A DNA stretch of 64,000 bases from Pseudomonadota bacterium. Its GTDB lineage: Bacteria; Pseudomonadota; Alphaproteobacteria; Rhodobacterales; Rhodobacteraceae. Shown piece after piece: positions 1 to 64,000 of this stretch. The notes beneath the pieces were generated by a model. The model ran no database searches, was not told where the DNA came from, and saw only the letters and a program-made list of their open reading frames with translations. The position numbers were made by a program, and so were the translations under genes. The stretch covers positions 1-64,000 of the forward strand of contig JAIUPC010000012.1 of NCBI GenBank assembly GCA_020161655.1, given 5' to 3'. Each line of letters begins with the position of its first letter. Positions within the stretch are counted from its first letter, which is position 1.

Positions 1-78
1 AGAACCACGCTTCTTCAGCGAGGCGGTGTAGCCGGACCAGTTCGTGGGGCGGTAGCGGGCAGGTGATGGCTTGCTCAT
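1..78 (-). pseudogene. IS5-family transposase, N-terminal fragment cut by the window edge
   Basis: Read on the minus strand from the ATG at 78, the first 26 codons begin MSKPSPARYRPTNWSGYTAS and continue LKKRGS. This is the typical N-terminus of IS5-family (IS427-like) DDE transposases, which usually start MSKPxPxxYRTTNW. The gene runs off the left edge, so whether it is intact cannot be judged. The element's own end probably lies within about 40 bases upstream of the ATG, near a GATTC-rich imperfect palindrome at 99-116, but no partner inverted repeat is visible. It lies downstream of the kinase gene and reads in the same direction. Confidence 0.8.
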
Positions 79-186
79 GCCGCCTGCCTAACTGCATGGA
101 TTCGCGATGTGAATCCTACAACGTCAGAGTTGTGCAACAACACCTGGCTGTGATCGATTCAACTCGCAAACAGCCGAAAAAGCGCG

Positions 187-1824
187 TTAACGCACCGCTT
201 CCAACCGCGCGGCGATCTGCTCGAAAAGACGCGCCACCGCTTCGGCGCCGGGGTCATTGTGTCCGGCAAGACTTTCGGCGGCGAGATAGGAAGCACGTCC
301 CGCCCTCGCCTGGGTGATCGTTGCGGTCATGTCCGCGCCTTTTCGCGCCGCCGCTGCCGCCGCGACGAGGCCGTCGGGCAGGGCGTCGAGCGCGGGTTTG
401 AGCGCGTCGATCATGGTGCGATCGCCGGGCTGTGCACCGCCCACCTGCTGGACCCTGTCGAGCCCGGCCTTGAGCGCCCCGACAAGGCCGGCGCCACGCG
501 CCGATGCATCGCCGGCCGCGACGAAGAATATCGCGAGGAGAACGCCGGAAGACCCGCCCATGGTTTGACTGAGCTCGAGCCCGATCGCACGATACAATTG
601 CGTCAGATCCGCGAGCGGCAGCCGCTCGAGCGCATCGAGAAGCGCCCGCGCCGCGGTCGCAAGCGTCGACCCCGTATCGCCATCGCCCGAGCGCGCATCG
701 AGCTTGTTCAGTTCGTTCTCGGCGGCGATCAGGATCGAGCAGCATTGCTTGATGAAGGCTGCCGTCTCGGGGCTGCGCGATGGGATCGGCTGGATCGGGG
801 TGAGGCCGTCCGGCAGCGGCATGAGTTCGATCTGGCCGACCCTGCTGCACCCGGGCCAGGCGCGCGGCGCGACCGGCGCATGGAGCGCGTCGTCCTCGGT
901 CGAGCCCAGCGGCAGAAGTGAGATCGAAAAGCCCTGCATGTCGAGCGAGGTCATCATCGCCGCGGGCCCGACAACCCACTGGATCCCCGTACCAAGCGAG
1001 GACTTCAGCAGTTCCTCGGTAAGCACGGCCATTTCGAGCGCAGTCGCCCCGCCGAGGTTGTTGATCAGCGCTACATGCGGTCCGGAGCCAACCTCGGGTG
1101 CCAAGCGCTCAACCACCATGGCCACGGCTTCGCGCGCGCTCCTGTAGTCGACCTGCTCGATGCCGGCCTCGCCGTGGATGCCGAGACCGAGCTCAGCATT
1201 GCCGGGGCGGATGCGGTTCTCCTTCGACGAGCCCGGCACCGTGCAGGTGTCGAGCGACATGCCGATCGAAACGACACCGTCGATCACCCGTTCCGCTGCT
1301 TCGGTAACGCGGTCCAGATCGGCGCCGGCCTCGGCCATTGCACCCGCGATCTTGTGTACGAACAGGGTTCCTGCCACGCCTCGGGGCTGCGGCGAGTGCG
1401 GCAGGGCGACATCATCGTCGACGATGACCATGTTCACCCTGACCCCGAAGGCACGCGCGCGTTCGGCCGCGAGACCAAAGTTCAGCCGGTCGCCGGTATA
1501 GTTCTTGACGATCAGCAGGCATCCGGCCTTGCCGGTGACCGACAGGATCGCCGCCAGCACCGCATCGACCGAGGGCGAAGCAAAGACATCACCACAGACC
1601 GCAGCAGTTAGCATGCCCCTGCCGACGAAACCCACATGGCTCGGCTCGTGCCCCGATCCGCCGCCCGAGACCAGCGCGACCCTGGACTTGTCCCAATCCC
1701 TGCGCACCACGACCTTGATGTGCGGATAGCCGTCGAGACGAACAAGTTGCCCCCCGCTGGTCCTCAGCGTGCCGTCGATGGCTTCGGTGACCAGGGTTTC
1801 CTTCGTATTGATGAACTGGTTCAT
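187..1824 (-). CDS. Dihydroxyacetone kinase-type (DhaK-DhaL fusion) ATP-dependent ketose kinase
   Basis: The 545-aa protein is a single-chain ATP-dependent kinase of the dihydroxyacetone/triokinase family, which phosphorylates short ketoses in the cytoplasm. The DhaK part (about residues 1-330) has the substrate-pocket motif GGGSGHEPSH (54-63) and the GIHGEAG motif with the histidine (about 217) that covalently binds the ketose. The DhaL part (about 350-545) has SGDGDTGS (379-386), the Mg-ATP aspartate loop. The start is set at MNQFINTK because the longer reading frame overlaps the neighbouring ATPase gene. It is the last gene of the ABC transporter operon, so its substrate is probably what the transporter imports: dihydroxyacetone from a polyol, or a tetrulose such as erythrulose. 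The exact sugar cannot be decided from sequence. Confidence 0.9.
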   Translation of the reverse strand: MNQFINTKETLVTEAIDGTLRTSGGQLVRLDGYPHIKVVVRRDWDKSRVALVSGGGSGHEPSHVGFVGRGMLTAAVCGDVFASPSVDAVLAAILSVTGKAGCLLIVKNYTGDRLNFGLAAERARAFGVRVNMVIVDDDVALPHSPQPRGVAGTLFVHKIAGAMAEAGADLDRVTEAAERVIDGVVSIGMSLDTCTVPGSSKENRIRPGNAELGLGIHGEAGIEQVDYRSAREAVAMVVERLAPEVGSGPHVALINNLGGATALEMAVLTEELLKSSLGTGIQWVVGPAAMMTSLDMQGFSISLLPLGSTEDDALHAPVAPRAWPGCSRVGQIELMPLPDGLTPIQPIPSRSPETAAFIKQCCSILIAAENELNKLDARSGDGDTGSTLATAARALLDALERLPLADLTQLYRAIGLELSQTMGGSSGVLLAIFFVAAGDASARGAGLVGALKAGLDRVQQVGGAQPGDRTMIDALKPALDALPDGLVAAAAAARKGADMTATITQARAGRASYLAAESLAGHNDPGAEAVARLFEQIAARLEAVR

Positions 1825-1837
1825 GTCTGGCCTCTCC

Positions 1838-2833
1838 TCAGGCGATCCGCTGGCCGCTGGCGTCGAAGTAAAGCGGGTTACGGGGATGGATCTCGATGGT
1901 TTCGCCCGGCTCGGGTTCGCGTCCACCATTCCTCAGCGTCACGATGTCGTGTCCGTCGAGCCTCAGGTGCAGGCGGGTCTGGTCGCCGAGGTGCTCTACG
2001 CGCATGACTTTCGTGGACCGCCCGGCGCCCGTCTCGATATGTTCCGGCCGCAGGCCGATGGTGCGGGCACCCTTCGGGGCACCGGCGAAGATTTCCGCCG
2101 GCAACGTGTTGATCCTCGGTAAACCGAGCCGGCCGGCGACGTACAGGCTGACGGGCGCTTCGTAGATTTCGCGCGGGCTGCCGAACTGGACGAGCCGGCC
2201 CTGGTCGAGCACGCCAACATGAGTCGCCATCGTCATCGCCTCGATCTGGTCGTGCGTGACGTAGAGGACCGTCGCGCCGAGGTCGGACTGGATGCGTTTG
2301 AGCTCAACCCTGAGCTCGGCCCGCAGCTTGGCGTCGAGCGAGCTGAGGGGTTCGTCCATCAGGTAGATCGCGGGCTCGCGCACCAGCGCGCGGCCGATCG
2401 AGACGCGCTGCATCTCTCCGCCCGACAGTTCCGTGGCGCGATTGTCGAGTTTGTGTTCGATATGCAGGACTTCGGCGATGTGCCGGATCTTGCGGGCAAT
2501 TTCATCCTCCGGGGTGCGCAGGATAGGCGAACGCAGCGGAAAGGCGAGGTTGTCGCGCACGCTGAGATGCGGATAGAGCGAATACTGCTGGAACACCATC
2601 GCGACGTTCCGACGTGCCGGTGTGTCGGCGGCGACCGAGCGTCCGTCGATCAGGATGTCGCCGGCGTCCGATCGCTCAAGACCCGAGATCAGCCGCAATA
2701 CCGTCGTCTTGCCCGCGCCGGTCGGGCCGAGCAGGACGACGAAGGCGCCGTCAGGAATGGACAGGGTGACGTTGTCAACGGCCAGCGTCCTGCCGAACCA
2801 CTTGCTTACGTTTCTGAGGGCGACTTCAGACAT
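1838..2833 (-). CDS. Sugar/polyol ABC transporter ATP-binding protein (MalK/UgpC type), second copy
   Basis: The 331-aa cytoplasmic ATPase energises import through the two permeases upstream. It has Walker A GPTGAGKT (36-43), signature LSGGE (136-140), Walker B YLMDEP (157-162) and a C-terminal TOBE-like regulatory region. The ATG used lies inside the end of the preceding ATPase gene (8-base overlap ATGTCTGA), which indicates translational coupling. The operon carries two different ATPases where most carbohydrate importers use one. This matches the glycerol-type ABC transporter layout known in rhizobia, with two ATPases, two permeases, a small membrane protein and a binding protein. The two ATPases probably form a heterodimer; that is inference. 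Confidence 0.92.
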   Translation of the reverse strand: MSEVALRNVSKWFGRTLAVDNVTLSIPDGAFVVLLGPTGAGKTTVLRLISGLERSDAGDILIDGRSVAADTPARRNVAMVFQQYSLYPHLSVRDNLAFPLRSPILRTPEDEIARKIRHIAEVLHIEHKLDNRATELSGGEMQRVSIGRALVREPAIYLMDEPLSSLDAKLRAELRVELKRIQSDLGATVLYVTHDQIEAMTMATHVGVLDQGRLVQFGSPREIYEAPVSLYVAGRLGLPRINTLPAEIFAGAPKGARTIGLRPEHIETGAGRSTKVMRVEHLGDQTRLHLRLDGHDIVTLRNGGREPEPGETIEIHPRNPLYFDASGQRIA

Positions 2834-3923
2834 GGGAGAGCACTCCCTCATTCAGGTCGGAGCGCAGCGCGCGGCCGCTTTGGTTGTCGAACAGCGTGAT
2901 AGTCGCGGGGTCGAATTCCAGCCCGACGTTCTCGCCGGTCCGGGCATAGATGCCTGAGGCTATGCGCGCCTTCACATCCCCGTTTTCGGTGGCCACGGTC
3001 ACGATCTGGGTGGTGCCGAGGTACTCCGTCGCCCGCACCTGCCCGCGGATCTCGGCGCTGTCGCTGAAGCGGATGTGCTCGGGGCGGACGCCGACCACCA
3101 TGTCGCCATCGAAGGGCTCGCGCATCTCCGGCACGGCCATCGTCCGCTGATGGAAGCGGATGGAGGTCGCGCCCGCCTCGACGCTTCCACGAACGCGCAG
3201 GAAGTTCATCGGCGGGTCGCCAATGAAGTTGGCGATGAACATGGTCGCGGGCTTGCTGTAGATGTCCTGAGGCGTGCCGAACTGTTCGATGACCCCGTGG
3301 TTCATCACCACGATCTTGTCGCCCATCTGCATCGCCTCGAGCTGGTCGTGGGTCACGTAGACAGTGGTGGCACCCATCCGGTCGTGCAGCGCGCGCAACT
3401 CCTCCGCCATGTGCTCGCGGAACTCGGCGTCGAGCGCGCCCAAGGGCTCGTCCATCATGAAGGCCTTGGGATTGCGGACGATGGCACGGCCAAGCGCCAC
3501 GCGCTGGCGGTCACCGCCGGAGAGGCCCCCCACGGGACGGTCGAGGATGCCCTCGATGCCGAGGATGCGCGCGACCTCGGCAACCTTTTCGCTGACCTGG
3601 CGGCGGGACATTCCCTGGCTGACGAGAGGATAGGAGATGTTGCGCCGCACGTTCATGTGCGGATAGAGCGCGAACATCTGGAAGACGAAGGCGATGTCGC
3701 GCTGGCTTGCGGGTTTGCGGCTGACCTCCTCGCCGTCGATGTAGATTTCCCCCGAAGTTGGCAGTTCGAGCCCGGCGATCATCCTCAGCGTGGTGGTCTT
3801 GCCGCAGCCGGACGGGCCGAGGAGCATGAAGAATTCGCCGTCCTCAATCTTGAAGGACGAGGACCGCACTGCCGTGAAGGCCCCGAATTCCTTGCGCAAG
3901 TTGCGGATTACGATCTCGGCCAC
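2826..3923 (-). CDS. Sugar/polyol ABC transporter ATP-binding protein (MalK/UgpC type), first copy
   Basis: The 365-aa ATPase has all nucleotide-binding elements intact: Walker A GPSGCGKT (36-43), the Q-loop segment FVFQMFALYPHMNV, signature LSGGD (134-138) and Walker B MMDEP (156-160). It ends in TOBE-type beta segments. It follows the 62-aa membrane protein gene by 4 bases and overlaps the second ATPase by 8 bases. The two ATPases are clearly diverged from one another, for example LSGGD against LSGGE, so this is not a recent duplication. Confidence 0.92.
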   Translation of the reverse strand: MAEIVIRNLRKEFGAFTAVRSSSFKIEDGEFFMLLGPSGCGKTTTLRMIAGLELPTSGEIYIDGEEVSRKPASQRDIAFVFQMFALYPHMNVRRNISYPLVSQGMSRRQVSEKVAEVARILGIEGILDRPVGGLSGGDRQRVALGRAIVRNPKAFMMDEPLGALDAEFREHMAEELRALHDRMGATTVYVTHDQLEAMQMGDKIVVMNHGVIEQFGTPQDIYSKPATMFIANFIGDPPMNFLRVRGSVEAGATSIRFHQRTMAVPEMREPFDGDMVVGVRPEHIRFSDSAEIRGQVRATEYLGTTQIVTVATENGDVKARIASGIYARTGENVGLEFDPATITLFDNQSGRALRSDLNEGVLSHV

Positions 3924-3927
3924 GGTC

Positions 3928-4116
3928 TCACTCCGGGAAATGGCTGACGACGATGAACATCACCGTGCCGATCAGCGTGACGATGAAGGAGGCGCTGAAG
4001 AGCGCGATCATGAAGGGCTGCATCAACATCGCCACGCCGAGCGCGATCAGGATCGAGGCGACCATTTCCCAGGGGCCGCGGCGCAGGTGCAGAAGCCCGT
4101 CGATGAACGTTTTCAT
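3928..4116 (-). CDS. Small two-helix membrane protein of the ABC transporter operon
   Basis: The 62-aa protein starts MKTFIDGLLHLRRGPWEM and is mostly two hydrophobic segments (about residues 17-36 and 39-57) with a short basic N-terminus. Its ATG shares bases with the stop of the permease gene upstream (ATGA), and the first ATPase starts 4 bases downstream, so it is almost certainly translated. Small membrane proteins of unknown role (GlpU/DUF2160-like) sit at this position in glycerol ABC operons of rhizobia. This one is shorter than those, so membership of that family is a suggestion only. It may be an accessory subunit of the importer. Confidence 0.7.
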   Translation of the reverse strand: MKTFIDGLLHLRRGPWEMVASILIALGVAMLMQPFMIALFSASFIVTLIGTVMFIVVSHFPE

Positions 4117-5048
4117 TTCCGCACCGCTCCGAAGGTGATGCCGCGCAAGAGGTGCTTGCGCAGGATGATGGTGAAGACCATGACCGGCACGAGGAACACG
4201 GTGGCGCCCGCGGCCACGGCCGGCCAGTCCTGTCCACCGACTCCGATGATCGTCGGGATGAAGGGCGGCGCGGTTTGGGCCGTTCCGCTCGTCAGCAGCG
4301 CCGCGAAGGCGTATTCGTTCCAGGCGAAGATCAGGCAAAAGATCGCGGTCGAGGCGATGCCGGTCGCCGCCTGCGGCAGCACGACCTTGTAGAAGGCCTG
4401 GAAGCGGGTGTATCCGTCGATCAGTGCGGCCTCTTCGTATTCGCGCGGAATCTCGTCGATGAAGCCCTTGAGCAGCCAGACGGCGAGCGAGATGTTGACT
4501 GCGGTATAGAGCAGGATCATTCCGAGGTGGGTGTCGGACAACCCAAGCGAGCGGAACATCAGGAAGATCGGGATTGCCACAGCGATGGGCGGCATCATCC
4601 GCGTCGACAGGATGAAGAACAGAAGGTCGTCCTTCAGCGGAACCTTGAAGCGCGAAAAGGCGTAGGCCGCGAGCGTGCCGAGGAAGACCGAAAGGAAGGT
4701 CGAACCGAAGCCGATGATGACCGAATTCAGGAACCGTTCGCCATAGCGCGAGGGGCCGACGATCACCATGTCGTATTTGCGGACGATCTCCTCGTACCAT
4801 GTCTGGGGCGGATGGGCCGCGAGAAACTCCTGGGTCTGCCGCGTCCGCGTAGTGAAGAGGTTCACATAACCTTCCAGCGAGGGCTCGAAGATGACCTTCG
4901 GCGGGTAGGCGATGGCATCTGCCGGCGTCTTGAAGCCTGTCGTCAGGATCCAGATCAAGGGCAGGATGGTGACAAGTGCGTAGCCGACGACAAGGATGCC
5001 GGCGACCCACTTCTGCCGCGGCGTGGGTTCGGTGATCGAATTGCTCAT
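4113..5048 (-). CDS. Sugar/polyol ABC transporter permease (MalG type)
   Basis: The 311-aa inner-membrane permease has about six hydrophobic segments. The EAA loop that docks the ATPase reads YEEAALIDGYTRFQAFYKVV. The N-terminal helix (WVAGILVVGYALVTILPLIW) and a long periplasmic loop before the second helix fit the MalG/AraQ branch. The start at MSNSITEP overlaps the stop of the upstream permease by four bases (ATGA), and its own stop overlaps the next gene in the same way. It pairs with the upstream permease to form the channel. Confidence 0.93.
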   Translation of the reverse strand: MSNSITEPTPRQKWVAGILVVGYALVTILPLIWILTTGFKTPADAIAYPPKVIFEPSLEGYVNLFTTRTRQTQEFLAAHPPQTWYEEIVRKYDMVIVGPSRYGERFLNSVIIGFGSTFLSVFLGTLAAYAFSRFKVPLKDDLLFFILSTRMMPPIAVAIPIFLMFRSLGLSDTHLGMILLYTAVNISLAVWLLKGFIDEIPREYEEAALIDGYTRFQAFYKVVLPQAATGIASTAIFCLIFAWNEYAFAALLTSGTAQTAPPFIPTIIGVGGQDWPAVAAGATVFLVPVMVFTIILRKHLLRGITFGAVRK

Positions 5049-5992
5049 CTTTCCTTCACCTTGTTCAGCGCCTTCACATAGATCGACGCGAGGCCGAAAA
5101 TGGTCACGAACAGGATCACCGCGTAGGCCGAGGCATAGCCGGTGCGCCACTTCTCGAAGGCTTCGCGCTTGAGATTGATTGAGGTGAGTTCCGTGGTGGA
5201 GCCAGGGCCGCCGCCCGTGAGCTGCACGACGAGGTCGAACATCTTGAAGTTCTCGATGCCCCGGAAAAGCACCGCGAGCATGAGAAACGGCAACACCATC
5301 GGCAGCGTGATCGTCCAGAACTGCCGCCATCTCGAGGCGCGGTCGATTTCGGCCGCCTCGTAGATGTAGCCGGGGATCGAACGCAGCCCGGCGAGGCAGA
5401 TCAGCATGACGAAGGGCGTCCACATCCATGTGTCAACGATGACGATAGCCCAAGGCGCCAGCGGCACGTCGCCGATCATCTGGAACGACGCCGGGTCGAC
5501 GCCGGTGAAGAACGAGACGATGTAGTTGAAGAAGCCGATCTGCGGCTGGTACAGGAAGGTCCAGAAGTTCCCCACCACCGCCGGGCTCAGCATCATCGGC
5601 AGAACGATGATCGTGGTCCAGAGGTCGTTGCCCTTGAACTTCCGGTTGATGAGCCAGGCCAGCGTGAAACCGATGAGCACCTGCAAAAGTATCGTCCAGA
5701 ACAGGAAATGCGCGGTCGCCTGCATCGTCAGCCAGATGTCGCCGTCCGTCAGAATGCGCTGGTAGTTCTCGAACCCGACATACTCGATCGCTCGGTTCGG
5801 CCGGTTGGCGCGGAAATTGGTGAAGCTGAGGTTGATCGTCCAGATCAGCGGGAAGATGTTCACCGCGAGCAGAAGCAGGATTGTCGGGGAAACAAATATC
5901 CAAGCGACGGTCCGGTCCGACAACCCGCGGATCCGGCGCGCGATCTCGGGCGGCGTCGCCCTGGCCGCGCGTTGCATCGGTGAATCGAACAC
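5045..5992 (-). CDS. Sugar/polyol ABC transporter permease (MalF type)
   Basis: The 315-aa inner-membrane permease has six predicted helices and the EAA loop YEAAEIDRASRWRQFWTITL. I chose the GTG start at 5992 (MFDSPMQRAARA) because a GGGAGG ribosome-binding site lies 7 bases before it. An ATG five codons later would be 22 bases from that site. It follows the binding-protein gene by about 80 bases and overlaps the MalG-type permease by four bases. It forms the translocation pore with that permease; the substrate is probably a short polyol or ketose, judging from the kinase at the end of the operon. Confidence 0.92.
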   Translation of the reverse strand: MFDSPMQRAARATPPEIARRIRGLSDRTVAWIFVSPTILLLLAVNIFPLIWTINLSFTNFRANRPNRAIEYVGFENYQRILTDGDIWLTMQATAHFLFWTILLQVLIGFTLAWLINRKFKGNDLWTTIIVLPMMLSPAVVGNFWTFLYQPQIGFFNYIVSFFTGVDPASFQMIGDVPLAPWAIVIVDTWMWTPFVMLICLAGLRSIPGYIYEAAEIDRASRWRQFWTITLPMVLPFLMLAVLFRGIENFKMFDLVVQLTGGGPGSTTELTSINLKREAFEKWRTGYASAYAVILFVTIFGLASIYVKALNKVKER

Positions 5993-6071
5993 TGGCCTTC
6001 CTCCCGTTCCGGACTTGCCGCGCTGAGGCTGCTCCCCGCCCGGTCGTCCGGGCGGGGCCAGTCGCGTCGGG

Positions 6072-7394
6072 TCAGAGCAGACCTTCGTCCTCGAAGATCG
6101 CCGTCCAATCCTTCGCAAGGCTGTCGAGCGCCTCCTGCGCCGTGCCTTGCCCCGCGACGACATAGTCGTGCACGCGCTTCTGCATCGCGAGCATAAGATC
6201 GGCATAGGCGGGCTCTGCCCAGAAGTCTTTCACGATCGCCATCGAGTCGAGGAAGGTCTGCGCATAGGGCTGGCTGGTGGCGAAGGCGGGATCCTCAACC
6301 ACGGCCTTGAGCGCGGAGTAGCCGCCCAGTTGCCACCATTTCGCCTGCACCTCGGGCTGCGCGAACCATTTGATGTATTGCAGCGCCGCATCCTTCTGGT
6401 CGGAATTGGCAACGACCGAGATGCCCTGCCCGCCAAGTTGCGCGAAATGGCCGCCGGGACCCGCCGGGTTCGGGAAATAGCCGGACTTGTCGCCGCCCAC
6501 GTTCGCATCCGCGTTCACGCCGGGCCAGATGAAGGCGAAATTCATCTGGAGCGCCACCTGTCCTGACTTGTAGGCATCGATGTCCTCGGACATGTACCAG
6601 TCCGACGAGCCCGGCGGCGTGCAGCAATCGTAGAGCGCCTTGTAGAACTCGAGCCCCTTCGCCGCCTCGGGCGAGTTGACGAAGCCTTGAAGCTCATAGG
6701 GGTTTGCCGGGCTGCCGTATTGGAACCCGTAGTTGTAGAGCGCGTTTGTCACGCCCATGGTGATCCCCTCCGAGCCGCGCTCGGTATAGATCGCGGCGCC
6801 GTAGACGGTGGTTCCGTCGATCTCGCGGCCCTGGAAGAACTTGGCGATGTCCATCAGCTGGTCGAGCGTCTCGGGAACACCGAGGTCGCGGCCGTAGGTT
6901 TTCTTGAACTCGGTCTGAAGCTCGGGCCGCGAGAACCAGTCCTTGCGGTAGGTCCAGCCCACCACGTCGCCGAAGGCTGGCAGCGCCCAGTAGTTGGGGG
7001 TGTTCTTGGGCCATTCCGCATAGCCAACGACGGTCGCCGGAATGAAATCGTCCATCTTGATGCCTTCGGCATCGAAGAAATCGTTGAGCTTGATGTAGTT
7101 GCCGTTCTCGGCCGCACCACCGATCCACTGGCTGTCGCCGATCATCAGGTCACAGAGCTTGCCGCCGGAGTTGAGTTCGTTGAGCATCCGGTCGGCGAAG
7201 TTCGGCCACGGCACGAACTCGAAGCTCATCTTGTGGCCGCTCTGGGCCTCGAAGTCCTTGGAAAGCTCGACCAGCGCGTTCGCCGGATCCCATGCGGCCC
7301 AGCATAGCGTCAGGTCATCGGCGGATGCCGCAGTGGCCGCGAGGCCGGAGACCGCCGCAAGGACGGGCGCCGCGAGGCAGCTGGATGTCTTCAT
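6072..7394 (-). CDS. Periplasmic sugar/polyol-binding protein of the ABC transporter
   Basis: The 440-aa family 1 extracellular solute-binding protein delivers substrate to the permeases. The N-terminus is a Sec signal peptide with the cleavage site probably after ATAASA, giving a mature start DDLTLCWAAW. The aromatic-rich mature sequence (PWPNFADRML, GDSQWIGGAAENG) is typical of carbohydrate-binding members. The second of two ATG codons was chosen because it lies 9 bases after GGGAGG; the other lies only 3 bases away. It is the first gene of the operon and sits directly downstream of two operator-like sites. The ligand cannot be read from sequence. Confidence 0.92.
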   Translation of the reverse strand: MKTSSCLAAPVLAAVSGLAATAASADDLTLCWAAWDPANALVELSKDFEAQSGHKMSFEFVPWPNFADRMLNELNSGGKLCDLMIGDSQWIGGAAENGNYIKLNDFFDAEGIKMDDFIPATVVGYAEWPKNTPNYWALPAFGDVVGWTYRKDWFSRPELQTEFKKTYGRDLGVPETLDQLMDIAKFFQGREIDGTTVYGAAIYTERGSEGITMGVTNALYNYGFQYGSPANPYELQGFVNSPEAAKGLEFYKALYDCCTPPGSSDWYMSEDIDAYKSGQVALQMNFAFIWPGVNADANVGGDKSGYFPNPAGPGGHFAQLGGQGISVVANSDQKDAALQYIKWFAQPEVQAKWWQLGGYSALKAVVEDPAFATSQPYAQTFLDSMAIVKDFWAEPAYADLMLAMQKRVHDYVVAGQGTAQEALDSLAKDWTAIFEDEGLL

Positions 7395-7399
7395 GGTCA

Positions 7400-7750
7400 T
7401 CTTCCTCCCTTGGTTGTTGGTCGGCCGGGTAACGATGCGACTCGGCTCCCTGCCGAAGGTCGACTCAGATCATAAATGATGTGCGTACCTCAAATCAAGC
7501 GCCAATCAAGAGGTACGCAAGTCATTCTGCGCGCGGCCCTGAAGGGTTCCGCGTTCAAGATGTGCTTCGGGACATCCACACCGGCGAACGGCATTGAAGT
7601 AGCCGCGAATTTGTCCGGCCTGTTGTCGCGGCGGCGATCTCCGCCCCCGGCGCAATCACAGACGCGGGCTTGGTGCGGATCCTGCTCGTTCCGCCCGCTG
7701 GACAGGAAAAGGAAGCGACATCTGCGCCCGAAGGAAGCGAATCGGACGGG
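7400..7750. other. 350-base intergenic region, operon promoter zone
   Basis: This gap separates the regulator stop from the binding-protein start, both on the minus strand. It holds the two operator-like half-sites listed separately. I found no convincing -35/-10 pair and no further gene. The short reading frames in it on both strands have no recognisable family. Confidence 0.5.
7482..7519. promoter_or_regulatory. Paired inverted operator-like sites before the transporter operon
   Basis: A perfect 10-base inverted repeat, TGCGTACCTC at 7482-7491 and GAGGTACGCA at 7510-7519, has its GTAC centres 28 bases apart. The same core (GAGGTACG followed by TCA) recurs once more just upstream of the LacI-type gene at 8813-8824. 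LacI-family operators are typically short palindromes with a central base step. The core TGAGGTACGTCA is itself close to palindromic around GTAC. The shared sites suggest that the regulator controls both the operon and itself. Confidence 0.65.
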
Positions 7751-8779
7751 TCAGATAAGATTTTCGCGGATGACGATTTCGATCCGGATCTTTTCCTGCG
7801 ACTCGACGATGTCGACCCCATCGCATTTGGCCCGCAGGACGCGGGCAGCGCTCCGGATCAGGTGACCTACGTTCTGCGTTATGATGACGTCGACGACGCC
7901 CCTTTGCAGCGCCTCGCGGGACAAAGGCGTGAGTTCATGGCCGACGACGGTGACGCGCCCGGCCATCGACCGTTCTTCGAGCACTTTCGTTACGCTGCGC
8001 AATCCCGCCCCGGCGCAATAAAGCCCGATGACGTCCGGGTGGCGGTCGAGGCAGGCGCGCGTGATTTCGGCCGGCAGATCCTGCTCGCCGCGACCTTCAA
8101 GCGACGGAAGGGTAGCCAGAAGCGGAAAATCCCGTGCAATTACAGCGTCGAAGCCAAGCCGGCGCTCAGCCATATCACGCTCGTTGGTGGAATTGACCAC
8201 CACGGCGATCTTGCCTTCCCTCTGCCCGAGGAAGCGCCCCATCAGTACGCCCGCAGTGCGCCCGGAGGCCACGTTATCCACGCCTACGAAGTGATCGCGC
8301 TCCGATTTCGGCTGGTCGGTCACCAGTGTCACCACGATGCGTCCCGCCTGCTTGATCCGCATGATCATGTCGCGCACGGTCGGAGTTTCGTTGGCCATGA
8401 TCGCAACGCCGTCGATGTTCTTCTCGAGAATTTCCTGCTGCACCCGCATCATCGACAGCGGATCCTGCAGAGATACGTTGATGACACGCATTTCCGACCT
8501 GTCGGCGATGTTCGACACGGCCGCCTCGGCGATTGCGCGACGGATCTCCTGCAAGAACTGGCTTTGACCCTCGGGAAGCAGGAAGGCGAAGCGATACTGG
8601 CGCTGCCGGGCGAGGTTGGCGGCCGAGATGTCGCGAACATAGCCGAGGCTGCCGATCGCCTTCTGGACCTTCTCGACGGTCTTTCCGCGGACCCCCGGAC
8701 GTGCGTTCAGGACACGGTCCACCGTCGCGAGACTGACGCCTGCTTCCTTCGCGATATCATGAACCGTCGGCTTGCCCAT
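7751..8779 (-). CDS. LacI-family transcriptional regulator of the polyol/ketose operon
   Basis: The 342-aa regulator has an N-terminal LacI helix-turn-helix (about residues 1-55: TVHDIAKEAGVSLATVDRVL, then LNARPGVRGKT) followed by a periplasmic-binding-protein-like sensor domain (from YRFAFLLPEGQSQF). The start at MGKPTVHD has GGAGG five bases upstream; two in-frame codons further upstream lack a site. It lies directly upstream of, and in line with, the transport operon. Operator-like sites are found before both. The effector is presumably the transported sugar or its phosphate. Confidence 0.93.
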   Translation of the reverse strand: MGKPTVHDIAKEAGVSLATVDRVLNARPGVRGKTVEKVQKAIGSLGYVRDISAANLARQRQYRFAFLLPEGQSQFLQEIRRAIAEAAVSNIADRSEMRVINVSLQDPLSMMRVQQEILEKNIDGVAIMANETPTVRDMIMRIKQAGRIVVTLVTDQPKSERDHFVGVDNVASGRTAGVLMGRFLGQREGKIAVVVNSTNERDMAERRLGFDAVIARDFPLLATLPSLEGRGEQDLPAEITRACLDRHPDVIGLYCAGAGLRSVTKVLEERSMAGRVTVVGHELTPLSREALQRGVVDVIITQNVGHLIRSAARVLRAKCDGVDIVESQEKIRIEIVIRENLI

Positions 8780-8812
8780 CTGGCCCTCCTGGTCCATGAG
8801 TAGCCAGAAGGG

Positions 8813-8824
8813 TGAGGTACGTCA
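8813..8824. promoter_or_regulatory. Operator-like palindrome upstream of the LacI regulator
   Basis: TGAGGTACGTCA matches its reverse complement at 10 of 12 positions, is centred on GTAC, and shares GAGGTACG with the two sites before the transport operon. It lies 34 bases before the regulator's ATG, a suitable place for autoregulation. Confidence 0.6.
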
Positions 8825-8852
8825 ATCACCGCTGAATGCAACAAGTAGCCGG

Positions 8853-9207
8853 GGAGGTGTCAGAGCGATGCGGCTTGAGGTGGGTAGGGCGACTGGATAG
8901 CCTGCCGGCATGACAAGACGCAGTCCCTTTCGCTACTTCCGCACCGGCCCCGAGATCATCCGCCTGGCGGAGATGATGTACATCCGCTTTCCGCTGTCGC
9001 TACGAAACGTGGAGGACCTCCTGCACGAGCGGGGGATCGAAATCAGCCACGAGACGGTGCGCTTCTGGTGGTTGCGTTTTGGCCCGATGTTCGCCGCCGA
9101 GATCCGGCGGAGGCGGAGCTGGGGACTTCGGTCTGCGAGCCGCTGGCACTGGCATCTTGACGAGATGTTCGTGAAGATCATCGGCGAGACGCACTACCTC
9201 TGGCGCG
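8853..9207 (+). mobile_element. Truncated IS6-family insertion sequence (copy 1)
   Basis: The left end carries a TGTCAGA-containing terminal repeat (8856-8864). About 50 bases follow that align with the leader of copy 2 (GGCTTGAG, then ACTGGATAGCCTGCC against TGACTAGCCTCCC) and then the transposase start. Homology to copy 2 stops exactly where a second terminal-repeat-like string, GGTACTGTCAGAG at 9208-9220, begins. The right half of the element is therefore missing, probably through insertion of or recombination with a related IS6 end. Confidence 0.75.
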
Positions 9208-9275
9208 GGTACTGTCAGAGCAATCGTCGCCATCCGCCCACTCCCGCCGCCTCCCTCGGGATTCGGACAAAATAA
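8910..9275 (+). pseudogene. IS6-family transposase, truncated after the first catalytic Asp
   Basis: About 100 codons match the N-terminal half of the complete IS6-type transposase nearby: PFRYFRTGPEIIRLAEMMYI, VEDLLHERGIEISHETVRFW, then HWHLDEMFVKI with the first catalytic aspartate. After HYLWR (about 9207) the frame runs into unrelated sequence and stops. The second Asp and the Glu of the DDE triad are absent. The product cannot be an active transposase. The original gene would have been about 235 codons. Confidence 0.88.
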
Positions 9276-9353
9276 ACTGATCTGTAAGGAAATTCCCCTT
9301 CCAGAGCGGCGACGAGCGGAACAACCGGGCGCCTCGAACCCTATCAGAGCGGT

Positions 9354-9749
9354 TTAATCTGACAAGACCGGCTCGAGGACTCCCATTTTCCAGTCGGCGA
9401 GATCATCAAGATCCTAAGATGCGCCAGACAGAACTCCATCGTGTCGGGTGACGACGGTCAAGAACCGGCACTGCGAGAGCGATGCCGACTTCATGCCCTA
9501 GCCGAACCGGCCGAGGTCATCGCGAGCCCGTTCATCGTCGGGATTGGTGCTGGCGGGTCGCATAGTCCGATGCAGCTCGTTCGCCGACATTCCGGACCCA
9601 TCATCCAGAATCCTGACCTCGGGCCCATCATCCTACCGGATGCATTTAATTTCGATACTACGTGCTTTTGCCTTTATGCTGTTGTCCAAAAGATCGGCAA
9701 GAGCACTCGACAATTCGTAGTTCCCAAAGCTCCGCGCCGACGTTATCAG
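9354..9749 (-). pseudogene. Decayed GHKL/HATPase-type ATP-binding protein gene fragment
   Basis: One minus-strand frame read through stops gives ALADLLDNSIKAKARSIEI (Bergerat N-box with the Asn), then VRILDDGSGMS (G1 box DxGxG), then DDLGRFG-stop-GMKSASLS (the FGxGxKSA G2 region), then TVVTRHDG and DLDDLADWKMGVLE. These are the ordered motifs of Hsp90/MutL/histidine-kinase-like ATPases. They resemble stand-alone ATP-binding proteins often found in accessory regions. At least three in-frame TAG codons break it, and both ends are missing. It lies between two IS6-type ends, so it is debris of an older accessory gene. Function in the intact form is unknown. Confidence 0.7.
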
Positions 9750-9766
9750 CGCAGAGGCGTCTGGTG

Positions 9767-10585
9767 GGTATTGTCAGAAGAACTTGGCTTGAGCGGTCCA
9801 AGGCGTTTGACTAGCCTCCCACGATGACCAAGCGCTCCCCCTTCCGCTACTTCAAGACGAGCCCCGAGGTGATCCGCCTGGCGGTGATGCTCTACATCCG
9901 GTTCCCGCTGTCTTTGCGTAATGTCGAGGACCTGCTTCATGAGCGCGGCATAGAAGTCAGCCACGAGACGGTGCGGTACTGGTGGCACAGGTTCGGGCCG
10001 ATGTTCGCCGCCGAGATCATGGGAAAGCGTGTTGAGGCGATGCGCGCCCACCGCCATTGGCGCTGGCATCTGGACGAGGTGTTCGTGAAGATCAACGGCG
10101 AGACGCACTACCTCTGGCGGGCCGTCGATCATGAGGGCGAAGTGCTGGAAAGCATCGTCACCAGAACGAGAGACCGCAAGGCAGCTCTGAAGTTCTTGAA
10201 GAAATCGATGAAGCGGCATGGTCGGCCCGAGACCATCGTGACGGACAGGCTGCGTTCCTACGGCGCTGCGCTGAAGGAGCTCGGCCGTGGCGACGATCGC
10301 GAGATGGGCCGCTGGCTCAACAACAGGGCGGAGAACTCGCACCTGCCGTTCCGACGACGGGAGCGGGCGATGTTGCGGTTCCGGCGCATGCACACGTTAC
10401 AGAAGTTCGCTTCAGTGCATGCCTCGGTCCACAACCACTTCCCGACGGAGCGCCATCTCCAAAGCCGCGACACCTACAAGACGAGCCGCGCCGCCGCTCT
10501 CGCCGAGTGGCGCGGCCTTCTCGCTGCCTGATACCCGAGCGGGGGAGGGGGAACGGAGACTGGTTCGCATTCGTCTGACAGCACC
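9767..10585 (+). mobile_element. Complete IS6-family insertion sequence (copy 2)
   Basis: The element is about 0.82 kb, a usual IS6 size. It is bounded by imperfect terminal repeats: left GGTATTGTCAGAAGAA and right (reverse complement) GGTGCTGTCAGACGAA, which agree at 13 of 16 bases. A single intact transposase fills it. I found no clear 8-base target duplication at the flanks (GTCTGGTG against TGCCAAAA), which fits past recombination between copies. Confidence 0.85.
9824..10531 (+). CDS. IS6-family DDE transposase
   Basis: The 235-aa transposase has an N-terminal zinc-finger/HTH-like segment (PFRYFKTSPEVIRLAVMLYI, then VEDLLHERGIEVSHETVRYW). The catalytic core has the first Asp in WRWHLDEVFVKI, the second in ETIVTDRLRSY and the Glu in NRAENSHLPFRRRERAM. 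Length and motif order are normal for the family, so it is probably active. It moves its own element by replicative cointegration and so promotes deletions and tandem arrays like the one seen here. Confidence 0.95.
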   Translation: MTKRSPFRYFKTSPEVIRLAVMLYIRFPLSLRNVEDLLHERGIEVSHETVRYWWHRFGPMFAAEIMGKRVEAMRAHRHWRWHLDEVFVKINGETHYLWRAVDHEGEVLESIVTRTRDRKAALKFLKKSMKRHGRPETIVTDRLRSYGAALKELGRGDDREMGRWLNNRAENSHLPFRRRERAMLRFRRMHTLQKFASVHASVHNHFPTERHLQSRDTYKTSRAAALAEWRGLLAA

Positions 10586-10768
10586 TGCCAAAAAGCTGGA
10601 GGCTTGGCGCAGATACTACGCAGATACTACAACGTGGAGCGGCCACACCACCCGATCGGCAACAAGTTCCCGATCACGCTGGCGAAATCGGGAGGCGTCA
10701 CCAGCCCGCCACCCTGAGCGAGGCCGGAAAACTCTGCTTGCGGCCGGTCCAACTTTGGGGGTCGGATC
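10586..10768 (+). pseudogene. IS3-family transposase (OrfB) C-terminal remnant and right end
   Basis: KLEAWRRYY in one frame and YNVERPHHPIGNKFPITLAK in another form the well-known C-terminal tail of IS3-family OrfB integrases (EAWRxxYNxxRPHxxxG). The frame is broken by an 11-base tandem duplication (CAGATACTACG repeated at about 10610-10632). The tail ends at a TGA at about 10717. The following GGCCGGTCCAACTTTGGGGGTCG resembles an IS3 right inverted repeat. Everything upstream is lost, cut by the IS6 copy next to it. Confidence 0.75.
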
Positions 10769-11152
10769 AAATGACAGCCGGTCTCCGGTCGTGGCTGGAT
10801 GATTGGTCATTGGCAGGCCATAGTCAGCGCGGTCGCCCCTGTTTCGGCGGTGATCGCTATCCATAGGCCGGTCAGATCCAAAACAGAGATCACGAGCAGC
10901 ATCATGCCGCGAGTGCTCGGAGAACCCAAGCATACCGGCTGTTCAGATTTCGCCAGCCACCAGCAACGGTGGGGTACGCATGGTCTGCCAGCACCGGCCC
11001 CTCCCGACCTGACCACAGCAAACCGCTTGCGGCGCTTCTGATGCTTCGTCAGACTGCAGGCAGTTTGGGGGGGCGCGCGATGCGAAAGAATCGTTCGCGT
11101 CGTGGGGGGAAATGTCACACGCCTTTTGGCCACGCTAGAGTCGCCCCACGAA
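10769..11152. other. Intergenic stretch between IS debris and the cyanophycin genes
   Basis: This 380-base stretch contains no gene that I can support. A minus-strand frame has a short hydrophobic run (LLVISVLDLTGLWIAITAET) that could be the last trace of a membrane protein, but it lacks any recognisable motif. A promoter for the cyanophycin operon must lie here if it is separately expressed; no clear consensus was found. Confidence 0.4.
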
Positions 11153-12025
11153 ATGTGTCCCGCACCCTTGCCTGAAGAAACGTCCCGCGGCTTCATCATC
11201 CCCATCGGCGGCGGCGAAGACCGCGTTAAGGAGCGCCACATCCATCGCCGTTTCGTGGATCTTGCAGGGGGCAAGGGTGCCGACATCGTCGTCATTCCGA
11301 CCGCGTCCGAACTTGAAACCACGGGCAACGACTACAAGCGCATGTTCCTCGGCCTTGGCGCCTCGGCGGTCGATTTCCTGCCGATCACCAAGCGCGCCGA
11401 TTGCGACAATCCGCGCTATGTCGACATGCTCGACAGCGCCACGGGCATTTTCCTCACAGGCGGCAACCAGCTAAGGCTCTCCACCATTCTCGGCGGCACC
11501 GGCATCGCGCAGAAGATCCGCCGCCGCAACGCCGCAGGGGTGCCGGTCGCGGGGACCTCTGCCGGGGCTTCGATCATGTCGGAACACATGATCGCCGGCG
11601 GCGAAAGCAATTCGGCGCCGACCGTCGGCTCCGTGAGCCTTGCGCCCGGCCTCGGGCTGACCAATGCGGTCATCATCGACCAGCATTTCACCGAACGGAA
11701 CCGGCTCGGGCGGCTCCTGACCGCGTCCTCCTACAACCCCTTCCTGATCGGCCTTGGCATCGACGAGGACACGGCGGCCTTCATCGGGCCGGATGGCGTG
11801 TTCGAGGTGGTGGGGTCTGGCACGGTCACGGTGGTCGATGCCTCGGGCCTCACGCATTCGTCGATGTGGGATGCGTCGCCGGGGCAGGCGCTGACGCTTC
11901 TGGGGCTGAAGGTACATGTTCTTGGCGAAGGATGCCGGTACGATCTGGTCGGCCGTCACGCCTATCCGCCGGATCAACTTGCGGCGTTCTGTTCGCTGCT
12001 TGACGACAAATCAAAGGTTGGCTGA
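11153..12025 (+). CDS. cphB: Cyanophycinase
   Basis: The 290-aa peptidase-S51-type exopeptidase cleaves cyanophycin (multi-L-arginyl-poly-L-aspartate) to beta-Asp-Arg dipeptides in the cytoplasm. It has GFIIPIGGGEDR near the start, the Asn/Gln-containing FLTGGNQLRL (about 100-109) and the nucleophile elbow GTSAGAS with Ser about 136. The length matches the family, about 270-290 aa. The ATG at MCPAPLPE was chosen; an upstream in-frame start at 11102 adds 17 residues of no family character. It heads the operon with the synthetase 31 bases downstream. Confidence 0.93.
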   Translation: MCPAPLPEETSRGFIIPIGGGEDRVKERHIHRRFVDLAGGKGADIVVIPTASELETTGNDYKRMFLGLGASAVDFLPITKRADCDNPRYVDMLDSATGIFLTGGNQLRLSTILGGTGIAQKIRRRNAAGVPVAGTSAGASIMSEHMIAGGESNSAPTVGSVSLAPGLGLTNAVIIDQHFTERNRLGRLLTASSYNPFLIGLGIDEDTAAFIGPDGVFEVVGSGTVTVVDASGLTHSSMWDASPGQALTLLGLKVHVLGEGCRYDLVGRHAYPPDQLAAFCSLLDDKSKVG

Positions 12026-12056
12026 ACTGAAGGCCGACAACACGGGGGGAAGCGTC

Positions 12057-14861
12057 ATGAAAATCGTTTCAACGAATGTCTTTGTCGGTCCGAACGTCTG
12101 GGCGAGTTTTCCGGTCATCCGCCATGTGATTGATCTTGGCGTCCTGGAAGACTGGCCATCGGTCCGCATCGGGGAACCCTGGATCGAGGCGCTGGTCGAG
12201 GCGCTGCCAGGGCTTCGCGAACACGGCTGTTCCTACCGCGAACCCGGCGGCTTCATCCGGCGCCTGCGCGAAGGCGAGGGGACTTGGCTTGGCCATATCG
12301 CGGAACATGTCGCCCTTGAAATCCAGGGTGTCGCGGGATCGGACGTGACCTTTGGCCGGACCCGCGGCACGGGCGTTCCGGGGCAGTACAACCTCGTCTA
12401 CGAATATCGCCAGCGCGATGTCGGGCTTGATGCGGGCACCCTCGCGATCCGCCTCCTGATGCATAATCTGCCCGACAGCCTGAAAGCGCAGACGGACTAC
12501 GAGTTTGACCCGGAGTTCGATTTCCCCGCCGAGCTGAAAGACTTCGTTCTCTCGGCGCAGCGGCGCGAGTTCGGCCCCTCGACCGCCTCGCTCGTCAAGG
12601 CGGCGGAAGAGCGGGACATCCCGTGGATCCGGCTCAACAACAACTCGCTCGTCCAGTTCGGCCACGGCAAGTTCCAGCAGCGCATCCAGGCGACGATCAC
12701 CAGCCAGACAAAGCATATCGCGGTCGAGATTTCCTGCGACAAGGAAGACACCCACAACATGCTGAACGACCTCGGCCTGCCGGTCCCCCAGCAGCGTCTG
12801 GTCTATTCGCCCCGCGAGGCGATACGGGCGGCGCGACGGATCGGCCATCCGGTCGTCGTCAAGCCGCTGGATGGTAACCACGGGCGCGGTGTCTCGATCA
12901 ACCTGTCCGACGATGCCGCGATCGAGACGGCCTTTCACGAGGCGAAGTCCCATTCCAAAAGCCGGGGCATTCTGGTCGAGCAATTCATCACCGGGATGGA
13001 TCACCGGATGCTTGTTGTGAACGGCGAATTGGTCGCCGTGGCCAAGCGTGTACCCGGCCATGTGATCGGCGACGGCAAGCACACGATCGCACAGCTCATC
13101 GACATCGTGAACAGCGATCCCCGGCGCGGCATCGGCCATGAAAAGGTGCTGACCAATCTGGAACTCGACAATCAGGCCGAACGGCTGATGGCCGACGCGG
13201 GCCATAGCGCGGAAACCGTGCTGCCGAAGGGCGAGGTGTTCTTCCTGCGCTCGACCGCCAACCTCTCGACCGGCGGCACGGCCATCGACATGACCGATGT
13301 CTGCCATCCCGACAACAAGGACATGGCGGAACGGACGATCAAGGCCGTCGGCCTTGATGTCGGCGGCGTGGACTTCCTGACCTCCGACATCACGTCAAGC
13401 TACAAGGACATCGGCGGCGCCATCGTCGAAGTGAACGCCGCACCCGGCTTCCGCATGCATGTCGCACCCTCCGAGGGCAAGCCGCGCGATGTTGCCGGCA
13501 AGGTGATGGACATGCTCTTCCCGCAAGGCACGCAGTCGCGCATCCCCATTGCCGCCATCACCGGCACCAACGGCAAGACCACGACCTCGCGCATGGTCGC
13601 CCATATCATGAAGTCGTCGGGCAAGATCGCCGGCCTCACCTCGACCGATGGGGTCTATGTCGATGGCAAGCTGACCGTGAAGGGCGACATGACCGGCCCC
13701 GCCTCGGCGCAGATGGTGCTGCGCGACCCCTCGGTCGATTTCGCGGTGATGGAGACGGCCCGTGGCGGCCTCGTCCGCGCCGGCCTCGGCTATCAGCGCT
13801 GCGATGTGGCCGCTTGCCTCAACGTAACCTCGGACCATCTCGGCATGGGCGGCATCAACACGCTTGAGGAGCTTGCCGTCGTCAAGCGCGTGGTGGTCGA
13901 AACCGCGACCGATACGGTGGTGCTGAACGCCGATGACCTTCTTTGCCTGCGGATGGCGGATTTCTGTCACGCGGCGCACATCTGCTATGTGACGACGAAT
14001 TCCGACCACCCGCTCGTCAAGGAACACATCCGCGCCGGCGGTCGTGCCGTGGTTCTGGAAAAGGCCATGAACGGCGATATGATCACGATCTATGCCAACG
14101 GGCTGCACATGCCCGTGCTCTGGTCGCATCTCATCCCGGCGACGCTTGAAGGCAAGGCGCTCTACAACGTCCAGAACGCGATGTTCGCCTGCGCCATGGC
14201 CCATGCCTTCGGCCTTGACCTCGACAATATCCGCCATGGCTTGCGGACCTTCGACACCTCCTTCTTCCAGGTGCCGGGCCGCACCAACGTCTATGACGAA
14301 CATCCGTTCAAGGTCATCCTCGACTACGGTCACAATTCGGCGGCGATTGCCGCCATGGCGGGCCTTGCCGACCGGCTCGACGTGAAGGGGCGGCGGCTCG
14401 TCGTGGCGGCCATGCCGGGCGACCGGCGGGATGAGGATATCCTCGCCTCGGCCCGCGAACTTGCCGGCCATTTCGATCACTACTTCCTCAAGCCCGACGA
14501 CGACCGGCGCGGGCGGGGCGAGATGGAAGTGCCTGGGATGCTTCGCGATGAGCTTCTGAAATCGGGCGTTCCCGCCGATCAGATCACCCTGATGCCGAGC
14601 GAGATGGAGGCGATCGACCTCGCGCTGGGAAGCGCGCAGCCGAACGACCTTCTGGTCATTCTGGCGGATGAACTGGCGCGGTCCTGGAAGCAGATCATCT
14701 ATTTCCAGAAGGCGGAGCGGGAGGCCCTCCTCTCGGCCAAACCGAAGCGCCCCGAGCCACAACCAACCGGGTTCGAGGAGCTGATCTCGGAAGGCGACCA
14801 GCTTATCCGCGACGAACGCGGCGTCAGGCTGGCGCGGGTCGAAGTCGAACAGTCCGACTGA
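12057..14861 (+). CDS. cphA: Cyanophycin synthetase
   Basis: The 934-aa ATP-dependent enzyme polymerises Asp and Arg into cyanophycin, a nitrogen and carbon storage granule. It has three parts: an N-terminal domain (1-160), an ATP-grasp domain (about 220-475; KPLDGNHGRG at 269-278, IVEVNAAPGFRMH near 457) that adds Asp to the backbone, and a Mur-ligase-like domain with P-loop GTNGKTTTSR (503-512) that attaches Arg. The length is normal (about 870-950). The start MKIVSTNVF has GGGGGA six bases upstream. It lies between the cyanophycinase and a second Mur-ligase gene. Confidence 0.96.
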   Translation: MKIVSTNVFVGPNVWASFPVIRHVIDLGVLEDWPSVRIGEPWIEALVEALPGLREHGCSYREPGGFIRRLREGEGTWLGHIAEHVALEIQGVAGSDVTFGRTRGTGVPGQYNLVYEYRQRDVGLDAGTLAIRLLMHNLPDSLKAQTDYEFDPEFDFPAELKDFVLSAQRREFGPSTASLVKAAEERDIPWIRLNNNSLVQFGHGKFQQRIQATITSQTKHIAVEISCDKEDTHNMLNDLGLPVPQQRLVYSPREAIRAARRIGHPVVVKPLDGNHGRGVSINLSDDAAIETAFHEAKSHSKSRGILVEQFITGMDHRMLVVNGELVAVAKRVPGHVIGDGKHTIAQLIDIVNSDPRRGIGHEKVLTNLELDNQAERLMADAGHSAETVLPKGEVFFLRSTANLSTGGTAIDMTDVCHPDNKDMAERTIKAVGLDVGGVDFLTSDITSSYKDIGGAIVEVNAAPGFRMHVAPSEGKPRDVAGKVMDMLFPQGTQSRIPIAAITGTNGKTTTSRMVAHIMKSSGKIAGLTSTDGVYVDGKLTVKGDMTGPASAQMVLRDPSVDFAVMETARGGLVRAGLGYQRCDVAACLNVTSDHLGMGGINTLEELAVVKRVVVETATDTVVLNADDLLCLRMADFCHAAHICYVTTNSDHPLVKEHIRAGGRAVVLEKAMNGDMITIYANGLHMPVLWSHLIPATLEGKALYNVQNAMFACAMAHAFGLDLDNIRHGLRTFDTSFFQVPGRTNVYDEHPFKVILDYGHNSAAIAAMAGLADRLDVKGRRLVVAAMPGDRRDEDILASARELAGHFDHYFLKPDDDRRGRGEMEVPGMLRDELLKSGVPADQITLMPSEMEAIDLALGSAQPNDLLVILADELARSWKQIIYFQKAEREALLSAKPKRPEPQPTGFEELISEGDQLIRDERGVRLARVEVEQSD

Positions 14862-14873
14862 CAGAGGCACGCC

Positions 14874-16616
14874 TTGGCGCGATCCGAAGAGCTTCAAGAT
14901 GCGCTGGTTATCCCGGTCCCCGAGGACCCGGGGCTGATCCTCGACAGTTGCCGCCGCTTGCTTGGCCCGAACCTTTACGGGGCAGGGCCGGGGGCGGTTG
15001 GCGATTGTCTGGTCAAGGTGCATGATCCGACTGAGGTGGCAGCCCTATGGCAGGGCCGTCTTGCCCAGATTCTCGGCGCGCTGGGCCTTGCCGCGGCGGA
15101 AGTCCGCACGCGCCTTTTCGACGGCGGCGCGAGCCTTTTTGCTCCGGCGCCGATAGACCAGCTTTTCACGGCGGCGTATGCCATCGAGTCGGCCTGGTAC
15201 TTTGCCGCGACCGAACTGCTCGGCCAGGCGCAGATACCTTTCGAAGACCTCATGGCCGGGTTGCAGCGCGTCAGCGCCCTTGAGCGTGCCCCCCGGCTCG
15301 TGGCCCTCGCGGCGGAGGCTGCGAGGCGCGGCGTCGACCGTCTTCTCGACGACGATGCACTGACGCTGGGACATGGGGCCGGGTCTGCAACCTGGGCGAC
15401 CGACCAGCTTCCCGATACGCCGGACTGGGCCGGCCTTCATGACATTCCGCTGGCACTCGTCACCGGCACCAACGGCAAGACGACGACGACGCGCCTGATT
15501 GCCGCGATGGGTGCCGCCGCAGGAAGGGTCTCGGGCCTTTCCTCGACCGAGTTCGTGAAGGTCGGCGGCGAAATCCTCGATCGCGGCGACTATTCCGGGC
15601 CGGCGGGTGCGCGCCTCCTTCTGCGCGACAAGCGGCTGGTACTCGGGGTACTTGAAGTGGCGCGCGGCGGCATCCTGCGCCGGGGATTGCCCATCGGACG
15701 GGCGCGCGTCGCCGTTGTGACGAATGTGGCGGCTGACCATCTCGGCCAGTACGGGATCAACACGGTCCCCGATCTGGCGCAGGTCAAGCTTTCCGTCCAC
15801 CGGGCTCTCATCCCCGGCGGGCACCTTGTCCTGAACGCCGACGACCCCATTCTCGTCGTCGCCGCAGACATGATTGACGCCCGTCCGGTCTGGTTCTCGC
15901 TCGATGCCCGCACGCCAGAGATCGCCCGCGCACGGGCGCTGAGAGCGCCCTGCGGTTGGCTTGAGGATGGCCGGATCGTGCTTTCCGACGGAACCGGGGC
16001 CACGCCGCTCGTCGCGGTCAGCGATGTGCCGCTCACCCTCGGCGGCGCCGCGCGCTACAATATCGAAAACGCGCTGGCGGCGGCGCTGGCCGCGCGCGGC
16101 CTCGGCTTGCCAGATGACGCGATCCGCACCGTCTTGCGGAGCTTCCGCAGCGATCCCATCGACAATCCGGGGCGCGCCAACGAGTTTTCGGTGAACGGCG
16201 CCCGCGTCTTTGTCGACTTCGCCCATAATCCGCATTCCATCGCCGCCGTGACCTCGGCGCTGGCCGCCCTTCCGGCCAGGCGTCGCTTCGCACTCATCAG
16301 CCACGCGGGCGACCGGTCGGATGCGGATATCCGGGGCCTGACGCAGGGCCTTTTCGCGCTGAGGCCGGATACTGTCGTGGTGGCCGAAATCGCCGGCTAC
16401 CTCAGGGGTCGCCAGCCCGGCGAGATCCCTGCGCTGATCCGTCAGGCCAGCCGGGATTGCGGCCTGCCCGACGACCATATCCTCTCGGCGACAAGTCCCG
16501 CGGACGGTGCGCGGCAGATTCTGGAGCGTCTTCAACCCGGCGACCTTGCGCTGCTTCTGGTGCATGACGAGCGCGCCGCGATTTTCGAGATGATCGGATC
16601 GCGAGCCAGCACTTAG
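14874..16616 (+). CDS. Mur-ligase family protein, CphA paralogue without ATP-grasp
   Basis: The 580-aa protein starts at a TTG 12 bases after cphA. Residues 1-185 resemble no family I can name. From about 193 it is a Mur-ligase-type ATPase: P-loop VTGTNGKTTTTR (196-207), LGVLEVARGGILRRGL, VVTNVAADHLGQYGINT, ARYNIENALAAALA and FVDFAHNPHSIAAV. These are the same blocks as the C-terminal half of cyanophycin synthetase. It lacks the ATP-grasp half and so cannot alone extend the Asp backbone. It may load the side-chain residue, act on a primer, or form a complex with CphA. It is tightly linked to cphA, probably in one operon. Confidence 0.88.
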   Translation: MARSEELQDALVIPVPEDPGLILDSCRRLLGPNLYGAGPGAVGDCLVKVHDPTEVAALWQGRLAQILGALGLAAAEVRTRLFDGGASLFAPAPIDQLFTAAYAIESAWYFAATELLGQAQIPFEDLMAGLQRVSALERAPRLVALAAEAARRGVDRLLDDDALTLGHGAGSATWATDQLPDTPDWAGLHDIPLALVTGTNGKTTTTRLIAAMGAAAGRVSGLSSTEFVKVGGEILDRGDYSGPAGARLLLRDKRLVLGVLEVARGGILRRGLPIGRARVAVVTNVAADHLGQYGINTVPDLAQVKLSVHRALIPGGHLVLNADDPILVVAADMIDARPVWFSLDARTPEIARARALRAPCGWLEDGRIVLSDGTGATPLVAVSDVPLTLGGAARYNIENALAAALAARGLGLPDDAIRTVLRSFRSDPIDNPGRANEFSVNGARVFVDFAHNPHSIAAVTSALAALPARRRFALISHAGDRSDADIRGLTQGLFALRPDTVVVAEIAGYLRGRQPGEIPALIRQASRDCGLPDDHILSATSPADGARQILERLQPGDLALLLVHDERAAIFEMIGSRAST

Positions 16617-17253
16617 TTCGGTCGAGCCAGCGAGCGGAAGCGCCGGTGGCAAAGACCGCAACTACACAGAGGCCCGGCATCTGTCGCTGCTTCAGAATCC
16701 GGGCGCAGATCGCCTGCATCGCAGTCCTGATCCCCTTGCGACGCATTGGCAGCAGAGCCCGGCCTGTTCGTGGCAGGCACATTCGCAACGTTTGGCCACG
16801 AACCTGTGGTCGCCATTCAGGTACCTCTAGGCGACCCCCGAGATCATCGGCCTGGCGGCAATGATTTACATCCGCTTTCTGCTGTCTCTGAGGATCGTCG
16901 AGGATCAGGTCCGCGAACGCGACCCGAATCTGACCCTGAGCGTAGAAGGGTCGTCGCACCCGCGCGATCTTTTCCACTCCTGCCAACTCTTCCTGCCGTG
17001 GCTGATCCGCAACCAACGTTGCGGCGAAGCATCTGGGGGCAGAACCGGGCGCCGATGAGGGATGAGTTTCGCGCGCCGGTTCACACCTTGCCGAGACTGG
17101 GGCGAGTTCGTCTGACTCTTCAAAACACGTCGCGGCATGCTGCGGCTCGATCAAGCAACGTCAGAAATATTCCACGCTAAACGACTTGCAAGAAAACTGA
17201 CCCATGCTAGATTCCTCGCCGGCAGCACAGGCGCTGCGCGGGCAGGGGGACGG
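16617..17253. other. 637-base gap with IS6 relic
   Basis: The gap between the cyanophycin genes and the racemase gene holds the IS6 relic listed separately (about 16.82-17.12 kb). I see no functional gene in the rest. The first 200 bases have short frames on both strands with no recognised motif. The last 130 bases, before the racemase, are relatively AT-rich around ATTCCACGCTAAACGACTTG and may hold that operon's promoter. Confidence 0.5.
16816..17116 (+). pseudogene. Degenerate IS6-family transposase relic (copy 3)
   Basis: Frame 16816-16923 reads FRYL-stop-ATPEIIGLAAMIYIRF and then LLSLRIVEDQVRERD. This aligns with FRYFRTGPEIIRLAEMMYIR and PLSLRNVEDLLHERG of the other IS6 copies. After that, similarity fades. 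At 17107-17116 the string TTCGTCTGAC is the inner part of the IS6 right terminal repeat (reverse complement GTCAGACGAA). The relic reads in the same direction as the complete copy at 9.8 kb. Confidence 0.72.
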
Positions 17254-18396
17254 ATGAGCGATCACGACGTGCGGGGGCAGGCGCGCGGCCCCGTGACCAT
17301 CGACGGCGCGGAGCTGCGTCTGGTCCGGCTGCCGCTCGTCACGCCCTTCGTCATCGCCACCGGGACCATGCGTGAGAAGGTCTTCCCGCTGGTCCGGCTC
17401 TTTTCCTCAGGTTTCGAGGGGGTCGCCGAAGGGGTGATGGACCCCTTGCCGGATTATCTTGAGGAAACCACCGCCGGGGCGGTGGAGTTCCTGTCCGCCG
17501 TCCTTCTGCCCTCTGTCGTCGGCAAGAGCTTTGCCAACCCCGAGGCACTGGCGCGGCATCTGGCGCCCTGGCGCGCGAACCACATGGCGCGGGCGACGGT
17601 CGAGATGGCCTTCTGGGACCTCTGGGCGCGCTCGCTTCACCTGCCGCTCCAGACCCTTCTTGGCGGTGAGGGCGAGGCGATCGACGTCGGCGTATCGCTC
17701 GGCATCGCCCCGGTCGATACCACCATCGGTCGGGTCAGGGACCATCTCGATCAGGGCTACAAGCGCATCAAGCTGAAGGTCTGCCAGGGCCATGACATCG
17801 CCTTTGTCCGTGCGGTGCGCGAGGCCTTCCCGGAGGCCAAGCTGACGGTCGACGCCAATTGCGACTACACGCTCGCCGACAGCGCGCTTCTGGCGCGGCT
17901 CGACGATTTCGCGCTGGACTATGTCGAACAGCCCTTGGCCTGGGACGACATCCACGACCACGCCGCCTTGCAGGCGCGGATGCGGACGCCGCTTTGCCTT
18001 GACGAGTCGATCCGCACCCCGGCCCATGCAAGGAAGGCGCTGCAATCGGATGCGGCGCGGGTCATCAACATCAAGGTCGGGCGATCCGGCGGGCATTGCA
18101 ATGCGAAGGCCATCCATGACCTTTGCGCCGCCTTCGACGTGCCGGTCTGGTGCGGCGGGATGCTGGAAGGCGGTATCGGTCGCGCCCACAACATCCACCT
18201 TTCGACCCTGCCGAACTTCACCAAGCCGGGCGATACGTCGTCCGCCAGCCGCTATTTCCACCGCGACATCATCGTGGAGAAGCTTGAGGCGGTCGGAGGC
18301 CGGATGCCGGTGCCGAAGGGGGCAGGGACGGGCGTCACTCTCGACCACGATTTCCTCGCCAGCGTCAGCACCGATCTCAGGAGGTTCGACCGTTGA
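17254..18396 (+). CDS. N-acylamino-acid racemase (enolase superfamily, MenC/NSAR type)
   Basis: The 380-aa TIM-barrel enzyme is related to o-succinylbenzoate synthase and N-succinylamino-acid racemase. Catalytic residues are in place: KLK pair (173/175), VDAN Asp 200, VEQP Glu 225, LDES Asp 250/Glu 251 and the general base Lys 274 in NIKVGRSGG. WCGGMLEGGIGRAHN is the family signature. The start MSDHDVRG follows an AGGGGGACGG site. The next gene, an acyltransferase, overlaps its stop. No other menaquinone genes are present, so the racemase role is more likely than OSB synthesis. Confidence 0.88.
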   Translation: MSDHDVRGQARGPVTIDGAELRLVRLPLVTPFVIATGTMREKVFPLVRLFSSGFEGVAEGVMDPLPDYLEETTAGAVEFLSAVLLPSVVGKSFANPEALARHLAPWRANHMARATVEMAFWDLWARSLHLPLQTLLGGEGEAIDVGVSLGIAPVDTTIGRVRDHLDQGYKRIKLKVCQGHDIAFVRAVREAFPEAKLTVDANCDYTLADSALLARLDDFALDYVEQPLAWDDIHDHAALQARMRTPLCLDESIRTPAHARKALQSDAARVINIKVGRSGGHCNAKAIHDLCAAFDVPVWCGGMLEGGIGRAHNIHLSTLPNFTKPGDTSSASRYFHRDIIVEKLEAVGGRMPVPKGAGTGVTLDHDFLASVSTDLRRFDR

Positions 18397-19121
18397 GCGA
18401 CGTGACCTTGCGCGACCTTCACGGCATGGCCGAGTTCCTCGCGGCGGAACGGCTGCAACGCGCGGTCTGGGGCCAGGATGACAGCCCCGATCCCGCCGAC
18501 CTGATGATGGTGGTGCAGGCCGAGGGCGGGCTTTGCGCCGGCGCTTTCCGGGGCGGCGACCTCATCGGCTATGTCTTCGGCTTCCCGACGCGCGATCCTG
18601 GGGTCCAGCATTCGCACCGGCTGGCGGTGGCCTCCGAAGCGCGGGGGCTGAAGCTTGGCGTCAGGCTCAAATGGTATCAGCGGGACTGGTGCCTGAGGCA
18701 TGGGGTCGGGCTGGTGCGGTGGACCTTCGATCCCCTGCGGCGCACCAATGCGACGCTGAACATCGACACGCTTGGCGCCTCTGGCAATGTCTACCACACC
18801 GACTATTACGGCGACATGGCGGGCATCAACGCCGGCGCGCCCTCCGACCGGCTGTCGGTCGAATGGCGGCTCGATGCGCTGGGCGTCAAGGCTCGGGCCG
18901 AAGGCCAACGGCCCCGGCCCGGTGCGGGCGGCATCAAGGCCCGCGTCAACATCCCGGCAGATTTTGCGGCGCTCCTGTCCGGGGCGTCGGAGGTTGCACT
19001 TTCCGAACGCCTTCGCGTCCGCGACAGCCTTCAGGCGGCCTTCGCCGACGGGCTTGAGATCGGCGGGTTTGACCGCGAGACGGGCGATTACCTGCTCGTG
19101 AAGCGCGGCGCGGCGACCTAG
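18393..19121 (+). CDS. GNAT-family acyltransferase paired with the racemase
   Basis: The 242-aa predicted acetyl/succinyltransferase (COG3375-like) starts at a TTG that overlaps the racemase stop (TTGA), with a strong AGGAGG eight bases before it. The GNAT core is recognisable in GDLIGYVFGFPTRDP, SHRLAVASEARGLKLGVRL and WTFDPLRRTNATLNIDTLGA. In Geobacillus, NSAR and such a GNAT protein act in sequence: the GNAT succinylates D-amino acids and the racemase turns the N-succinyl-D form into the L form for hydrolysis. The tight pairing here suggests the same use. The desuccinylase is not in the window. Confidence 0.85.
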   Translation: MSDVTLRDLHGMAEFLAAERLQRAVWGQDDSPDPADLMMVVQAEGGLCAGAFRGGDLIGYVFGFPTRDPGVQHSHRLAVASEARGLKLGVRLKWYQRDWCLRHGVGLVRWTFDPLRRTNATLNIDTLGASGNVYHTDYYGDMAGINAGAPSDRLSVEWRLDALGVKARAEGQRPRPGAGGIKARVNIPADFAALLSGASEVALSERLRVRDSLQAAFADGLEIGGFDRETGDYLLVKRGAAT

Positions 19122-20605
19122 AGCCCGGCGTTCCGCTTCAGACGGTCGCCGACCAGCTTCCCGACCTCCTGCGGTTCTCCGGGTTCCTTCGGCACTCCGG
19201 TCTGGGCATACTGGTAGTAGAGCGCGGCGACTTCCTCTCCCTGCGCCCAGCATTCTTCATGCAGGCCCGATCCGTGGGTCCAGCCGCCGGCGTAATAGAT
19301 GTTCTCCATGCCCTGCAGCGAATGAATCTGCGACTGCGCCTGCAGCGTGGCGAAGTCGAAGTTGTTGTGGCGGAGGTTCGCGACGGCGGGATTGCCGCCC
19401 GCATCCTTCAGGATCATGTTCTCCGGGATCGGCTTGTGCGGGTTGCAGGAGACGAAGAACTGCGGCAGCCCGAACTGATCGTAGGCGGGATTGGCCGCGT
19501 CATTCTGGTGGCGATTGGCCACGTAGTTGATGACATAGGGTTTCAGCCCGGCCGAGCCGGGATCGTGGATCAGGATGTTGTAGGTGCACCAGCAGTTCGA
19601 GTTGACCGGCAACACCCGGCTGTCGGTATGGGCAACCGAGATGCCGTTGTTGTAGCGGATGGCGCCCATGACCGCGCTGGCGGGCGCAGGCATGCCGATG
19701 AAGGCGGTCAGGCAATCGTCGGCATGGGCGGCAAGAACGATGGTTGTCGCCATGGTCTGAGTTGGATTGTCGCTGTAATCCTGGACCAGATACATCGGGT
19801 CTGCGGTCCTGACCTGGGCGATGACCGCCTGATAGTTCAGCATGAAGGTGATGTTGGGCATGTTCCTTTGCATGTACCCGACCAGGGCCGTGATCCAAGC
19901 ACTGGCACCGTCCACGAAATAGCAGCGGTACGCGGGCTGGCCGCCCGCACCCTCCTGTATGGCGTAGTAATGCATGACGGCGAGAAAGGGCATGCTGCGC
20001 GGTCCAAGCTCCGACACGAAATACATGCCGTTGATCCGCGGATAGATCACAAGGGGGCCGAGGTCGGGGTCCCAGGGCGGGGTCTGCAGCGGGCCCTGTT
20101 CGTTGATGTACTTCTCGATCGTGTAGTTCTGGAACTTCGTCGCATTCTTGGTGGCGTCATTCCCGGCCACGGTCATGAAACTGTTGGCCGAGTCCAGGAG
20201 GCTCTGGCTCATCCCCGTGCCCCACCAGGGAACGGAGTTGTCGGTGAAGGCAAGGCTGCCGTCGGCGGTGAAATAGCAGGTCGTGTCCTCAAGCGGCTTG
20301 TAGTCCACGCCCTGCTTGAAGCCGATGGTGTTCATCACGCTGACGATCTTCGTGTAGGCGGTCACGTTGAAGTCGTTGACGCCAAGATCGCACCAGCGGT
20401 CCAGCGGCTTGCCATCCGGGCCGGTGCCGAAGGTGAAGCTGAACGTATCCGCATTGCCTCCCCAGCGGCCCGAGGCTTCCGCGAGCATGATGCTGGGCGG
20501 CTTGCCCCCATTCTGCAGCGCCTGCGCCGTCAGGTTCCAGGCCACGGCAAGCCCGCCCACGCCGCCACCGACCACCACCACATCCACATTTGCTGGAGCC
20601 ACCAT
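19118..20605 (-). CDS. FAD-dependent amine-oxidase-like oxidoreductase
   Basis: The 495-aa flavoprotein has an N-terminal Rossmann motif DVVVVGGGVGGLAVAWNL and the second dinucleotide element EASGRWGGNADTF. A C-terminal FAD-contact segment reads MENIYYAGGWTHGSGLHEEC. The region DLGVNDFNVTAYTKIVSVMN recalls the predicted NAD/FAD-binding protein family COG2907. The substrate is unknown. The start MVAPANVD has GGGAGA six bases upstream. The 3' end overlaps the convergent GNAT gene by four bases. It follows the large cyclase gene by 40 bases and is probably co-transcribed with it. Confidence 0.8.
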   Translation of the reverse strand: MVAPANVDVVVVGGGVGGLAVAWNLTAQALQNGGKPPSIMLAEASGRWGGNADTFSFTFGTGPDGKPLDRWCDLGVNDFNVTAYTKIVSVMNTIGFKQGVDYKPLEDTTCYFTADGSLAFTDNSVPWWGTGMSQSLLDSANSFMTVAGNDATKNATKFQNYTIEKYINEQGPLQTPPWDPDLGPLVIYPRINGMYFVSELGPRSMPFLAVMHYYAIQEGAGGQPAYRCYFVDGASAWITALVGYMQRNMPNITFMLNYQAVIAQVRTADPMYLVQDYSDNPTQTMATTIVLAAHADDCLTAFIGMPAPASAVMGAIRYNNGISVAHTDSRVLPVNSNCWCTYNILIHDPGSAGLKPYVINYVANRHQNDAANPAYDQFGLPQFFVSCNPHKPIPENMILKDAGGNPAVANLRHNNFDFATLQAQSQIHSLQGMENIYYAGGWTHGSGLHEECWAQGEEVAALYYQYAQTGVPKEPGEPQEVGKLVGDRLKRNAGL

Positions 20606-20645
20606 TCCCGATCTCCCTTGCTGGATTGCTCTCACTTCACGTCGT

Positions 20646-23600
20646 TCATGCCTTCTCTTCTGCCCCGGCCAGCATTCGCCCGATGTGCTGTCGGGCGGTG
20701 ATAAGCCCGGCGCGCTCCGCTTCGGCGGCAAGCCGGCCGAGCCTCTGTGCTGCATCGTGGTGGTTGTCGAGAAGGTCCGCGCCGGCGCGGCCGAAGGCGA
20801 CGTAGAAGTCCGACCAGGGCGTGGGTTCGGCGGAAGTGTACTCAGACAGCGCATCGCAATAGCGCCGCGCCCGTGCGACCTCGCCCCGGTTCAGGCAGCC
20901 GATGATGCCGTAGACGTAGAAGCGGAAGTAGTTGTGGCCGACGCAGCCGGCCTTGAGAAGCGCCTCGCCTTCATCGAGAAGCGCCGCTGCGGCGGGACCG
21001 TCCTTCGTCCAGGCCGTCGTGGCAAGAACCCACGGGCCGATGAAGGTCATGGCGCCGAGGTCGCGTGTCTGCGCCAGAACCTCATCGGCGACCGCCGCCG
21101 CTTCGTTTTGATGGCCTTCCGAAACGAGGATGCGGACGAGGGTTTCCTTCAGAAAGGGCTCGAAGCGCTTGGCGCCAAGCTGGCGGGCGGCCTCAAGTCC
21201 GCGTTCGACCTCGGCCCGCGCCTCGTCGCGCCGGGCAAGCGACTGGAGAAGCCATCCCGCCGTCAGCCTCGACACGATCTCGGGCCGCAACTGGCCGACA
21301 TCGCTCGCAAGCTCGGCCGACCGCCGGGCCTCGTGCAGCGCCGCCTCTGTCTGGTTCATGTAGATCTTGACGGTGCCGAGCATGAAGCGGTTCGCGGCCT
21401 CCACCGCGCCAAGGTCGTAGCGGTTGCAAAGGTCGAGGCATTTCTCAAAGACGCCATGCGCCCGGAACATGCGGCCTTGCGCATAATAGGCGTCGCCCTG
21501 ACCGCTAAGCGCCCGCGCCATCAGTTCGGGGTCGCCAACCCTCTCGGCGTGGTCGAGCGCGATGCTGTGCGCTTCAAGGCAGCCGCGGAAATCCCCCCTC
21601 GGAAAGCAGATCGCGCCCTTGAGGTAATGGAGTTTCGAGAGGTTGGCATATTGCGCGTTGGCCTCGGCAATCGCCACCGCCTCGGCGATTATCGACTGCG
21701 TCTCATCCAGGCGGTCCATGATGCGCATGGTGCCGATGAGGCCGATCCGCGCGGCGACAACCGCCGCCGGATCGCTGGTGTCGTCGAGGACTGAGCGGAA
21801 GGCGGTGATCGAGGCCTCGCCACGCCCGAGATCGCGCAGGATGTCGCCGGCCAGAAGGTTGAGGCTGGCGCGGACATCGGGGGCCGGGTGGTGGCCGAGG
21901 CCCCTTTCGATAAGCGCAAGGGCCGCCGACATGCGCCGGTTCGCCGAAGCCTCTTCGGCGGCGCGGGCGAATGCGGCCGCCGCCGCCTCGCTTCCGGCCT
22001 TTTCCAGATGTTCGGCATGGAGGAGCGCATCGCTCGGCTCGAACCATGTGGCAGCGCTTTGGTGAAGGCGCTTCAGATCGTTCCTGAGGATCGTCTCATA
22101 GACGCCATCGCGGATCAGGGCATGGCTGAAGAGAAGATCGCTGTCGTATTTGCGCACCAGCCCGGCCTCAAGAAGCGCTCCCGCGTCGTAGATCGGGATG
22201 CCGGCAATCGCTGTCGCCGCGTCGATCCGGAAGCGCTGGCCGATGACGGCGGCGGCGTAAAGAACGTTGCGGTCATCCGCAGAAAGCCGGTCGATCTTGG
22301 ACTGCACGAGGCTCTGGATCGTTCCGGGAACGGCGTCCACCTCGGCGTCATTGGCGTGATGCAGAAGCTGGGCGAGAAACAGGGGATTGCCCTCGGCCTT
22401 TTCAAGGCAATTCCGGACGAGGTCGGATTTCGGCGCATGTAGCAGGGTGGCAAGCTCGGTCGCTTCTGACTGGCTGAGGGGCGGCAGCGCGAGGGTGACG
22501 AAGCGGACGTCCGGAAACCTTGCGTGCCAGTCGCCATCGAACTGCTGGCTCCCCTCGCGTGAGGTCAGCACCATGAGGACCGGGGCATTGCCGGTGACGC
22601 CGGCGAGGTGGGTGACAAGGCCAAGGGTCTCCGCATCGGCCCAGTGCAGATCTTCCACCGCGATCAGGCGCGGGGCCTTGGCGGCTTCGGCCATCACGAG
22701 GCTGGTGATCACCGCATTCACCGCCTCGGCCAGTTCCCGGTCGCTGAGCGTCCCGACATAGAGCCGCGCCGCGCCTTCGGGCCTGACGCCCATCGCGTGG
22801 CTGAAGATATAGGCCGCCCGTTCGGACAGGACCCCGGTCTGCCGCAAGCCGCGCGACACCGCCTCGATGGCGCTCAGCGTGGCGCCGGTGCTGAGCCCGG
22901 TAAGCTGCGCCAGAAGCGAGCGGACCACGGTTTCCTCGCCGCCAAGGCCGAAGTCGAGAACCAGCATCCGGTGAACGCAAAAGCCCCTGCCGACCGCCCG
23001 CCGCCCGATCTGATCGAGAAGCGAGGTCTTGCCGATGCCGGCCTCCCCGGTCAGGTGGAGGACTTGGCCGTTCCCTTGCGCGAGGCACAGGTCAAGCGCC
23101 CGTTCGGCAAGCCCAAGCTCGGCGGCGCGACCGACGAAGCGCTGGTCGGGGCGGCGGGACCGGAAGCCGAGAAAGCGGTAGGCCGTTACCGGCGTGGCAA
23201 AGCCCTGCGCCTCGACATTCTCGACCGCTTCGGCGTCGATGAGGCCGCGCAGTTCCACATAGGTTCGGTCGGAAATCAGGGTTTCGGTGCCTTCCGCCTT
23301 GTCGGCAAGGCGCGAGGCGAGGTTGATCGTGCCGCCGGTGACGGTGAAGCCGGATTCGGCCAGCGCACCCTGGCCCTTGCTGGAATAGAGCACCCGGCCG
23401 GCGGCGATCCCGACATGGACCGAAAGCGTCTCGCCGTGCATCCGCGACAGGTCGCGCATCACCTCGTGCATCTCGGCGGCGCAGCGGAGCGCGCGTTCCA
23501 GATCGTTGCCGTAGGAAACCGGCGCGCCGAAGACCGCCATCACGCAGTCGCCGATATGCCGGTCCACCGTGCCGCCCATGCGGCGGACGATGCCATCGAA

Positions 23601-23945
23601 GCGGTCGTACATGCCCGAGAGGATGTCGTGCATGTCCTCGACCGCCAGCCGGTTCACCAGCCTGGTGTAGCCGGTGAGATCCGAGAAGAGCACCGCAACC
23701 TCGCGCCGCTGCTCTGTCATGTCCTCGGCGGGGGGCGCCTTGGTCTCCGCCGGTGCTTCCTCGGCTTTCAGGGCCTTGATCGCGGCGAGGATCTTCTTGC
23801 GGTGGCCAAGCGAGGTGACGCCCAATTCCTTCAGGTCGTCAGCCGTAAGGCCGGCGAGGATGTCGTCATCGACATTGTTGTCGCGAAAGGCAGCCAGATA
23901 TTCGGTCAGATCCAGTTCGCGCAGAAGATGTTCGGCCTGAAGCAT
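20646..23945 (-). CDS. SAM domain-class III nucleotide cyclase-ATPase-TPR signalling protein
   Basis: The 1099-aa protein has an N-terminal SAM domain (about 1-65: YLAAFRDNNVDDDILAGLTA, LGHRKKIL). A class III cyclase catalytic domain (about 80-255) follows, with metal Asp in FSDLTGYT (89) and GDCVMAVFG (133) and NLASR (208-212). Next is a STAND/AAA-type ATPase with P-loop GEAGIGKTS (300-308) and Walker B-like LIAVEDLHWAD. A long helical TPR region fills about 620-1090. The usual substrate Lys before the second Asp is Arg (VDRHIGD). It is probably cytoplasmic and multimeric. Ligand-controlled cyclic nucleotide output is the likely role, but activity is not certain. It lies upstream of the flavoprotein. 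Confidence 0.9.
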   Translation of the reverse strand: MLQAEHLLRELDLTEYLAAFRDNNVDDDILAGLTADDLKELGVTSLGHRKKILAAIKALKAEEAPAETKAPPAEDMTEQRREVAVLFSDLTGYTRLVNRLAVEDMHDILSGMYDRFDGIVRRMGGTVDRHIGDCVMAVFGAPVSYGNDLERALRCAAEMHEVMRDLSRMHGETLSVHVGIAAGRVLYSSKGQGALAESGFTVTGGTINLASRLADKAEGTETLISDRTYVELRGLIDAEAVENVEAQGFATPVTAYRFLGFRSRRPDQRFVGRAAELGLAERALDLCLAQGNGQVLHLTGEAGIGKTSLLDQIGRRAVGRGFCVHRMLVLDFGLGGEETVVRSLLAQLTGLSTGATLSAIEAVSRGLRQTGVLSERAAYIFSHAMGVRPEGAARLYVGTLSDRELAEAVNAVITSLVMAEAAKAPRLIAVEDLHWADAETLGLVTHLAGVTGNAPVLMVLTSREGSQQFDGDWHARFPDVRFVTLALPPLSQSEATELATLLHAPKSDLVRNCLEKAEGNPLFLAQLLHHANDAEVDAVPGTIQSLVQSKIDRLSADDRNVLYAAAVIGQRFRIDAATAIAGIPIYDAGALLEAGLVRKYDSDLLFSHALIRDGVYETILRNDLKRLHQSAATWFEPSDALLHAEHLEKAGSEAAAAAFARAAEEASANRRMSAALALIERGLGHHPAPDVRASLNLLAGDILRDLGRGEASITAFRSVLDDTSDPAAVVAARIGLIGTMRIMDRLDETQSIIAEAVAIAEANAQYANLSKLHYLKGAICFPRGDFRGCLEAHSIALDHAERVGDPELMARALSGQGDAYYAQGRMFRAHGVFEKCLDLCNRYDLGAVEAANRFMLGTVKIYMNQTEAALHEARRSAELASDVGQLRPEIVSRLTAGWLLQSLARRDEARAEVERGLEAARQLGAKRFEPFLKETLVRILVSEGHQNEAAAVADEVLAQTRDLGAMTFIGPWVLATTAWTKDGPAAAALLDEGEALLKAGCVGHNYFRFYVYGIIGCLNRGEVARARRYCDALSEYTSAEPTPWSDFYVAFGRAGADLLDNHHDAAQRLGRLAAEAERAGLITARQHIGRMLAGAEEKA

Positions 23946-24209
23946 CCGTCAATCTATCCAGTCGAAAGAAATGCCTGATGCCCGCCGGCGATAAGGCCAC
24001 CGGGAAAAAGTATGACCAGCGCACGGGTTACGGTCACATCTTTGGGCTTGCCCGAGGGTTCGCCCAATGCAGCCGTGCCTCGGAACTGGTGGCTGCAAAG
24101 CAATGCCTGGCAAAGCATACCCGCACGGCGCGATTCGTAACGCCTGATGTTTCGCTCAGAGGTGGAACTTCAGCAGGCAATGCCGGGCGAAAGGTGGCGA
24201 ATTCCCGCC
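23946..24209. other. 264-base intergenic region
   Basis: This gap lies between the epimerase stop and the cyclase start; the cyclase reads away from it. I find no gene, no convincing hairpin and no clear promoter in it. Confidence 0.4.
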
Positions 24210-25211
24210 TCAGCGCACCACGAAGCCGTGGGCGTAGGGGTCGCGGTCGTCGATGAAGATGGTGTTGATGCCGGTCTGGCGCGCCCAGCCGCCGATGGAG
24301 GGGATGATGGCGGGCTTGTTCGCCACCGTCACCGCCGCCTCGACCCGGCCCTTGAAGATCGAGCCGATGATGCTCTCATGCCAGAACTCGTCGCCGACCT
24401 TCAGCTTGCCCTTCGCGGTCAGCTGCGCCATCCGCGCCGAAGTGCCGGTGCCGCAGGGCGACCGGTCGATGGCCTTTTCGCCGTAGAAGACCGCGTTGCG
24501 GGCATGGGCGCCTTTGACGGTCGGCTTCCCGGTCCAGAGGATGTGGGAAAGGCCGCTGATCGCCGGATGCTCGGGGTGGATGAAATCGTATTTCGCATTC
24601 AGCGCGGCGCGGAGCTTCGGCGACCAGCCGACGAGTTCGCCCGCCGAATGGTCGGCAATGTCGCGGAAATTCTTCTGCGGCTCGACGATGGCGTAGAAGT
24701 TGCCGCCATAGGCCACGTCGACGACGATCTCGCCCAGACCCTCGACTTCCGCCGTCAGGCCCTCGGCATGAAGGAAGCCGGGGACGTTGGTCAGGCGCAC
24801 TTCCTCGACGAAGCGGCCTTCCTGCCGGTAGGAGATATCGACCTTGCCGGCGGGCGCGTCGATGGAAAGCCGCCCCAGTTCGCGCGGCGTGATGAGGCCG
24901 TTTTCGATGCCCATGGTGATCGTGCCGATGGTGCCATGGCCGCACATCGGCAGGCAGCCGGAGGTTTCGATGAAAAGCACCGCCACATCGCAATCGGGGC
25001 GCGTCGGCGGGTAGAGGATCGAGCCGGACATCATGTCATGGCCGCGCGGTTCGAACATCAGGCCGGTGCGGATCCAGTCGAATTCCCGCAGAAAATGGGC
25101 ACGCTTTTCGAGCATGGTCGCACCTTCCAGCCTCGGGCCGCCGCCCGAGACGAGGCGCACGGGATTGCCGCAGGTATGCCCGTCGAGGCAGGAGAAGGTG
25201 TGCATGGCCAT
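24210..25211 (-). CDS. 4-Hydroxyproline 2-epimerase (proline racemase family)
   Basis: The 333-aa cofactor-independent epimerase converts trans-4-hydroxy-L-proline to cis-4-hydroxy-D-proline. Both catalytic cysteines are present: Cys 90 in MCGHGTIG and Cys 253 in SPCGTGTSA. A Thr in the second position would indicate a dehydratase instead. HTCGNPVRLV and the DRSPCGTG block are diagnostic. It is the last gene of the three-gene catabolic operon, 2 bases after the dehydrogenase stop. Confidence 0.92.
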   Translation of the reverse strand: MAMHTFSCLDGHTCGNPVRLVSGGGPRLEGATMLEKRAHFLREFDWIRTGLMFEPRGHDMMSGSILYPPTRPDCDVAVLFIETSGCLPMCGHGTIGTITMGIENGLITPRELGRLSIDAPAGKVDISYRQEGRFVEEVRLTNVPGFLHAEGLTAEVEGLGEIVVDVAYGGNFYAIVEPQKNFRDIADHSAGELVGWSPKLRAALNAKYDFIHPEHPAISGLSHILWTGKPTVKGAHARNAVFYGEKAIDRSPCGTGTSARMAQLTAKGKLKVGDEFWHESIIGSIFKGRVEAAVTVANKPAIIPSIGGWARQTGINTIFIDDRDPYAHGFVVR

Positions 25212-25213
25212 GG

Positions 25214-26434
25214 CTAAAACCTTTGCGGCGAGAACGGGGTGAGGTCAATCGCGGGCTGCTGGCCGGTGACGAGATCGGCGACGAGCCGGGCGGTGCCGGC
25301 GGATTGCGTCAGGCCGAGGTGGCCGTGGCCGAAGGCGTAGATGACGCGTGGCGTAGTTCGAGCCCGGCCGATGGCGGGGAGTGAGTCGGGGAGCGAGGGG
25401 CGGAAGCCCATCCACTGCGTGCCGCCCTCGGGCTTCAGGCCCGGCAGGAAGTTTTGCGCCTTCCGCAGCATCGCCTCGGAGCGTTTGAAGTTCGGGGCCA
25501 GGTCGAGGCCGCCGAGTTCGACCGCGCCGCCGACACGGATGCCGGTCGAAAGTCGCGTGATGACAAAGCCATGGCCGCCGAAGGTGATCTGGGTTCTGAG
25601 GTCATAGGCATCGGCGGGCAGGGTGGTGTTGTAACCGCGTTCGGTCTCAAGCGGGATCCTCTCACCGAGGGTTGCAGCCAGACGGTGGGAGAAGGCTCCG
25701 GCAGCGACGACGACATGCGTGGCCTTCAGCGTAGAGCCAGTCGCCAGCCGCACCTCGCCCTCGCCAAGCGCCACCGCCTCCGCGCGTTCGATCTGCCCGC
25801 CTTGCGCGCGGAGCCGTTCGGCCAGCGCCAACGTATAAAGCTTCGGATCGGCGATCGAAAACCAACCCGGAGTGAATGTGCCGTGGGAGAAACGCGGGCT
25901 AAGCCCCGGCTGCACCTCGGCCATTTCTTCCGGCGTCATGTGGCGGAATTGGATCCCATGCGCCTCTCGTGCCGCCCAGCCGGGCAGCGAGGCGTCGAAT
26001 TCGGCCTGCGATTCATAGACCTGAAGGTTGCCGTCCTTCCGTAGCATCGGCAGCGTGCCGGTCGCGGCCAGGAAGGGCTCAAGTTCGGCCTTGGAAAGGT
26101 CCATCAGCGCGGTCTGCGCGGCGGTCGATGCCGCGACTCGCGAAGGCGAACAGGCGCGCCAGAAGCGGTACATCCAGGGTGCGATCTGCAAGGCATAGGC
26201 CGGCGGCACCGACAAGGGACCGAGCGGATCAAGGAGCCATTTCGGCGCCTGTCGCAGGATGCCGGGCGAGGCGAGCGGCAGGATGTCGGTGAAGGCGAAG
26301 GCCCCGGCATTGCCCGCCGAGGCGCCCGCCGCCGGCCCCTCGCGGTCGATCACCGTGACCGATAGCCCCCGCGCCTGAAGCGCCAGCGCCGCCGAAAGCC
26401 CGACGACGCCAGCCCCGATGACGATGACGTCCAT
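25214..26434 (-). CDS. FAD-dependent D-hydroxyproline/D-amino-acid dehydrogenase (DadA-like)
   Basis: The 406-aa flavoprotein of the DAO family has N-terminal DVIVIGAGVVGLSAALAL, the second motif VIDREGPAAGASAGNAGAF, and a C-terminal FAD segment PRVIYAFGHGHLGLTQSAGT. In this neighbourhood it should oxidise cis-4-hydroxy-D-proline to 1-pyrroline-4-hydroxy-2-carboxylate. Electrons probably go to the membrane quinone pool, as is known for related enzymes. The start MDVIVIG is four bases after the deaminase stop; the longer frame overlaps that gene and is rejected. Confidence 0.88.
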   Translation of the reverse strand: MDVIVIGAGVVGLSAALALQARGLSVTVIDREGPAAGASAGNAGAFAFTDILPLASPGILRQAPKWLLDPLGPLSVPPAYALQIAPWMYRFWRACSPSRVAASTAAQTALMDLSKAELEPFLAATGTLPMLRKDGNLQVYESQAEFDASLPGWAAREAHGIQFRHMTPEEMAEVQPGLSPRFSHGTFTPGWFSIADPKLYTLALAERLRAQGGQIERAEAVALGEGEVRLATGSTLKATHVVVAAGAFSHRLAATLGERIPLETERGYNTTLPADAYDLRTQITFGGHGFVITRLSTGIRVGGAVELGGLDLAPNFKRSEAMLRKAQNFLPGLKPEGGTQWMGFRPSLPDSLPAIGRARTTPRVIYAFGHGHLGLTQSAGTARLVADLVTGQQPAIDLTPFSPQRF

Positions 26435-26438
26435 CAGC

Positions 26439-27398
26439 TCAGGCCGCGAACTTCCGCGCCTCGGTCTGCTTTGACCAATCGGCATACCAGCCGTCGAAAA
26501 GCGCAAGCTGGGTTTCGATGAAGCCCTTCTGGCTTGCGCTGAGGGCATCGGTCTCGACGAAGTGGAGCGTGTATTCCTTCTCGCCCCGCTGCACCATCAT
26601 GTGCTTGAAGAAGAGAACGAGGTCCGGCCCGGCATCCACTTTCGACAGCACCTGCATCGCGTCATCCAGTTCCTTCGCCAGACGGCGCGCGGTGGCGTCG
26701 CCCTTGGCGGCGGCGCGGCAAAGGGCCGTGAGGTGCAGCACCTCGCGCGGCAGGACGTTGCCGATGCCGGTGATCGCGCCGGTCGCGCCGCAGTTGACGA
26801 AGCCGTGGTAGACGGCGGTATCGACGCCGATCATCAGGGTGACGTTTTCATCCTGCGAGGTGATGTTCTCGGACGCATAGGAAAGGTCGTCATAGCCGCC
26901 GAATTCCTTGAAGCCGACGAGGTTCGGATGTTCGGCCCTGAGCGCGAAGAATAGGTCGGCGCGGGTGGCGAAGCCGTAGAAGGGGCTGTTGTAGATGACC
27001 GCCGGCAGGTCGGGGGCTGCTCCGAGGATCGCCTTGAAATGCGCCTTCTGCGCCGCGATCACCGGCCCGCGCGACAGGACGCGGGGAATGACCATCAGGC
27101 CCTTCGCGCCAACCTTCTGGGCATGGGCAGCAAGGGCCACGGCGCTCGCCGTGTTGATGGCACCGGTGCCGACGATGACCGGGATGCCGGCCTTGGCGAG
27201 CCGCTCCGTCCCCTCCATCCGCTGCGCATCGGTCAGAAGCGGCCAGTCGCCCATCGAACCGCAGTAGACGACCGCCGACATGCCAAGCGCCATCAGCTCC
27301 TTGCCCTTGCGGACCAGCGCATCGAAATCGGGGCTGCGGTCGGCCTTGCAGGGGGTCATCAGGGCGGGGACCGTGCCGTGGAAAATGCTGGTCTTCAT
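26439..27398 (-). CDS. 1-Pyrroline-4-hydroxy-2-carboxylate deaminase (DapA family)
   Basis: The 319-aa TIM-barrel enzyme of the dihydrodipicolinate synthase/N-acetylneuraminate lyase family has the Schiff-base Lys about 164 (LVGFKEFGG) and the Tyr about 136 (VIYNSPFYG). In hydroxyproline clusters a DapA-family member deaminates 1-pyrroline-4-hydroxy-2-carboxylate to 2-oxoglutarate semialdehyde. Context here (epimerase plus D-amino-acid dehydrogenase) makes that the best call over DapA itself. The start MKTSIFHG has AGGAG six bases upstream. It is the first gene of the operon, just downstream of the TTGTCGACAA palindrome. Confidence 0.85.
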   Translation of the reverse strand: MKTSIFHGTVPALMTPCKADRSPDFDALVRKGKELMALGMSAVVYCGSMGDWPLLTDAQRMEGTERLAKAGIPVIVGTGAINTASAVALAAHAQKVGAKGLMVIPRVLSRGPVIAAQKAHFKAILGAAPDLPAVIYNSPFYGFATRADLFFALRAEHPNLVGFKEFGGYDDLSYASENITSQDENVTLMIGVDTAVYHGFVNCGATGAITGIGNVLPREVLHLTALCRAAAKGDATARRLAKELDDAMQVLSKVDAGPDLVLFFKHMMVQRGEKEYTLHFVETDALSASQKGFIETQLALFDGWYADWSKQTEARKFAA

Positions 27399-27480
27399 CT
27401 GTCGCTCCTCTGGCGGGGCGGCGCCATCGGGCGTCCGCGAATCTTTGGGTGTGAGAGGCACTATAGTGTTTGCATTTTAT

Positions 27481-27490
27481 TTGTCGACAA
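27481..27490. promoter_or_regulatory. FadR/GntR-type operator palindrome before the hydroxyproline operon
   Basis: TTGTCGACAA is a perfect 10-base palindrome in an AT-rich patch. Operators of FCD-type GntR regulators commonly have the form TTGTnnACAA. On the minus strand it overlaps a possible -35 region. TATAGT, a good -10 match, lies 16-19 bases further on. The deaminase ATG is 83 bases downstream. The regulator gene itself is immediately upstream. Confidence 0.6.
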
Positions 27491-27533
27491 GAATTTCAGG
27501 CGCGGATCGAAGCCCGGCAAAGGCGGGCAGGGG

Positions 27534-28241
27534 TCAGAGGTCGATGGCCTGCCGGCGGTCGCGGGCGATGAAGGTCTGGATCTGTTTCACGATCCGGTCG
27601 GCATGGGCAGTGGCGAGGCGGTCCGCCGTCGCGACATCACCGGCGGCAATGGCAGCGATCATCGCCTCATGCTCGGCCACGACGCTTTCCGGGAGCCGGT
27701 CCCCGTAGGAGGCATAGTAGATCGGCATGATCCGCCGGCCTTCGTCCAGAAGCCGCCCGAAAAGCGCGGTGTAATAGGGGTTTCGCCCGGCCTCGGCGAT
27801 GGCGATGTGGAAATCGCGGTTGGTGGCGATCATGCCGAGCTCATCCTCGGCCCGCACCGTCCCGACATAATCTGCTTGCCGCGCCCGGATCAGGGCGAGG
27901 TCGCCATCTGTACGATACTCGGCGGCCAGCCGCGTGGTGACGCGGTACATCAGCGTGATCGCATCGAAGAAGGTGTGCAGGTTCTGGAAGTCGATGTTCG
28001 ACACGATGGTCGAGCGGTTGGTGAGCGTCGTCACCAGCCCCTCTGCCGCGAGCCTGACCAGCGCCTCGCGGATCGGGGTGCGCGACATGGCGAGCCGCTC
28101 GGCCAGTTGCACCTCGTCGATGGGCGTGCCGGGGGGAAGGACAAGGTCGAGGATTTCGTTCCTCAGGATGTCATAGGCGAGCTTGACGCCTGAGCCGCGC
28201 TTGCGATCGGTGGGCAGGCTTTCCTGTTCGTCATCCATCAT
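27534..28241 (-). CDS. GntR-family (FadR/FCD) transcriptional regulator
   Basis: The 235-aa regulator has an N-terminal winged helix (about 20-85: LAYDILRNEILDLVLPPGT, LAERLAMSRTPIREAL) and an all-helical FCD ligand domain with the expected metal-site residues in FHIAIAEAG, EHEAMIAAI and AHADRIV. Two adjacent ATG codons exist; the first has GGGAG eight bases before it. It is co-directional with and directly upstream of the hydroxyproline genes. It probably represses them until hydroxyproline or a product binds. Confidence 0.9.
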   Translation of the reverse strand: MMDDEQESLPTDRKRGSGVKLAYDILRNEILDLVLPPGTPIDEVQLAERLAMSRTPIREALVRLAAEGLVTTLTNRSTIVSNIDFQNLHTFFDAITLMYRVTTRLAAEYRTDGDLALIRARQADYVGTVRAEDELGMIATNRDFHIAIAEAGRNPYYTALFGRLLDEGRRIMPIYYASYGDRLPESVVAEHEAMIAAIAAGDVATADRLATAHADRIVKQIQTFIARDRRQAIDL

Positions 28242-28398
28242 CGCGCGTTCTCCCTCAGCTCCGGGATACGTGAAGGCGGGGCGCCGATCAATCGCGGCAA
28301 GGGAAGACGCGGATACTGCCCCTGCCACTTTTTTGGGCTAAGGTGGGGGTATTGCTGCGGGCGACCCCGCCCCGGTGCCAAGTCAGACAGGTGACGCC

Positions 28399-29841
28399 AT
28401 GAACATGCCCAAAGTCCCGACCGAAGTCAGCTTCCGCGAATCCGTCGATCTGATGTTCCGCCGCGCCACGGCGCTGATGGACCTGAGCCCGGGGCTTGAG
28501 GAAAAGATCCGCGTCTGCAATTCGACCTACACCGTGCGCTTCGGCGTCCGCCTCAGGGGCAAGATCGAGACCTTCACCGGCTATCGCTCCGTCCATTCCG
28601 AACATATGGAACCCGTGAAGGGCGGCATCCGCTATTCGCTCGGCGTCAGTCAGGACGAGGTGGAGGCGCTGGCGGCGCTGATGACCTACAAGTGCGCACT
28701 GGTGGAAACCCCGTTCGGCGGCTCGAAGGGCGGGCTTTGCATCGACCCGCGGGAATGGGACGACCACGAGCTTGAGCAGATCACCCGGCGCTTCGCCTAT
28801 GAGCTTATCAAGCGCGACCTCATCAATCCGGCCCAGAACGTGCCGGCGCCCGACATGGGGACGGGCGAACGCGAGATGGCCTGGATCGCCGACCAGTATG
28901 CGCGGATGAACACGACCGACATCAACGCCAAGGCCTGCGTGACCGGAAAGCCGCCCCATGCCGGCGGCATCCAGGGCCGGGTCGAGGCGACGGGCAGGGG
29001 GGTGCAATACGCGCTGCGCGAGTTCTTCCAGCACAAGGAGGATGTGGCGGCGGCCAAGCTTTCGGGCAAGCTTGAGGGCAAGCGCGCCGTGGTGCAGGGC
29101 CTCGGCAACGTCGGCTACCACGCGGCGAAGTTTCTGTCGGAAGAGGACGGGGTAAAGATCATCGCCGTGGCAGAACGGGACGGCGCCGTCGTCAACGAGG
29201 CCGGCCTGCCGATCGAGGAACTGCGCCAGTGGATGAACCGCAACGGCGGGCTGGTGAAGGGCTTCCCGAACGGGGCCTATGTGGCAGATGGCGCCAAGGT
29301 TCTTGAGATGGACTGCGACATGCTCATTCCGGCGGCGCTTGAGGGCGTAATCAACAAGGGCAACGCGGCACGGATCAAGGCGCCCCTAATCGTCGAAGCC
29401 GCGAATGGCCCCGTGACCTATGGCGCGGATGAGATCCTGCGTGGGAAGGGCACGGTCATCATCCCCGACATGTATGCCAATGCCGGCGGCGTGACGGTTT
29501 CCTATTTCGAATGGGTCAAGAACCTGTCCCACATCCGCTTCGGCCGGATGCAGCGGCGCGCGGAAGAGGGGCGGAGCCGGATTCTCGTGGAAGAGCTGGA
29601 GCGGCTATCGGCCGACAAGGGCCTTGGCTGGACGCTGGCGCAGGACTTCAAGGAGAAGTTCCTGCAAGGCTCGGACGAACTTGCGCTTGTGCGCTCCGGT
29701 CTCGATGACACGATGCGCACCGCCTATCAGTCGATGCGCGAGGTCTGGCACGGGCGGCCCGAAGTCGGCGACCTGCGCGTGGCCGCCTATATCGTCGCGA
29801 TCAGCCGGGTCGCGGCGACCTACCGGTCCAAGGGCCTCTGA
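28399..29841 (+). CDS. Glutamate dehydrogenase (NAD(P)-dependent)
   Basis: The 480-aa enzyme interconverts glutamate and 2-oxoglutarate plus ammonia. It has EPVKGGIRYS, the catalytic region MTYKCALVETPFGGSKGG, PAPDMGTGEREM, the Rossmann motif VVQGLGNVGYHAAKF, and MYANAGGVTVSYFEWVKN. The start MNMPKVPTEV is preferred over an upstream in-frame ATG for lack of a site there. It is transcribed divergently from the GntR gene. 2-Oxoglutarate from hydroxyproline breakdown would meet this enzyme, so a metabolic link is plausible but not shown. Confidence 0.93.
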   Translation: MNMPKVPTEVSFRESVDLMFRRATALMDLSPGLEEKIRVCNSTYTVRFGVRLRGKIETFTGYRSVHSEHMEPVKGGIRYSLGVSQDEVEALAALMTYKCALVETPFGGSKGGLCIDPREWDDHELEQITRRFAYELIKRDLINPAQNVPAPDMGTGEREMAWIADQYARMNTTDINAKACVTGKPPHAGGIQGRVEATGRGVQYALREFFQHKEDVAAAKLSGKLEGKRAVVQGLGNVGYHAAKFLSEEDGVKIIAVAERDGAVVNEAGLPIEELRQWMNRNGGLVKGFPNGAYVADGAKVLEMDCDMLIPAALEGVINKGNAARIKAPLIVEAANGPVTYGADEILRGKGTVIIPDMYANAGGVTVSYFEWVKNLSHIRFGRMQRRAEEGRSRILVEELERLSADKGLGWTLAQDFKEKFLQGSDELALVRSGLDDTMRTAYQSMREVWHGRPEVGDLRVAAYIVAISRVAATYRSKGL

Positions 29842-30166
29842 CGCCCCCGCGGCATTCACCAGAAAGAAGCGAATCAGTCCTCCCGCGACGCCGCGTCGCG
29901 GGTGCGGAAGGCCATTGTTCCTGTATCGGCGACAGCCGCCAGGCCCGATTTCCGCCTCTGCACCAATAAGATGAACGCTGGATGAACGAAGTCAAAAGTT
30001 AGATGAACGGTAGATGAACGGAACGCCAATCGGCGCGAATTTCGTCGATTGGCACTGCTTTCGAAAACCGATGCCACAATCTTGCCCAGTTCCAAGCGGT
30101 CTTCTGGAGGGGAGAATTACGCAAACTGGCCTGCGGGGGCGGCCCAGGATCGCAAAAGGCGCGCCA
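29842..30166. other. 325-base leader region of the TadE/TadG-like genes
   Basis: No gene is visible between the glutamate dehydrogenase stop and the TadE-like start. The region contains four phased GATGAACG repeats (separate entry) and a lower-GC stretch downstream of them that could hold the promoter. Confidence 0.5.
29970..30020 (+). repeat. Four phased GATGAACG direct repeats
   Basis: GATGAACG occurs at 29970-29977, 29981-29988, 30002-30009 and 30013-30020. The start-to-start spacings are 11, 21 and 11 bases, that is one, two and one helical turns. All four are in the same orientation. They lie about 150-200 bases upstream of the TadE-like start. The phasing suggests cooperative binding of a regulator on one face of DNA. 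The regulator is not identified. Confidence 0.7.
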
Positions 30167-30574
30167 ATGAAGAAGTTCAGAGCCCTAAAGTTCTTTGTTC
30201 GCCGCAAGGCGCGTGACGAAAGCGGTGCAGCGACGGTCGAGGCAATCCTCTGGCTGCCGATGTTCTTGTACATTCTTGCGCTCTCTGTGGACGTGACCAT
30301 GGTCTTCCACAGTTACAGCCGCATCATCCGCGTGGTCGAGGACGTCAACCGCGGCCTTTCCGTCGGCCGGATCAAGACCATCGACGAGGGCAAGGCGCGG
30401 ATCACCGCCGATCTGTCGAACTATTCGGGCGTCAAATCCGACATCAAGATCATCGACAACGTCATTCTCACCAACGTTTCGGTTCCGGTCACCAGCCTCG
30501 CCTTCCTCGGCGCGGTCCGGCCGATGATGGACAAGAACGTCATGGTGAAGACTCAGCAGTATGTGGAGTACTGA
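30167..30574 (+). CDS. TadE-like pseudopilin/secreted protein
   Basis: The 135-aa protein has a basic N-terminus (KKFRALKFFVRRKARDES), then GAATVEAILWLPMFLYILAL, the conserved TadE-type Gly-Ala...Glu before a single transmembrane helix, and a short extracytoplasmic part. It is smaller than many TadE proteins but fits the family. The gene ends two bases before the TadG-like gene. The core secretion machinery (TadA-D, RcpA-C) is not in this window, so these two may be an orphan pair or serve a Tad system encoded elsewhere. Confidence 0.75.
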   Translation: MKKFRALKFFVRRKARDESGAATVEAILWLPMFLYILALSVDVTMVFHSYSRIIRVVEDVNRGLSVGRIKTIDEGKARITADLSNYSGVKSDIKIIDNVILTNVSVPVTSLAFLGAVRPMMDKNVMVKTQQYVEY

Positions 30575-30576
30575 CC

Positions 30577-31917
30577 ATGGCCAGCCAGCGTATCAGACAG
30601 TTCACGCGGGATACCGAAGGCGCCATGGGCGTCTGGGGCCTGATCCTGTTCATGACGATCTGTGTGGTCATCGGCCTTTCGATGGACGTGTCGAACGCGT
30701 TCAAGGTGCGCAGCGAAATGCAGGTGGCCGCCGACGCGGCGGCGCATGCGGCGCTCGTCTCGCGCGTGAAGTACGGCAAGGAAAAGGCCATCGAGAATGC
30801 TGTGGCCGTTGCCAACAACAACCTCAGCACTTCCCCGGGATCCACTAACGCGATCAATGCGTCCGACATCGTCTTCGGCTACTGGGATGCGGAGAAGCGC
30901 GTGTTCACGCCAGACGCCAATTCGATCTCGGCCGTGATGGTCAAGGCACGGCGCAACAACAGCCGTGCCAACGGGGTCGATACATTCCTGCTCAGCTCGG
31001 TCGGCCTGACCTCCTGGGATGTGTCGACCAATTCGGTGATGGAAACCTATCGTCCCGGCTGCCTCCGCGAAGGCTTCGTTGCCGAGAGCATGGTCGACAT
31101 CCAGAGTAACAACGGCTTCGAAAAGGGCTTCTGCATCCACTCGAATGCCGGCATCTCGATCAACCAGAACAACACATTCGAGGCCGGGACCATCGTGTCG
31201 ATGCCAGATCTCGATGACCTGCAGATCGCGTCATCGGGCTTCGTGAAGAACAACGGTCTTGTCGAGGCGCTGCGCGAGTCATTCTACAAGATCCGCGTGA
31301 TCAAGCGCATCGACGACATCATCACGGCACTCCAGACCGGCGATCTTACCACGCTGAAGCAGATGACCGCCGGCGATCCCGGCTCGGCGATGGGCTATCT
31401 CACCAGTGGCACGCCGCTCACCGTCAACACCTGCAACCTGACGATGGGCAACCTGACCAGCGGACGCATCCACATCGTCTACTGCACCAGCACGCTGAAG
31501 CCCTCTGGCGACTTCAAGAACGTCGCCATCGTCACGTCCGCGCCGATCCAGTTCGCCAGCGGCAGCAGCTTCGAAGATGCCGTCCTCGCCACTTCCAGCA
31601 CGGATGCGCAGTCATTCAAGGGGCCGTCAGGGCAAAACAACAAGATCACCTTCGGCAAGAACGACGGTTGTGCGACGGGAGGCGGCGTCCAGCTTGTGAC
31701 CAAGGGCGGCGCGAAGTTCGCCGCCGGGCTGAACATGTACGGCTCGCAGTTGCTGGCCGCCGGCACCATCAACTTCGCTGCCAATGCCGACGGTGTCGAA
31801 GGTGTCTCCCTCGTGTCGGGCGATACGGTGTCGGGCACGTCGAACATGAAGATGGGCTATTGCGGCATCGGCATGGAGGCGAATTTCGAGGTCGACTACT
31901 ACCGCCTCGCCTACTGA
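30577..31917 (+). CDS. TadG-like secreted protein with Gly/Ser/Asn-rich passenger
   Basis: The 446-aa protein begins with a TadG/TadE-like region (DTEGAMGVWGLILFMTICVV, then SNAFKVRSEMQVAADAAAHAA), one membrane helix and an extracytoplasmic body of about 400 residues. The body is rich in Gly, Ser, Thr and Asn, with repeated short strands (for example SAPIQFASGSSFEDAV, GGAKFAAGLNMYGSQL) that suggest a beta-helix or adhesin-like fold. Several Cys residues may form disulfides. It is immediately downstream of the TadE-like gene and ends at a strong terminator. Confidence 0.75.
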   Translation: MASQRIRQFTRDTEGAMGVWGLILFMTICVVIGLSMDVSNAFKVRSEMQVAADAAAHAALVSRVKYGKEKAIENAVAVANNNLSTSPGSTNAINASDIVFGYWDAEKRVFTPDANSISAVMVKARRNNSRANGVDTFLLSSVGLTSWDVSTNSVMETYRPGCLREGFVAESMVDIQSNNGFEKGFCIHSNAGISINQNNTFEAGTIVSMPDLDDLQIASSGFVKNNGLVEALRESFYKIRVIKRIDDIITALQTGDLTTLKQMTAGDPGSAMGYLTSGTPLTVNTCNLTMGNLTSGRIHIVYCTSTLKPSGDFKNVAIVTSAPIQFASGSSFEDAVLATSSTDAQSFKGPSGQNNKITFGKNDGCATGGGVQLVTKGGAKFAAGLNMYGSQLLAAGTINFAANADGVEGVSLVSGDTVSGTSNMKMGYCGIGMEANFEVDYYRLAY

Positions 31918-31940
31918 CGAAGGCCTCATCGCAGACAGGA

Positions 31941-31962
31941 AACCCCGGCTTTGGCCGGGGTT
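31941..31962. terminator. Rho-independent terminator after the TadG-like gene
   Basis: AACCCCGGC-TTTG-GCCGGGGTT is a perfect 9-bp stem with a four-base loop, followed by TT and a T-rich stretch (TTCCGTTT). It sits between the convergent TadG-like and DUF3095 genes. A preceding AAA run lets it serve both directions. Confidence 0.85.
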
Positions 31963-31969
31963 TTCCGTT

Positions 31970-33142
31970 TCAGGCGACAGCCGCCTTACGCGCCGCGATC
32001 TTCGCCTTCATGTGCTGGGCCGCAATGGCATAGCCGCCGCCGCCGCCATCGACGAGGTGCATGTGGTCGCGGCGCCGGTGCGACGGCACGATGCAGGTCA
32101 GAAGTGCGGACGGTTGGCTGTGGAGCCCGTAGTCGCAGACCCCGCGCGCCGCGGCATCCTCGAGGAGCGCCTCGATCTTGCCGAGGCCCGCTTGGTCGAT
32201 GTCGATGGTCATCTTCAGCCCGTCGTCGAACTTCCTGAAATCGGTGTTCCGCGCCAGCTCGCGCAGGTAGCGCCGCGCGTTGAAGCCGCCGAGCGTGAGG
32301 CCGGTGGCCTTTGACAGCCGCGTCATCGCGAACTGGAAGAGGAGCCGCAGCCGGACCATTCCCTGCCGACCTTCGGGGGCGAGCGCGCGTGCCTCGGCAT
32401 CAAGGCCCGCGCGGCTCAACGATGGCACAAGCCTGTCGGCCTCGATCGGCGCGCCGCCATCGCCGCGGCTGCCGGCCAAAGCGACCACGTCGGCCACCAG
32501 GCGGGCGAAGTCGGCGGCTGCGGCGGCACTGCGCTGCACCGCGATGACGGAAACGATCTGGCCGTTCCGCGCCTCGATCGGGTTCCAGCGGCAGGACAGG
32601 CCGGTGAGGTCGGCGCGGGTGCCGGGAGGGGCGGCGGGGATGGCATAGTCCCCGGCTTTCACCCGCGCTTCGGCCCAGGCGGCGCCGCCACCGGCGAGCA
32701 TGGCGAAGGTGAGGTCCGGGCTTGACTGCAGCCGGGCGACGAAGACATCGCGCCCGGCCTTGCGCACATCCGCCACCGGGACCAGCGCAACCCGCATCTC
32801 AAGCGACAGGTCCTCGGCGATCCAGCGTGCGACGGCGGCAAGCGCGTCCCGCACCGCCGCAGCGCCGCTGCCCGGAAGGGCAATCACCGCGCCGTCGCCG
32901 CCGAAGACGAAGGGATAGTCATGCCGGCCAAGCGCGTTCAGGACCGCCGTGATGACCGAGGCGCCGGCCATGTTGACCATCTTGTAGCGCCCGTTCCGGA
33001 TCGCCACGCCGGAAGAGACGACATCGGCCACGGCGAGCATCCAGTCAGCCGGCAGGGGGCGGTAATGGTCGAGGTTCACCACGTCCTCGAAAGCGTCGAA
33101 TACCGGGATTTCGGCCAGGAAGTCGGGCGTTGCATGGTCCAT
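31970..33142 (-). CDS. DUF3095 family protein
   Basis: The 390-aa cytoplasmic protein has no signal peptide or membrane helix. FVFGGDGAVIALP and the following mixed alpha/beta region fit the DUF3095 family, whose N-terminal part is reminiscent of nucleotide cyclase/GGDEF folds. C-terminal GLHSQPSALLTCIVPSH and HMHLVDGGGGGYAIAA are also characteristic. Function is unknown. It stands alone, convergent with the TadG-like gene and divergent from the glycosyltransferase. A link to cyclic-nucleotide signalling is suggested by the neighbouring nucleotide-binding protein. Confidence 0.75.
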   Translation of the reverse strand: MDHATPDFLAEIPVFDAFEDVVNLDHYRPLPADWMLAVADVVSSGVAIRNGRYKMVNMAGASVITAVLNALGRHDYPFVFGGDGAVIALPGSGAAAVRDALAAVARWIAEDLSLEMRVALVPVADVRKAGRDVFVARLQSSPDLTFAMLAGGGAAWAEARVKAGDYAIPAAPPGTRADLTGLSCRWNPIEARNGQIVSVIAVQRSAAAAADFARLVADVVALAGSRGDGGAPIEADRLVPSLSRAGLDAEARALAPEGRQGMVRLRLLFQFAMTRLSKATGLTLGGFNARRYLRELARNTDFRKFDDGLKMTIDIDQAGLGKIEALLEDAAARGVCDYGLHSQPSALLTCIVPSHRRRDHMHLVDGGGGGYAIAAQHMKAKIAARKAAVA

Positions 33143-33309
33143 CGTCAGGAAACCCCTTCGCGCGGCCCGAGCGGCCTGTCGTCACTTTAGGCCCGGATGT
33201 GGCGATAGGGAATGACTGGCGCAACGGCGTCACAGGTCCTTGATCGCGGATTGTGTTGGGCCCCGGTCGCCGCCATGATCCCGACTGCCACCTGCCGAAG
33301 GACCGGACC

Positions 33310-34284
33310 ATGCCCGACCCCGCCGCCAAGAACCGCCTCACCGCCCGGGTCGGCGCGGCGCTTGAGCTTGCGCGCGGGGGCAGGGTGGCGGAGGCCGAGG
33401 CGGCGCTGCAAAGCATCGCGGACGATCCCGAGGCGGCGGCACTTGGTGCCACGACCGCGCTCGGCTTGCCGAGGAAGCTTCATTCCGCCTGGGTCCGGCT
33501 CGCCAAGATCGAAGGCGACCTCGTGCGGCTGACCGGGTTCCGGGCGACAGCGGTTCCGCCCGAGACGCTCCTCGCCGATCTCTTTGCCGCCGATGCCCAA
33601 GCCCGGGCCACCCATGCCGCCGCCGCCGCGCATCCGGTGCCGCGCGTGATCCACCAGATCTGGATCGGTGGCCCGCCGCCCGCCGCGTGTGCGGCATGGT
33701 CCGGCTACGCCCGGCGCCACGGCTGGGCCTATCGGCTCTGGGATGAGGCGGCGCTTGCAAGGGCGTGGGTCACCGCAGACCCTTTGTGGACAATGATGCG
33801 AAAGGCAGGCGATCTTCCCGGCGCGGTGGACATTGCCCGCTACCACCTTCTGGCGCGCGAGGGCGGGCTTTACCTTGATTGCGACTGGTATCCGGCGGCC
33901 GCCGCGATGCCGCCCGAAGCCGTCCTTCCGGCGCAGGGCCTGTCGGTCATCGCCGAGCCTGCGCCGCGTCTGGTGGCGGGGGGGAGCCTGCTTCTGTCGA
34001 ACGCCCTCATCGCCGCGCCCGCCGGGCATCCCGCCCTTCTCCATCTGATCGCGGCCCTGCCTGCCGTGGCGGAACGCCTGCCGAAATCCCCGGCCTGGTG
34101 GGTCACAGGCCCGCTCGCCTTCACGCTCTCCGTCCGGCGGGGACCGGTCAGCGTCCTCAACGCCGGGCTCGTCGCGGGAGTGGTGCCGCAAGGGGTTGCG
34201 TGGCAGCCGGAAGTCGAGGCACTGGCCGCTAAAAACAGCGCCGAAGGCGGCGGCGGATTCCTCATCGCATGGAAAGGCTGGTGA
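33310..34284 (+). CDS. DXD-motif glycosyltransferase (GT32-like)
   Basis: The 324-aa protein has the sugar-binding DXD block typical of capsule-type glycosyltransferases: PRVIHQIWIGGPPP, W..Y.LWDEAAL, DIARYHLLAREGGLYLDCDW with DCD as the DXD. The first 100 residues are helical and Ala-rich with no recognised domain. It probably transfers a sugar onto a glycan or lipid at the cytoplasmic face of the membrane. It precedes the cyclic-nucleotide-binding gene by 147 bases. Confidence 0.85.
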   Translation: MPDPAAKNRLTARVGAALELARGGRVAEAEAALQSIADDPEAAALGATTALGLPRKLHSAWVRLAKIEGDLVRLTGFRATAVPPETLLADLFAADAQARATHAAAAAHPVPRVIHQIWIGGPPPAACAAWSGYARRHGWAYRLWDEAALARAWVTADPLWTMMRKAGDLPGAVDIARYHLLAREGGLYLDCDWYPAAAAMPPEAVLPAQGLSVIAEPAPRLVAGGSLLLSNALIAAPAGHPALLHLIAALPAVAERLPKSPAWWVTGPLAFTLSVRRGPVSVLNAGLVAGVVPQGVAWQPEVEALAAKNSAEGGGGFLIAWKGW

Positions 34285-34431
34285 CGATCGGGCCACGGTC
34301 ATCCGGATTGTCGTCGCGTCAGTCCGTCGCGATGTCACATCAGTTGCGTTGACGGTGGCGCGCTGTATGCTCAATGTCGTGATCGCCGCACAAGGGGGTG
34401 CCGGCCGCGTTGAAGCAAGGATTGTCGGGCT

Positions 34432-34896
34432 TTGCTGCTGAATGACGAAGTGAACATGCTCAAGCAGGTGCCGCTTCTGGCCGGCATCGCTCCGGCCAAG
34501 CTGAAGCTTCTTGCCCTGACCTCGGAACGCCTGACCTATCGCCGGGACGAGATGCTGTTCCGCCAGGGCGAACCCGGCGACGCCGCCTTCGTGATCCTGC
34601 AAGGCACCGCCAATGTCCTTGCCGAAACGCCGCAGGGGGAGATCAAGATCGCCGAGTTGTCGGCGAACTCCGTGGTGGGCGAGATTTCGATCATCTGCAA
34701 CGTCGCCCGGACGGCGACGGTGCGCGCCGAGACGCAGGTCGAGGTGCTGAGGATCACCAAGGAAAACTTCATGCGGCTTCTGGCGGATTTCCCCGAAGTT
34801 TCGCTGGAGATTGTCCGGGTGCTCGCCTCGCGGCTCAGCCAGACGACGATGGAGTTGACGGCAGAGCGCACCCAGAGGAGCCAGGGGCTCCATTGA
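34432..34896 (+). CDS. Cyclic-nucleotide-binding domain protein (no output domain)
   Basis: The 154-aa protein is a single cNMP-binding beta-roll: LLAGIAPAKLKLLALTSERL, FRQGEPGDAAFVILQGTANV, VVGEISIICNVARTATVRA, where GEISII-x7-RTATV is the phosphate-binding cassette. A C-terminal helix follows. There is no helix-turn-helix, so it is not a Crp/Fnr regulator. I chose the TTG start (MLLNDEV) because family members begin this way; an ATG eight codons in is the alternative. The metallo-hydrolase gene follows by 28 bases. It probably senses cAMP or cGMP for a partner protein. Confidence 0.85.
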   Translation: MLLNDEVNMLKQVPLLAGIAPAKLKLLALTSERLTYRRDEMLFRQGEPGDAAFVILQGTANVLAETPQGEIKIAELSANSVVGEISIICNVARTATVRAETQVEVLRITKENFMRLLADFPEVSLEIVRVLASRLSQTTMELTAERTQRSQGLH

Positions 34897-34924
34897 CCGT
34901 CAGCGGAAGCAGTTCGGGCCGGAA

Positions 34925-35767
34925 GTGACGCAAGGGATGGCGGGCGAAGGGCTTGATCTGAAATTCTGGGGCACGCGCGGCAGCCTGCCGACGGCATCGC
35001 CGGAGCACAGCGAATTCGGCGGCTGCACCATGTGCGTCGAGCTTCGGTTCGGCGAGGCCGTGATCTTCTTCGACGCAGGGTCGGGCCTGCCCTTTGCCGG
35101 CAAAGAGCTTTGGGCCGAGGGCCGGCGCGATTTCCACATCTTCTTCACCCATGGCCATTACGACCACATCATGGGCCTGCCGTTCTTCCTGCCGGTCTAC
35201 AAGCCCGAGACGCGGCTGACGATGTGGTCAGGCCATCTCGGCCCCGGCGGGACCACGGCCGAGATGGTCGCCGATTTCATGCGCCAGCCGTTCTTTCCGG
35301 TCGGGCCGGAGGTCTTCAAGGCGAAGGTCGAGATGCGCGACTTCAACGCGGGCGATACGCTCACGCCGGTCGAGGGGCTGACCATGCGCACGGCGATGCT
35401 CAACCATCCCGGCGGCGCGGTCGGATATCGGGTGGAATGCGCGGGCAAGATCATCGCCATGGTCTTCGATACCGAACATGAGCCGGGGCAGGTTGATCCG
35501 GTGGTCCTCGACCTGATGCGGGGGGCCGACCTCGTGCTTTACGACAGCAATTTCACCGATGCCGAGTTCGATTGCTTCCGCACCTTCGGCCATTCGACCT
35601 GGCAGGAGGGCATTCGGCTTGCCAAGGCCGCCGGGGCGAAGCGGATCGCTTTCGTCCATCATTCGACCTTCCGCACCGATGCCGAGCTGCTCGAGATCGA
35701 GACGGAAGCGCAGAGGCTTTTCCCCGGCGCCTTCTGCGCGCGGGACTTCCAGGTGGTCAGCGTTTAG
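34925..35767 (+). CDS. Metallo-beta-lactamase-fold hydrolase, candidate phosphodiesterase
   Basis: The 280-aa metallo-hydrolase has LKFWGTRGSLPT at the start, FFTHGHYDHIMGLPFF (the HxHxDH zinc motif), a third His in AMLNHPGGAVGYR and C-terminal HHSTFRTDAELLEIE. The N-terminal block and spacing put it near the RNase Z/PhnP/class II cyclic phosphodiesterase branch. With the cNMP-binding gene directly upstream it could be a cyclic-nucleotide phosphodiesterase; that is inference. The GTG start at MTQGM is uncertain, with an ATG four codons later. Confidence 0.82.
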   Translation: MTQGMAGEGLDLKFWGTRGSLPTASPEHSEFGGCTMCVELRFGEAVIFFDAGSGLPFAGKELWAEGRRDFHIFFTHGHYDHIMGLPFFLPVYKPETRLTMWSGHLGPGGTTAEMVADFMRQPFFPVGPEVFKAKVEMRDFNAGDTLTPVEGLTMRTAMLNHPGGAVGYRVECAGKIIAMVFDTEHEPGQVDPVVLDLMRGADLVLYDSNFTDAEFDCFRTFGHSTWQEGIRLAKAAGAKRIAFVHHSTFRTDAELLEIETEAQRLFPGAFCARDFQVVSV

Positions 35768-35865
35768 AACCGGCTTGGTTGAGCGGGAACAGACGGCGCC
35801 ACCGGCGCCGGCCCCGCTCATGTGGAAACGCTGCCAAGAGACCGTATCCGCACATGATGACGGAG

Positions 35866-35992
35866 GGCAGCGCCCGTCCTGGCGGGCGAGAAGCGCCCGC
35901 CGTGGGCGGGGCGGGCGCTGCCCGGTCGCTTTGGGCGACCGGGCGTCAACTTGCGCCGTTCCCAATCGGCATGTGCGATGGCACATGCCGAT
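35866..35992. terminator. Three consecutive hairpins between convergent genes
   Basis: Hairpin 1: arms GGCAGCGCCCG (35866-35876) and CGGGCGCTGCC (35912-35922), enclosing an inner stem GGCGGGCG/CGCCCGCC (35881-35901). Hairpin 2: CCCGGTCGC-TTTGG-GCGACCGGG (35921-35943). Hairpin 3: a perfect 12-bp stem ATCGGCATGTGC-GATG-GCACATGCCGAT (35965-35992). They lie between the convergent hydrolase and glycosyltransferase genes and probably act as a bidirectional transcript end or as RNA-protecting structures. None has a classic T tail. Confidence 0.6.
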
Positions 35993-36012
35993 GGCTCGGC
36001 CATCAGCCTCTT

Positions 36013-37152
36013 TCAGCGTTTAGCCGCCACCATTTCCGCAATGATCTCCGCGCTGCGCCGCGCGCCATCGGTCGCCACTTTCGCCGGTCCGGCGGCAATG
36101 TCCTGCGCCAGTGCTGCCTCGATCCCCGTGGCGATGGCGGGGCCGGAAAGGTCGGTTTCCGCCAGCATGACGGCGCGGCCCAAAGCCTCCAGCTTCGTCG
36201 CGCGCGTTGTCTGCTCGGTCTCGCCCTGCGCGGCATAGGGGATCAGAAGCGCCCGGCAGCCGGCCTGCAATATGTCGGCGACGGTGTTGTAGCCGGCCTG
36301 CGAGACCGAGACGCGGGCCGAGGCGAGGAGGCTGGTGAAATCGGTGCGGAAGCGGTGGAGCGTCACATTGGCCGGTGCGCTGGCGGCGAAGGCGTCGTAG
36401 TCGGCATCGGGCAGGTTTGGCCCGGTGATGACCGACCAGCGCCGGAGATGTGGCATGGCCCGCGCCGCCTCGATCGCCGCGCCGACCAGCGCCGCGCCAA
36501 CCGCGCCGCCGCCGGCAGAGACGACCACGTCGTTCTGCTCAGCGGAAGGGACCGGCGGCGGCGGGCAGACGAGGCCGGTATAGGCCACCTTGTCGGCAAC
36601 CCCGGCGGCGAGGCGGAAGGTATCCTCAAGCCGCACGAAAGACGGATCGCCATGGACCAGCAGGCGGTCGTAATGCGCCTGCACCAGTTCCACCGTCTCC
36701 TCATCCCGGCCCGGCTTGGTCTTTTCCTGAAGGATGTCGCGGACCGAGGCGACGAGAAGGGGGCGCGGACGCCGTGCCTCGATCGCGGCCATCAGCGGCA
36801 GAAGCTCGAACCGCATCTGGCGGCGGCCGAAGGGGAAGGCCTCGGTGATGACGACATCCGGCGCCGCGTCATGGAAGGCGGCAAGGAGAAGATCGCGGCG
36901 GCGGTCGAGGAAGGCGGCATCGGCGCGGTTGCCGTCGGCATCGACAAGGCCGGCGAAGGCGCCATCGCCGACAGCAACGGCGGGGAGCGCGACGTGATCC
37001 ACGTCCGGGCCGGGAAAGCCCTTGACCGGCATGCCGCCGGTGACAAGCGTGATCTCCATGCCGGCGGCCTTGATCGCGCTGGCGATGCGGCTTGCGCGGG
37101 CGAGGTGGCCGATGCCAAGCAGGTGCTGGACGTAGAAGAAAACCCGTGTCAT
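36013..37152 (-). CDS. MurG/GT28-like glycosyltransferase (COG4671 type), second
   Basis: The 379-aa protein starts MTRVFFYVQHLLGIGHLARA. The N-terminal HLLGIGHLARASRI and the C-terminal nucleotide-sugar region (SVSQAGYNTVADILQAGCRA, PYAAQGETEQTTRA) are those of predicted GT-B glycosyltransferases of the COG4671 group. The ATG was chosen because GGAG lies six bases upstream; the first ATG is directly abutted by it. It overlaps the upstream glycosyltransferase stop (ATGA). It is the last gene of the nine-gene minus-strand run. Confidence 0.85.
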   Translation of the reverse strand: MTRVFFYVQHLLGIGHLARASRIASAIKAAGMEITLVTGGMPVKGFPGPDVDHVALPAVAVGDGAFAGLVDADGNRADAAFLDRRRDLLLAAFHDAAPDVVITEAFPFGRRQMRFELLPLMAAIEARRPRPLLVASVRDILQEKTKPGRDEETVELVQAHYDRLLVHGDPSFVRLEDTFRLAAGVADKVAYTGLVCPPPPVPSAEQNDVVVSAGGGAVGAALVGAAIEAARAMPHLRRWSVITGPNLPDADYDAFAASAPANVTLHRFRTDFTSLLASARVSVSQAGYNTVADILQAGCRALLIPYAAQGETEQTTRATKLEALGRAVMLAETDLSGPAIATGIEAALAQDIAAGPAKVATDGARRSAEIIAEMVAAKR

Positions 37153-38405
37153 GCGCATCTCCTTTCCTCGGTGGGGTCGATGAGCGCGGTCAGATCCGCG
37201 ATGCTGGTCTGGTAGTCGAAATGCCGGCGCACCCGGACTTCGGCGGCGGCCCCGCGTGCCGCGCGCGCGCCGGGGTCGCGGATCGCTTCGGTCAGGGCAA
37301 GGGCCAATGCGGGGGGGTCTTCCGGCGGGAAGAGCCAGCCGCTTACCCCATCGGTGACAAGCTCCGGAATACCGGAGATGTTGCTGGCGACGGAGGGCAG
37401 GCCCTGACTTGCCGCCTCGACGATCACGTTCGGCAGCCCGTCGCGGTCGCCGTCCTTGGCGATGCGGCTCGCCAGTGCGAAGAGATCGGCCTCGCGGTAG
37501 GCGGCAATCACCTCGGTCTGGTCGGCAGCGCCGCGCCAGGTGCAATGGCGCGCAACCCCCAGCTCATCGGCGAGGCGCTTCAGCTTCGCCACCTCGCCGC
37601 CGGAGCCGAGATGGGTGAAGCGCCAGTGGAGGTCCGGCGGCAGCAATGCGAAGGCGCGCAGAAGGATGTCGTAGCCCTTCTTCGGCACCGCGCGCCCGAC
37701 GCTGACGATGCGCACCGGCTGGGTGGGATCGCTGCCGTCGTGGGACGCGCGGAGCCCGTCGAAATGCGGGAAGCGATCGAGGTTCAGCCCGTGGTAGCTC
37801 AGATGCACCCGGCCCGGATCGGGGGCGAGCGATTGCAGGTGGCGATGCCCGCTTTCCGTACAGGTCACGGTCCAGCGCGCGCGGCCAAGCTTTCCCGAAA
37901 GCTCCCAGTCCGGTGAGGTCCAGATGTCTTTCGCATGGGCCGAGATCGACCAGTCGCGCACCATGATGCGGGCCGCATAATCCGCGACTGAAGCCGGCGT
38001 ATGGATGAAATGGGCGTGAAGCCAGTGCCCGCCCTCGGGCCATTCCCGGACCAGAACCGCCGCCTGTCCAAGCCTGCGCAGGCGGTTGCGGCTGATGTCG
38101 CGGCGAAGGTCGCCAAGGAAGGCGCGGAAGGTGGCGCGGAAGCCCGGCTCTTTTCGCGCGGACCACAGGCCCTTCAGGACGCGGATCGGTTCCTGATGCA
38201 GATACTCCGGCAGGTAGAGCACCTTGGCCCGAATCTCCCCGTGGACCGGATGGCCCTTCTTGTCGGTCGGGTGGCGGAGCGAGACGATGACGAGATCGAA
38301 GCCCTGAAGCTCAAGCCCGCGCAGTTCCTGGGCGATGAAGGTCTCCGACAGCCGCGGGTAGCCCTTGACGACGACGACCAGTTTCGGCCCGGCCTTCGCC
38401 GTCAC
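37149..38405 (-). CDS. GT4-family glycosyltransferase
   Basis: The 418-aa GT-B glycosyltransferase has N-terminal VVVVKGYPRLSETFIAQEL, the acceptor-side HAHFIHTPASVADYA, and the C-terminal donor-binding region VSVGRAVPKKGYDILL, with DGLPNVIVEAASQGLPSVAS as the EX7E motif. The GTG start overlaps the stop of the previous gene (GTGA). Family members build exopolysaccharide or glycolipid chains. It is the middle of three consecutive glycosyltransferases. Confidence 0.92.
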   Translation of the reverse strand: MTAKAGPKLVVVVKGYPRLSETFIAQELRGLELQGFDLVIVSLRHPTDKKGHPVHGEIRAKVLYLPEYLHQEPIRVLKGLWSARKEPGFRATFRAFLGDLRRDISRNRLRRLGQAAVLVREWPEGGHWLHAHFIHTPASVADYAARIMVRDWSISAHAKDIWTSPDWELSGKLGRARWTVTCTESGHRHLQSLAPDPGRVHLSYHGLNLDRFPHFDGLRASHDGSDPTQPVRIVSVGRAVPKKGYDILLRAFALLPPDLHWRFTHLGSGGEVAKLKRLADELGVARHCTWRGAADQTEVIAAYREADLFALASRIAKDGDRDGLPNVIVEAASQGLPSVASNISGIPELVTDGVSGWLFPPEDPPALALALTEAIRDPGARAARGAAAEVRVRRHFDYQTSIADLTALIDPTEERRCA

Positions 38406-39619
38406 GTGATGACCCGCAATGGTGCGGCAGTACGGCTCCTGTCCTCGCGGCGGCGCAGGTCCTCGGCGACGCGGGCGACGATGTTCGGCAGCCCCTCCAT
38501 CCGCACCCGCGGCGCCGACTGCGAGGGGCGCTTGCGGCCAGCGACGGCGCGCAAGGCGGCAAGCATCCGGGCGGGGTCGCGGGAGTCATCGGGATGGAGC
38601 ATGTCGATCACGCCAAGCTCGGCGGCGCGCATGGCGCGGATCAATTGCTCCTCGCGCGGAGAGACGCGCGGCACGATCAGCGCCGGTTTGTCGAAGGACA
38701 GGATCTCGCAGAAGGTGTTGTAGCCGCCCATGCCCACGACGGCGCGGGACCCGGCGATCAGCCCCTCCATATGCATGTCGAATTCGATGATCTCGACCTG
38801 CGGGATATGCTGGCCCCGGTCCATGTATTCGGCCCGAAGCTCGGCCTTCATGTAGGGGCCAAGCACGATCAGCGCCTTCTGGTCAAAACCCGGATCATGC
38901 TCATAGGCGGCGAGGACATCGGCAACAAGATCGCCGCCATCGCCGCCGCCGCCGGTGGTGACAAGAAGGTAGTCGCCAAGGCTCCGCTGCTGGGGCGGCA
39001 CATCCTCGTTCACGCTTCTTTGCAGGAAACCGACGAAATCCATCTTCTCGCGCACGGTGGGGGGCACATCTAGCCCGGCGAGCGGGTCGCAGAAATCCGG
39101 CGGGCCATAGACCCAGACCCGGTCATAGTACTTCTCGATCTTCGTCAGGTTGTCGTTGCTGCGCCATTCCTTCTCCAGGAGATGCGGCGCGTCCATCACG
39201 TCGCGCAAGCCAAGGACCAACGTGGTGCCCTGGGCCTTGAGATAGGCCAGCGTCTCCTCGACCTCGCCCCTGAGGCCCATGGGTTCCTTGTCGACGATGA
39301 AGATGTCGGGCTGGAAGGATTGGGCCGTCTGCCGGATCATCGAGCGCCTGAGGTCGACGGTATCCTTCAAATCGATGTGCTGCGAGAGCGAGGTATATTC
39401 GCCGTTCCGAAGCTTGATGACGCTTGGCACTTTCACGAAATCGACGCGCGACTTGTAGTCGAAGGCCCCGGCGATCTGCGAGCCGGAGATGATGAGAACC
39501 CGCATCCCGCTGAAATTCTCGACGAGCGCATTGGCGATCGTCCGGCAGCGCCTGAGATGGCCAAGCCCGAAGGTGTCGTGGCTGTACATCAACACGCGGT
39601 GCTGTTTCACGTCGGGCAT
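38402..39619 (-). CDS. MurG/GT28-like glycosyltransferase (COG4671 type), first
   Basis: The 405-aa protein begins MPDVKQHRVLMYSHDTFGLG, then HLRRCRTIANALVENF. This gives the HDTFGLGHLRR block of COG4671 predicted glycosyltransferases. The C-terminal GMGGYNTFCEILSFDKPALI and PRVSPREEQLIRA match the donor-binding lobe. It shares this architecture with the third enzyme of the operon but is clearly diverged. It starts 66 bases after the permease gene and is probably in the same transcript as the ABC importer. Confidence 0.87.
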   Translation of the reverse strand: MPDVKQHRVLMYSHDTFGLGHLRRCRTIANALVENFSGMRVLIISGSQIAGAFDYKSRVDFVKVPSVIKLRNGEYTSLSQHIDLKDTVDLRRSMIRQTAQSFQPDIFIVDKEPMGLRGEVEETLAYLKAQGTTLVLGLRDVMDAPHLLEKEWRSNDNLTKIEKYYDRVWVYGPPDFCDPLAGLDVPPTVREKMDFVGFLQRSVNEDVPPQQRSLGDYLLVTTGGGGDGGDLVADVLAAYEHDPGFDQKALIVLGPYMKAELRAEYMDRGQHIPQVEIIEFDMHMEGLIAGSRAVVGMGGYNTFCEILSFDKPALIVPRVSPREEQLIRAMRAAELGVIDMLHPDDSRDPARMLAALRAVAGRKRPSQSAPRVRMEGLPNIVARVAEDLRRREDRSRTAAPLRVIT

Positions 39620-39685
39620 CCTTTGCGACGGCCGATGGCGCCGAACCCCGCCCGTATCCCGAAGGTCCCGCAACTCTGCAGAACC

Positions 39686-40870
39686 CTATTTGTACGGATC
39701 GGCGGCATCGCGTAATCCGTCTCCGAGGAAATTGAAAGCCAGAATGACGAGGATCACGGGAACGACCGGCAGCATCAACCAAGGGTAGAGTGCGATGATA
39801 TTCACGCTTCGCGCCTCGGTCAGCAAGATGCCCCAGCTGGTGATCGGCGGCCTGAGGCCGATACCAAGGAAACTGAGCGCGGTTTCGCCAAGGATCATGC
39901 CGGGGATGGTCAGGGTGGCGGATGCGATGAGATGCGACATGAAGCCGGGGATCATGTGCTTGCCGATGATCCGCGCGCTGCCGGCGCCCATGAGGCGCGC
40001 GGCCAGCACGTAATCTTCTTCGCGAAGGGCCAAAAGCTTGGATCTTACGGCCCGTGCAAGGCCGGTCCAGTCGAGCATGCCGAGGATCACGGTGATGCAG
40101 ACATAGACGAAGATCGGGCTCCAGGTCACGGGGATGATCGCCGCCAGCGCCATCCAGAGCGGGATCGAGGGGATCGACTGGAGAACCTCGATCACCCGCT
40201 GGATCACCGCGTCGAACCAGCCGCCGCGATAGCCGGCGATGCCGCCGATGACGATGCCAAGGACGAAACTCATCGTCACGCCGAGGATGCCGATGGTGAG
40301 CGATATGCGCGCGCCGTAGATGATCCGCGACAACACGTCGCGGCCGAGCCGGTCGGTTCCGAGCAGGAAGAACTCGCCGTCCTCCGCCGGACAGACGAGG
40401 TGCAGGTTCCCCGGAATCAGCCCCCAGAAGTTGTAGTCGTCGCCGCGGCAGAAGAAGCGCAGCTTTTCGACCTTGGCCGGATCGTCGGTGTAGTTGCGCC
40501 GCATCGTCTCCATGTCGAGCGTCATGGTGCGGCCGTAGACGAAGGGGCCGACGAAGGCGCCGTCGTTGAACAGATGCACCCTTTGCGGGGGCGCATAGAT
40601 GTGATCGAGGTTGCGGGTGTCCTGCTGGTAGGGCGACAGGAACTCGCAGATCAGGATGCCGGCATAGACCACGGCCAGGAAAACAAGCGAAATCAGCGCA
40701 ACGCGATGGCGCTTGAACTGCCACCACATGAGCTGGCGCTGCGTCGCCTCGGCCATCGCATCGACGCGGCCTTCGGCCTCGTTCGGATCGAAGGGCCGGT
40801 CCGAGACGAAATGGGCGAGGGGGGCGCCGGATTCGGGCAGGCCATTGCGCCGGAAACTGCTGTTGCTCAT
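39686..40870 (-). CDS. Peptide-type ABC transporter permease (DppC/YejE-like)
   Basis: The 394-aa permease carries the DppC-type core (GTDRLGRDVLSRIIYGARIS, then the EAA-like loop EDYVLAARLMGAGSARIIGKH). Between helix 1 and helix 2 there is a periplasmic insert of about 90 residues (YAPPQRVHLF to FWGLIPGNLH) with two Cys. Such inserts are known in YejE-like permeases. It overlaps the DppB gene by four bases (ATGA). Confidence 0.92.
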   Translation of the reverse strand: MSNSSFRRNGLPESGAPLAHFVSDRPFDPNEAEGRVDAMAEATQRQLMWWQFKRHRVALISLVFLAVVYAGILICEFLSPYQQDTRNLDHIYAPPQRVHLFNDGAFVGPFVYGRTMTLDMETMRRNYTDDPAKVEKLRFFCRGDDYNFWGLIPGNLHLVCPAEDGEFFLLGTDRLGRDVLSRIIYGARISLTIGILGVTMSFVLGIVIGGIAGYRGGWFDAVIQRVIEVLQSIPSIPLWMALAAIIPVTWSPIFVYVCITVILGMLDWTGLARAVRSKLLALREEDYVLAARLMGAGSARIIGKHMIPGFMSHLIASATLTIPGMILGETALSFLGIGLRPPITSWGILLTEARSVNIIALYPWLMLPVVPVILVILAFNFLGDGLRDAADPYK

Positions 40871-41865
40871 TTCGCGGTCCCTACGCCAAGCCGGATGCGC
40901 GGGTCGAGAAGTGCCAGCGCGATGTCTGAGACAAGGACGCCGACCACAGTCAGGAAGGCGAGGAACATCAGGAACGATCCCGCCAGATACATGTCCTGGC
41001 TTTGCAGCGCCCGGATCAACATCGGGCCGGTGGTTTCAAGCGACAGGACGATGGCCGTCACCTCGGCGCCCGAGATGATCTGCGGCAGGATCGAGCCGAT
41101 GTCGGAGATGAAGAAGTTGAGCGCCATGCGCAGTGGATATTTCCTCAGCACCTTGCCGGGCGGCAGGCCCTTGGCGCGGGCAGTGATGACATATTGCTTC
41201 TGGAGTTCGTCCAAGAGGTTGGCCCTCAGCCGCCGCACCATGGCGGCGGTGCCGGCGGTGCCGATGATGATGACGGGGATCCAGATATGGGCGAGGACCG
41301 ACTGGAACTTGGCCCAGCTCATCGGCTCGCCGAGGTACTGGCTGTCCATCAGGTTGCCGATCGAAAGCCCGAACCAGACGTTGGCGAAATACATCATGAC
41401 GAGCGCCAGCATGAAGTTCGGGATCGCAAGCCCGATGAGGCCAAGGAAGGTCAGCCCGTAGTCACCCCAGCTGTACTGATGCGTCGCCGAATAGATGCCG
41501 ATGGGAAAGGCAATGGCCCAGGTGAATAGGATGGTCACGGTCGAAAGCAGGATGGTCAGCCAGAGCCGGTCGCCCACGACCTCGTTCACCGGCATGCGGT
41601 ACTCGAAGGAATAGCCGAAATCGCCCTGAAGCATCCCGCCGACCCAGCGGAAGTAGCGGACATACTGCGGCTGGTCGAAGCCGTATTTCTCACGCAAAAG
41701 GTCGATCTCGGCGAGGTCGGCATCCTCGCCCAGCGCCTTCAACTCGGCGACATAGCTTTCGAAATAGTCGCCGGGCGGCAGTTCGATGATGGTGAAGACG
41801 AGGATCGACGTCAGAAACAGTGTCGGGATCATGGTCAGGATGCGCTTGATGATGTAGCGGAACAT
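40867..41865 (-). CDS. Peptide-type ABC transporter permease (DppB-like)
   Basis: The 332-aa permease has the typical start MFRYIIKRILTMIPTLFLTS, six helices and the conserved loop QKQYVITARAKGLPPGKVLR. It forms the pore with the DppC-like protein. It follows the binding-protein gene by one base. Confidence 0.94.
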   Translation of the reverse strand: MFRYIIKRILTMIPTLFLTSILVFTIIELPPGDYFESYVAELKALGEDADLAEIDLLREKYGFDQPQYVRYFRWVGGMLQGDFGYSFEYRMPVNEVVGDRLWLTILLSTVTILFTWAIAFPIGIYSATHQYSWGDYGLTFLGLIGLAIPNFMLALVMMYFANVWFGLSIGNLMDSQYLGEPMSWAKFQSVLAHIWIPVIIIGTAGTAAMVRRLRANLLDELQKQYVITARAKGLPPGKVLRKYPLRMALNFFISDIGSILPQIISGAEVTAIVLSLETTGPMLIRALQSQDMYLAGSFLMFLAFLTVVGVLVSDIALALLDPRIRLGVGTAK

Positions 41866-41866
41866 C

Positions 41867-43755
41867 CTAGGCCTCTTCGAAAAAGAAGGTGTCGGGCAGG
41901 TAGGCGCCGAAGAAGCTCAAGGGCTCGAAGCCGAACAGCGCATCCTCGGGTACATTCTGCAGTCGCGCCGAACGGACCACCGGTTGCAGCGCGCCATTGA
42001 CGGTGCCGATGGAAAAGACCTGATCGGCCCAGATGGTCAGCATCCGGCCCCAGACTTCGGCACGCTCGGATTGTTCGGCGCTGTCGCCCCAAAGCTGGAG
42101 AAGCCTCAGAAGCTCAAGCACCTCGGGCAGTTTCGGCGCCTCGCCAGTCGACCCGGCGGCGGCGTGCCAGCTGCCCCAGAGCGGCCATTGCAACTGATCG
42201 CCGGTGCTGGGCGCGATCTCTTCCGGCGACATGTCGGCGGTGGGCACGCCATTGTCGAGACCGGACCAGACCGACATCTGCACCTGCCCGGCAAGGGCGC
42301 GGCTGCGGAAGACGTCACGCTGCGAGGTGCGGATGTAAAGCGCCAGTCCAACCTCGCGGAAATGGTCGCGGACAAGCTCGAGCACATCCGTCTCAAGCGG
42401 GTTCTCGCCCGCCGATTCCACCACGATGCCGGCCTGCCGCCCGTCCTGCAGGCGGCGGATGTCGCCCGGGCCCCGGACATTCAGCCCCAGCTCGTCAAGA
42501 AGCTGGTTGGCAAGGTCGGGATCATACTGCGCCCAGGCGCTGGCATATTCCGGCTTGAAGAGCGGGCTTTCCGGCAGCACCGTATCCGCGCTTTCGCGGC
42601 CAAGGCCGAAGAAGAGCGCCTTGTTGATCTCTTCCCGCTTGATCGCCACCGACATCGCCCGACGCATCCGCACATCGCGGAACAGTCCCTGCCAGACCGG
42701 ATCGACGCAGTTGAGGTTGGGCAGAAGCGTCACCGCCGAGCCCTGGCTCTTGCGCCACAGCGCCACCTTGAGGGGGTGGGTCTTTTCGGCCTTCTTCAGG
42801 AAGGTGTAGTCGTGAAAGCCGAGGCTTATCGCCTGAAGGTCGCTTTCCCCCGTCGCGGTCTTCGCCATGATGACTTCTGACGAGGCGACGTTCAGCGCCA
42901 CCTGGTCGAGATAGGGAAGCTGCGTTCCGGTCTCATCGACGCGGTGGAAGTAGGGGTTGCGTTCGAAGATGAACTGTTCGGCCGGGGGTGCGGTGCGCGG
43001 GCGCCAGGCCTCAAGTGTCGGCAGTTCGGGGTTTTCGGGACGGATGGAGCGCGACATCTTCAGGTGCAGCCGGCGCCAGTCGTCCACGTCCTCTTCCTCG
43101 GCGCGCTTTTGCAGCACCGCTTCGTCGGTGTAGCGGAGGTGGAACTGCTTGAGGTAGCCCGCCGGCATGAAGAGGACGAGGGGCAGGGGGGCGGCAACCT
43201 TCGGCAGGAAATCCGGCATCGGCGCCACGAAGCTGTAGCGGACCGTGATCTCGTCGATGATCTCGAACGTCGCGACCTGACCGTGGGAGATCAGGTCAAC
43301 CGGCGGCCCGCCCTTGTAGAAGTCCTTGTTGTTGATGACGTCTTCCCAGGCGTAGCGGAAATCCTCGGCGGTGAAGGGGGTGCCGTCGGACCAGCGGTGA
43401 CCTTCGCGGAGGTGGAAGGTATAGATCCGCTCCTCCTCAACGTCGCAGGCGGCGAGGATGTCGGGGCGAAGTGCCAGGTCCGGCCCGTAGCACATCAGCC
43501 GGGAATAGCTGTAGATCGGGATGATGCGGATGTCGCGCTGGCCGCCAACGATGGTGGTCAGCCTGCCACCCTGATGGCCCGTCTTGCGGCCCATGCCGGC
43601 AACGTTGATGACACGCGGGTTCTTCGGGAGCCGCGCCGCCTCGGGCGGCAGGTCGCCCTTGACCACCGCCGGGTTCAGAATCGGAGATTCTGCCCGCGCC
43701 ACCAGCGGCAGGAAAAGGCCAGCCGCCGCGCCCGCGATCACCTGCCGACGCCGGA

Positions 43756-43759
<4 letters not shown>
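41867..43759 (-). CDS. Family 5 extracellular solute-binding protein, probable Tat substrate
   Basis: The 630-aa periplasmic binding protein has the signal peptide MIRRRQVIAGAAAGLFLPLV and then ARA. The triple Arg followed by QVIAG resembles a twin-arginine signal. YTFHLREGHRWSDGTPFTAEDFRYAWE is the family signature (split here: LREGHRWSDGTPFTAEDF). Ligands of the family include oligopeptides, murein peptides, sugars and opines; the length (about 600 aa) fits the larger MppA/YejA-type members. Its start overlaps the ATPase stop (ATGA). Confidence 0.92.
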
Positions 43760-45684
<1,925 letters not shown>

Positions 45685-45802
45685 GCTGGTATCCCCTTAC
45701 GAAGGAACGAACTAATGCCGTTCGCTCTCGCCCACGTGAGTCAGAACCTATCCGAGCGATTTTTACCTGTCTATCGCTGAGTCCGATGGGGCGATGGGGC
45801 TC

Positions 45803-46531
45803 TCAGGCGTCTTTCAGAAGCTGGTCGAGTGAGGTCCAACGGCAGCCGGGATGGCCGCGCGTCAGCTCGAAAAGGCTTTCGAGGAACGACCATGCTGCAG
45901 CGTCATGGACGAGGTGGTGGCCGAGAATGCCGATCGGGTCGTCGCCGGGGCGGGCGAGTTCGCGGGCGAGTTCGGCATAAAGCGCATCGGCTGGCCGGCC
46001 GCCGCGCGTGCCGTGCCAGTCGATGAGGTCGACATGGGTGTTGATGACGGCGAGAGGTGCGGGTTTCGGCGGGCCGTAGACCGAGAGGGCGCGGAAGCCC
46101 AATGCCGGCAGCCCGGCCACGACATCGGGCGAGATGCGGTTCCATGGCGGCACCAGCACCGGCGCGAGGCGGGGGCCGTGAAGGCCGCGCAAGGTATCGA
46201 AGCCCTGCGCGAGTTCCGCGAGCACCACCGGGGCCGGGCGATGCGCGCCAAGCTCGGCCTTCTTCTCGCCGGAAGGCGCATGGTTGCGGTGTGCCCAGCC
46301 GTGGACGGCAACCGTGGTCAGGTTTTCGCCCTGAAGCCGTTCGGCGAGTGGGGCGCCGGTCCTTGCCGGAATTGCCGCGAGGGCGAGCGGCACCTGCCAT
46401 GTCTGCGACAGAAGGAGCATCCGGTCGAGCGCTGCCGTGGGTTCCACGGCGTCGTCATCGCGCCACCAGAGCCGGGCGGGCCTCCCCTCGGCGGCGCGGC
46501 GGTCGAGCGCCTGCAGGACCGTATCCCTCAT
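45803..46531 (-). CDS. Polysaccharide deacetylase-like protein
   Basis: The 242-aa protein has an altered NodB/CE4-like pattern: LWWRDDDAVEPT (metal Asp block), TVAVHGWAHRNHAP (His-x3-His metal ligands), LVPPWNRISPDVV and GILGHHLVHD. No signal peptide is visible, so it probably works in the cytoplasm or on a lipid-linked intermediate. Its start overlaps the stop of the glycosyltransferase (ATGA). It may deacetylate an amino sugar in the glycan made by the surrounding transferases. Confidence 0.8.
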   Translation of the reverse strand: MRDTVLQALDRRAAEGRPARLWWRDDDAVEPTAALDRMLLLSQTWQVPLALAAIPARTGAPLAERLQGENLTTVAVHGWAHRNHAPSGEKKAELGAHRPAPVVLAELAQGFDTLRGLHGPRLAPVLVPPWNRISPDVVAGLPALGFRALSVYGPPKPAPLAVINTHVDLIDWHGTRGGRPADALYAELARELARPGDDPIGILGHHLVHDAAAWSFLESLFELTRGHPGCRWTSLDQLLKDA

Positions 46532-47637
46532 CGCTTTGCCTCCATGACCCCGGCGATTAGGTCGCCAAGCCGCGCTGAGGCTGCGGGGAAGGAGTGGCGG
46601 GCCTGGGCCGCCGCCCGCGCCTTTACGCCAAGCCGCGCCGCGCCGACCGGATCAGTCAGCAGACGCGCCACTGCATCGGCCAGTGCTTCGGTATCGCCCG
46701 CTGCCACCAGCGTTCCGCCTGCGTCTTCGGAGACGACCTCCGGCACCCCGGCAACGCAGTAGGCGACCACGGGAAGACCCGCCGCCTGCGCCTCAAGATA
46801 GGCGAGCCCGTAGGCCTCGCCGCAGCCGGGCCAGAGAAAGAGGCTGCCGCGTTTCAGGAGGGCCGCGACCTCTGTCGGGGGCAGCGCGCCGAGCCAGTTC
46901 AGGCGCTCGGCGGGCAGGCCGGCGAAAAGCGCCTCGACCTCGCCCCGCGCCGGGCCGTCGCCGGCGATGCTGAGGCGCCAGTCGGTGCCGGAAGGCAGGC
47001 GCTGCAATGAAGCCGCAAGGTGGCGGTAGCTTTCAAGCTTGTCGCCGGGCCGCATCATCGCGACCGCGACGATATGGCCGGGTTCCGGCTCAGGCGGAGC
47101 GCCGAAGGGCGTGGTGTCGATGAATGGCGCGAACCGCGCCACCCGCGCCTCCGGCACCGCACCATGAAGGCCCGCCGCATCGCGGGCGGTGAAGCTGAGG
47201 TTCAGCGCCGCATCGCGAACGCCTTGCCGGGCGATGTCTTGCGCCTCGGCCCAGATGCCTTTGTTGCGGCGGTCGGAATAGGAGGCCTCGCAGGTCATGT
47301 ACGGGATGGCGAACGCGCGGGCGAGGGGGTGGCCGACGAGGTCGGGGGACTTGTAGTAATCGTGGTAGCAGAAGATCAGGTCCGGCATCCCGCCGCGCCA
47401 TCCTTTCGCGATGCGGTCGCGTTCGGCCTCGGCGTCAGCCTGAAGCAAAGCCCAGCGGCCTGTATCATCGGGGACGGGCAGATAGGCACGCAAGGCAGAG
47501 ATCACCTCGACCCGGTGCCCCGCGCGTTCAAGGCAGGCGATCAGCATCCGCGCCATCTGCCGGTCGCCCGAAGGCACCGGATGGTCGGGCGACTTCAGGG
47601 GCGCGTAGAAGGCAATTCTGAGGTGGCGGACAGACAC
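46528..47637 (-). CDS. GT4-family glycosyltransferase, first gene of the glycan/importer run
   Basis: The 369-aa GT-B enzyme has N-terminal LRIAFYAPLKSPDHPVPSGD (a glycine-poor but typical first strand and loop) and a C-terminal donor site GCGEAYGLAYLEAQAAGLPV, the EX7E motif with an altered spacing. The start is a GTG. It reads away from the methyltransferase gene, sharing a 166-base divergent promoter region. Confidence 0.88.
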   Translation of the reverse strand: MSVRHLRIAFYAPLKSPDHPVPSGDRQMARMLIACLERAGHRVEVISALRAYLPVPDDTGRWALLQADAEAERDRIAKGWRGGMPDLIFCYHDYYKSPDLVGHPLARAFAIPYMTCEASYSDRRNKGIWAEAQDIARQGVRDAALNLSFTARDAAGLHGAVPEARVARFAPFIDTTPFGAPPEPEPGHIVAVAMMRPGDKLESYRHLAASLQRLPSGTDWRLSIAGDGPARGEVEALFAGLPAERLNWLGALPPTEVAALLKRGSLFLWPGCGEAYGLAYLEAQAAGLPVVAYCVAGVPEVVSEDAGGTLVAAGDTEALADAVARLLTDPVGAARLGVKARAAAQARHSFPAASARLGDLIAGVMEAKR

Positions 47638-47803
47638 TTGAAGGGCCTTTTCCTCGTCGTTCGGACCCCGTGCTTAGATCATTCCGCTGCCCGCAGCCAA
47701 TCTATTCCGCCAGGGTCATGCCGTCGCGGGCCTCCGGAAAGGGATTGCCTGCCGCCCCGGATCGGACCAGAGAGGCACGGGACGGAAACCGGAAGGATCG
47801 GAC

Positions 47804-48286
47804 ATGAGCCGCCTCGACAGCTTCATCCGCCGCCTCGTGGCGCAGCGCGACATCCTGAACCATGTGGCGGCGGACCTGCCGTTGCCGGCGACGGGCGCGA
47901 TCATGGAGCTTGGCCTTGGCAATGGCCGCACCTTCAACCACCTGCGCGAGATATTTCCGACCCGCCGCATCATCGCCTTCGACCGGGCGCTTGGCGCGCA
48001 TGGCTCCTCGATCCCGGACGAGGGCAACCTGATCCTTGGCGAGATCCGTGATACCGCCGCTGGCTTTGCCGGGACCGGGGCGGCGCTTGTCCATGCCGAT
48101 ATCGGCACCGGATACCCTGAAAAGGATGCGGTGACGCTGACCTGGCTGCCGCAATTGGTGGTGTCTCTGCTGGCCAAAGACGGCGTGGCGCTCAGCGGCC
48201 TGCCGCTCGACCAGCCGGGCCTCAAGCCGTTGCCTTTGCCGCCGGGCATCGCCGGGGACCGTTATTTCCTCTACCGCCGCGCCTGA
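47804..48286 (+). CDS. Small class I SAM-dependent methyltransferase
   Basis: The 160-aa protein has the SAM-binding glycine-rich strand IMELGLGNGRTFNHL and the second-strand acidic residue in IIAFDRALGAH. It is short for the family, ending soon after the core sheet. AAGGA lies before the ATG. The substrate is unknown. Its place beside the glycan genes suggests a sugar or lipid methylation, without further support. Confidence 0.78.
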   Translation: MSRLDSFIRRLVAQRDILNHVAADLPLPATGAIMELGLGNGRTFNHLREIFPTRRIIAFDRALGAHGSSIPDEGNLILGEIRDTAAGFAGTGAALVHADIGTGYPEKDAVTLTWLPQLVVSLLAKDGVALSGLPLDQPGLKPLPLPPGIAGDRYFLYRRA

Positions 48287-48295
48287 TCGTTGCCG

Positions 48296-50026
48296 TCAGG
48301 CCGGCACCTCCGCCCCCGGCAGTTGCGTCGCCCGGCGGATCGCATGGACGAGGACCGGCTGGGCAAAGCCGCGCACCTCGGTCAGTTCCGGGCGAAACTC
48401 CGGCGTTTCGGCCAGGCCTGCGCGTTCGGCGGTGGCGGCGGAGAGGACGACTTGAACGCCCAGTTCCTTCGCCTTGCCCTCAAGCCGGCTGGCGAGGTTC
48501 ACCGTCTCGCCAAGGGCAGTCAGCCGCGCGCCGCCGCTTTCGTTCTGCTCGACCGCGCCGATGCGGCCAAGGATCGCCGGGCCGGTATGCAGGCCGATGC
48601 CCATCGACATCGGCGCCGGCAGGGCCTCATGCAGGCTCTGGTTCAGGGCGTCGAGAACGCCGCCCATGGCGCGCACCGCGGCGATGGCCTGACGGGCGCC
48701 GTCATCGGCCGAACTGTCCTTGCCGAAGATCGCCATGATCCCGTCGCCCATGAACTTGTCGACAAAGCCGCCGGTATCCTCGATCGCCTCGGCCATCCGC
48801 CCGAGGAACTGGTTGAGGAGGAACACCACGTCATAGGTCAGGCGGCCCTCGGACATGCTGGTGAAGCCGCGAAGGTCGCAGAACATGATCGTCACCTCAT
48901 GCTCCACCCCCCAGAGATACTGGTCGAAGGTCTGGCTGCCGCCGCGTGTCATCTGCGCGGGCAGCAGCGTCGAGATGGTCATGTCGCCGGTCGGATAGAC
49001 CTGGCAGGCAAGGCGCACGTTCGGCGGCGCACCCACCCGCTTCAGGACCTGCAATTCCCGCTCCGAGGGCGGCGCGAGGTTCTCCTGCCCGGTCAGCACC
49101 CTGACCCGGCAGGTGGAACAGCGCGCCCGCCCGCCGCAGACCGAGGCATGGGGGATGTTGTTGATCCGGCTGATCGCCAGCAGCGAAAGCCCGCGCGGCA
49201 CCCGCACCGTGGCGCCGCTGGTGTAGCTGATCGCGATGCGTGAACCGAGCCGGTTGGCAACGAGAAGCATCGCCCAGGCGAAAAGCGCGAGGCCGAGCAC
49301 GATGAGGTAGCTTGCGCGAAGATCGTCGATCAGCCCCAGCGCCCGCGCATACTGCTCAGGCTCGATCGGGTCCGGCACCCGAAGTTCAAGCCGGACTTTC
49401 TGCGCGGCGCTGATGTAACCGGCATAGGCGAGCGCCGGGATCAGCACCGCGAGCCCGTACCAGAGCCAGAGCTGGTTGTGATACCAGGCCTTGCCGGCAA
49501 GCCAGTTGTTCAGCCCGATGCAGGCATGGACCCAGCCGAGGGTGATCATTAGGGCGAGGTTCCAGCCGTCGCCGGGCCAGCTGGACCAGAGCACGAAGAC
49601 ATAGTCGTCCTGGATACCAAAGAGCTCATTGACGCCGCGCGTCCCGACGACGTGGCGGATCAGGAGGAACGGAAAGAGCAGGCCAAAGACCAGTTGCACG
49701 ATGCTCCAGCGGCCGATGCGCCAGGTCTGCACCTGCATCAGCCGGCTGATGCCGAGGACGAAGTGGACGGTGGCGGCAAGGATCAGGATACCGGTGCCGA
49801 AGGGATTGCGGGTGATGGTGATCCGCACCTGCCGCATCGCCTCCATCGCGTCGATCGAGACAAGGCCGAGCGAATGGTTGATGAGGTGAAAGAGCAGGAA
49901 GGTGAAGAGGACGAGCGCGGAGATCGTGCGCAGGCGCGCCGCGTTGAGGCCGCCCCGGCGCGTCATCTGCCGTCGCGCGCCACGCAGCCACATCGCCACC
50001 GAGCGGTTGGTTGCCTCGTCGCTCAT
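48296..50026 (-). CDS. Redox-type class III adenylate cyclase: heme-b-like membrane anchor, 2Fe-2S domain, cyclase
   Basis: The 576-aa protein has three parts. Residues 30-260 hold about six hydrophobic helices with His at about 47, 51, 88, 125, 167 and 183, suited to bind b hemes. Residues 265-355 are a plant-type ferredoxin domain with Cys 297, 303, 306 and 341. Residues 370-560 are a class III cyclase with FCDLRGFT (Asp 384), VDKFMGDGIMAIFG (Lys 424, Asp 428) and VNLASRLE. This is the layout of Sinorhizobium CyaC, a cyclase controlled by quinone redox state through a diheme anchor. All catalytic residues are present. It lies 31 bases downstream of a second cyclase gene. Confidence 0.9.
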   Translation of the reverse strand: MSDEATNRSVAMWLRGARRQMTRRGGLNAARLRTISALVLFTFLLFHLINHSLGLVSIDAMEAMRQVRITITRNPFGTGILILAATVHFVLGISRLMQVQTWRIGRWSIVQLVFGLLFPFLLIRHVVGTRGVNELFGIQDDYVFVLWSSWPGDGWNLALMITLGWVHACIGLNNWLAGKAWYHNQLWLWYGLAVLIPALAYAGYISAAQKVRLELRVPDPIEPEQYARALGLIDDLRASYLIVLGLALFAWAMLLVANRLGSRIAISYTSGATVRVPRGLSLLAISRINNIPHASVCGGRARCSTCRVRVLTGQENLAPPSERELQVLKRVGAPPNVRLACQVYPTGDMTISTLLPAQMTRGGSQTFDQYLWGVEHEVTIMFCDLRGFTSMSEGRLTYDVVFLLNQFLGRMAEAIEDTGGFVDKFMGDGIMAIFGKDSSADDGARQAIAAVRAMGGVLDALNQSLHEALPAPMSMGIGLHTGPAILGRIGAVEQNESGGARLTALGETVNLASRLEGKAKELGVQVVLSAATAERAGLAETPEFRPELTEVRGFAQPVLVHAIRRATQLPGAEVPA

Positions 50027-50057
50027 CGGGTTGCGCCCGTCCTATGCCCGGTGCCGG

Positions 50058-51458
50058 TCATGCCAGCACCACGAGGTCAAGCTGGCCGGAGAAGCCGGGG
50101 ATATGCCGGCCGCGCCGGATCGCCACGACCTTGTCGTCGAAGCCCTGCGCGACGGCGCGGTCATAGGTCCGGCCCTCGGTCAGAGCCCGGCTGACCTCGA
50201 TCTTGTTGGCGGCCTCAAGCTTGGCGGCGAGGTTGACGGGCGTGCCGATCACGGTGAATTCGAGCCGGTTCCGGGCGCCGACCACGCCCACAGTCGCGGT
50301 GCCGCAGGCGGCGGCACAGCAGGCATGGAACGGTCCGATCCACCCGGCGGCGCGCACCTCGGGCTCCACCGCGTCGATGGCGGCGACAAGCGCCGCCGCC
50401 GTTCGGAGGGCATCGGCGGCATGGGTCGGGCTTTCCTCGACCGCGCCGAAGGTGGCGAGAATGCCGTCGCCCATGAACTTGTCGATCTGCCCGCCATGAC
50501 GCTCGATCTCGCCCACGGCTGCCTGCTGGTAAAGGCCAAGCACCTTCATCACCGTCTCCGGCGAGAGGCTGGCCGCCGAGGTGGTGAAGGACCGAAGATC
50601 GACGAAGAGGACCGAAACCTCGCGCGTCTCGGACCGCCCGGCCATCGGCAGGTCTTCGGAGCCGGTGATCGTCTCGGCGACCGCCGGATCGAAGAACTGC
50701 CTGAGGTCCGAGGCGGCGGCATTGCCGTGGACGGCGTTGACGAGTGCGGCCCTCGCGCGGACAAGGGCAAGCGAAAGCACCAGCGTCACCCCCATCAGCG
50801 ACAGCATCTTGGTGACTTCCACGTCGATGAAGATGCTGTTGGATGTCAGGTAGATGACCATGTTGTTCGTGATGTACATGTCGCTCTGCTCGGACTGGAC
50901 GGCGTAGGTCACGAGGGCGAACCAGCCCACGGTCGAGGCAAGCCCGGTGATGAGGACAAAGCGCGGGTCGAAGCGCAGGGCGCGGACACCGATGAAGACG
51001 AACATGTAGATCATGTTCGGGGTCTTCAGGTAGAAGGACGGCGGCTGGTTGTATTGAAGGTGGAGCGAAAAGATCAGCGCGCAAAGCAGCGTGACGTCGG
51101 CAAGGATCGACAGCACCAGAAACCATGTCGGCAGCGTGATCCGGTAGGAAAGCCATAGCCGGAAGATGGTGAAAGTCAGGTAGAGCGACAGCGCCACCGG
51201 CGTGAAGTTCGCGCCGCTGCCGCCGACCAGGGGCCGACCGCCGATGAAGTACACTGTGCTGAAGACGGCCATGAGCGCCAGCTGGACCCAGCCGATCAGC
51301 CGTTCCGCGATCTCTTCGCGGCGGGTGATCTCGGCGCGTACGCGGGCGGGAATCTCGCTTTCCGACGGGCTTGCGAGCATCGCCTTGAACGTCCTGAGGA
51401 GGCCTTCGGAATTTCCGGTCAAGCGCGGTTTCCTGTCACGCGGTACTGCGGGAATCAT
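50058..51458 (-). CDS. Membrane-anchored class III adenylate/guanylate cyclase
   Basis: The 466-aa protein has an N-terminal membrane domain of about six helices (53-235; GWVQLALMAVFSTVYFIGG to MLSLMGVTLVLSLALV) and a C-terminal cyclase (about 275-450). Metal residues Asp 287 (FVDLRSFT) and Asp 331 (DKFMGDG) and substrate Lys 327 are present. The usual transition-state Arg in NLAARLE is Lys 413 (NLAAKLE). That change is seen in some rhizobial cyclases, so activity is possible but not assured. The start MIPAVPRD is favoured over a longer frame overlapping the phosphatase gene. Confidence 0.88.
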   Translation of the reverse strand: MIPAVPRDRKPRLTGNSEGLLRTFKAMLASPSESEIPARVRAEITRREEIAERLIGWVQLALMAVFSTVYFIGGRPLVGGSGANFTPVALSLYLTFTIFRLWLSYRITLPTWFLVLSILADVTLLCALIFSLHLQYNQPPSFYLKTPNMIYMFVFIGVRALRFDPRFVLITGLASTVGWFALVTYAVQSEQSDMYITNNMVIYLTSNSIFIDVEVTKMLSLMGVTLVLSLALVRARAALVNAVHGNAAASDLRQFFDPAVAETITGSEDLPMAGRSETREVSVLFVDLRSFTTSAASLSPETVMKVLGLYQQAAVGEIERHGGQIDKFMGDGILATFGAVEESPTHAADALRTAAALVAAIDAVEPEVRAAGWIGPFHACCAAACGTATVGVVGARNRLEFTVIGTPVNLAAKLEAANKIEVSRALTEGRTYDRAVAQGFDDKVVAIRRGRHIPGFSGQLDLVVLA

Positions 51459-51511
51459 CTTACATCTTTCACGAACGGTTGCATCCGGGATGCGGGGCCT
51501 GCCCGCCGCCG

Positions 51512-52096
51512 TCATCCCTGAGGCGGGGCCAGTTCGTCGATCGCTCCGCCGGGGCGCAGGCGATAGACGACGCCCTGCGGCGCAGGAAGATGCACCGTAT
51601 CATCCAGCGAGAGACCACCATGCAGCCCGCGGATCAGCCGGCCGGAGATGCCGTGGCTGACAAGGACCACATCGCCGGGATGGCCTGCCGCATCCTTCAG
51701 GACCGAGGCGAGTCGCGCCGTCAGGCCGTCGAGACCTTCGCCCTCGGGAGCATTGAGCTTCCACTGCCGCGGCGGGTGCTTCTTGCGGATGCCGGGCCAG
51801 CCGGCGTCGATCTCGGTCCGGGTCAGGCCTTCCCAGATGCCGAAGGAGGCCTCGGCCAGTCGTGGTTCAACCTTCAGTGCCGCGCCGGGCAGTCCGGCGG
51901 CCACCAGACGCGCGGTTTCCGCGGCCCGGATGAGGGGGCTCGTCCAGATCGAGGGGGCTGTAACCTCCGCTGCGATCAGCGCGCCGCAGGCCCGTGCCTG
52001 GTCGCGCCCGAAGTCGGTCAGGGGCGAATCCATCTGCCCCTGCAGCCGCCCTTCAAGATTGAACTCCGTCTGGCCATGCCTGAGGAGGTAGATCAT
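51512..52096 (-). CDS. Histidine phosphatase (phosphoglycerate-mutase-like)
   Basis: The 194-aa protein has the nucleophile motif LLRHGQTEFN at residues 4-13, Arg/Glu pocket blocks (SPLIRAAETA, ASFGIWEGLT) and the second His in VLVSHGISGRLIR. The size and motifs fit the cobalamin/broad-specificity branch. It is the first gene of the three-gene minus-strand set that continues with two cyclases. It is divergent from the pseudo-ABC gene. Its substrate is unknown. Confidence 0.9.
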   Translation of the reverse strand: MIYLLRHGQTEFNLEGRLQGQMDSPLTDFGRDQARACGALIAAEVTAPSIWTSPLIRAAETARLVAAGLPGAALKVEPRLAEASFGIWEGLTRTEIDAGWPGIRKKHPPRQWKLNAPEGEGLDGLTARLASVLKDAAGHPGDVVLVSHGISGRLIRGLHGGLSLDDTVHLPAPQGVVYRLRPGGAIDELAPPQG

Positions 52097-52371
52097 GCCC
52101 TGGCCCGTGCCTTGCCCTTCGCGACGGTGCGAAGCTTCCTTCTATCTGGAACACGGCCCGACCAGAAGCCCGATCAGAAACGTCACAAGGAAGTGACGCC
52201 GTTGCGGGCAGGGGATGAAAACACTTGCAACACCGGGCCTGCTGAGCGAAGCCTGCGACGTTGCCGGCGTGAAAATCGGCTATTCCAGTTGAGTTTGACG
52301 GCGGGGGGCGAGAATGTCCTGCCTGCCAACCCGGTGACCAGACAGCATCGGTGCCCGACGAGCGAAGCGCG

Positions 52372-55089
52372 ATGGAACGAAACATCTTCCGATACATCTG
52401 GAATTTCTCGCGCCCCGAGCAGGTGGTCGTTGTGATGCTCGTCGTCATCTCGATGATCCCCTACTACCTGGCCTTCGACCTGCCGAAGCAGATCGTCAAC
52501 GGGCCGTTGCAGGGCCAGGGTTTCGATACGCCGGGCAGCACCCAGCCCTTCATGGCGCTGTCCTTCGACATACCGTTCATCGGCACCATCCATCTGACGG
52601 ATGGCGTCCAGCTTGAACGCCTCCCGCTTCTTGTCGCTCTGAGTTTCACCTTCCTCGGGCTGGTCATCGTCAACGGCCTCTTCAAATACGTCATCAACAC
52701 CCGCAAAGGGATGCTCGGCGAACGCCTGCTTCGCCGCGGCCGCTACGTCCTCATCGACCGCATCCTCCGGTTCAAGCCGGGCCGGGTGGCGCAGATGAAG
52801 TCGGGCGAAGTCGCCAGCATGGTCAAGGACGAGATCGAGCCCTTGGGCGGCTTTTCGGCCGATGCCTTCACCCAGCCGGTGCTTCTCGGCGGGCAGGCGA
52901 TCACCGCGCTGGTCTTCATCTTCGTCCAGCACTTCTGGCTCGGTACGGTCGCCGGCGTCCTTGCCGTGGTGCAGGTCGCGATCATCCCGCGCATGCGTCG
53001 CCGGCTGATCTTCCTTGGCCGGGAACGCCAGCTTACGGCGCGTGAACTGGCGGGACAGGTCGCCGAGATCGTCGACGGCATCCAGACCATCCACGCCAAT
53101 GACGCCAGCAACCTCGTCAGGGCGCGGGTTTCCGCGCGGCTCGGGCGGATCTTCAAGATCCGCTACGACATCTACCAGTGGAAGTTCCTGGTGAAGTTCA
53201 TCAACAACTTCATCGCCCAGATCACGCCCTTCTTCTTCTACCTCATCGGCGGCTACCTGACGATCATCGGCTCGCTCGACGTGGGCCAGCTCATCGCCGT
53301 CATCAACGCCTACAAGGAACTGCCCGGCCCGATGAAGGAACTGATCGACTGGGACCTCGCGCGGCAGGACGTGCAGGTGAAGTACGAGCAGATCGTCGAG
53401 CAGTTCGATGCCGACGAGATGATCGACCCCGAATTGCAGAGCCTCGATGCCGAGGTGCCGCCCGGCAGCCTCGATCCCCTTGCCGCGCAGCGGCTGACGG
53501 TGCTTGGCGGCAACGGCGTCCAGATCCTCGACAATGTCAGTTTCGCCGTCAACGAGGGCGATTTCACAGCGCTCGTCGGCGCATCTGCCGATGGCGCGCC
53601 GGTTCTCGGCGATGTTCTCGGCGGGCAGGTCGCGCCGAGCAGCGGTTCGATCATGCTTGGCGACCATGATGTGAGCCAGCTGCCCGAGCGGGTGACGGGC
53701 CGGGTGATCGGTTACACCGGGCAGTCGCCGTTCCTCGAGTCCGAATCCGTTCTCAGCAACGTGACCTACGGGCTGATGCGGCGACCGGCACCGATACCGG
53801 AGGGCGAAGAACCGGCGATCCGGGAACATCGCCTCTGGGCGCACCGCGAATCCGCGCGCACCGGCAACCCGGTCCTCGATGTCGATGCCGACTGGATCGA
53901 CTATGACGCGGTCCAGCCTGTGCCGGGCAAGGAAAACCTCATCGGCTCCGTCTGCGAGGTTCTCGATGTGGTGGGACTGGGCGAGGACATCATCGGTTTC
54001 GCGCTCCGCTCGCGGCTGAATGTCAGCAAGCAGCCGGAACTGGCGGAAGAGGTGCTGGCGCTGCGCCGTGCGCTCAGTGGCCGCCTTGCCGAACAGGACC
54101 TCGCCGATATCGTCCACCCGTTCCGGCCCGACCAGTACAATTCGGAGGCGACGACCCTTGAGAACCTGCTCTTCGGCGTACCCTCGGACGCCTCGACCTC
54201 GGCCGACGACATCCTCGCCCATCCCTTCTTCGAGGCGACGCTGCGCGACACCGGCCTTGGCGCGATGCTCTTCGATCTCGGCTGGCAGTTCGCCAGCGAT
54301 ACGGTGGAGCTTTTCGAAAGCTCGCAAGGCAACCCCGAGATGCTGCAATGGCTGACCCATGTCCGGCCCGAGGAATTGCCCGCCTACCAGCAGACATTGG
54401 CCCGCACCGCGCCGGGCGGAGTGGCGGCCGCCACGCGCGAGGATGTCACCCGGCTGATCCTCCTGGCCTTCCAGTATGTCGAACCGGTCTACCGTTTCGG
54501 CCTTCTCGACGACGCGCGGCGCGACAAGCTCATTGCCGGGCGCGAGGCGCTGGCCGACCGGGTACCGGCCGACCTGCGCGGGCGGCTGCAACGCTATGAC
54601 CCCGACGTCTACCTGAACAACGCGACGCTGGCCGACAACATCCTCTTCGGCAAGCTCAACCGGCGTTTCGTGCGGGCGGAAGAGAAGATCGACGAGATCA
54701 TGCGCACCGCGCTGCGCGAGCTTTTCGACCGCAAGCCCGCGGTGCGGGACGAGATCATGTCGGTCGGCCTCGGCTATTACGTCGGGCCGAACGGTCGCAG
54801 GCTGACGCAGATCCAGCGCCAGAAGATCGTGCTGGCGCGGTCGCTGATCCGCAAGTCGCGCTACTATGTCTTCAATGAACCCCTGGCTGGGGCGGACCCC
54901 GGCCTGCAGCGCCGCGTCATTCGCCACATCCTGCGATTCCTCGCCGCGCAGACGCCACGGCCCGGCGTCGCCTGGGTGCTGACAAACGCAGATCTGGCCG
55001 CGGATTTCGACAGGCGGGTGGAACTGCAGAAGGGCCGTATCGTGGCGGAAACTCAGGCCCGCGAGGAGAACGCGGCAGCGGTCGTCTGA
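52372..55089 (+). CDS. Degenerate ABC-exporter-like membrane protein (pseudo-ATPase with large insert)
   Basis: The 905-aa protein is built like an ABC exporter half-transporter: a membrane domain (about 1-330, four or more helices, coupling-type SGEVASMVKDEIE) and an ATPase-like C-terminal half. The ATPase site is damaged. Walker A reads GASADGAPV (403-411) without Lys, the signature is LTQIQRQKI (811-819) rather than LSGGQ, Walker B is YVFNEP (832-837) with Asn for Asp, and the H-loop His is missing. An insert of about 280 residues splits the domain, and a Q-loop-flank-like block recurs three times. The start is ATG 52372 or GTG 52351. ATP hydrolysis is unlikely; a sensor or scaffold role is more plausible. 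Confidence 0.82.
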   Translation: MERNIFRYIWNFSRPEQVVVVMLVVISMIPYYLAFDLPKQIVNGPLQGQGFDTPGSTQPFMALSFDIPFIGTIHLTDGVQLERLPLLVALSFTFLGLVIVNGLFKYVINTRKGMLGERLLRRGRYVLIDRILRFKPGRVAQMKSGEVASMVKDEIEPLGGFSADAFTQPVLLGGQAITALVFIFVQHFWLGTVAGVLAVVQVAIIPRMRRRLIFLGRERQLTARELAGQVAEIVDGIQTIHANDASNLVRARVSARLGRIFKIRYDIYQWKFLVKFINNFIAQITPFFFYLIGGYLTIIGSLDVGQLIAVINAYKELPGPMKELIDWDLARQDVQVKYEQIVEQFDADEMIDPELQSLDAEVPPGSLDPLAAQRLTVLGGNGVQILDNVSFAVNEGDFTALVGASADGAPVLGDVLGGQVAPSSGSIMLGDHDVSQLPERVTGRVIGYTGQSPFLESESVLSNVTYGLMRRPAPIPEGEEPAIREHRLWAHRESARTGNPVLDVDADWIDYDAVQPVPGKENLIGSVCEVLDVVGLGEDIIGFALRSRLNVSKQPELAEEVLALRRALSGRLAEQDLADIVHPFRPDQYNSEATTLENLLFGVPSDASTSADDILAHPFFEATLRDTGLGAMLFDLGWQFASDTVELFESSQGNPEMLQWLTHVRPEELPAYQQTLARTAPGGVAAATREDVTRLILLAFQYVEPVYRFGLLDDARRDKLIAGREALADRVPADLRGRLQRYDPDVYLNNATLADNILFGKLNRRFVRAEEKIDEIMRTALRELFDRKPAVRDEIMSVGLGYYVGPNGRRLTQIQRQKIVLARSLIRKSRYYVFNEPLAGADPGLQRRVIRHILRFLAAQTPRPGVAWVLTNADLAADFDRRVELQKGRIVAETQAREENAAAVV

Positions 55090-55455
55090 GCCGTTCCTGC
55101 GAGGAAGCCCGGCCTTGCGACAACGCGGTGCCGAGTCTCGGCAACTCCCGCAAAAGCCGAGACGCGGAGCACTTCTTCTGCTCAAGGTCGTTCTTGCGGC
55201 ACTTGGTTTACCGCTAACATCCAGTCAGATGCTGGTATTTTGCCGGTTTGGTCGCGGCGCGCGACGGCATTCCGGGCAAGCCAATTGCCGCAAAAGCCTT
55301 TTTCTGCAACATTATGATCATTAACGCCGAAGGGTGGGGCGTATCGCTGCCGCATGATCGAGCCGCGCGGTCGGTTTGAACTTCGCTTACTGCATCGGTG
55401 GTTGCGACGTACAGGTGCATATTTTTGTATCCCATGAGCGTCGGAGTGATCTGCG
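55090..55455. other. 366-base leader before the FecR-domain gene
   Basis: No gene is seen. An 8-bp stem GTCTCGGC/GCCGAGAC (55135-55163, 13-base loop) may end the previous transcript, without a T tail. The stretch 55170-55460 is clearly more AT-rich than its neighbours, including TTATGATCATTAACG and ATATTTTTGTATCCC, and probably holds the promoter of the FecR and cyclase genes. Confidence 0.5.
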
Positions 55456-56214
55456 ATGGCGGTACCTCTTATTGTTGCGCTGTTGTTCATTGGTTCATTG
55501 GTTTTTCCCGCTGCTCCTGTCCTGGCGCAGCCGGTGGGCAGCGTGGTCCGGGTCGTGCAGGGCGCGACACTCGAAAGGTCCGGGCAGGCGGTGAGCCTTC
55601 GCGCCGGTCAAACGATCGAAAGCGGCGACGTGATCTCCACCGATCGTCGGGGACAGGTCCAGCTTCTTTTCAATGACGACACCCGGATTGCCGTCGGCCC
55701 GAACTCGTCGATGGCGGTCGATGACATCCGCTTCAAGCAGAACGGCAAGGCCCGGAAATTCGCGGTCTCCGCCGTCGCCGGTGGTTTCCGTTTCCTCAGC
55801 GGCACAAGCGCACGGTCGGCCTACGCGATCAGCACCCCCACCGCGACGATGGGCATTCGCGGCACCGCCTTCGACTTCGTGGTGCGCAACACCGATGGCA
55901 CCGACCTCATCATCTTCTCCGGTCTCGTCAACATGTGCGGGGGGGGCGGCTGCTACCAGGCAGCGGGTGGCTGTGACGCTGTGCGGCTCGATGCGCGCGG
56001 GAACTTCGCCCGCATCGAGCAGAAGAAGGACAAGCGGGAACTGATCAACGACGGGTTCTACTTCGTGACCCAGCAGCAGAAGCTTCGTCAGGACTTCCGA
56101 ACCAATGTGCGCTCCTGCGGGCGCGATGTCATCTCAAGGCCGGTGCCCAAGGCCGGCGACCGTACACCTCCGCCGCCACCGAAGGGGCCGCCCGTGGAAC
56201 ACGGCCCAACATAG
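55456..56214 (+). CDS. Secreted FecR-domain protein
   Basis: The 252-aa protein has a Sec signal peptide (MAVPLIVALLFIGSLVFPAA, cleavage after VLA). The FecR beta domain follows: GSVVRVVQGATLERSG, LRAGQTIESGDVISTDRRGQ, TRIAVGPNSSMAVDDIRF, and TPTATMGIRGTAFDFVV. The C-terminus is Cys- and Pro-rich (GGGGCYQAAGGCD, PPPPPKGPP). There is no N-terminal anti-sigma region, so it is a periplasmic or surface protein and not a classic FecR. GGAG lies nine bases before the ATG. The CHASE2 cyclase follows. Confidence 0.88.
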   Translation: MAVPLIVALLFIGSLVFPAAPVLAQPVGSVVRVVQGATLERSGQAVSLRAGQTIESGDVISTDRRGQVQLLFNDDTRIAVGPNSSMAVDDIRFKQNGKARKFAVSAVAGGFRFLSGTSARSAYAISTPTATMGIRGTAFDFVVRNTDGTDLIIFSGLVNMCGGGGCYQAAGGCDAVRLDARGNFARIEQKKDKRELINDGFYFVTQQQKLRQDFRTNVRSCGRDVISRPVPKAGDRTPPPPPKGPPVEHGPT

Positions 56215-56302
56215 CAGGGGCTGACCGCGCGCCCGGCAGTCCCAGATTGCCGTGCGAGACGGTCAATGGTTCTGATCGGGCCGAAAGGCAGCCGCCCGCG
56301 AA

Positions 56303-56319
56303 GCCGGGCAAGCTGCCCG
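56303..56319. promoter_or_regulatory. Hairpin between the FecR gene and the CHASE2 cyclase
   Basis: CCGGGCA-AGC-TGCCCGG is a perfect 7-bp stem about 25 bases before the cyclase start. It could attenuate or stabilise the message between the two genes. It has no T tail, so termination is unlikely. Confidence 0.4.
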
Positions 56320-56344
56320 GTCGCGCCGGGGGAAATCGGAGTTA

Positions 56345-58483
56345 ATGCAGCGCATCGGGTTCATCGGCATCGGCATTCTGCTTCTGATCCTGATGGTCGC
56401 CATCCGGATAATCGACCCCTACCCGGTGCGGGCGGTCAGGCTTTTCTACTTCGACTATGCGCAGCGCTTCGACCCGCGCGAATACGCCAACCTTCCTGTG
56501 CGGGTGGTCGACATCGACGACGCCTCCCTGACGCTGCTTGGCCAATGGCCTTGGCCGCGCGACCGGATCGGCGCCCTTGTCACCCGACTGACCGAGGACT
56601 ACGGCGCTGCCGCCGTCGTCTTTGACGTACTCTTTTCCGAACCCGACCGCCTGTCGCCGGCGCGGATCCTTATCCGCCCGGAGATATCCAGCCTCCTCAA
56701 GGCCCCCCCGAGGGAGGAACAACTCGACGCGCTCGACAATGACAAGCAGCTTGCGCGGGCGATGGAGGGGCACAATGTGGTGCTCGGGCTTGCCGCGGCG
56801 CCGACGGACCGGCCGACTTCGACGCCGGGAAAAGCCGGCGTCGTGCAGATCGGGGCGGAGCCGGGGCAGGGGCTGATCACCTATCTGGGCACAACGTCGA
56901 TCGTGCCGGACCTCTGGAATGCTGCTGCGGGCATCGGCGCCATCAACGTCAGCCCGGTCGACGCCTCCGAAACGGTGCGGATGGTGCCGGTGATGTGGAA
57001 CTCCCCGCAGGGCATCCTTCCCGGCATGGCTTTCGAGGCGCTGCGCGTCGTTCTGGGCGAAAGCACCATCGTCATCAACGGCCCGTCGGAGGCACCGGGC
57101 GTCACCACCTCGGTCCAGATCGGCGACTACGAGATTCCGACGACGCCGGATGGCCAGGTCTGGGTCCGCTACCGCCATGAGGACCCGGCCCTCTATGTTC
57201 CCGCCCGGGCGATCCTTGCCGCCGGCTATGACGAAGCGATCCGCGCCAAGCTGGAGGGCCAAATCGTCTTCGTCGGCACCTCCGCCGCCGGCCTTCTCGA
57301 CATCCGTTCGACCCCCTTGGGTGAGAACGTGCCCGGCGTGTCGATCCATGCGCAGATCCTCGAACAGGTCCTGACCGGGGAATATCTGGTGCGGGACGAT
57401 TACATCTCGGGGCTGGAGATCATCGCCTTCATCTGCCTTTCCGGCATCATCATCGCCGTGATGTCGATGGCCGGACCGGCGCTGTCGATGGCCGTGGGCG
57501 GGGTCTCGGCGCTGTTCGTTCTCATCATCAGCGGTGTCTTCTTCCAGCGCGGCGTTCTTTTCGACGCCACCTTTCCGATGTTCGGCGGGCTTGCCGTGTT
57601 CATGGTCCTCGCCTCCTACCAGTTCATCATCGCGGATCGGGAGAAGCGCCTGATCCGCAAGTCGTTTTCCCATTACGTGGCCCCTTCCGTCCTGAAGGAG
57701 ATCGAGAAAAGCGGCCATGAGCTTGAGCTTGGCGGACAGGTGCGGAACCTCACTGTGATGTTCTGCGACCTGAGGAACTTCACGCCCCTCAGCGAAACCA
57801 TGCAGCCCGCCGATCTGGTGTCGATGCTGAACAACCTCTTCAGCCAGTTCTCCGACTGCGTTCTTGATGAGCAGGGCACGATCGACAAGTTCGTGGGCGA
57901 TTCGATCATGGCCTTCTGGAATGCGCCCCTGGAGACCGAGGATCACCGCCGCATGGCCTGCCAAGCTGCCCTGAACATCCGCAAGGCGCTGGTGGAGTTC
58001 AACACGCCGCGGATCGAGGTCGGGCTGCCGCGTCTTGCCGTTGGCGTCGGGCTATGCTCCGGCCCGGCCTGCGTCGGCAATATCGGTTCACGCCAGCGCT
58101 ACAGCTATTCGGCGATCGGCGACACGGTGAACGTCGCGGCGCGGATGGAGGCGAGCTGCCGCTACCTTGGCTATGACGTGGTGATCTCCGAAGACACGCA
58201 TTCCGGCATCCGCGGCATGGCGGCACTTCCGGCCGGAAAGATCGGGCTCAAGGGGAAAACCGAACGGGTGCCGATGCACGTCCTTGTCGGCGATAATGCG
58301 GTGGCGGCAAGCCCGGGATTTGCCGAATTGCAGGCGCTGCATCAGGCGCTGATGGAGGAGATTTCAGTGACACGGAGATACGGCCAGGAGGCTTTCGAGC
58401 GCTGCCGGGCAGCGGCGATCCGGGTCGAGCCGGGGCTGCAGAAGTTCTACGACAAGCTTTCGGAGAGATTGCTGGATTTCTGA
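56345..58483 (+). CDS. CHASE2-domain class III adenylate cyclase
   Basis: The 712-aa inner-membrane sensor has an N-terminal helix (4-22) and a periplasmic CHASE2 domain (about 35-345: VVDIDDASLTLLGQWPWPRD, VVFDVLFSEPD, FVGTSAAGLLDIRSTPL). Three helices follow (about 355-430), then a cyclase domain (about 465-650) with FCDLRNFT (Asp 475), IDKFVGDSIMAFW (Lys 515, Asp 519) and VNVAARME. All catalytic residues are present. CHASE2 domains sense unknown extracytoplasmic cues. The FecR-domain protein just upstream is the natural candidate partner in the periplasm. Confidence 0.93.
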   Translation: MQRIGFIGIGILLLILMVAIRIIDPYPVRAVRLFYFDYAQRFDPREYANLPVRVVDIDDASLTLLGQWPWPRDRIGALVTRLTEDYGAAAVVFDVLFSEPDRLSPARILIRPEISSLLKAPPREEQLDALDNDKQLARAMEGHNVVLGLAAAPTDRPTSTPGKAGVVQIGAEPGQGLITYLGTTSIVPDLWNAAAGIGAINVSPVDASETVRMVPVMWNSPQGILPGMAFEALRVVLGESTIVINGPSEAPGVTTSVQIGDYEIPTTPDGQVWVRYRHEDPALYVPARAILAAGYDEAIRAKLEGQIVFVGTSAAGLLDIRSTPLGENVPGVSIHAQILEQVLTGEYLVRDDYISGLEIIAFICLSGIIIAVMSMAGPALSMAVGGVSALFVLIISGVFFQRGVLFDATFPMFGGLAVFMVLASYQFIIADREKRLIRKSFSHYVAPSVLKEIEKSGHELELGGQVRNLTVMFCDLRNFTPLSETMQPADLVSMLNNLFSQFSDCVLDEQGTIDKFVGDSIMAFWNAPLETEDHRRMACQAALNIRKALVEFNTPRIEVGLPRLAVGVGLCSGPACVGNIGSRQRYSYSAIGDTVNVAARMEASCRYLGYDVVISEDTHSGIRGMAALPAGKIGLKGKTERVPMHVLVGDNAVAASPGFAELQALHQALMEEISVTRRYGQEAFERCRAAAIRVEPGLQKFYDKLSERLLDF

Positions 58484-58505
58484 GGGTTGGCGTGCGGAGT
58501 TGATG

Positions 58506-61136
58506 CTACTCGGCAGCCAGCCGCTGGGGGCGATGGCGGTCGATGAGTTGCGCCAGCTCGGGCCGGCAGGAACCACAGTTCGTCCCGGCATTGAGCGCCG
58601 CACCGATCTCGGCCACGGTCAGGCAGCGGCCCGAGGCAACCGCGCCGGCGATGGTGTTGACGCCGACGTTGAAGCAGGCGCAGACCACGGCGCCCGCGTC
58701 CGGCGTCTCTGCCCCCGGCTGGCCCGACAGCACCGTCGCGCCCGGTTCCGCGCCGATCTGGGCTGCAAGCCAGGTCCGCGCCAAGGCGACGGGTTCCGGT
58801 GATACGAAAAGTGCTGCGATCAGTCGACCATTCTCGGTGAAGGCGATGCGGAAGTGGCCCCGCGCGCAGTCTTCATAGCGATGCGCTGCGACATTGGCGG
58901 AGAGGCCGAAGAGGCGTCGCGCCTCGCTGTCCCAATCCTCTGGCACGTCGGTTCCGGCAAGCTCGGCGCGCATCCCTTCGGCCATGGGGCTCGTCGCCCA
59001 ATAGCCGCAATCGGGGCGGAAGGCTGTACCAGAAACGGCGAACCCGTACCACATGGCCGGGACGGGCGCGATCTGCACCGCCGCCCCCTTGCTCTCTGGT
59101 TGGCCCGACACCGGATCGGTGCGGGCAGGGACGACGGCGTCGATGCGCCCGGTCGGGCCGGTCTCGCCGGTCCAATGCATCGGTGCGAAGGGGTGGCCGG
59201 GCTGGACCCGGTCGGTGATGAGGGTGCGCAATACCGCGCAGCCCTCGGGACTTGTCACTTGGGCGAGGGACGCCGGGGCGAGGCCAAGGCGCGCGGCATC
59301 CTCGGGGTGAATTTCAAGGAACGGTTCGGCCAGATGGCTGCCAAGGCGGGGCGAAAGCCCGGTGCGCGTCATCGTGTGCCACTGGTCGCGGATGCGGCCG
59401 GTGTTGAGCCGGAAGGGGAACTCCAGGCGCGTCGGTTCCGGTCCGCGCGGGACGACCGGGATCATGCGCGCCTTGCCGTCGGGCGTGTGGAACGTCCCGT
59501 CGCCAAAGAAGCGGCCACCGCGTTTTCTCGGGTTGGCGGGCCAGAGGAAGGGCTTCAGCCTGTCATAGGCGGCCTTGCCGATGCCAGCGTGGTCCGAGAT
59601 GTCGAAGTCGCTGCCGAGAGTTCCGGCGACGCCGGAGAGGGCGGCATACTCCGCGAAGATGGCGTGGGGACCGGACCAGTCGAAACCTGAAAACCCCATG
59701 CGGACAGCTACTTCCGCGATGATCTTCCAGTCCTGAATTGCATGGCCGGGGGCAGGGCGGAAGGGCCGCTGCCGGCTGATCCGGCGTTCGGAATTGGTGA
59801 CGGTCCCGTCCTTTTCGCCCCATGCGGCGGCGGGAAACAGGACATGGGCCAGCCGGGCGGTATCCGTAGCACCAGTGACATCGGAAACGACAGTGAAGTC
59901 GCAGGCCGCAATCGCCTTCGCCACGCGGTCGGCTTCGGGCATGGTGACGGCGGGGTTGGTGTGGATGATCCAGAGCGCCTTGATGCGGCCTTCCCCGACC
60001 GCGCGGAACATGTCCACCGCCTTCAGGCCGGGCTTGCCGGCGATCCGGGGGCTTTGCCAGAAGCCCTGCACGGCGGCGCGGTGGGCCGGATTCTCGATCT
60101 CCAGATGGCAGGCCAGCATATTGGCCAGCCCGCCAACCTCGCGCCCGCCCATGGCGTTGGGCTGGCCGGTGACGCTGAAAGGACCCATGCCGGGCCGGCC
60201 GATCCGCCCGGTGGCAAGATGGCAGTTCAGGATCGCGTTCACCTTGTCGGTGCCGCTTTCCGACTGGTTGATGCCTTGCGAATAGACGGTGACGACCTTC
60301 TCGGTGCCGATCCAGAGGTCGAGGAAGGCGGCAAGGTCGGTTGCGCTCAGGCCGGTCGAAACGTCAGTCTGTTCATGTAACGCTGAAGCTGCGCCGTCAA
60401 ACCCGTTGACTTGGCTCATGAATGGCGCATCGACCGCCCCGCGCCGGACAATCTCCGCCAGAAGCACATTGAAAAGCGCGGCATCCGACCCCGGCGCAAG
60501 CGCAAGATGAAGGTCGGCGAGATCGCAAGTCGCGGTGCGGCGCGGATCGACGACGACGAGGCGCATGGAGGGGCGGCGCGCCTTGGCGGCGGCGATGCGC
60601 TGGTAAAGCACCGGATGGCACCAGGCGAGGTTGGAGCCGACAAGGACGATGAGGTCGGCCTCCTCCAGGTCCTCATAAAGCCCCGGCACGGTGTCCGAGC
60701 CAAAGGCGCGGCGGTGGCCCGCCACCGAGGACGCCATGCAAAGCCTTGAATTCGTGTCGATATTGGCGCTGCCGATATAGCCCTTCATCAGCTTGTTGGC
60801 GGCGTAGTAATCCTCGGTCAGCATCTGGCCGGAGACATAGAAGGCAACAGCATCCGGCCCGTGCTCGGCGATCGTGTCCGAAAAGCGCCGCGCCACAAGG
60901 CAAAGTGCTTCGTCCCAGCCGGCGTCGCGGCCATGGATGCGGGGGGAGAGAAGCCGCCCCGCAAGGCCAATGGTCTCGCCCAGCGCCGTGCCCTTGGAAC
61001 AAAGCCGCCCGAAGTTCGCCGGATGCTCGGGGTCGCCGGCGATGGTGACGCCGCCACCCGCGCCGGGTGTCGCCAGCACGCCGCAGCCGACGCCGCAGTA
61101 GGGGCAGGTGGTGCGTACGGTGGCCGCCTCCGTCAT
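58506..61136 (-). CDS. nasA: Assimilatory nitrate reductase catalytic subunit with C-terminal 2Fe-2S domain
   Basis: The 876-aa molybdopterin enzyme reduces nitrate to nitrite in the cytoplasm. The N-terminal 4Fe-4S site is C11-x2-C14-x3-C18...C46 (CPYCGVGCGV, RLCSKGTA). Pterin-domain blocks include QGINQSESGTDKVNAI, GQPNAMGGREVGGLAN and ADRVAKAIAACDFTVVSD. The C-terminal 50 residues (VCACFNVG ... CGSCRPEL) are a Bfd-like 2Fe-2S domain as in Klebsiella NasA-type enzymes. The start overlaps the nirD stop (ATGA); a longer frame through nirD is rejected. Confidence 0.95.
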   Translation of the reverse strand: MTEAATVRTTCPYCGVGCGVLATPGAGGGVTIAGDPEHPANFGRLCSKGTALGETIGLAGRLLSPRIHGRDAGWDEALCLVARRFSDTIAEHGPDAVAFYVSGQMLTEDYYAANKLMKGYIGSANIDTNSRLCMASSVAGHRRAFGSDTVPGLYEDLEEADLIVLVGSNLAWCHPVLYQRIAAAKARRPSMRLVVVDPRRTATCDLADLHLALAPGSDAALFNVLLAEIVRRGAVDAPFMSQVNGFDGAASALHEQTDVSTGLSATDLAAFLDLWIGTEKVVTVYSQGINQSESGTDKVNAILNCHLATGRIGRPGMGPFSVTGQPNAMGGREVGGLANMLACHLEIENPAHRAAVQGFWQSPRIAGKPGLKAVDMFRAVGEGRIKALWIIHTNPAVTMPEADRVAKAIAACDFTVVSDVTGATDTARLAHVLFPAAAWGEKDGTVTNSERRISRQRPFRPAPGHAIQDWKIIAEVAVRMGFSGFDWSGPHAIFAEYAALSGVAGTLGSDFDISDHAGIGKAAYDRLKPFLWPANPRKRGGRFFGDGTFHTPDGKARMIPVVPRGPEPTRLEFPFRLNTGRIRDQWHTMTRTGLSPRLGSHLAEPFLEIHPEDAARLGLAPASLAQVTSPEGCAVLRTLITDRVQPGHPFAPMHWTGETGPTGRIDAVVPARTDPVSGQPESKGAAVQIAPVPAMWYGFAVSGTAFRPDCGYWATSPMAEGMRAELAGTDVPEDWDSEARRLFGLSANVAAHRYEDCARGHFRIAFTENGRLIAALFVSPEPVALARTWLAAQIGAEPGATVLSGQPGAETPDAGAVVCACFNVGVNTIAGAVASGRCLTVAEIGAALNAGTNCGSCRPELAQLIDRHRPQRLAAE

Positions 61137-61489
61137 GGCGCGGTGGCCGGGGCGCGGCCCAGAAGCTCGCCCGCGTTCAAGAGAACCCGCCCGCCATCGA
61201 GCCGCGCGGTGAAGGTCGTGACATGACCCTTGTCCGCGCCCTGCGCCATGCCGGTGGTCATGTCGAAGACCCAGTTGTGCAGGGGGCAGGTCACTTGCCG
61301 GCCGTGGACGATGCCTTCGGACAGGGGACCACCCTTGTGCGGGCAGCGGTCGTCCATCGCAAAGACCTCGTCCGTGGCGGTGCGGAAGACGGCGACACAT
61401 CCCGCCGCCGTCCTGACCACGCGGCCGCCTTCGCGGGGAATGTCGGCCAGCGGGCCGATGTCGATCCAGGTTTCGGATGCCATGTTCAT
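61133..61489 (-). CDS. nirD: Nitrite reductase small subunit (Rieske type)
   Basis: The 118-aa protein has Rieske 2Fe-2S ligands in RCPHKGGPLSEG and TCPLHNWVFDMTTG. Length and motifs match NirD, the partner of the NADH-nitrite reductase large subunit. Its ATG overlaps the nirB stop (ATGA) and its stop overlaps nasA, so all three are translationally coupled. Confidence 0.94.
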   Translation of the reverse strand: MNMASETWIDIGPLADIPREGGRVVRTAAGCVAVFRTATDEVFAMDDRCPHKGGPLSEGIVHGRQVTCPLHNWVFDMTTGMAQGADKGHVTTFTARLDGGRVLLNAGELLGRAPATAP

Positions 61490-63918
61490 TCCGCCGCCTC
61501 CCGGCTCAGGTCGTAGATCGGGGACCAGTCCTTGCGGACCGGCGGTTCCGCCGCCCAGGGATCGCTCTGGTAGACCGATTGCGACAGCATGAAGCGGTCA
61601 TGAAGCGCGCGGCGGTTGGCGCGGTCCTCGACCACTTCAGCCTTGCACCAGTCCAGCCCGACCTTCGCCACCCATTTGTAGATGCGGTGGAGGTAGCGCG
61701 CGTTCTCGCGGTAAAGCTGGACGAAGGCGGCGACGATCTCCAGCACCTCTTCCTCGGTGGCGACGGTGCAAAGCAGTTCCGTCTCCTTCACGTCCATCCC
61801 CGCAGCGCCCGCCACGCTGATCTGGTAGCCGGAGTCCACGCAAACGACGCCGATATCCTTGCAGGTCGCTTCGGCGCAGTTCCGCGGGCAGCCGGAGACC
61901 GCGAGCTTGACCTTGGCGGGCGTCCACGAGCCCCAGAGAAGCTTTTCAAGCCGGATGCCGAGGCCGGTCGAATCCTGCGTCCCGAAGCGGCAGAACTCGC
62001 TGCCGACGCAGGTCTTTACCGTCCGCAGCCCCTTGGCATAGGCATGGCCCGAAACCATGCCGGCGTCATTGAGATCGGCCCAGATCGCGGGCAGGTTCTC
62101 TTTCCGCACGCCGAGAAGGTCGATGCGCTGGCCGCCGGTGACCTTCACCATCGGAACGCTGTACTTGTCGGCGGCATCGGCTATGGCGCGCAACTCCGCC
62201 GGCGTGGTGACGCCGCCCCACATGCGGGGCACGACAGAATAAGTGCCATCCTTCTGGATGTTGGCGTGGTTTCGTTCGTTGACGAAGCGGCTCTGCCGGT
62301 CGTCGCGGTAATCCATGGGCCAGTCCGACAGCAGGTAGTAGTTGAGCGCCGGGCGGCACGATGCGCAGCCGCCGACCGACTTCCAGCCAAGCTCCTGCAT
62401 CACCGCCGGGATCGACTTCAGCCCTAGTGACTTGATGAGGCGGCGCACGTCCTCATGCGTGTGGTCGGTGCATTTGCACATCGGCGGATTGGCATTGGCC
62501 TGAAAACCGCCCCCGAGTGTCAGCGCCATGACCTGTTCGACAAGGCCGGTGCAGGTGCCGCAACTGGAACTCGCCTTGGTTTCGGCCCGCACAAGGTCGA
62601 GCGTGTTGGCGCCGCCACCGATGGCCTCGATGATCCTGCCCTTGCAGACGCCGTTGCAGCCGCAGATTTCCGCCTCAGGCGGCAAGGCTGCAACGGCCGC
62701 CATAGGGTCCGCGCTGGACCCTCCGGCGAAGGCGGGGCCGAAGATGAGCGTGTCGCGCATCGCGGTCACGTCGGTGCCGTCCTTGATGAGGCCGAAGAAC
62801 CACGATCCGTCGGCGGTGTCGCCGTACATGACGGCACCGATGAGCTTTTCGCCCTCAAGGATCAGGCGCTTGTAGACGCCGCGCCCCGGATCGCGGAAGA
62901 CGATATCCTCGCGCCCTGGCCCCTCGGCGAAATCGCCGGCGCTGAAGAGGTCAACGCCCGTGACCTTGAGCTTGGTCGCGGTCTGGACCGGCTGGAAGGT
63001 GGCGGCTTCGCCGGTCAGCGTCCTGGCGAGGATCTTCGCCTGATCGTAGAGGGGCGCGACAAGGCCGAAGAGCTGCTTCTCATGCTCGACACATTCGCCG
63101 ATTGCGAAGACCGAAGGGTCGGAGGTCCGAAGCTGGTCATCGACCACGATGCCGCGCGCGACCTCAAGATGGGCGTCGGTGGCGAGCCGCGTCTCGGGCC
63201 GGATGCCGACCGCCATGCAGACGAGGTCGGCGGGGTAGACGGTGCCGTCTTCCAGCAGCACCGCCTCGACCCGGTCATGGCCGAGGATCGCCTTGGTGGC
63301 GCCCTTGCAATGCACGGTGATGCCCTTCTTTTCGAGGTCCTTCTGGAGGAGATAGCCGGCGGCGGGATCAAGCTGCCGTTCCATCAGGTGGCCCATCAGG
63401 TGAATGACCGTCACCTTGGCGCCCCTGAGCGCCATGCCCGCCGCCGCCTCAAGCCCCAGAAGCCCGCCGCCGATGACGACGGCATTGGCGCCGGGCCTCG
63501 CCGCCGCGATCATCGCGTTGGTGTCCTCAAGATCGCGGTAGCTGACGACGCCGCTCAGGTCCTTGCCCGCGACCGGAATGATGAAGGGGGCCGAGCCGGT
63601 GGCGATGACGAGCCGGTCATAGGGCGTCTCACCCTTGGCCGAGACCACCATCTTGCGATCACGGTCGATCTTCGTCACATGCTCGCCGAAGCGGCAGGCA
63701 ATGCCATTGGCCGCGTACCAGCCGGCATCATGGGTCACGATGTCTTCGAAGGCCTTTTCGCCGGAGAGGACCGGCGACAGCATGATGCGGTTGTAATTGC
63801 CGCGGGGTTCGCCGTTGAAGATGGTGATGTCATAGCAGCCGGGGGCGGCTTCGATCAGATGCTCCAGCATCCGGCCCGAGGCCATGCCGGCCCCAATGAT
63901 GACAAGGCGTTCGCCCAT
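61486..63918 (-). CDS. nirB: NAD(P)H-nitrite reductase large subunit
   Basis: The 810-aa enzyme reduces nitrite to ammonia. It has an FAD-binding N-terminus (LVIIGAGMASGRMLEHL), a second NADH site (AVVIGGGLLGLEAAAGMAL), a Bfd-like 2Fe-2S region (EICGCNGVCKG ... SSCGTCTG), and the siroheme/4Fe-4S ligands CVGSEFCRFG and SGCPRNCAEATCKD. The start ATG shares a base with the stop of the upstream gene (TGATG), with GGAGG seven bases before it. It is normal in length for the family. Confidence 0.96.
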   Translation of the reverse strand: MGERLVIIGAGMASGRMLEHLIEAAPGCYDITIFNGEPRGNYNRIMLSPVLSGEKAFEDIVTHDAGWYAANGIACRFGEHVTKIDRDRKMVVSAKGETPYDRLVIATGSAPFIIPVAGKDLSGVVSYRDLEDTNAMIAAARPGANAVVIGGGLLGLEAAAGMALRGAKVTVIHLMGHLMERQLDPAAGYLLQKDLEKKGITVHCKGATKAILGHDRVEAVLLEDGTVYPADLVCMAVGIRPETRLATDAHLEVARGIVVDDQLRTSDPSVFAIGECVEHEKQLFGLVAPLYDQAKILARTLTGEAATFQPVQTATKLKVTGVDLFSAGDFAEGPGREDIVFRDPGRGVYKRLILEGEKLIGAVMYGDTADGSWFFGLIKDGTDVTAMRDTLIFGPAFAGGSSADPMAAVAALPPEAEICGCNGVCKGRIIEAIGGGANTLDLVRAETKASSSCGTCTGLVEQVMALTLGGGFQANANPPMCKCTDHTHEDVRRLIKSLGLKSIPAVMQELGWKSVGGCASCRPALNYYLLSDWPMDYRDDRQSRFVNERNHANIQKDGTYSVVPRMWGGVTTPAELRAIADAADKYSVPMVKVTGGQRIDLLGVRKENLPAIWADLNDAGMVSGHAYAKGLRTVKTCVGSEFCRFGTQDSTGLGIRLEKLLWGSWTPAKVKLAVSGCPRNCAEATCKDIGVVCVDSGYQISVAGAAGMDVKETELLCTVATEEEVLEIVAAFVQLYRENARYLHRIYKWVAKVGLDWCKAEVVEDRANRRALHDRFMLSQSVYQSDPWAAEPPVRKDWSPIYDLSREAAE

Positions 63919-64000
63919 CACGCGGCCTCCTTCTTTTTCGCGCCGTGTTCGTATTCCTCAAGGAAATCCATGACTTCCTGGCGGTAGTGATAGTAGTCCG
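63918..64000 (-). CDS. C-terminal end of an ABC ATPase, probably the nitrate transporter
   Basis: The minus strand gives DYYHYRQEVMDFLEEYEHGA, KKKEAA and a TGA stop overlapping the nirB ATG by one base. This tail (Tyr-x-x-Tyr-Arg-x-Glu-x-x-Asp-Phe-Leu) resembles the C-terminus of NrtC/NrtD/NasD-type nitrate ABC transporter ATPases, which commonly precede nirB. Only 26 residues are in the window, so the identification depends on position and a short match. Confidence 0.55.
   Translation of the reverse strand, partial: DYYHYRQEVMDFLEEYEHGAKKKEAA

Follow-up and report, generated by a model that had tools for sequence, protein, structure and literature searches.

CFTR and SUR are ABC-fold proteins turned into a channel or a channel regulator, and both still bind ATP. 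Cyclic-nucleotide-binding (CNB) proteins of the TIGR03896 family are presumably encoded in the context of bacteriocin-type transport operons of cyanobacteria. In Sinorhizobium meliloti, CyaC is a redox-regulated adenylate cyclase, the known output of which runs via Clr/CycR (PMC10463352). The same species has a CHASE2 cyclase, CyaD1, encoded close to the FecR protein SMc02177 and beside clr (PMC5498481). Here we describe a 26.5-kb locus (31970–58483 of the analyzed 64,000-nt window, to which all coordinates refer) whose core, as read from the sequence, is a pseudo-ABC protein together with a small CNB protein.

Extent and conservation of the locus

The earlier note had proposed a six-gene cyclic-nucleotide system between 48296 and 58483. 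All six open reading frames were found at these places and a Pfam family was assigned to each of them, but this range, the right-hand part of the locus, is too short. The locus starts at 31970, and its left part (31970–48286) encodes DUF3095, the CNB protein, a metallo-hydrolase, glycosyltransferases and an Opp-type transporter. Both the CNB protein and the link to glycans had been missed. Of the two divergent operons proposed, the 275-base gap between them holds if the pseudo-ABC gene starts, as it probably does, with the ATG at 52372, where the homologues also begin. The plus-strand genes need not form a single operon since the pseudo-ABC and FecR genes are 366 bases apart and the FecR and CHASE2 genes occur as a separate pair elsewhere.

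The neighborhood analysis covered 120 loci, the window included, and thus 119 others; counts out of 118 refer to the others without L075. These loci are not independent, as two of them (L190 and L193) come from S. meliloti and another two (L176 and L199) seem to be a single record. Presence counts are lower bounds because the flank lengths differ and some contigs end at the pseudo-ABC gene. The complete set of six genes was found only in L075, one of the 119 other loci, whose pseudo-ABC protein is 91% identical to that of the window. The remaining 118 loci contained the FecR gene in no case, the CHASE2 cyclase in one, the P0002-type membrane part in two and the P0001-type membrane/FeS part in eight, hence the six genes are not conserved together. 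A different arrangement recurred: in L105, cyclases of the P0002 and P0001 types stand in a row with DUF3095, pseudo-ABC, CNB and the hydrolase, and L082, L093, L096 and L195 have the same set minus the P0002-type cyclase.

The pseudo-ABC protein and its CNB partner

The pseudo-ABC protein P0004 (912 aa; 52351..55089, plus strand) matches Pfam ABC_membrane and a split ABC_tran. It has the membrane domain and nucleotide-binding domain (NBD) fold of type IV ABC exporters, with the NBD interrupted by an insertion of approximately 310 residues. Its Walker A and B motifs are degenerate (GASADGAP and FNEP), and it lacks both the GK[ST] of Walker A and the D-E of Walker B that mark an active exporter. 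Among 107 pseudo-ABC sequences GK[ST] was kept in three and the full Walker A plus D-E/Q in only one. Judged by motif, the protein would be catalytically dead, as first supposed, and the ATPase motifs are lost across the whole family. Pseudo-ABC was present in 96 of the 289 sampled genomes of the class (alphaproteobacteria) and on many plasmids and chromids of Rhizobium and Sinorhizobium.

An ordinary exporter half, moving the glycan with a partner that supplies the ATPase and merely tuned by CNB, would be an unlikely reading of these data. In its favor, conservation of the membrane domain is strong and real exporters are among what it matches; there is precedent for exporters that are heterodimers with a single degenerate site, and the matches include TmrAB and TM287/288. 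This reading has to accommodate the retention of Walker A and B in just that single sequence, a window cassette in which the only other ABC ATPase is the Opp-type double ATPase of an importer, and the finding that no exporter half was noticed among the identified neighbor clusters of the pseudo-ABC loci.

The partner that we favor instead is the stand-alone CNB protein (154 aa, TTG start; 34432..34896, plus strand; PF00027, E 3.9e-21 and 75.2 bits, where the cut-off is 27.5). The window CNB gene is 17.5 kb away from the pseudo-ABC gene; in 108 of the 118 other loci CNB lies directly downstream of pseudo-ABC or is fused to it. Of the 112 loci that have CNB, the window among them, 21 show a fusion by open frame. 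The window protein has the Gly-Glu and the Arg of the phosphate-binding cassette, GEISIICNVARTATV, and over the 112 loci the Gly is found in 112, the Arg in 111 and the Glu in 96 (Asp replaces it in 13 loci and Gln in three). A strict binding-motif pattern fits 74 of the 112. The fused clade is partly degenerate, keeping the Glu in 11 of 21 and the Ala two places after the Arg in 5 of 21, and only L152 and L196 of these 21 loci have two cassette glycosyltransferases nearby. By these residues CNB should bind cAMP or cGMP, and gene order and fusion couple pseudo-ABC genetically to a CNB protein in which the predicted cyclic-nucleotide-binding residues are retained.

In the least probable of the alternatives considered here, cAMP from the cyclases of the locus would control the transcription of its genes by way of a CRP-like regulator, in the fashion of Clr in S. 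meliloti, and CNB would be a decoy or buffer. S. meliloti CyaC is reported to form a complex with Clr and CycR (PMC10463352), polysaccharide genes are reported to be under Clr control (PMC5498481), and the source genome has five further CNB-domain matches in frames of 252–321 residues, the size of such regulators. Set against this are the coupling of CNB to a membrane protein and the outcome of a profile search, in which no DNA-binding domain was matched in CNB. Matches to the Clr box, whose consensus is that of another genus, were moreover only intragenic in the window (47461 and 48384), with none to this consensus in the divergent gap.

Cyclases of the locus

Three of the 12 class III cyclase matches in the source genome (4.08 Mb) fall within 10 kb at this locus, therefore the clustering exceeds chance; a fourth match of the same genome region lies at 23187–23714. 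The CyaC-type redox cyclase P0001 (48296..50026, minus strand) combines Fer2 (E 2.1e-9) with Guanylate_cyc (PF00211). In the alignment of 10 sequences, with counts giving those that have a letter at the position, His is present in the membrane part at H47 and H51 in 8/8 and at H88, H125 and H167 in 9/9. These five conserved His residues could hold two hemes B. The four Cys of a [2Fe-2S] cluster (C297, C303, C306 and C341) were found in 10/10, and the window protein has the metal Asp, Lys, Asn and Arg of a catalytic class III cyclase.

Among the genomes of the class, 75 of the 80 with a P0001-type cyclase also have pseudo-ABC (26.6 expected; odds ratio 134). The CHASE2 cyclase, used as a control, was accompanied by pseudo-ABC in 68 of 103 genomes (34.2 expected; odds ratio 11). 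As the enrichment of the control indicates, genome size and phylogeny act as confounders of these co-occurrence figures. P0001 nevertheless tracks pseudo-ABC inside control-positive (108) and control-negative (69) genomes alike, and 44 of 48 remain when the data are collapsed to taxonomic families, so P0001 co-occurs with pseudo-ABC more specifically than the control cyclase does. The notion of pseudo-ABC as a target of cyclic-nucleotide signaling, unlike the six-gene system in which it had been framed, gains support from the adjacent or fused CNB and from this redox cyclase.

A comparison of 21 genomes, picked from approximately 97 with both genes for having them on one contig and leaving out at least one more such genome, G358 (genes 571 kb apart), placed the CyaC-type cyclase at most 25.1 kb from pseudo-ABC in eight. 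A cyclase catalytic domain was detected in the fetched flanks of only 19 of the 118 loci, where approximately seven were expected from the cyclase density of the source genome; the cyclase beside pseudo-ABC in L102 lacks catalytic residues.

The membrane class III cyclase P0002 (50058..51515, minus strand; Guanylate_cyc) has a Lys at the position expected for the transition-state Arg and adjoins a P0001 orthologue also in G166 and G175. On the plus strand, the FecR-domain protein (55456..56214; PF04773; signal peptide by eye) stands next to the CHASE2 receptor cyclase P0006 (56345..58483; PF05226 and PF00211). The FecR gene was beside a CHASE2 cyclase in 19 of 20 other places, which detaches both genes from the supposed set of six; by its distribution, FecR–CHASE2 is a separate, widespread pair, and P0006 is taken as a local addition to the locus. 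The DUF3095 protein (31970..33142, minus strand) has, in a predicted structure, a class III cyclase-like fold in its N-terminal half and possibly a second, in tandem, in the C-terminal half. Its hhalign probability against class III cyclases was 0.5%, with five and four sequences. DUF3095 co-occurs with pseudo-ABC in 15 of 17 genomes (5.6 expected).

The cyclases might be unrelated to CNB, pseudo-ABC and the glycan genes, the signaling genes having gathered in an accessory island by chance or island habit, which we consider quite improbable. Cyclases were found in only the 19 flanks mentioned above, and FecR–CHASE2 occurs independently. The locus itself is accessory, given that no match at E 1e-40 turned up in the congeneric genome G010 and that pseudo-ABC is present in 262 plasmid records. 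What speaks for a connection is the co-occurrence of the CyaC-type cyclase, specific after the control and also at the level of families, its proximity in the 8 genomes and the nature of CNB, itself a cyclic-nucleotide domain.

The putative glycan cassette

On the minus strand, the left part encodes four glycosyltransferases, namely the MurG-like GT28b (36013..37140, start not settled; PF04101 E 4.9e-12; 72/118 loci) and GT28a (38402..39673; PF04101 E 1.6e-8; 77/118) and the GT4 enzymes GT4a (37149..38405; PF00534 E 3.2e-32; 79/118) and GT4b (P0008; 46528..47637; PF13692 E 5.7e-24; 64/118). At least two of the four were found in 80 of the 118 other loci (78 at 100 bits or more). A further, weak candidate glycosyltransferase with a DXD region (33253..34284, plus strand) reached 19.7 bits with PF04488, below the cut-off of 23. 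The Opp-type importer (39686..45684, minus strand) consists of permeases (39686–40870 and 40867–41865), a solute-binding protein (41867–43759; 35/118 loci) and a double ATPase (43756–45684), the latter present in 73/118 loci, in 65 of them with at least 40% identity. The frame at 45803..46531 (minus strand; 53/118 loci) has no Pfam match of its own, and its homologues are annotated as polysaccharide deacetylase. An S-adenosylmethionine methyltransferase (Methyltransf_17; 47804..48286, plus strand; PF12692 E 1.7e-64; 47/118) completes this part. Judging from the gene families, the cassette looks like a builder of a sugar polymer.

The histidine phosphatase (51512..52096, minus strand; PF00300, His_Phos_1, E 1.8e-41) had been counted with the cyclases. 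Its homologues, all of them weak matches below 100 bits, occur in 45 of the 118 loci and in each of these next to GT4b or GT28b; it is probably part of the glycan cassette instead. The metallo-beta-lactamase-fold hydrolase (34925..35767, plus strand; PF12706) is a possible cyclic-nucleotide phosphodiesterase. It matches NF041851 with E 1.2e-10 but reaches 41 bits where the cut-off is 400, and it scores higher with RNase Z models.

Proposed mode of action

Altogether, these gene families and residues suggest that a signal molecule, not ATP, may control a transporter-shaped protein often set in a sugar-polymer locus. We give an even chance to the reading of the locus as a cyclic-nucleotide-controlled surface-glycan system, in which an ATP-independent ABC-fold protein would control the glycan pathway. 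Weighing against it are the small share of flanks with a cyclase, the partly degenerate CNB and scarce cassette glycosyltransferases of the fused clade, the L102 cyclase, the 17.5 kb between the two window genes and the confounded co-occurrence. CNB would bind the cyclic nucleotide and then dock on pseudo-ABC, whose conformational change, driven by the ligand rather than by ATP, would open or close a passage for the glycan made by the cassette or assemble the enzymes for it. The metallo-hydrolase may terminate the signal, and FecR–CHASE2 would be an added periplasmic input recruited in the source lineage. Only tentatively do we go further, to a membrane effector of a new class: an ABC-exporter scaffold without ATP hydrolysis, gated by cyclic nucleotides via the CNB partner or a fused domain, which would make the release or assembly of a surface glycan depend on the redox state of the quinones and be the bacterial counterpart of CFTR and a cyclic-nucleotide-gated channel in one device.

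If CNB gates pseudo-ABC, bacterial cAMP would act directly on a transporter-like membrane protein, beyond transcription factors, and the ABC exporter fold would have become a ligand-gated device outside eukaryotes. The pair also offers a possible direct target of CyaC-type redox cyclases, and the locus supplies DUF3095 with a context.

Comparison with known systems

P0001 resembles S. meliloti CyaC in its domain order of a conserved-His membrane domain, [2Fe-2S] Cys4 and class III cyclase. Unlike CyaC with its known Clr/CycR output, it adjoins and co-occurs with the pseudo-ABC/CNB pair. The window FecR–CHASE2 pair is like CyaD1/SMc02177 in gene proximity but adjoins the pseudo-ABC/glycan locus whereas the S. 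meliloti pair adjoins clr. The window CNB protein is tied to a transport operon as are the TIGR03896 proteins, whose model it matches weakly (38 bits, with the cut-off at 161).

Pseudo-ABC shares the membrane domain and NBD fold with type IV ABC exporters (MsbA, TmrAB, IrtAB) and differs from them by the family-wide lack of ATPase residues, the NBD insertion of approximately 310 residues and the CNB partner. Like CFTR and SUR, the latter being among its fold matches, it appears to be an exporter scaffold serving a purpose other than ATP-driven pumping; unlike them, its control seems to be taken over by the CNB protein, and its pore function is putative. Cyclic-nucleotide-gated channels offer an analogy in that a CNB domain would control a membrane protein, but here the membrane part has the ABC exporter fold and the CNB is mostly a separate protein.

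Extent of the locus and its conserved core

The six ORFs with named domains that the earlier note had joined into one cyclic-nucleotide system (three cyclases, a histidine phosphatase, a pseudo-ABC protein and a FecR protein, 48296-58483) were all present at the coordinates assigned to them. The 275-base divergent gap holds if the gene of the pseudo-ABC protein (52351-55089, plus strand; ABC-exporter-like, with degenerate Walker A/B motifs) starts at 52372, the same start point as in its homologues. Three of the 12 class III cyclase matches in the 4.08-Mb genome lie within 10 kb in this region. The observation was real and its boundary wrongly drawn, as the locus occupies 31970-58483. To the left of the earlier range it includes a methyltransferase, two GT4 and two MurG-like glycosyltransferases and a further weak glycosyltransferase match, a deacetylase-like protein (polysaccharide deacetylase in the annotation of homologues), a four-gene Opp-type importer, a metallo-beta-lactamase-fold hydrolase, a DUF3095 protein (31970-33142) and a small cyclic-nucleotide-binding protein, CNB (34432-34896, plus strand). 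The pseudo-ABC match was absent at E 1e-40 from a congeneric genome (G010), so the locus is accessory in its genus.

Several other genes were noted in the window. A fourth cyclase, a SAM-domain/class III cyclase/AAA/TPR protein (20646-23945, cyclase match 23187-23714), is encoded approximately 8 kb left of the locus, and a Tad-like pilus-assembly protein with DUF7867 at 30577-31917. Immediately to the right (58506-61400) lies a molybdopterin oxidoreductase with a BFD-type [2Fe-2S] domain, which we take to resemble assimilatory nitrate reductase. Two adjacent ORFs with near-identical starts (8910-10531) look like transposase copies.

Conserved partners were identified by tracing the pseudo-ABC protein across genomes and plasmids. 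At E 1e-40 it was found in 40 of 198 family genomes and 96 of 289 class genomes. Of 30 named genome loci, 29 contained it; L104 matched only at chance level and was dropped. At E 1e-60, 262 plasmid records carried it. Neighbors were counted at E 1e-4 in the fetched flanks of 118 loci; these exclude the window itself and L075, its relative at 91% identity. CNB matched in 111 loci (90 at 100 bits or more), fused to or directly downstream of the pseudo-ABC gene in 108 and elsewhere in three; it was not found in seven, among which L100 and L107 stop in or at the pseudo-ABC gene. The four cassette glycosyltransferases GT4a, GT28a, GT28b and GT4b were detected in 79, 77, 72 and 64 loci, almost unchanged at 100 bits or more (78, 77, 69 and 63). 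The Opp ATPase followed with 73 loci (65 at 100 bits or more), then the deacetylase-like protein (53), the methyltransferase (47), the solute-binding protein (35), OppB (32), OppC (30), DUF3095 (12) and the metallo-hydrolase (11).

The remaining members of the six-gene set were rarer or matched weakly: the histidine phosphatase in 45 loci and the cyclase domain of the CHASE2 cyclase P0006 (56345-58483, plus strand) in 10, both in none at 100 bits or more; the cyclase domain of the redox cyclase P0001 in 10 (eight at 100 bits or more) and its membrane/FeS part in eight; the cyclase domain and membrane part of the membrane cyclase P0002 in three and two; CHASE2 in one and FecR in none. The object of interest is instead the CNB-coupled pseudo-ABC protein.

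Externally annotated records agreed with the conserved set. The Rhizobium etli p42e record includes two cyclases, DUF3095, a nucleotide-sugar dehydrogenase, four Opp genes, three glycosyltransferases, the pseudo-ABC protein and CNB, and variants of the locus occur on S. meliloti pSymB and in Phyllobacterium and Azospirillum. On a Shinella plasmid, an annotated cyclase was absent within 16 kb either side. In several pSymB records (L190, L193), including that of strain 1021, the pseudo-ABC match came in two pieces, suggesting that the gene is disrupted in these records; in other S. meliloti strains the match was in one piece.

CNB retains the residues needed for cyclic-nucleotide binding, judged from 112 loci (window included): the cassette Gly in 112, Arg in 111 and Glu in 96. 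The Glu was present in 85 of 91 stand-alone and 11 of 21 fused proteins, with Asp instead in 10 fused ones, so specificity may be altered in the fused clade. Among the 21 fused loci, just 2 had two cassette glycosyltransferases nearby. In a Rhodobacteraceae clade (L109-L124), each genome carries between one and three pseudo-ABC copies, mostly with a fused and partly degenerate CNB, and accD is immediately downstream in six loci.

Cyclases associated with the pseudo-ABC protein

P0001 (48296-50026, minus strand) follows the CyaC plan: the membrane His are conserved, Cys4 is present and the catalytic site is complete. The end of its gene contains a palindromic match (48384-48399) to the Clr-box consensus of S. 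meliloti, a consensus from another genus. Of the 80 class genomes (n = 289) with P0001, 75 carried the pseudo-ABC protein (expected 26.6, odds ratio 134), against 68 of 103 for the control CHASE2 cyclase (expected 34.2, odds ratio 11). Stratified by the control, the P0001 association kept odds ratios of 108 and 69, whereas that of the control given P0001 fell to 5.5 (p 0.08) and 3.5 (p 0.01). After collapsing to taxonomic families it was 44 of 48, with 15.7 expected assuming 156 families sampled (the highest family label observed). Within the window's own family P0001 co-occurred in 24 of 27 genomes (expected 5.5), the control in 15 of 29 (expected 5.9) and the closest orthologues of the control in 4 of 14 (expected 2.8). 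The distance from P0001 to the pseudo-ABC gene was at most 25.1 kb in 8 of 21 genomes compared, these eight including the window's genome and three from one family.

P0002 (50058-51515, minus strand) was found at E 1e-30 in 14 of 198 family genomes, 13 of them with the pseudo-ABC protein (expected 2.8). Strong matches (E 3.2e-90 or better) were present in four genomes, three with the pseudo-ABC protein, and in those three P0002 adjoins P0001. Its activity is uncertain because Lys replaces the expected transition-state Arg, and P0002 may be a cyclase of weak activity or with a regulatory role.

The DUF3095 protein was modelled with a class III cyclase-like fold, perhaps as two domains in one chain, and could therefore be either a cyclase or a sensor of nucleotides. 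The metallo-hydrolase could terminate a cyclic-nucleotide signal; its match to a cyclic-nucleotide phosphodiesterase model was weak (41 bits, cut-off 400), and RNase Z models scored higher.

Discussion

Gene coupling, loss and retention of motifs, folds and co-occurrence are demonstrated, and the gene families suggest a glycan as the cassette product. In the proposed mechanism, a cyclic nucleotide would act via CNB on an ATP-independent pseudo-ABC protein and control a surface-glycan pathway. Against it we count the modest fraction of loci in which a cyclase is nearby (19 of 118, approximately 7 expected), the fused pseudo-ABC members outside glycan cassettes and the degenerate neighbor cyclase in L102.

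No description of a CNB-coupled pseudo-ABC protein was found in the literature searched. Parts of the locus resemble known S. meliloti systems. The available part of PMC10463352 describes CyaC as carrying di-heme B and a [2Fe-2S] cluster and responding to quinone. The FecR-CHASE2 pair is separate from the pseudo-ABC locus: FecR was at most approximately 0.7 kb from the CHASE2 cyclase at 19 of 20 other places and upstream on the same strand at all 13 closest loci (L201-L213). One of the 20 places (G148) has a pseudo-ABC copy 10.8 kb away; the remaining listed copies are on contigs other than that of the CHASE2 cyclase, or far from it. A similar pair is reported in the available part of PMC5498481, in which the S. 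meliloti CHASE2 cyclase CyaD1 and the FecR protein SMc02177 are encoded near each other.
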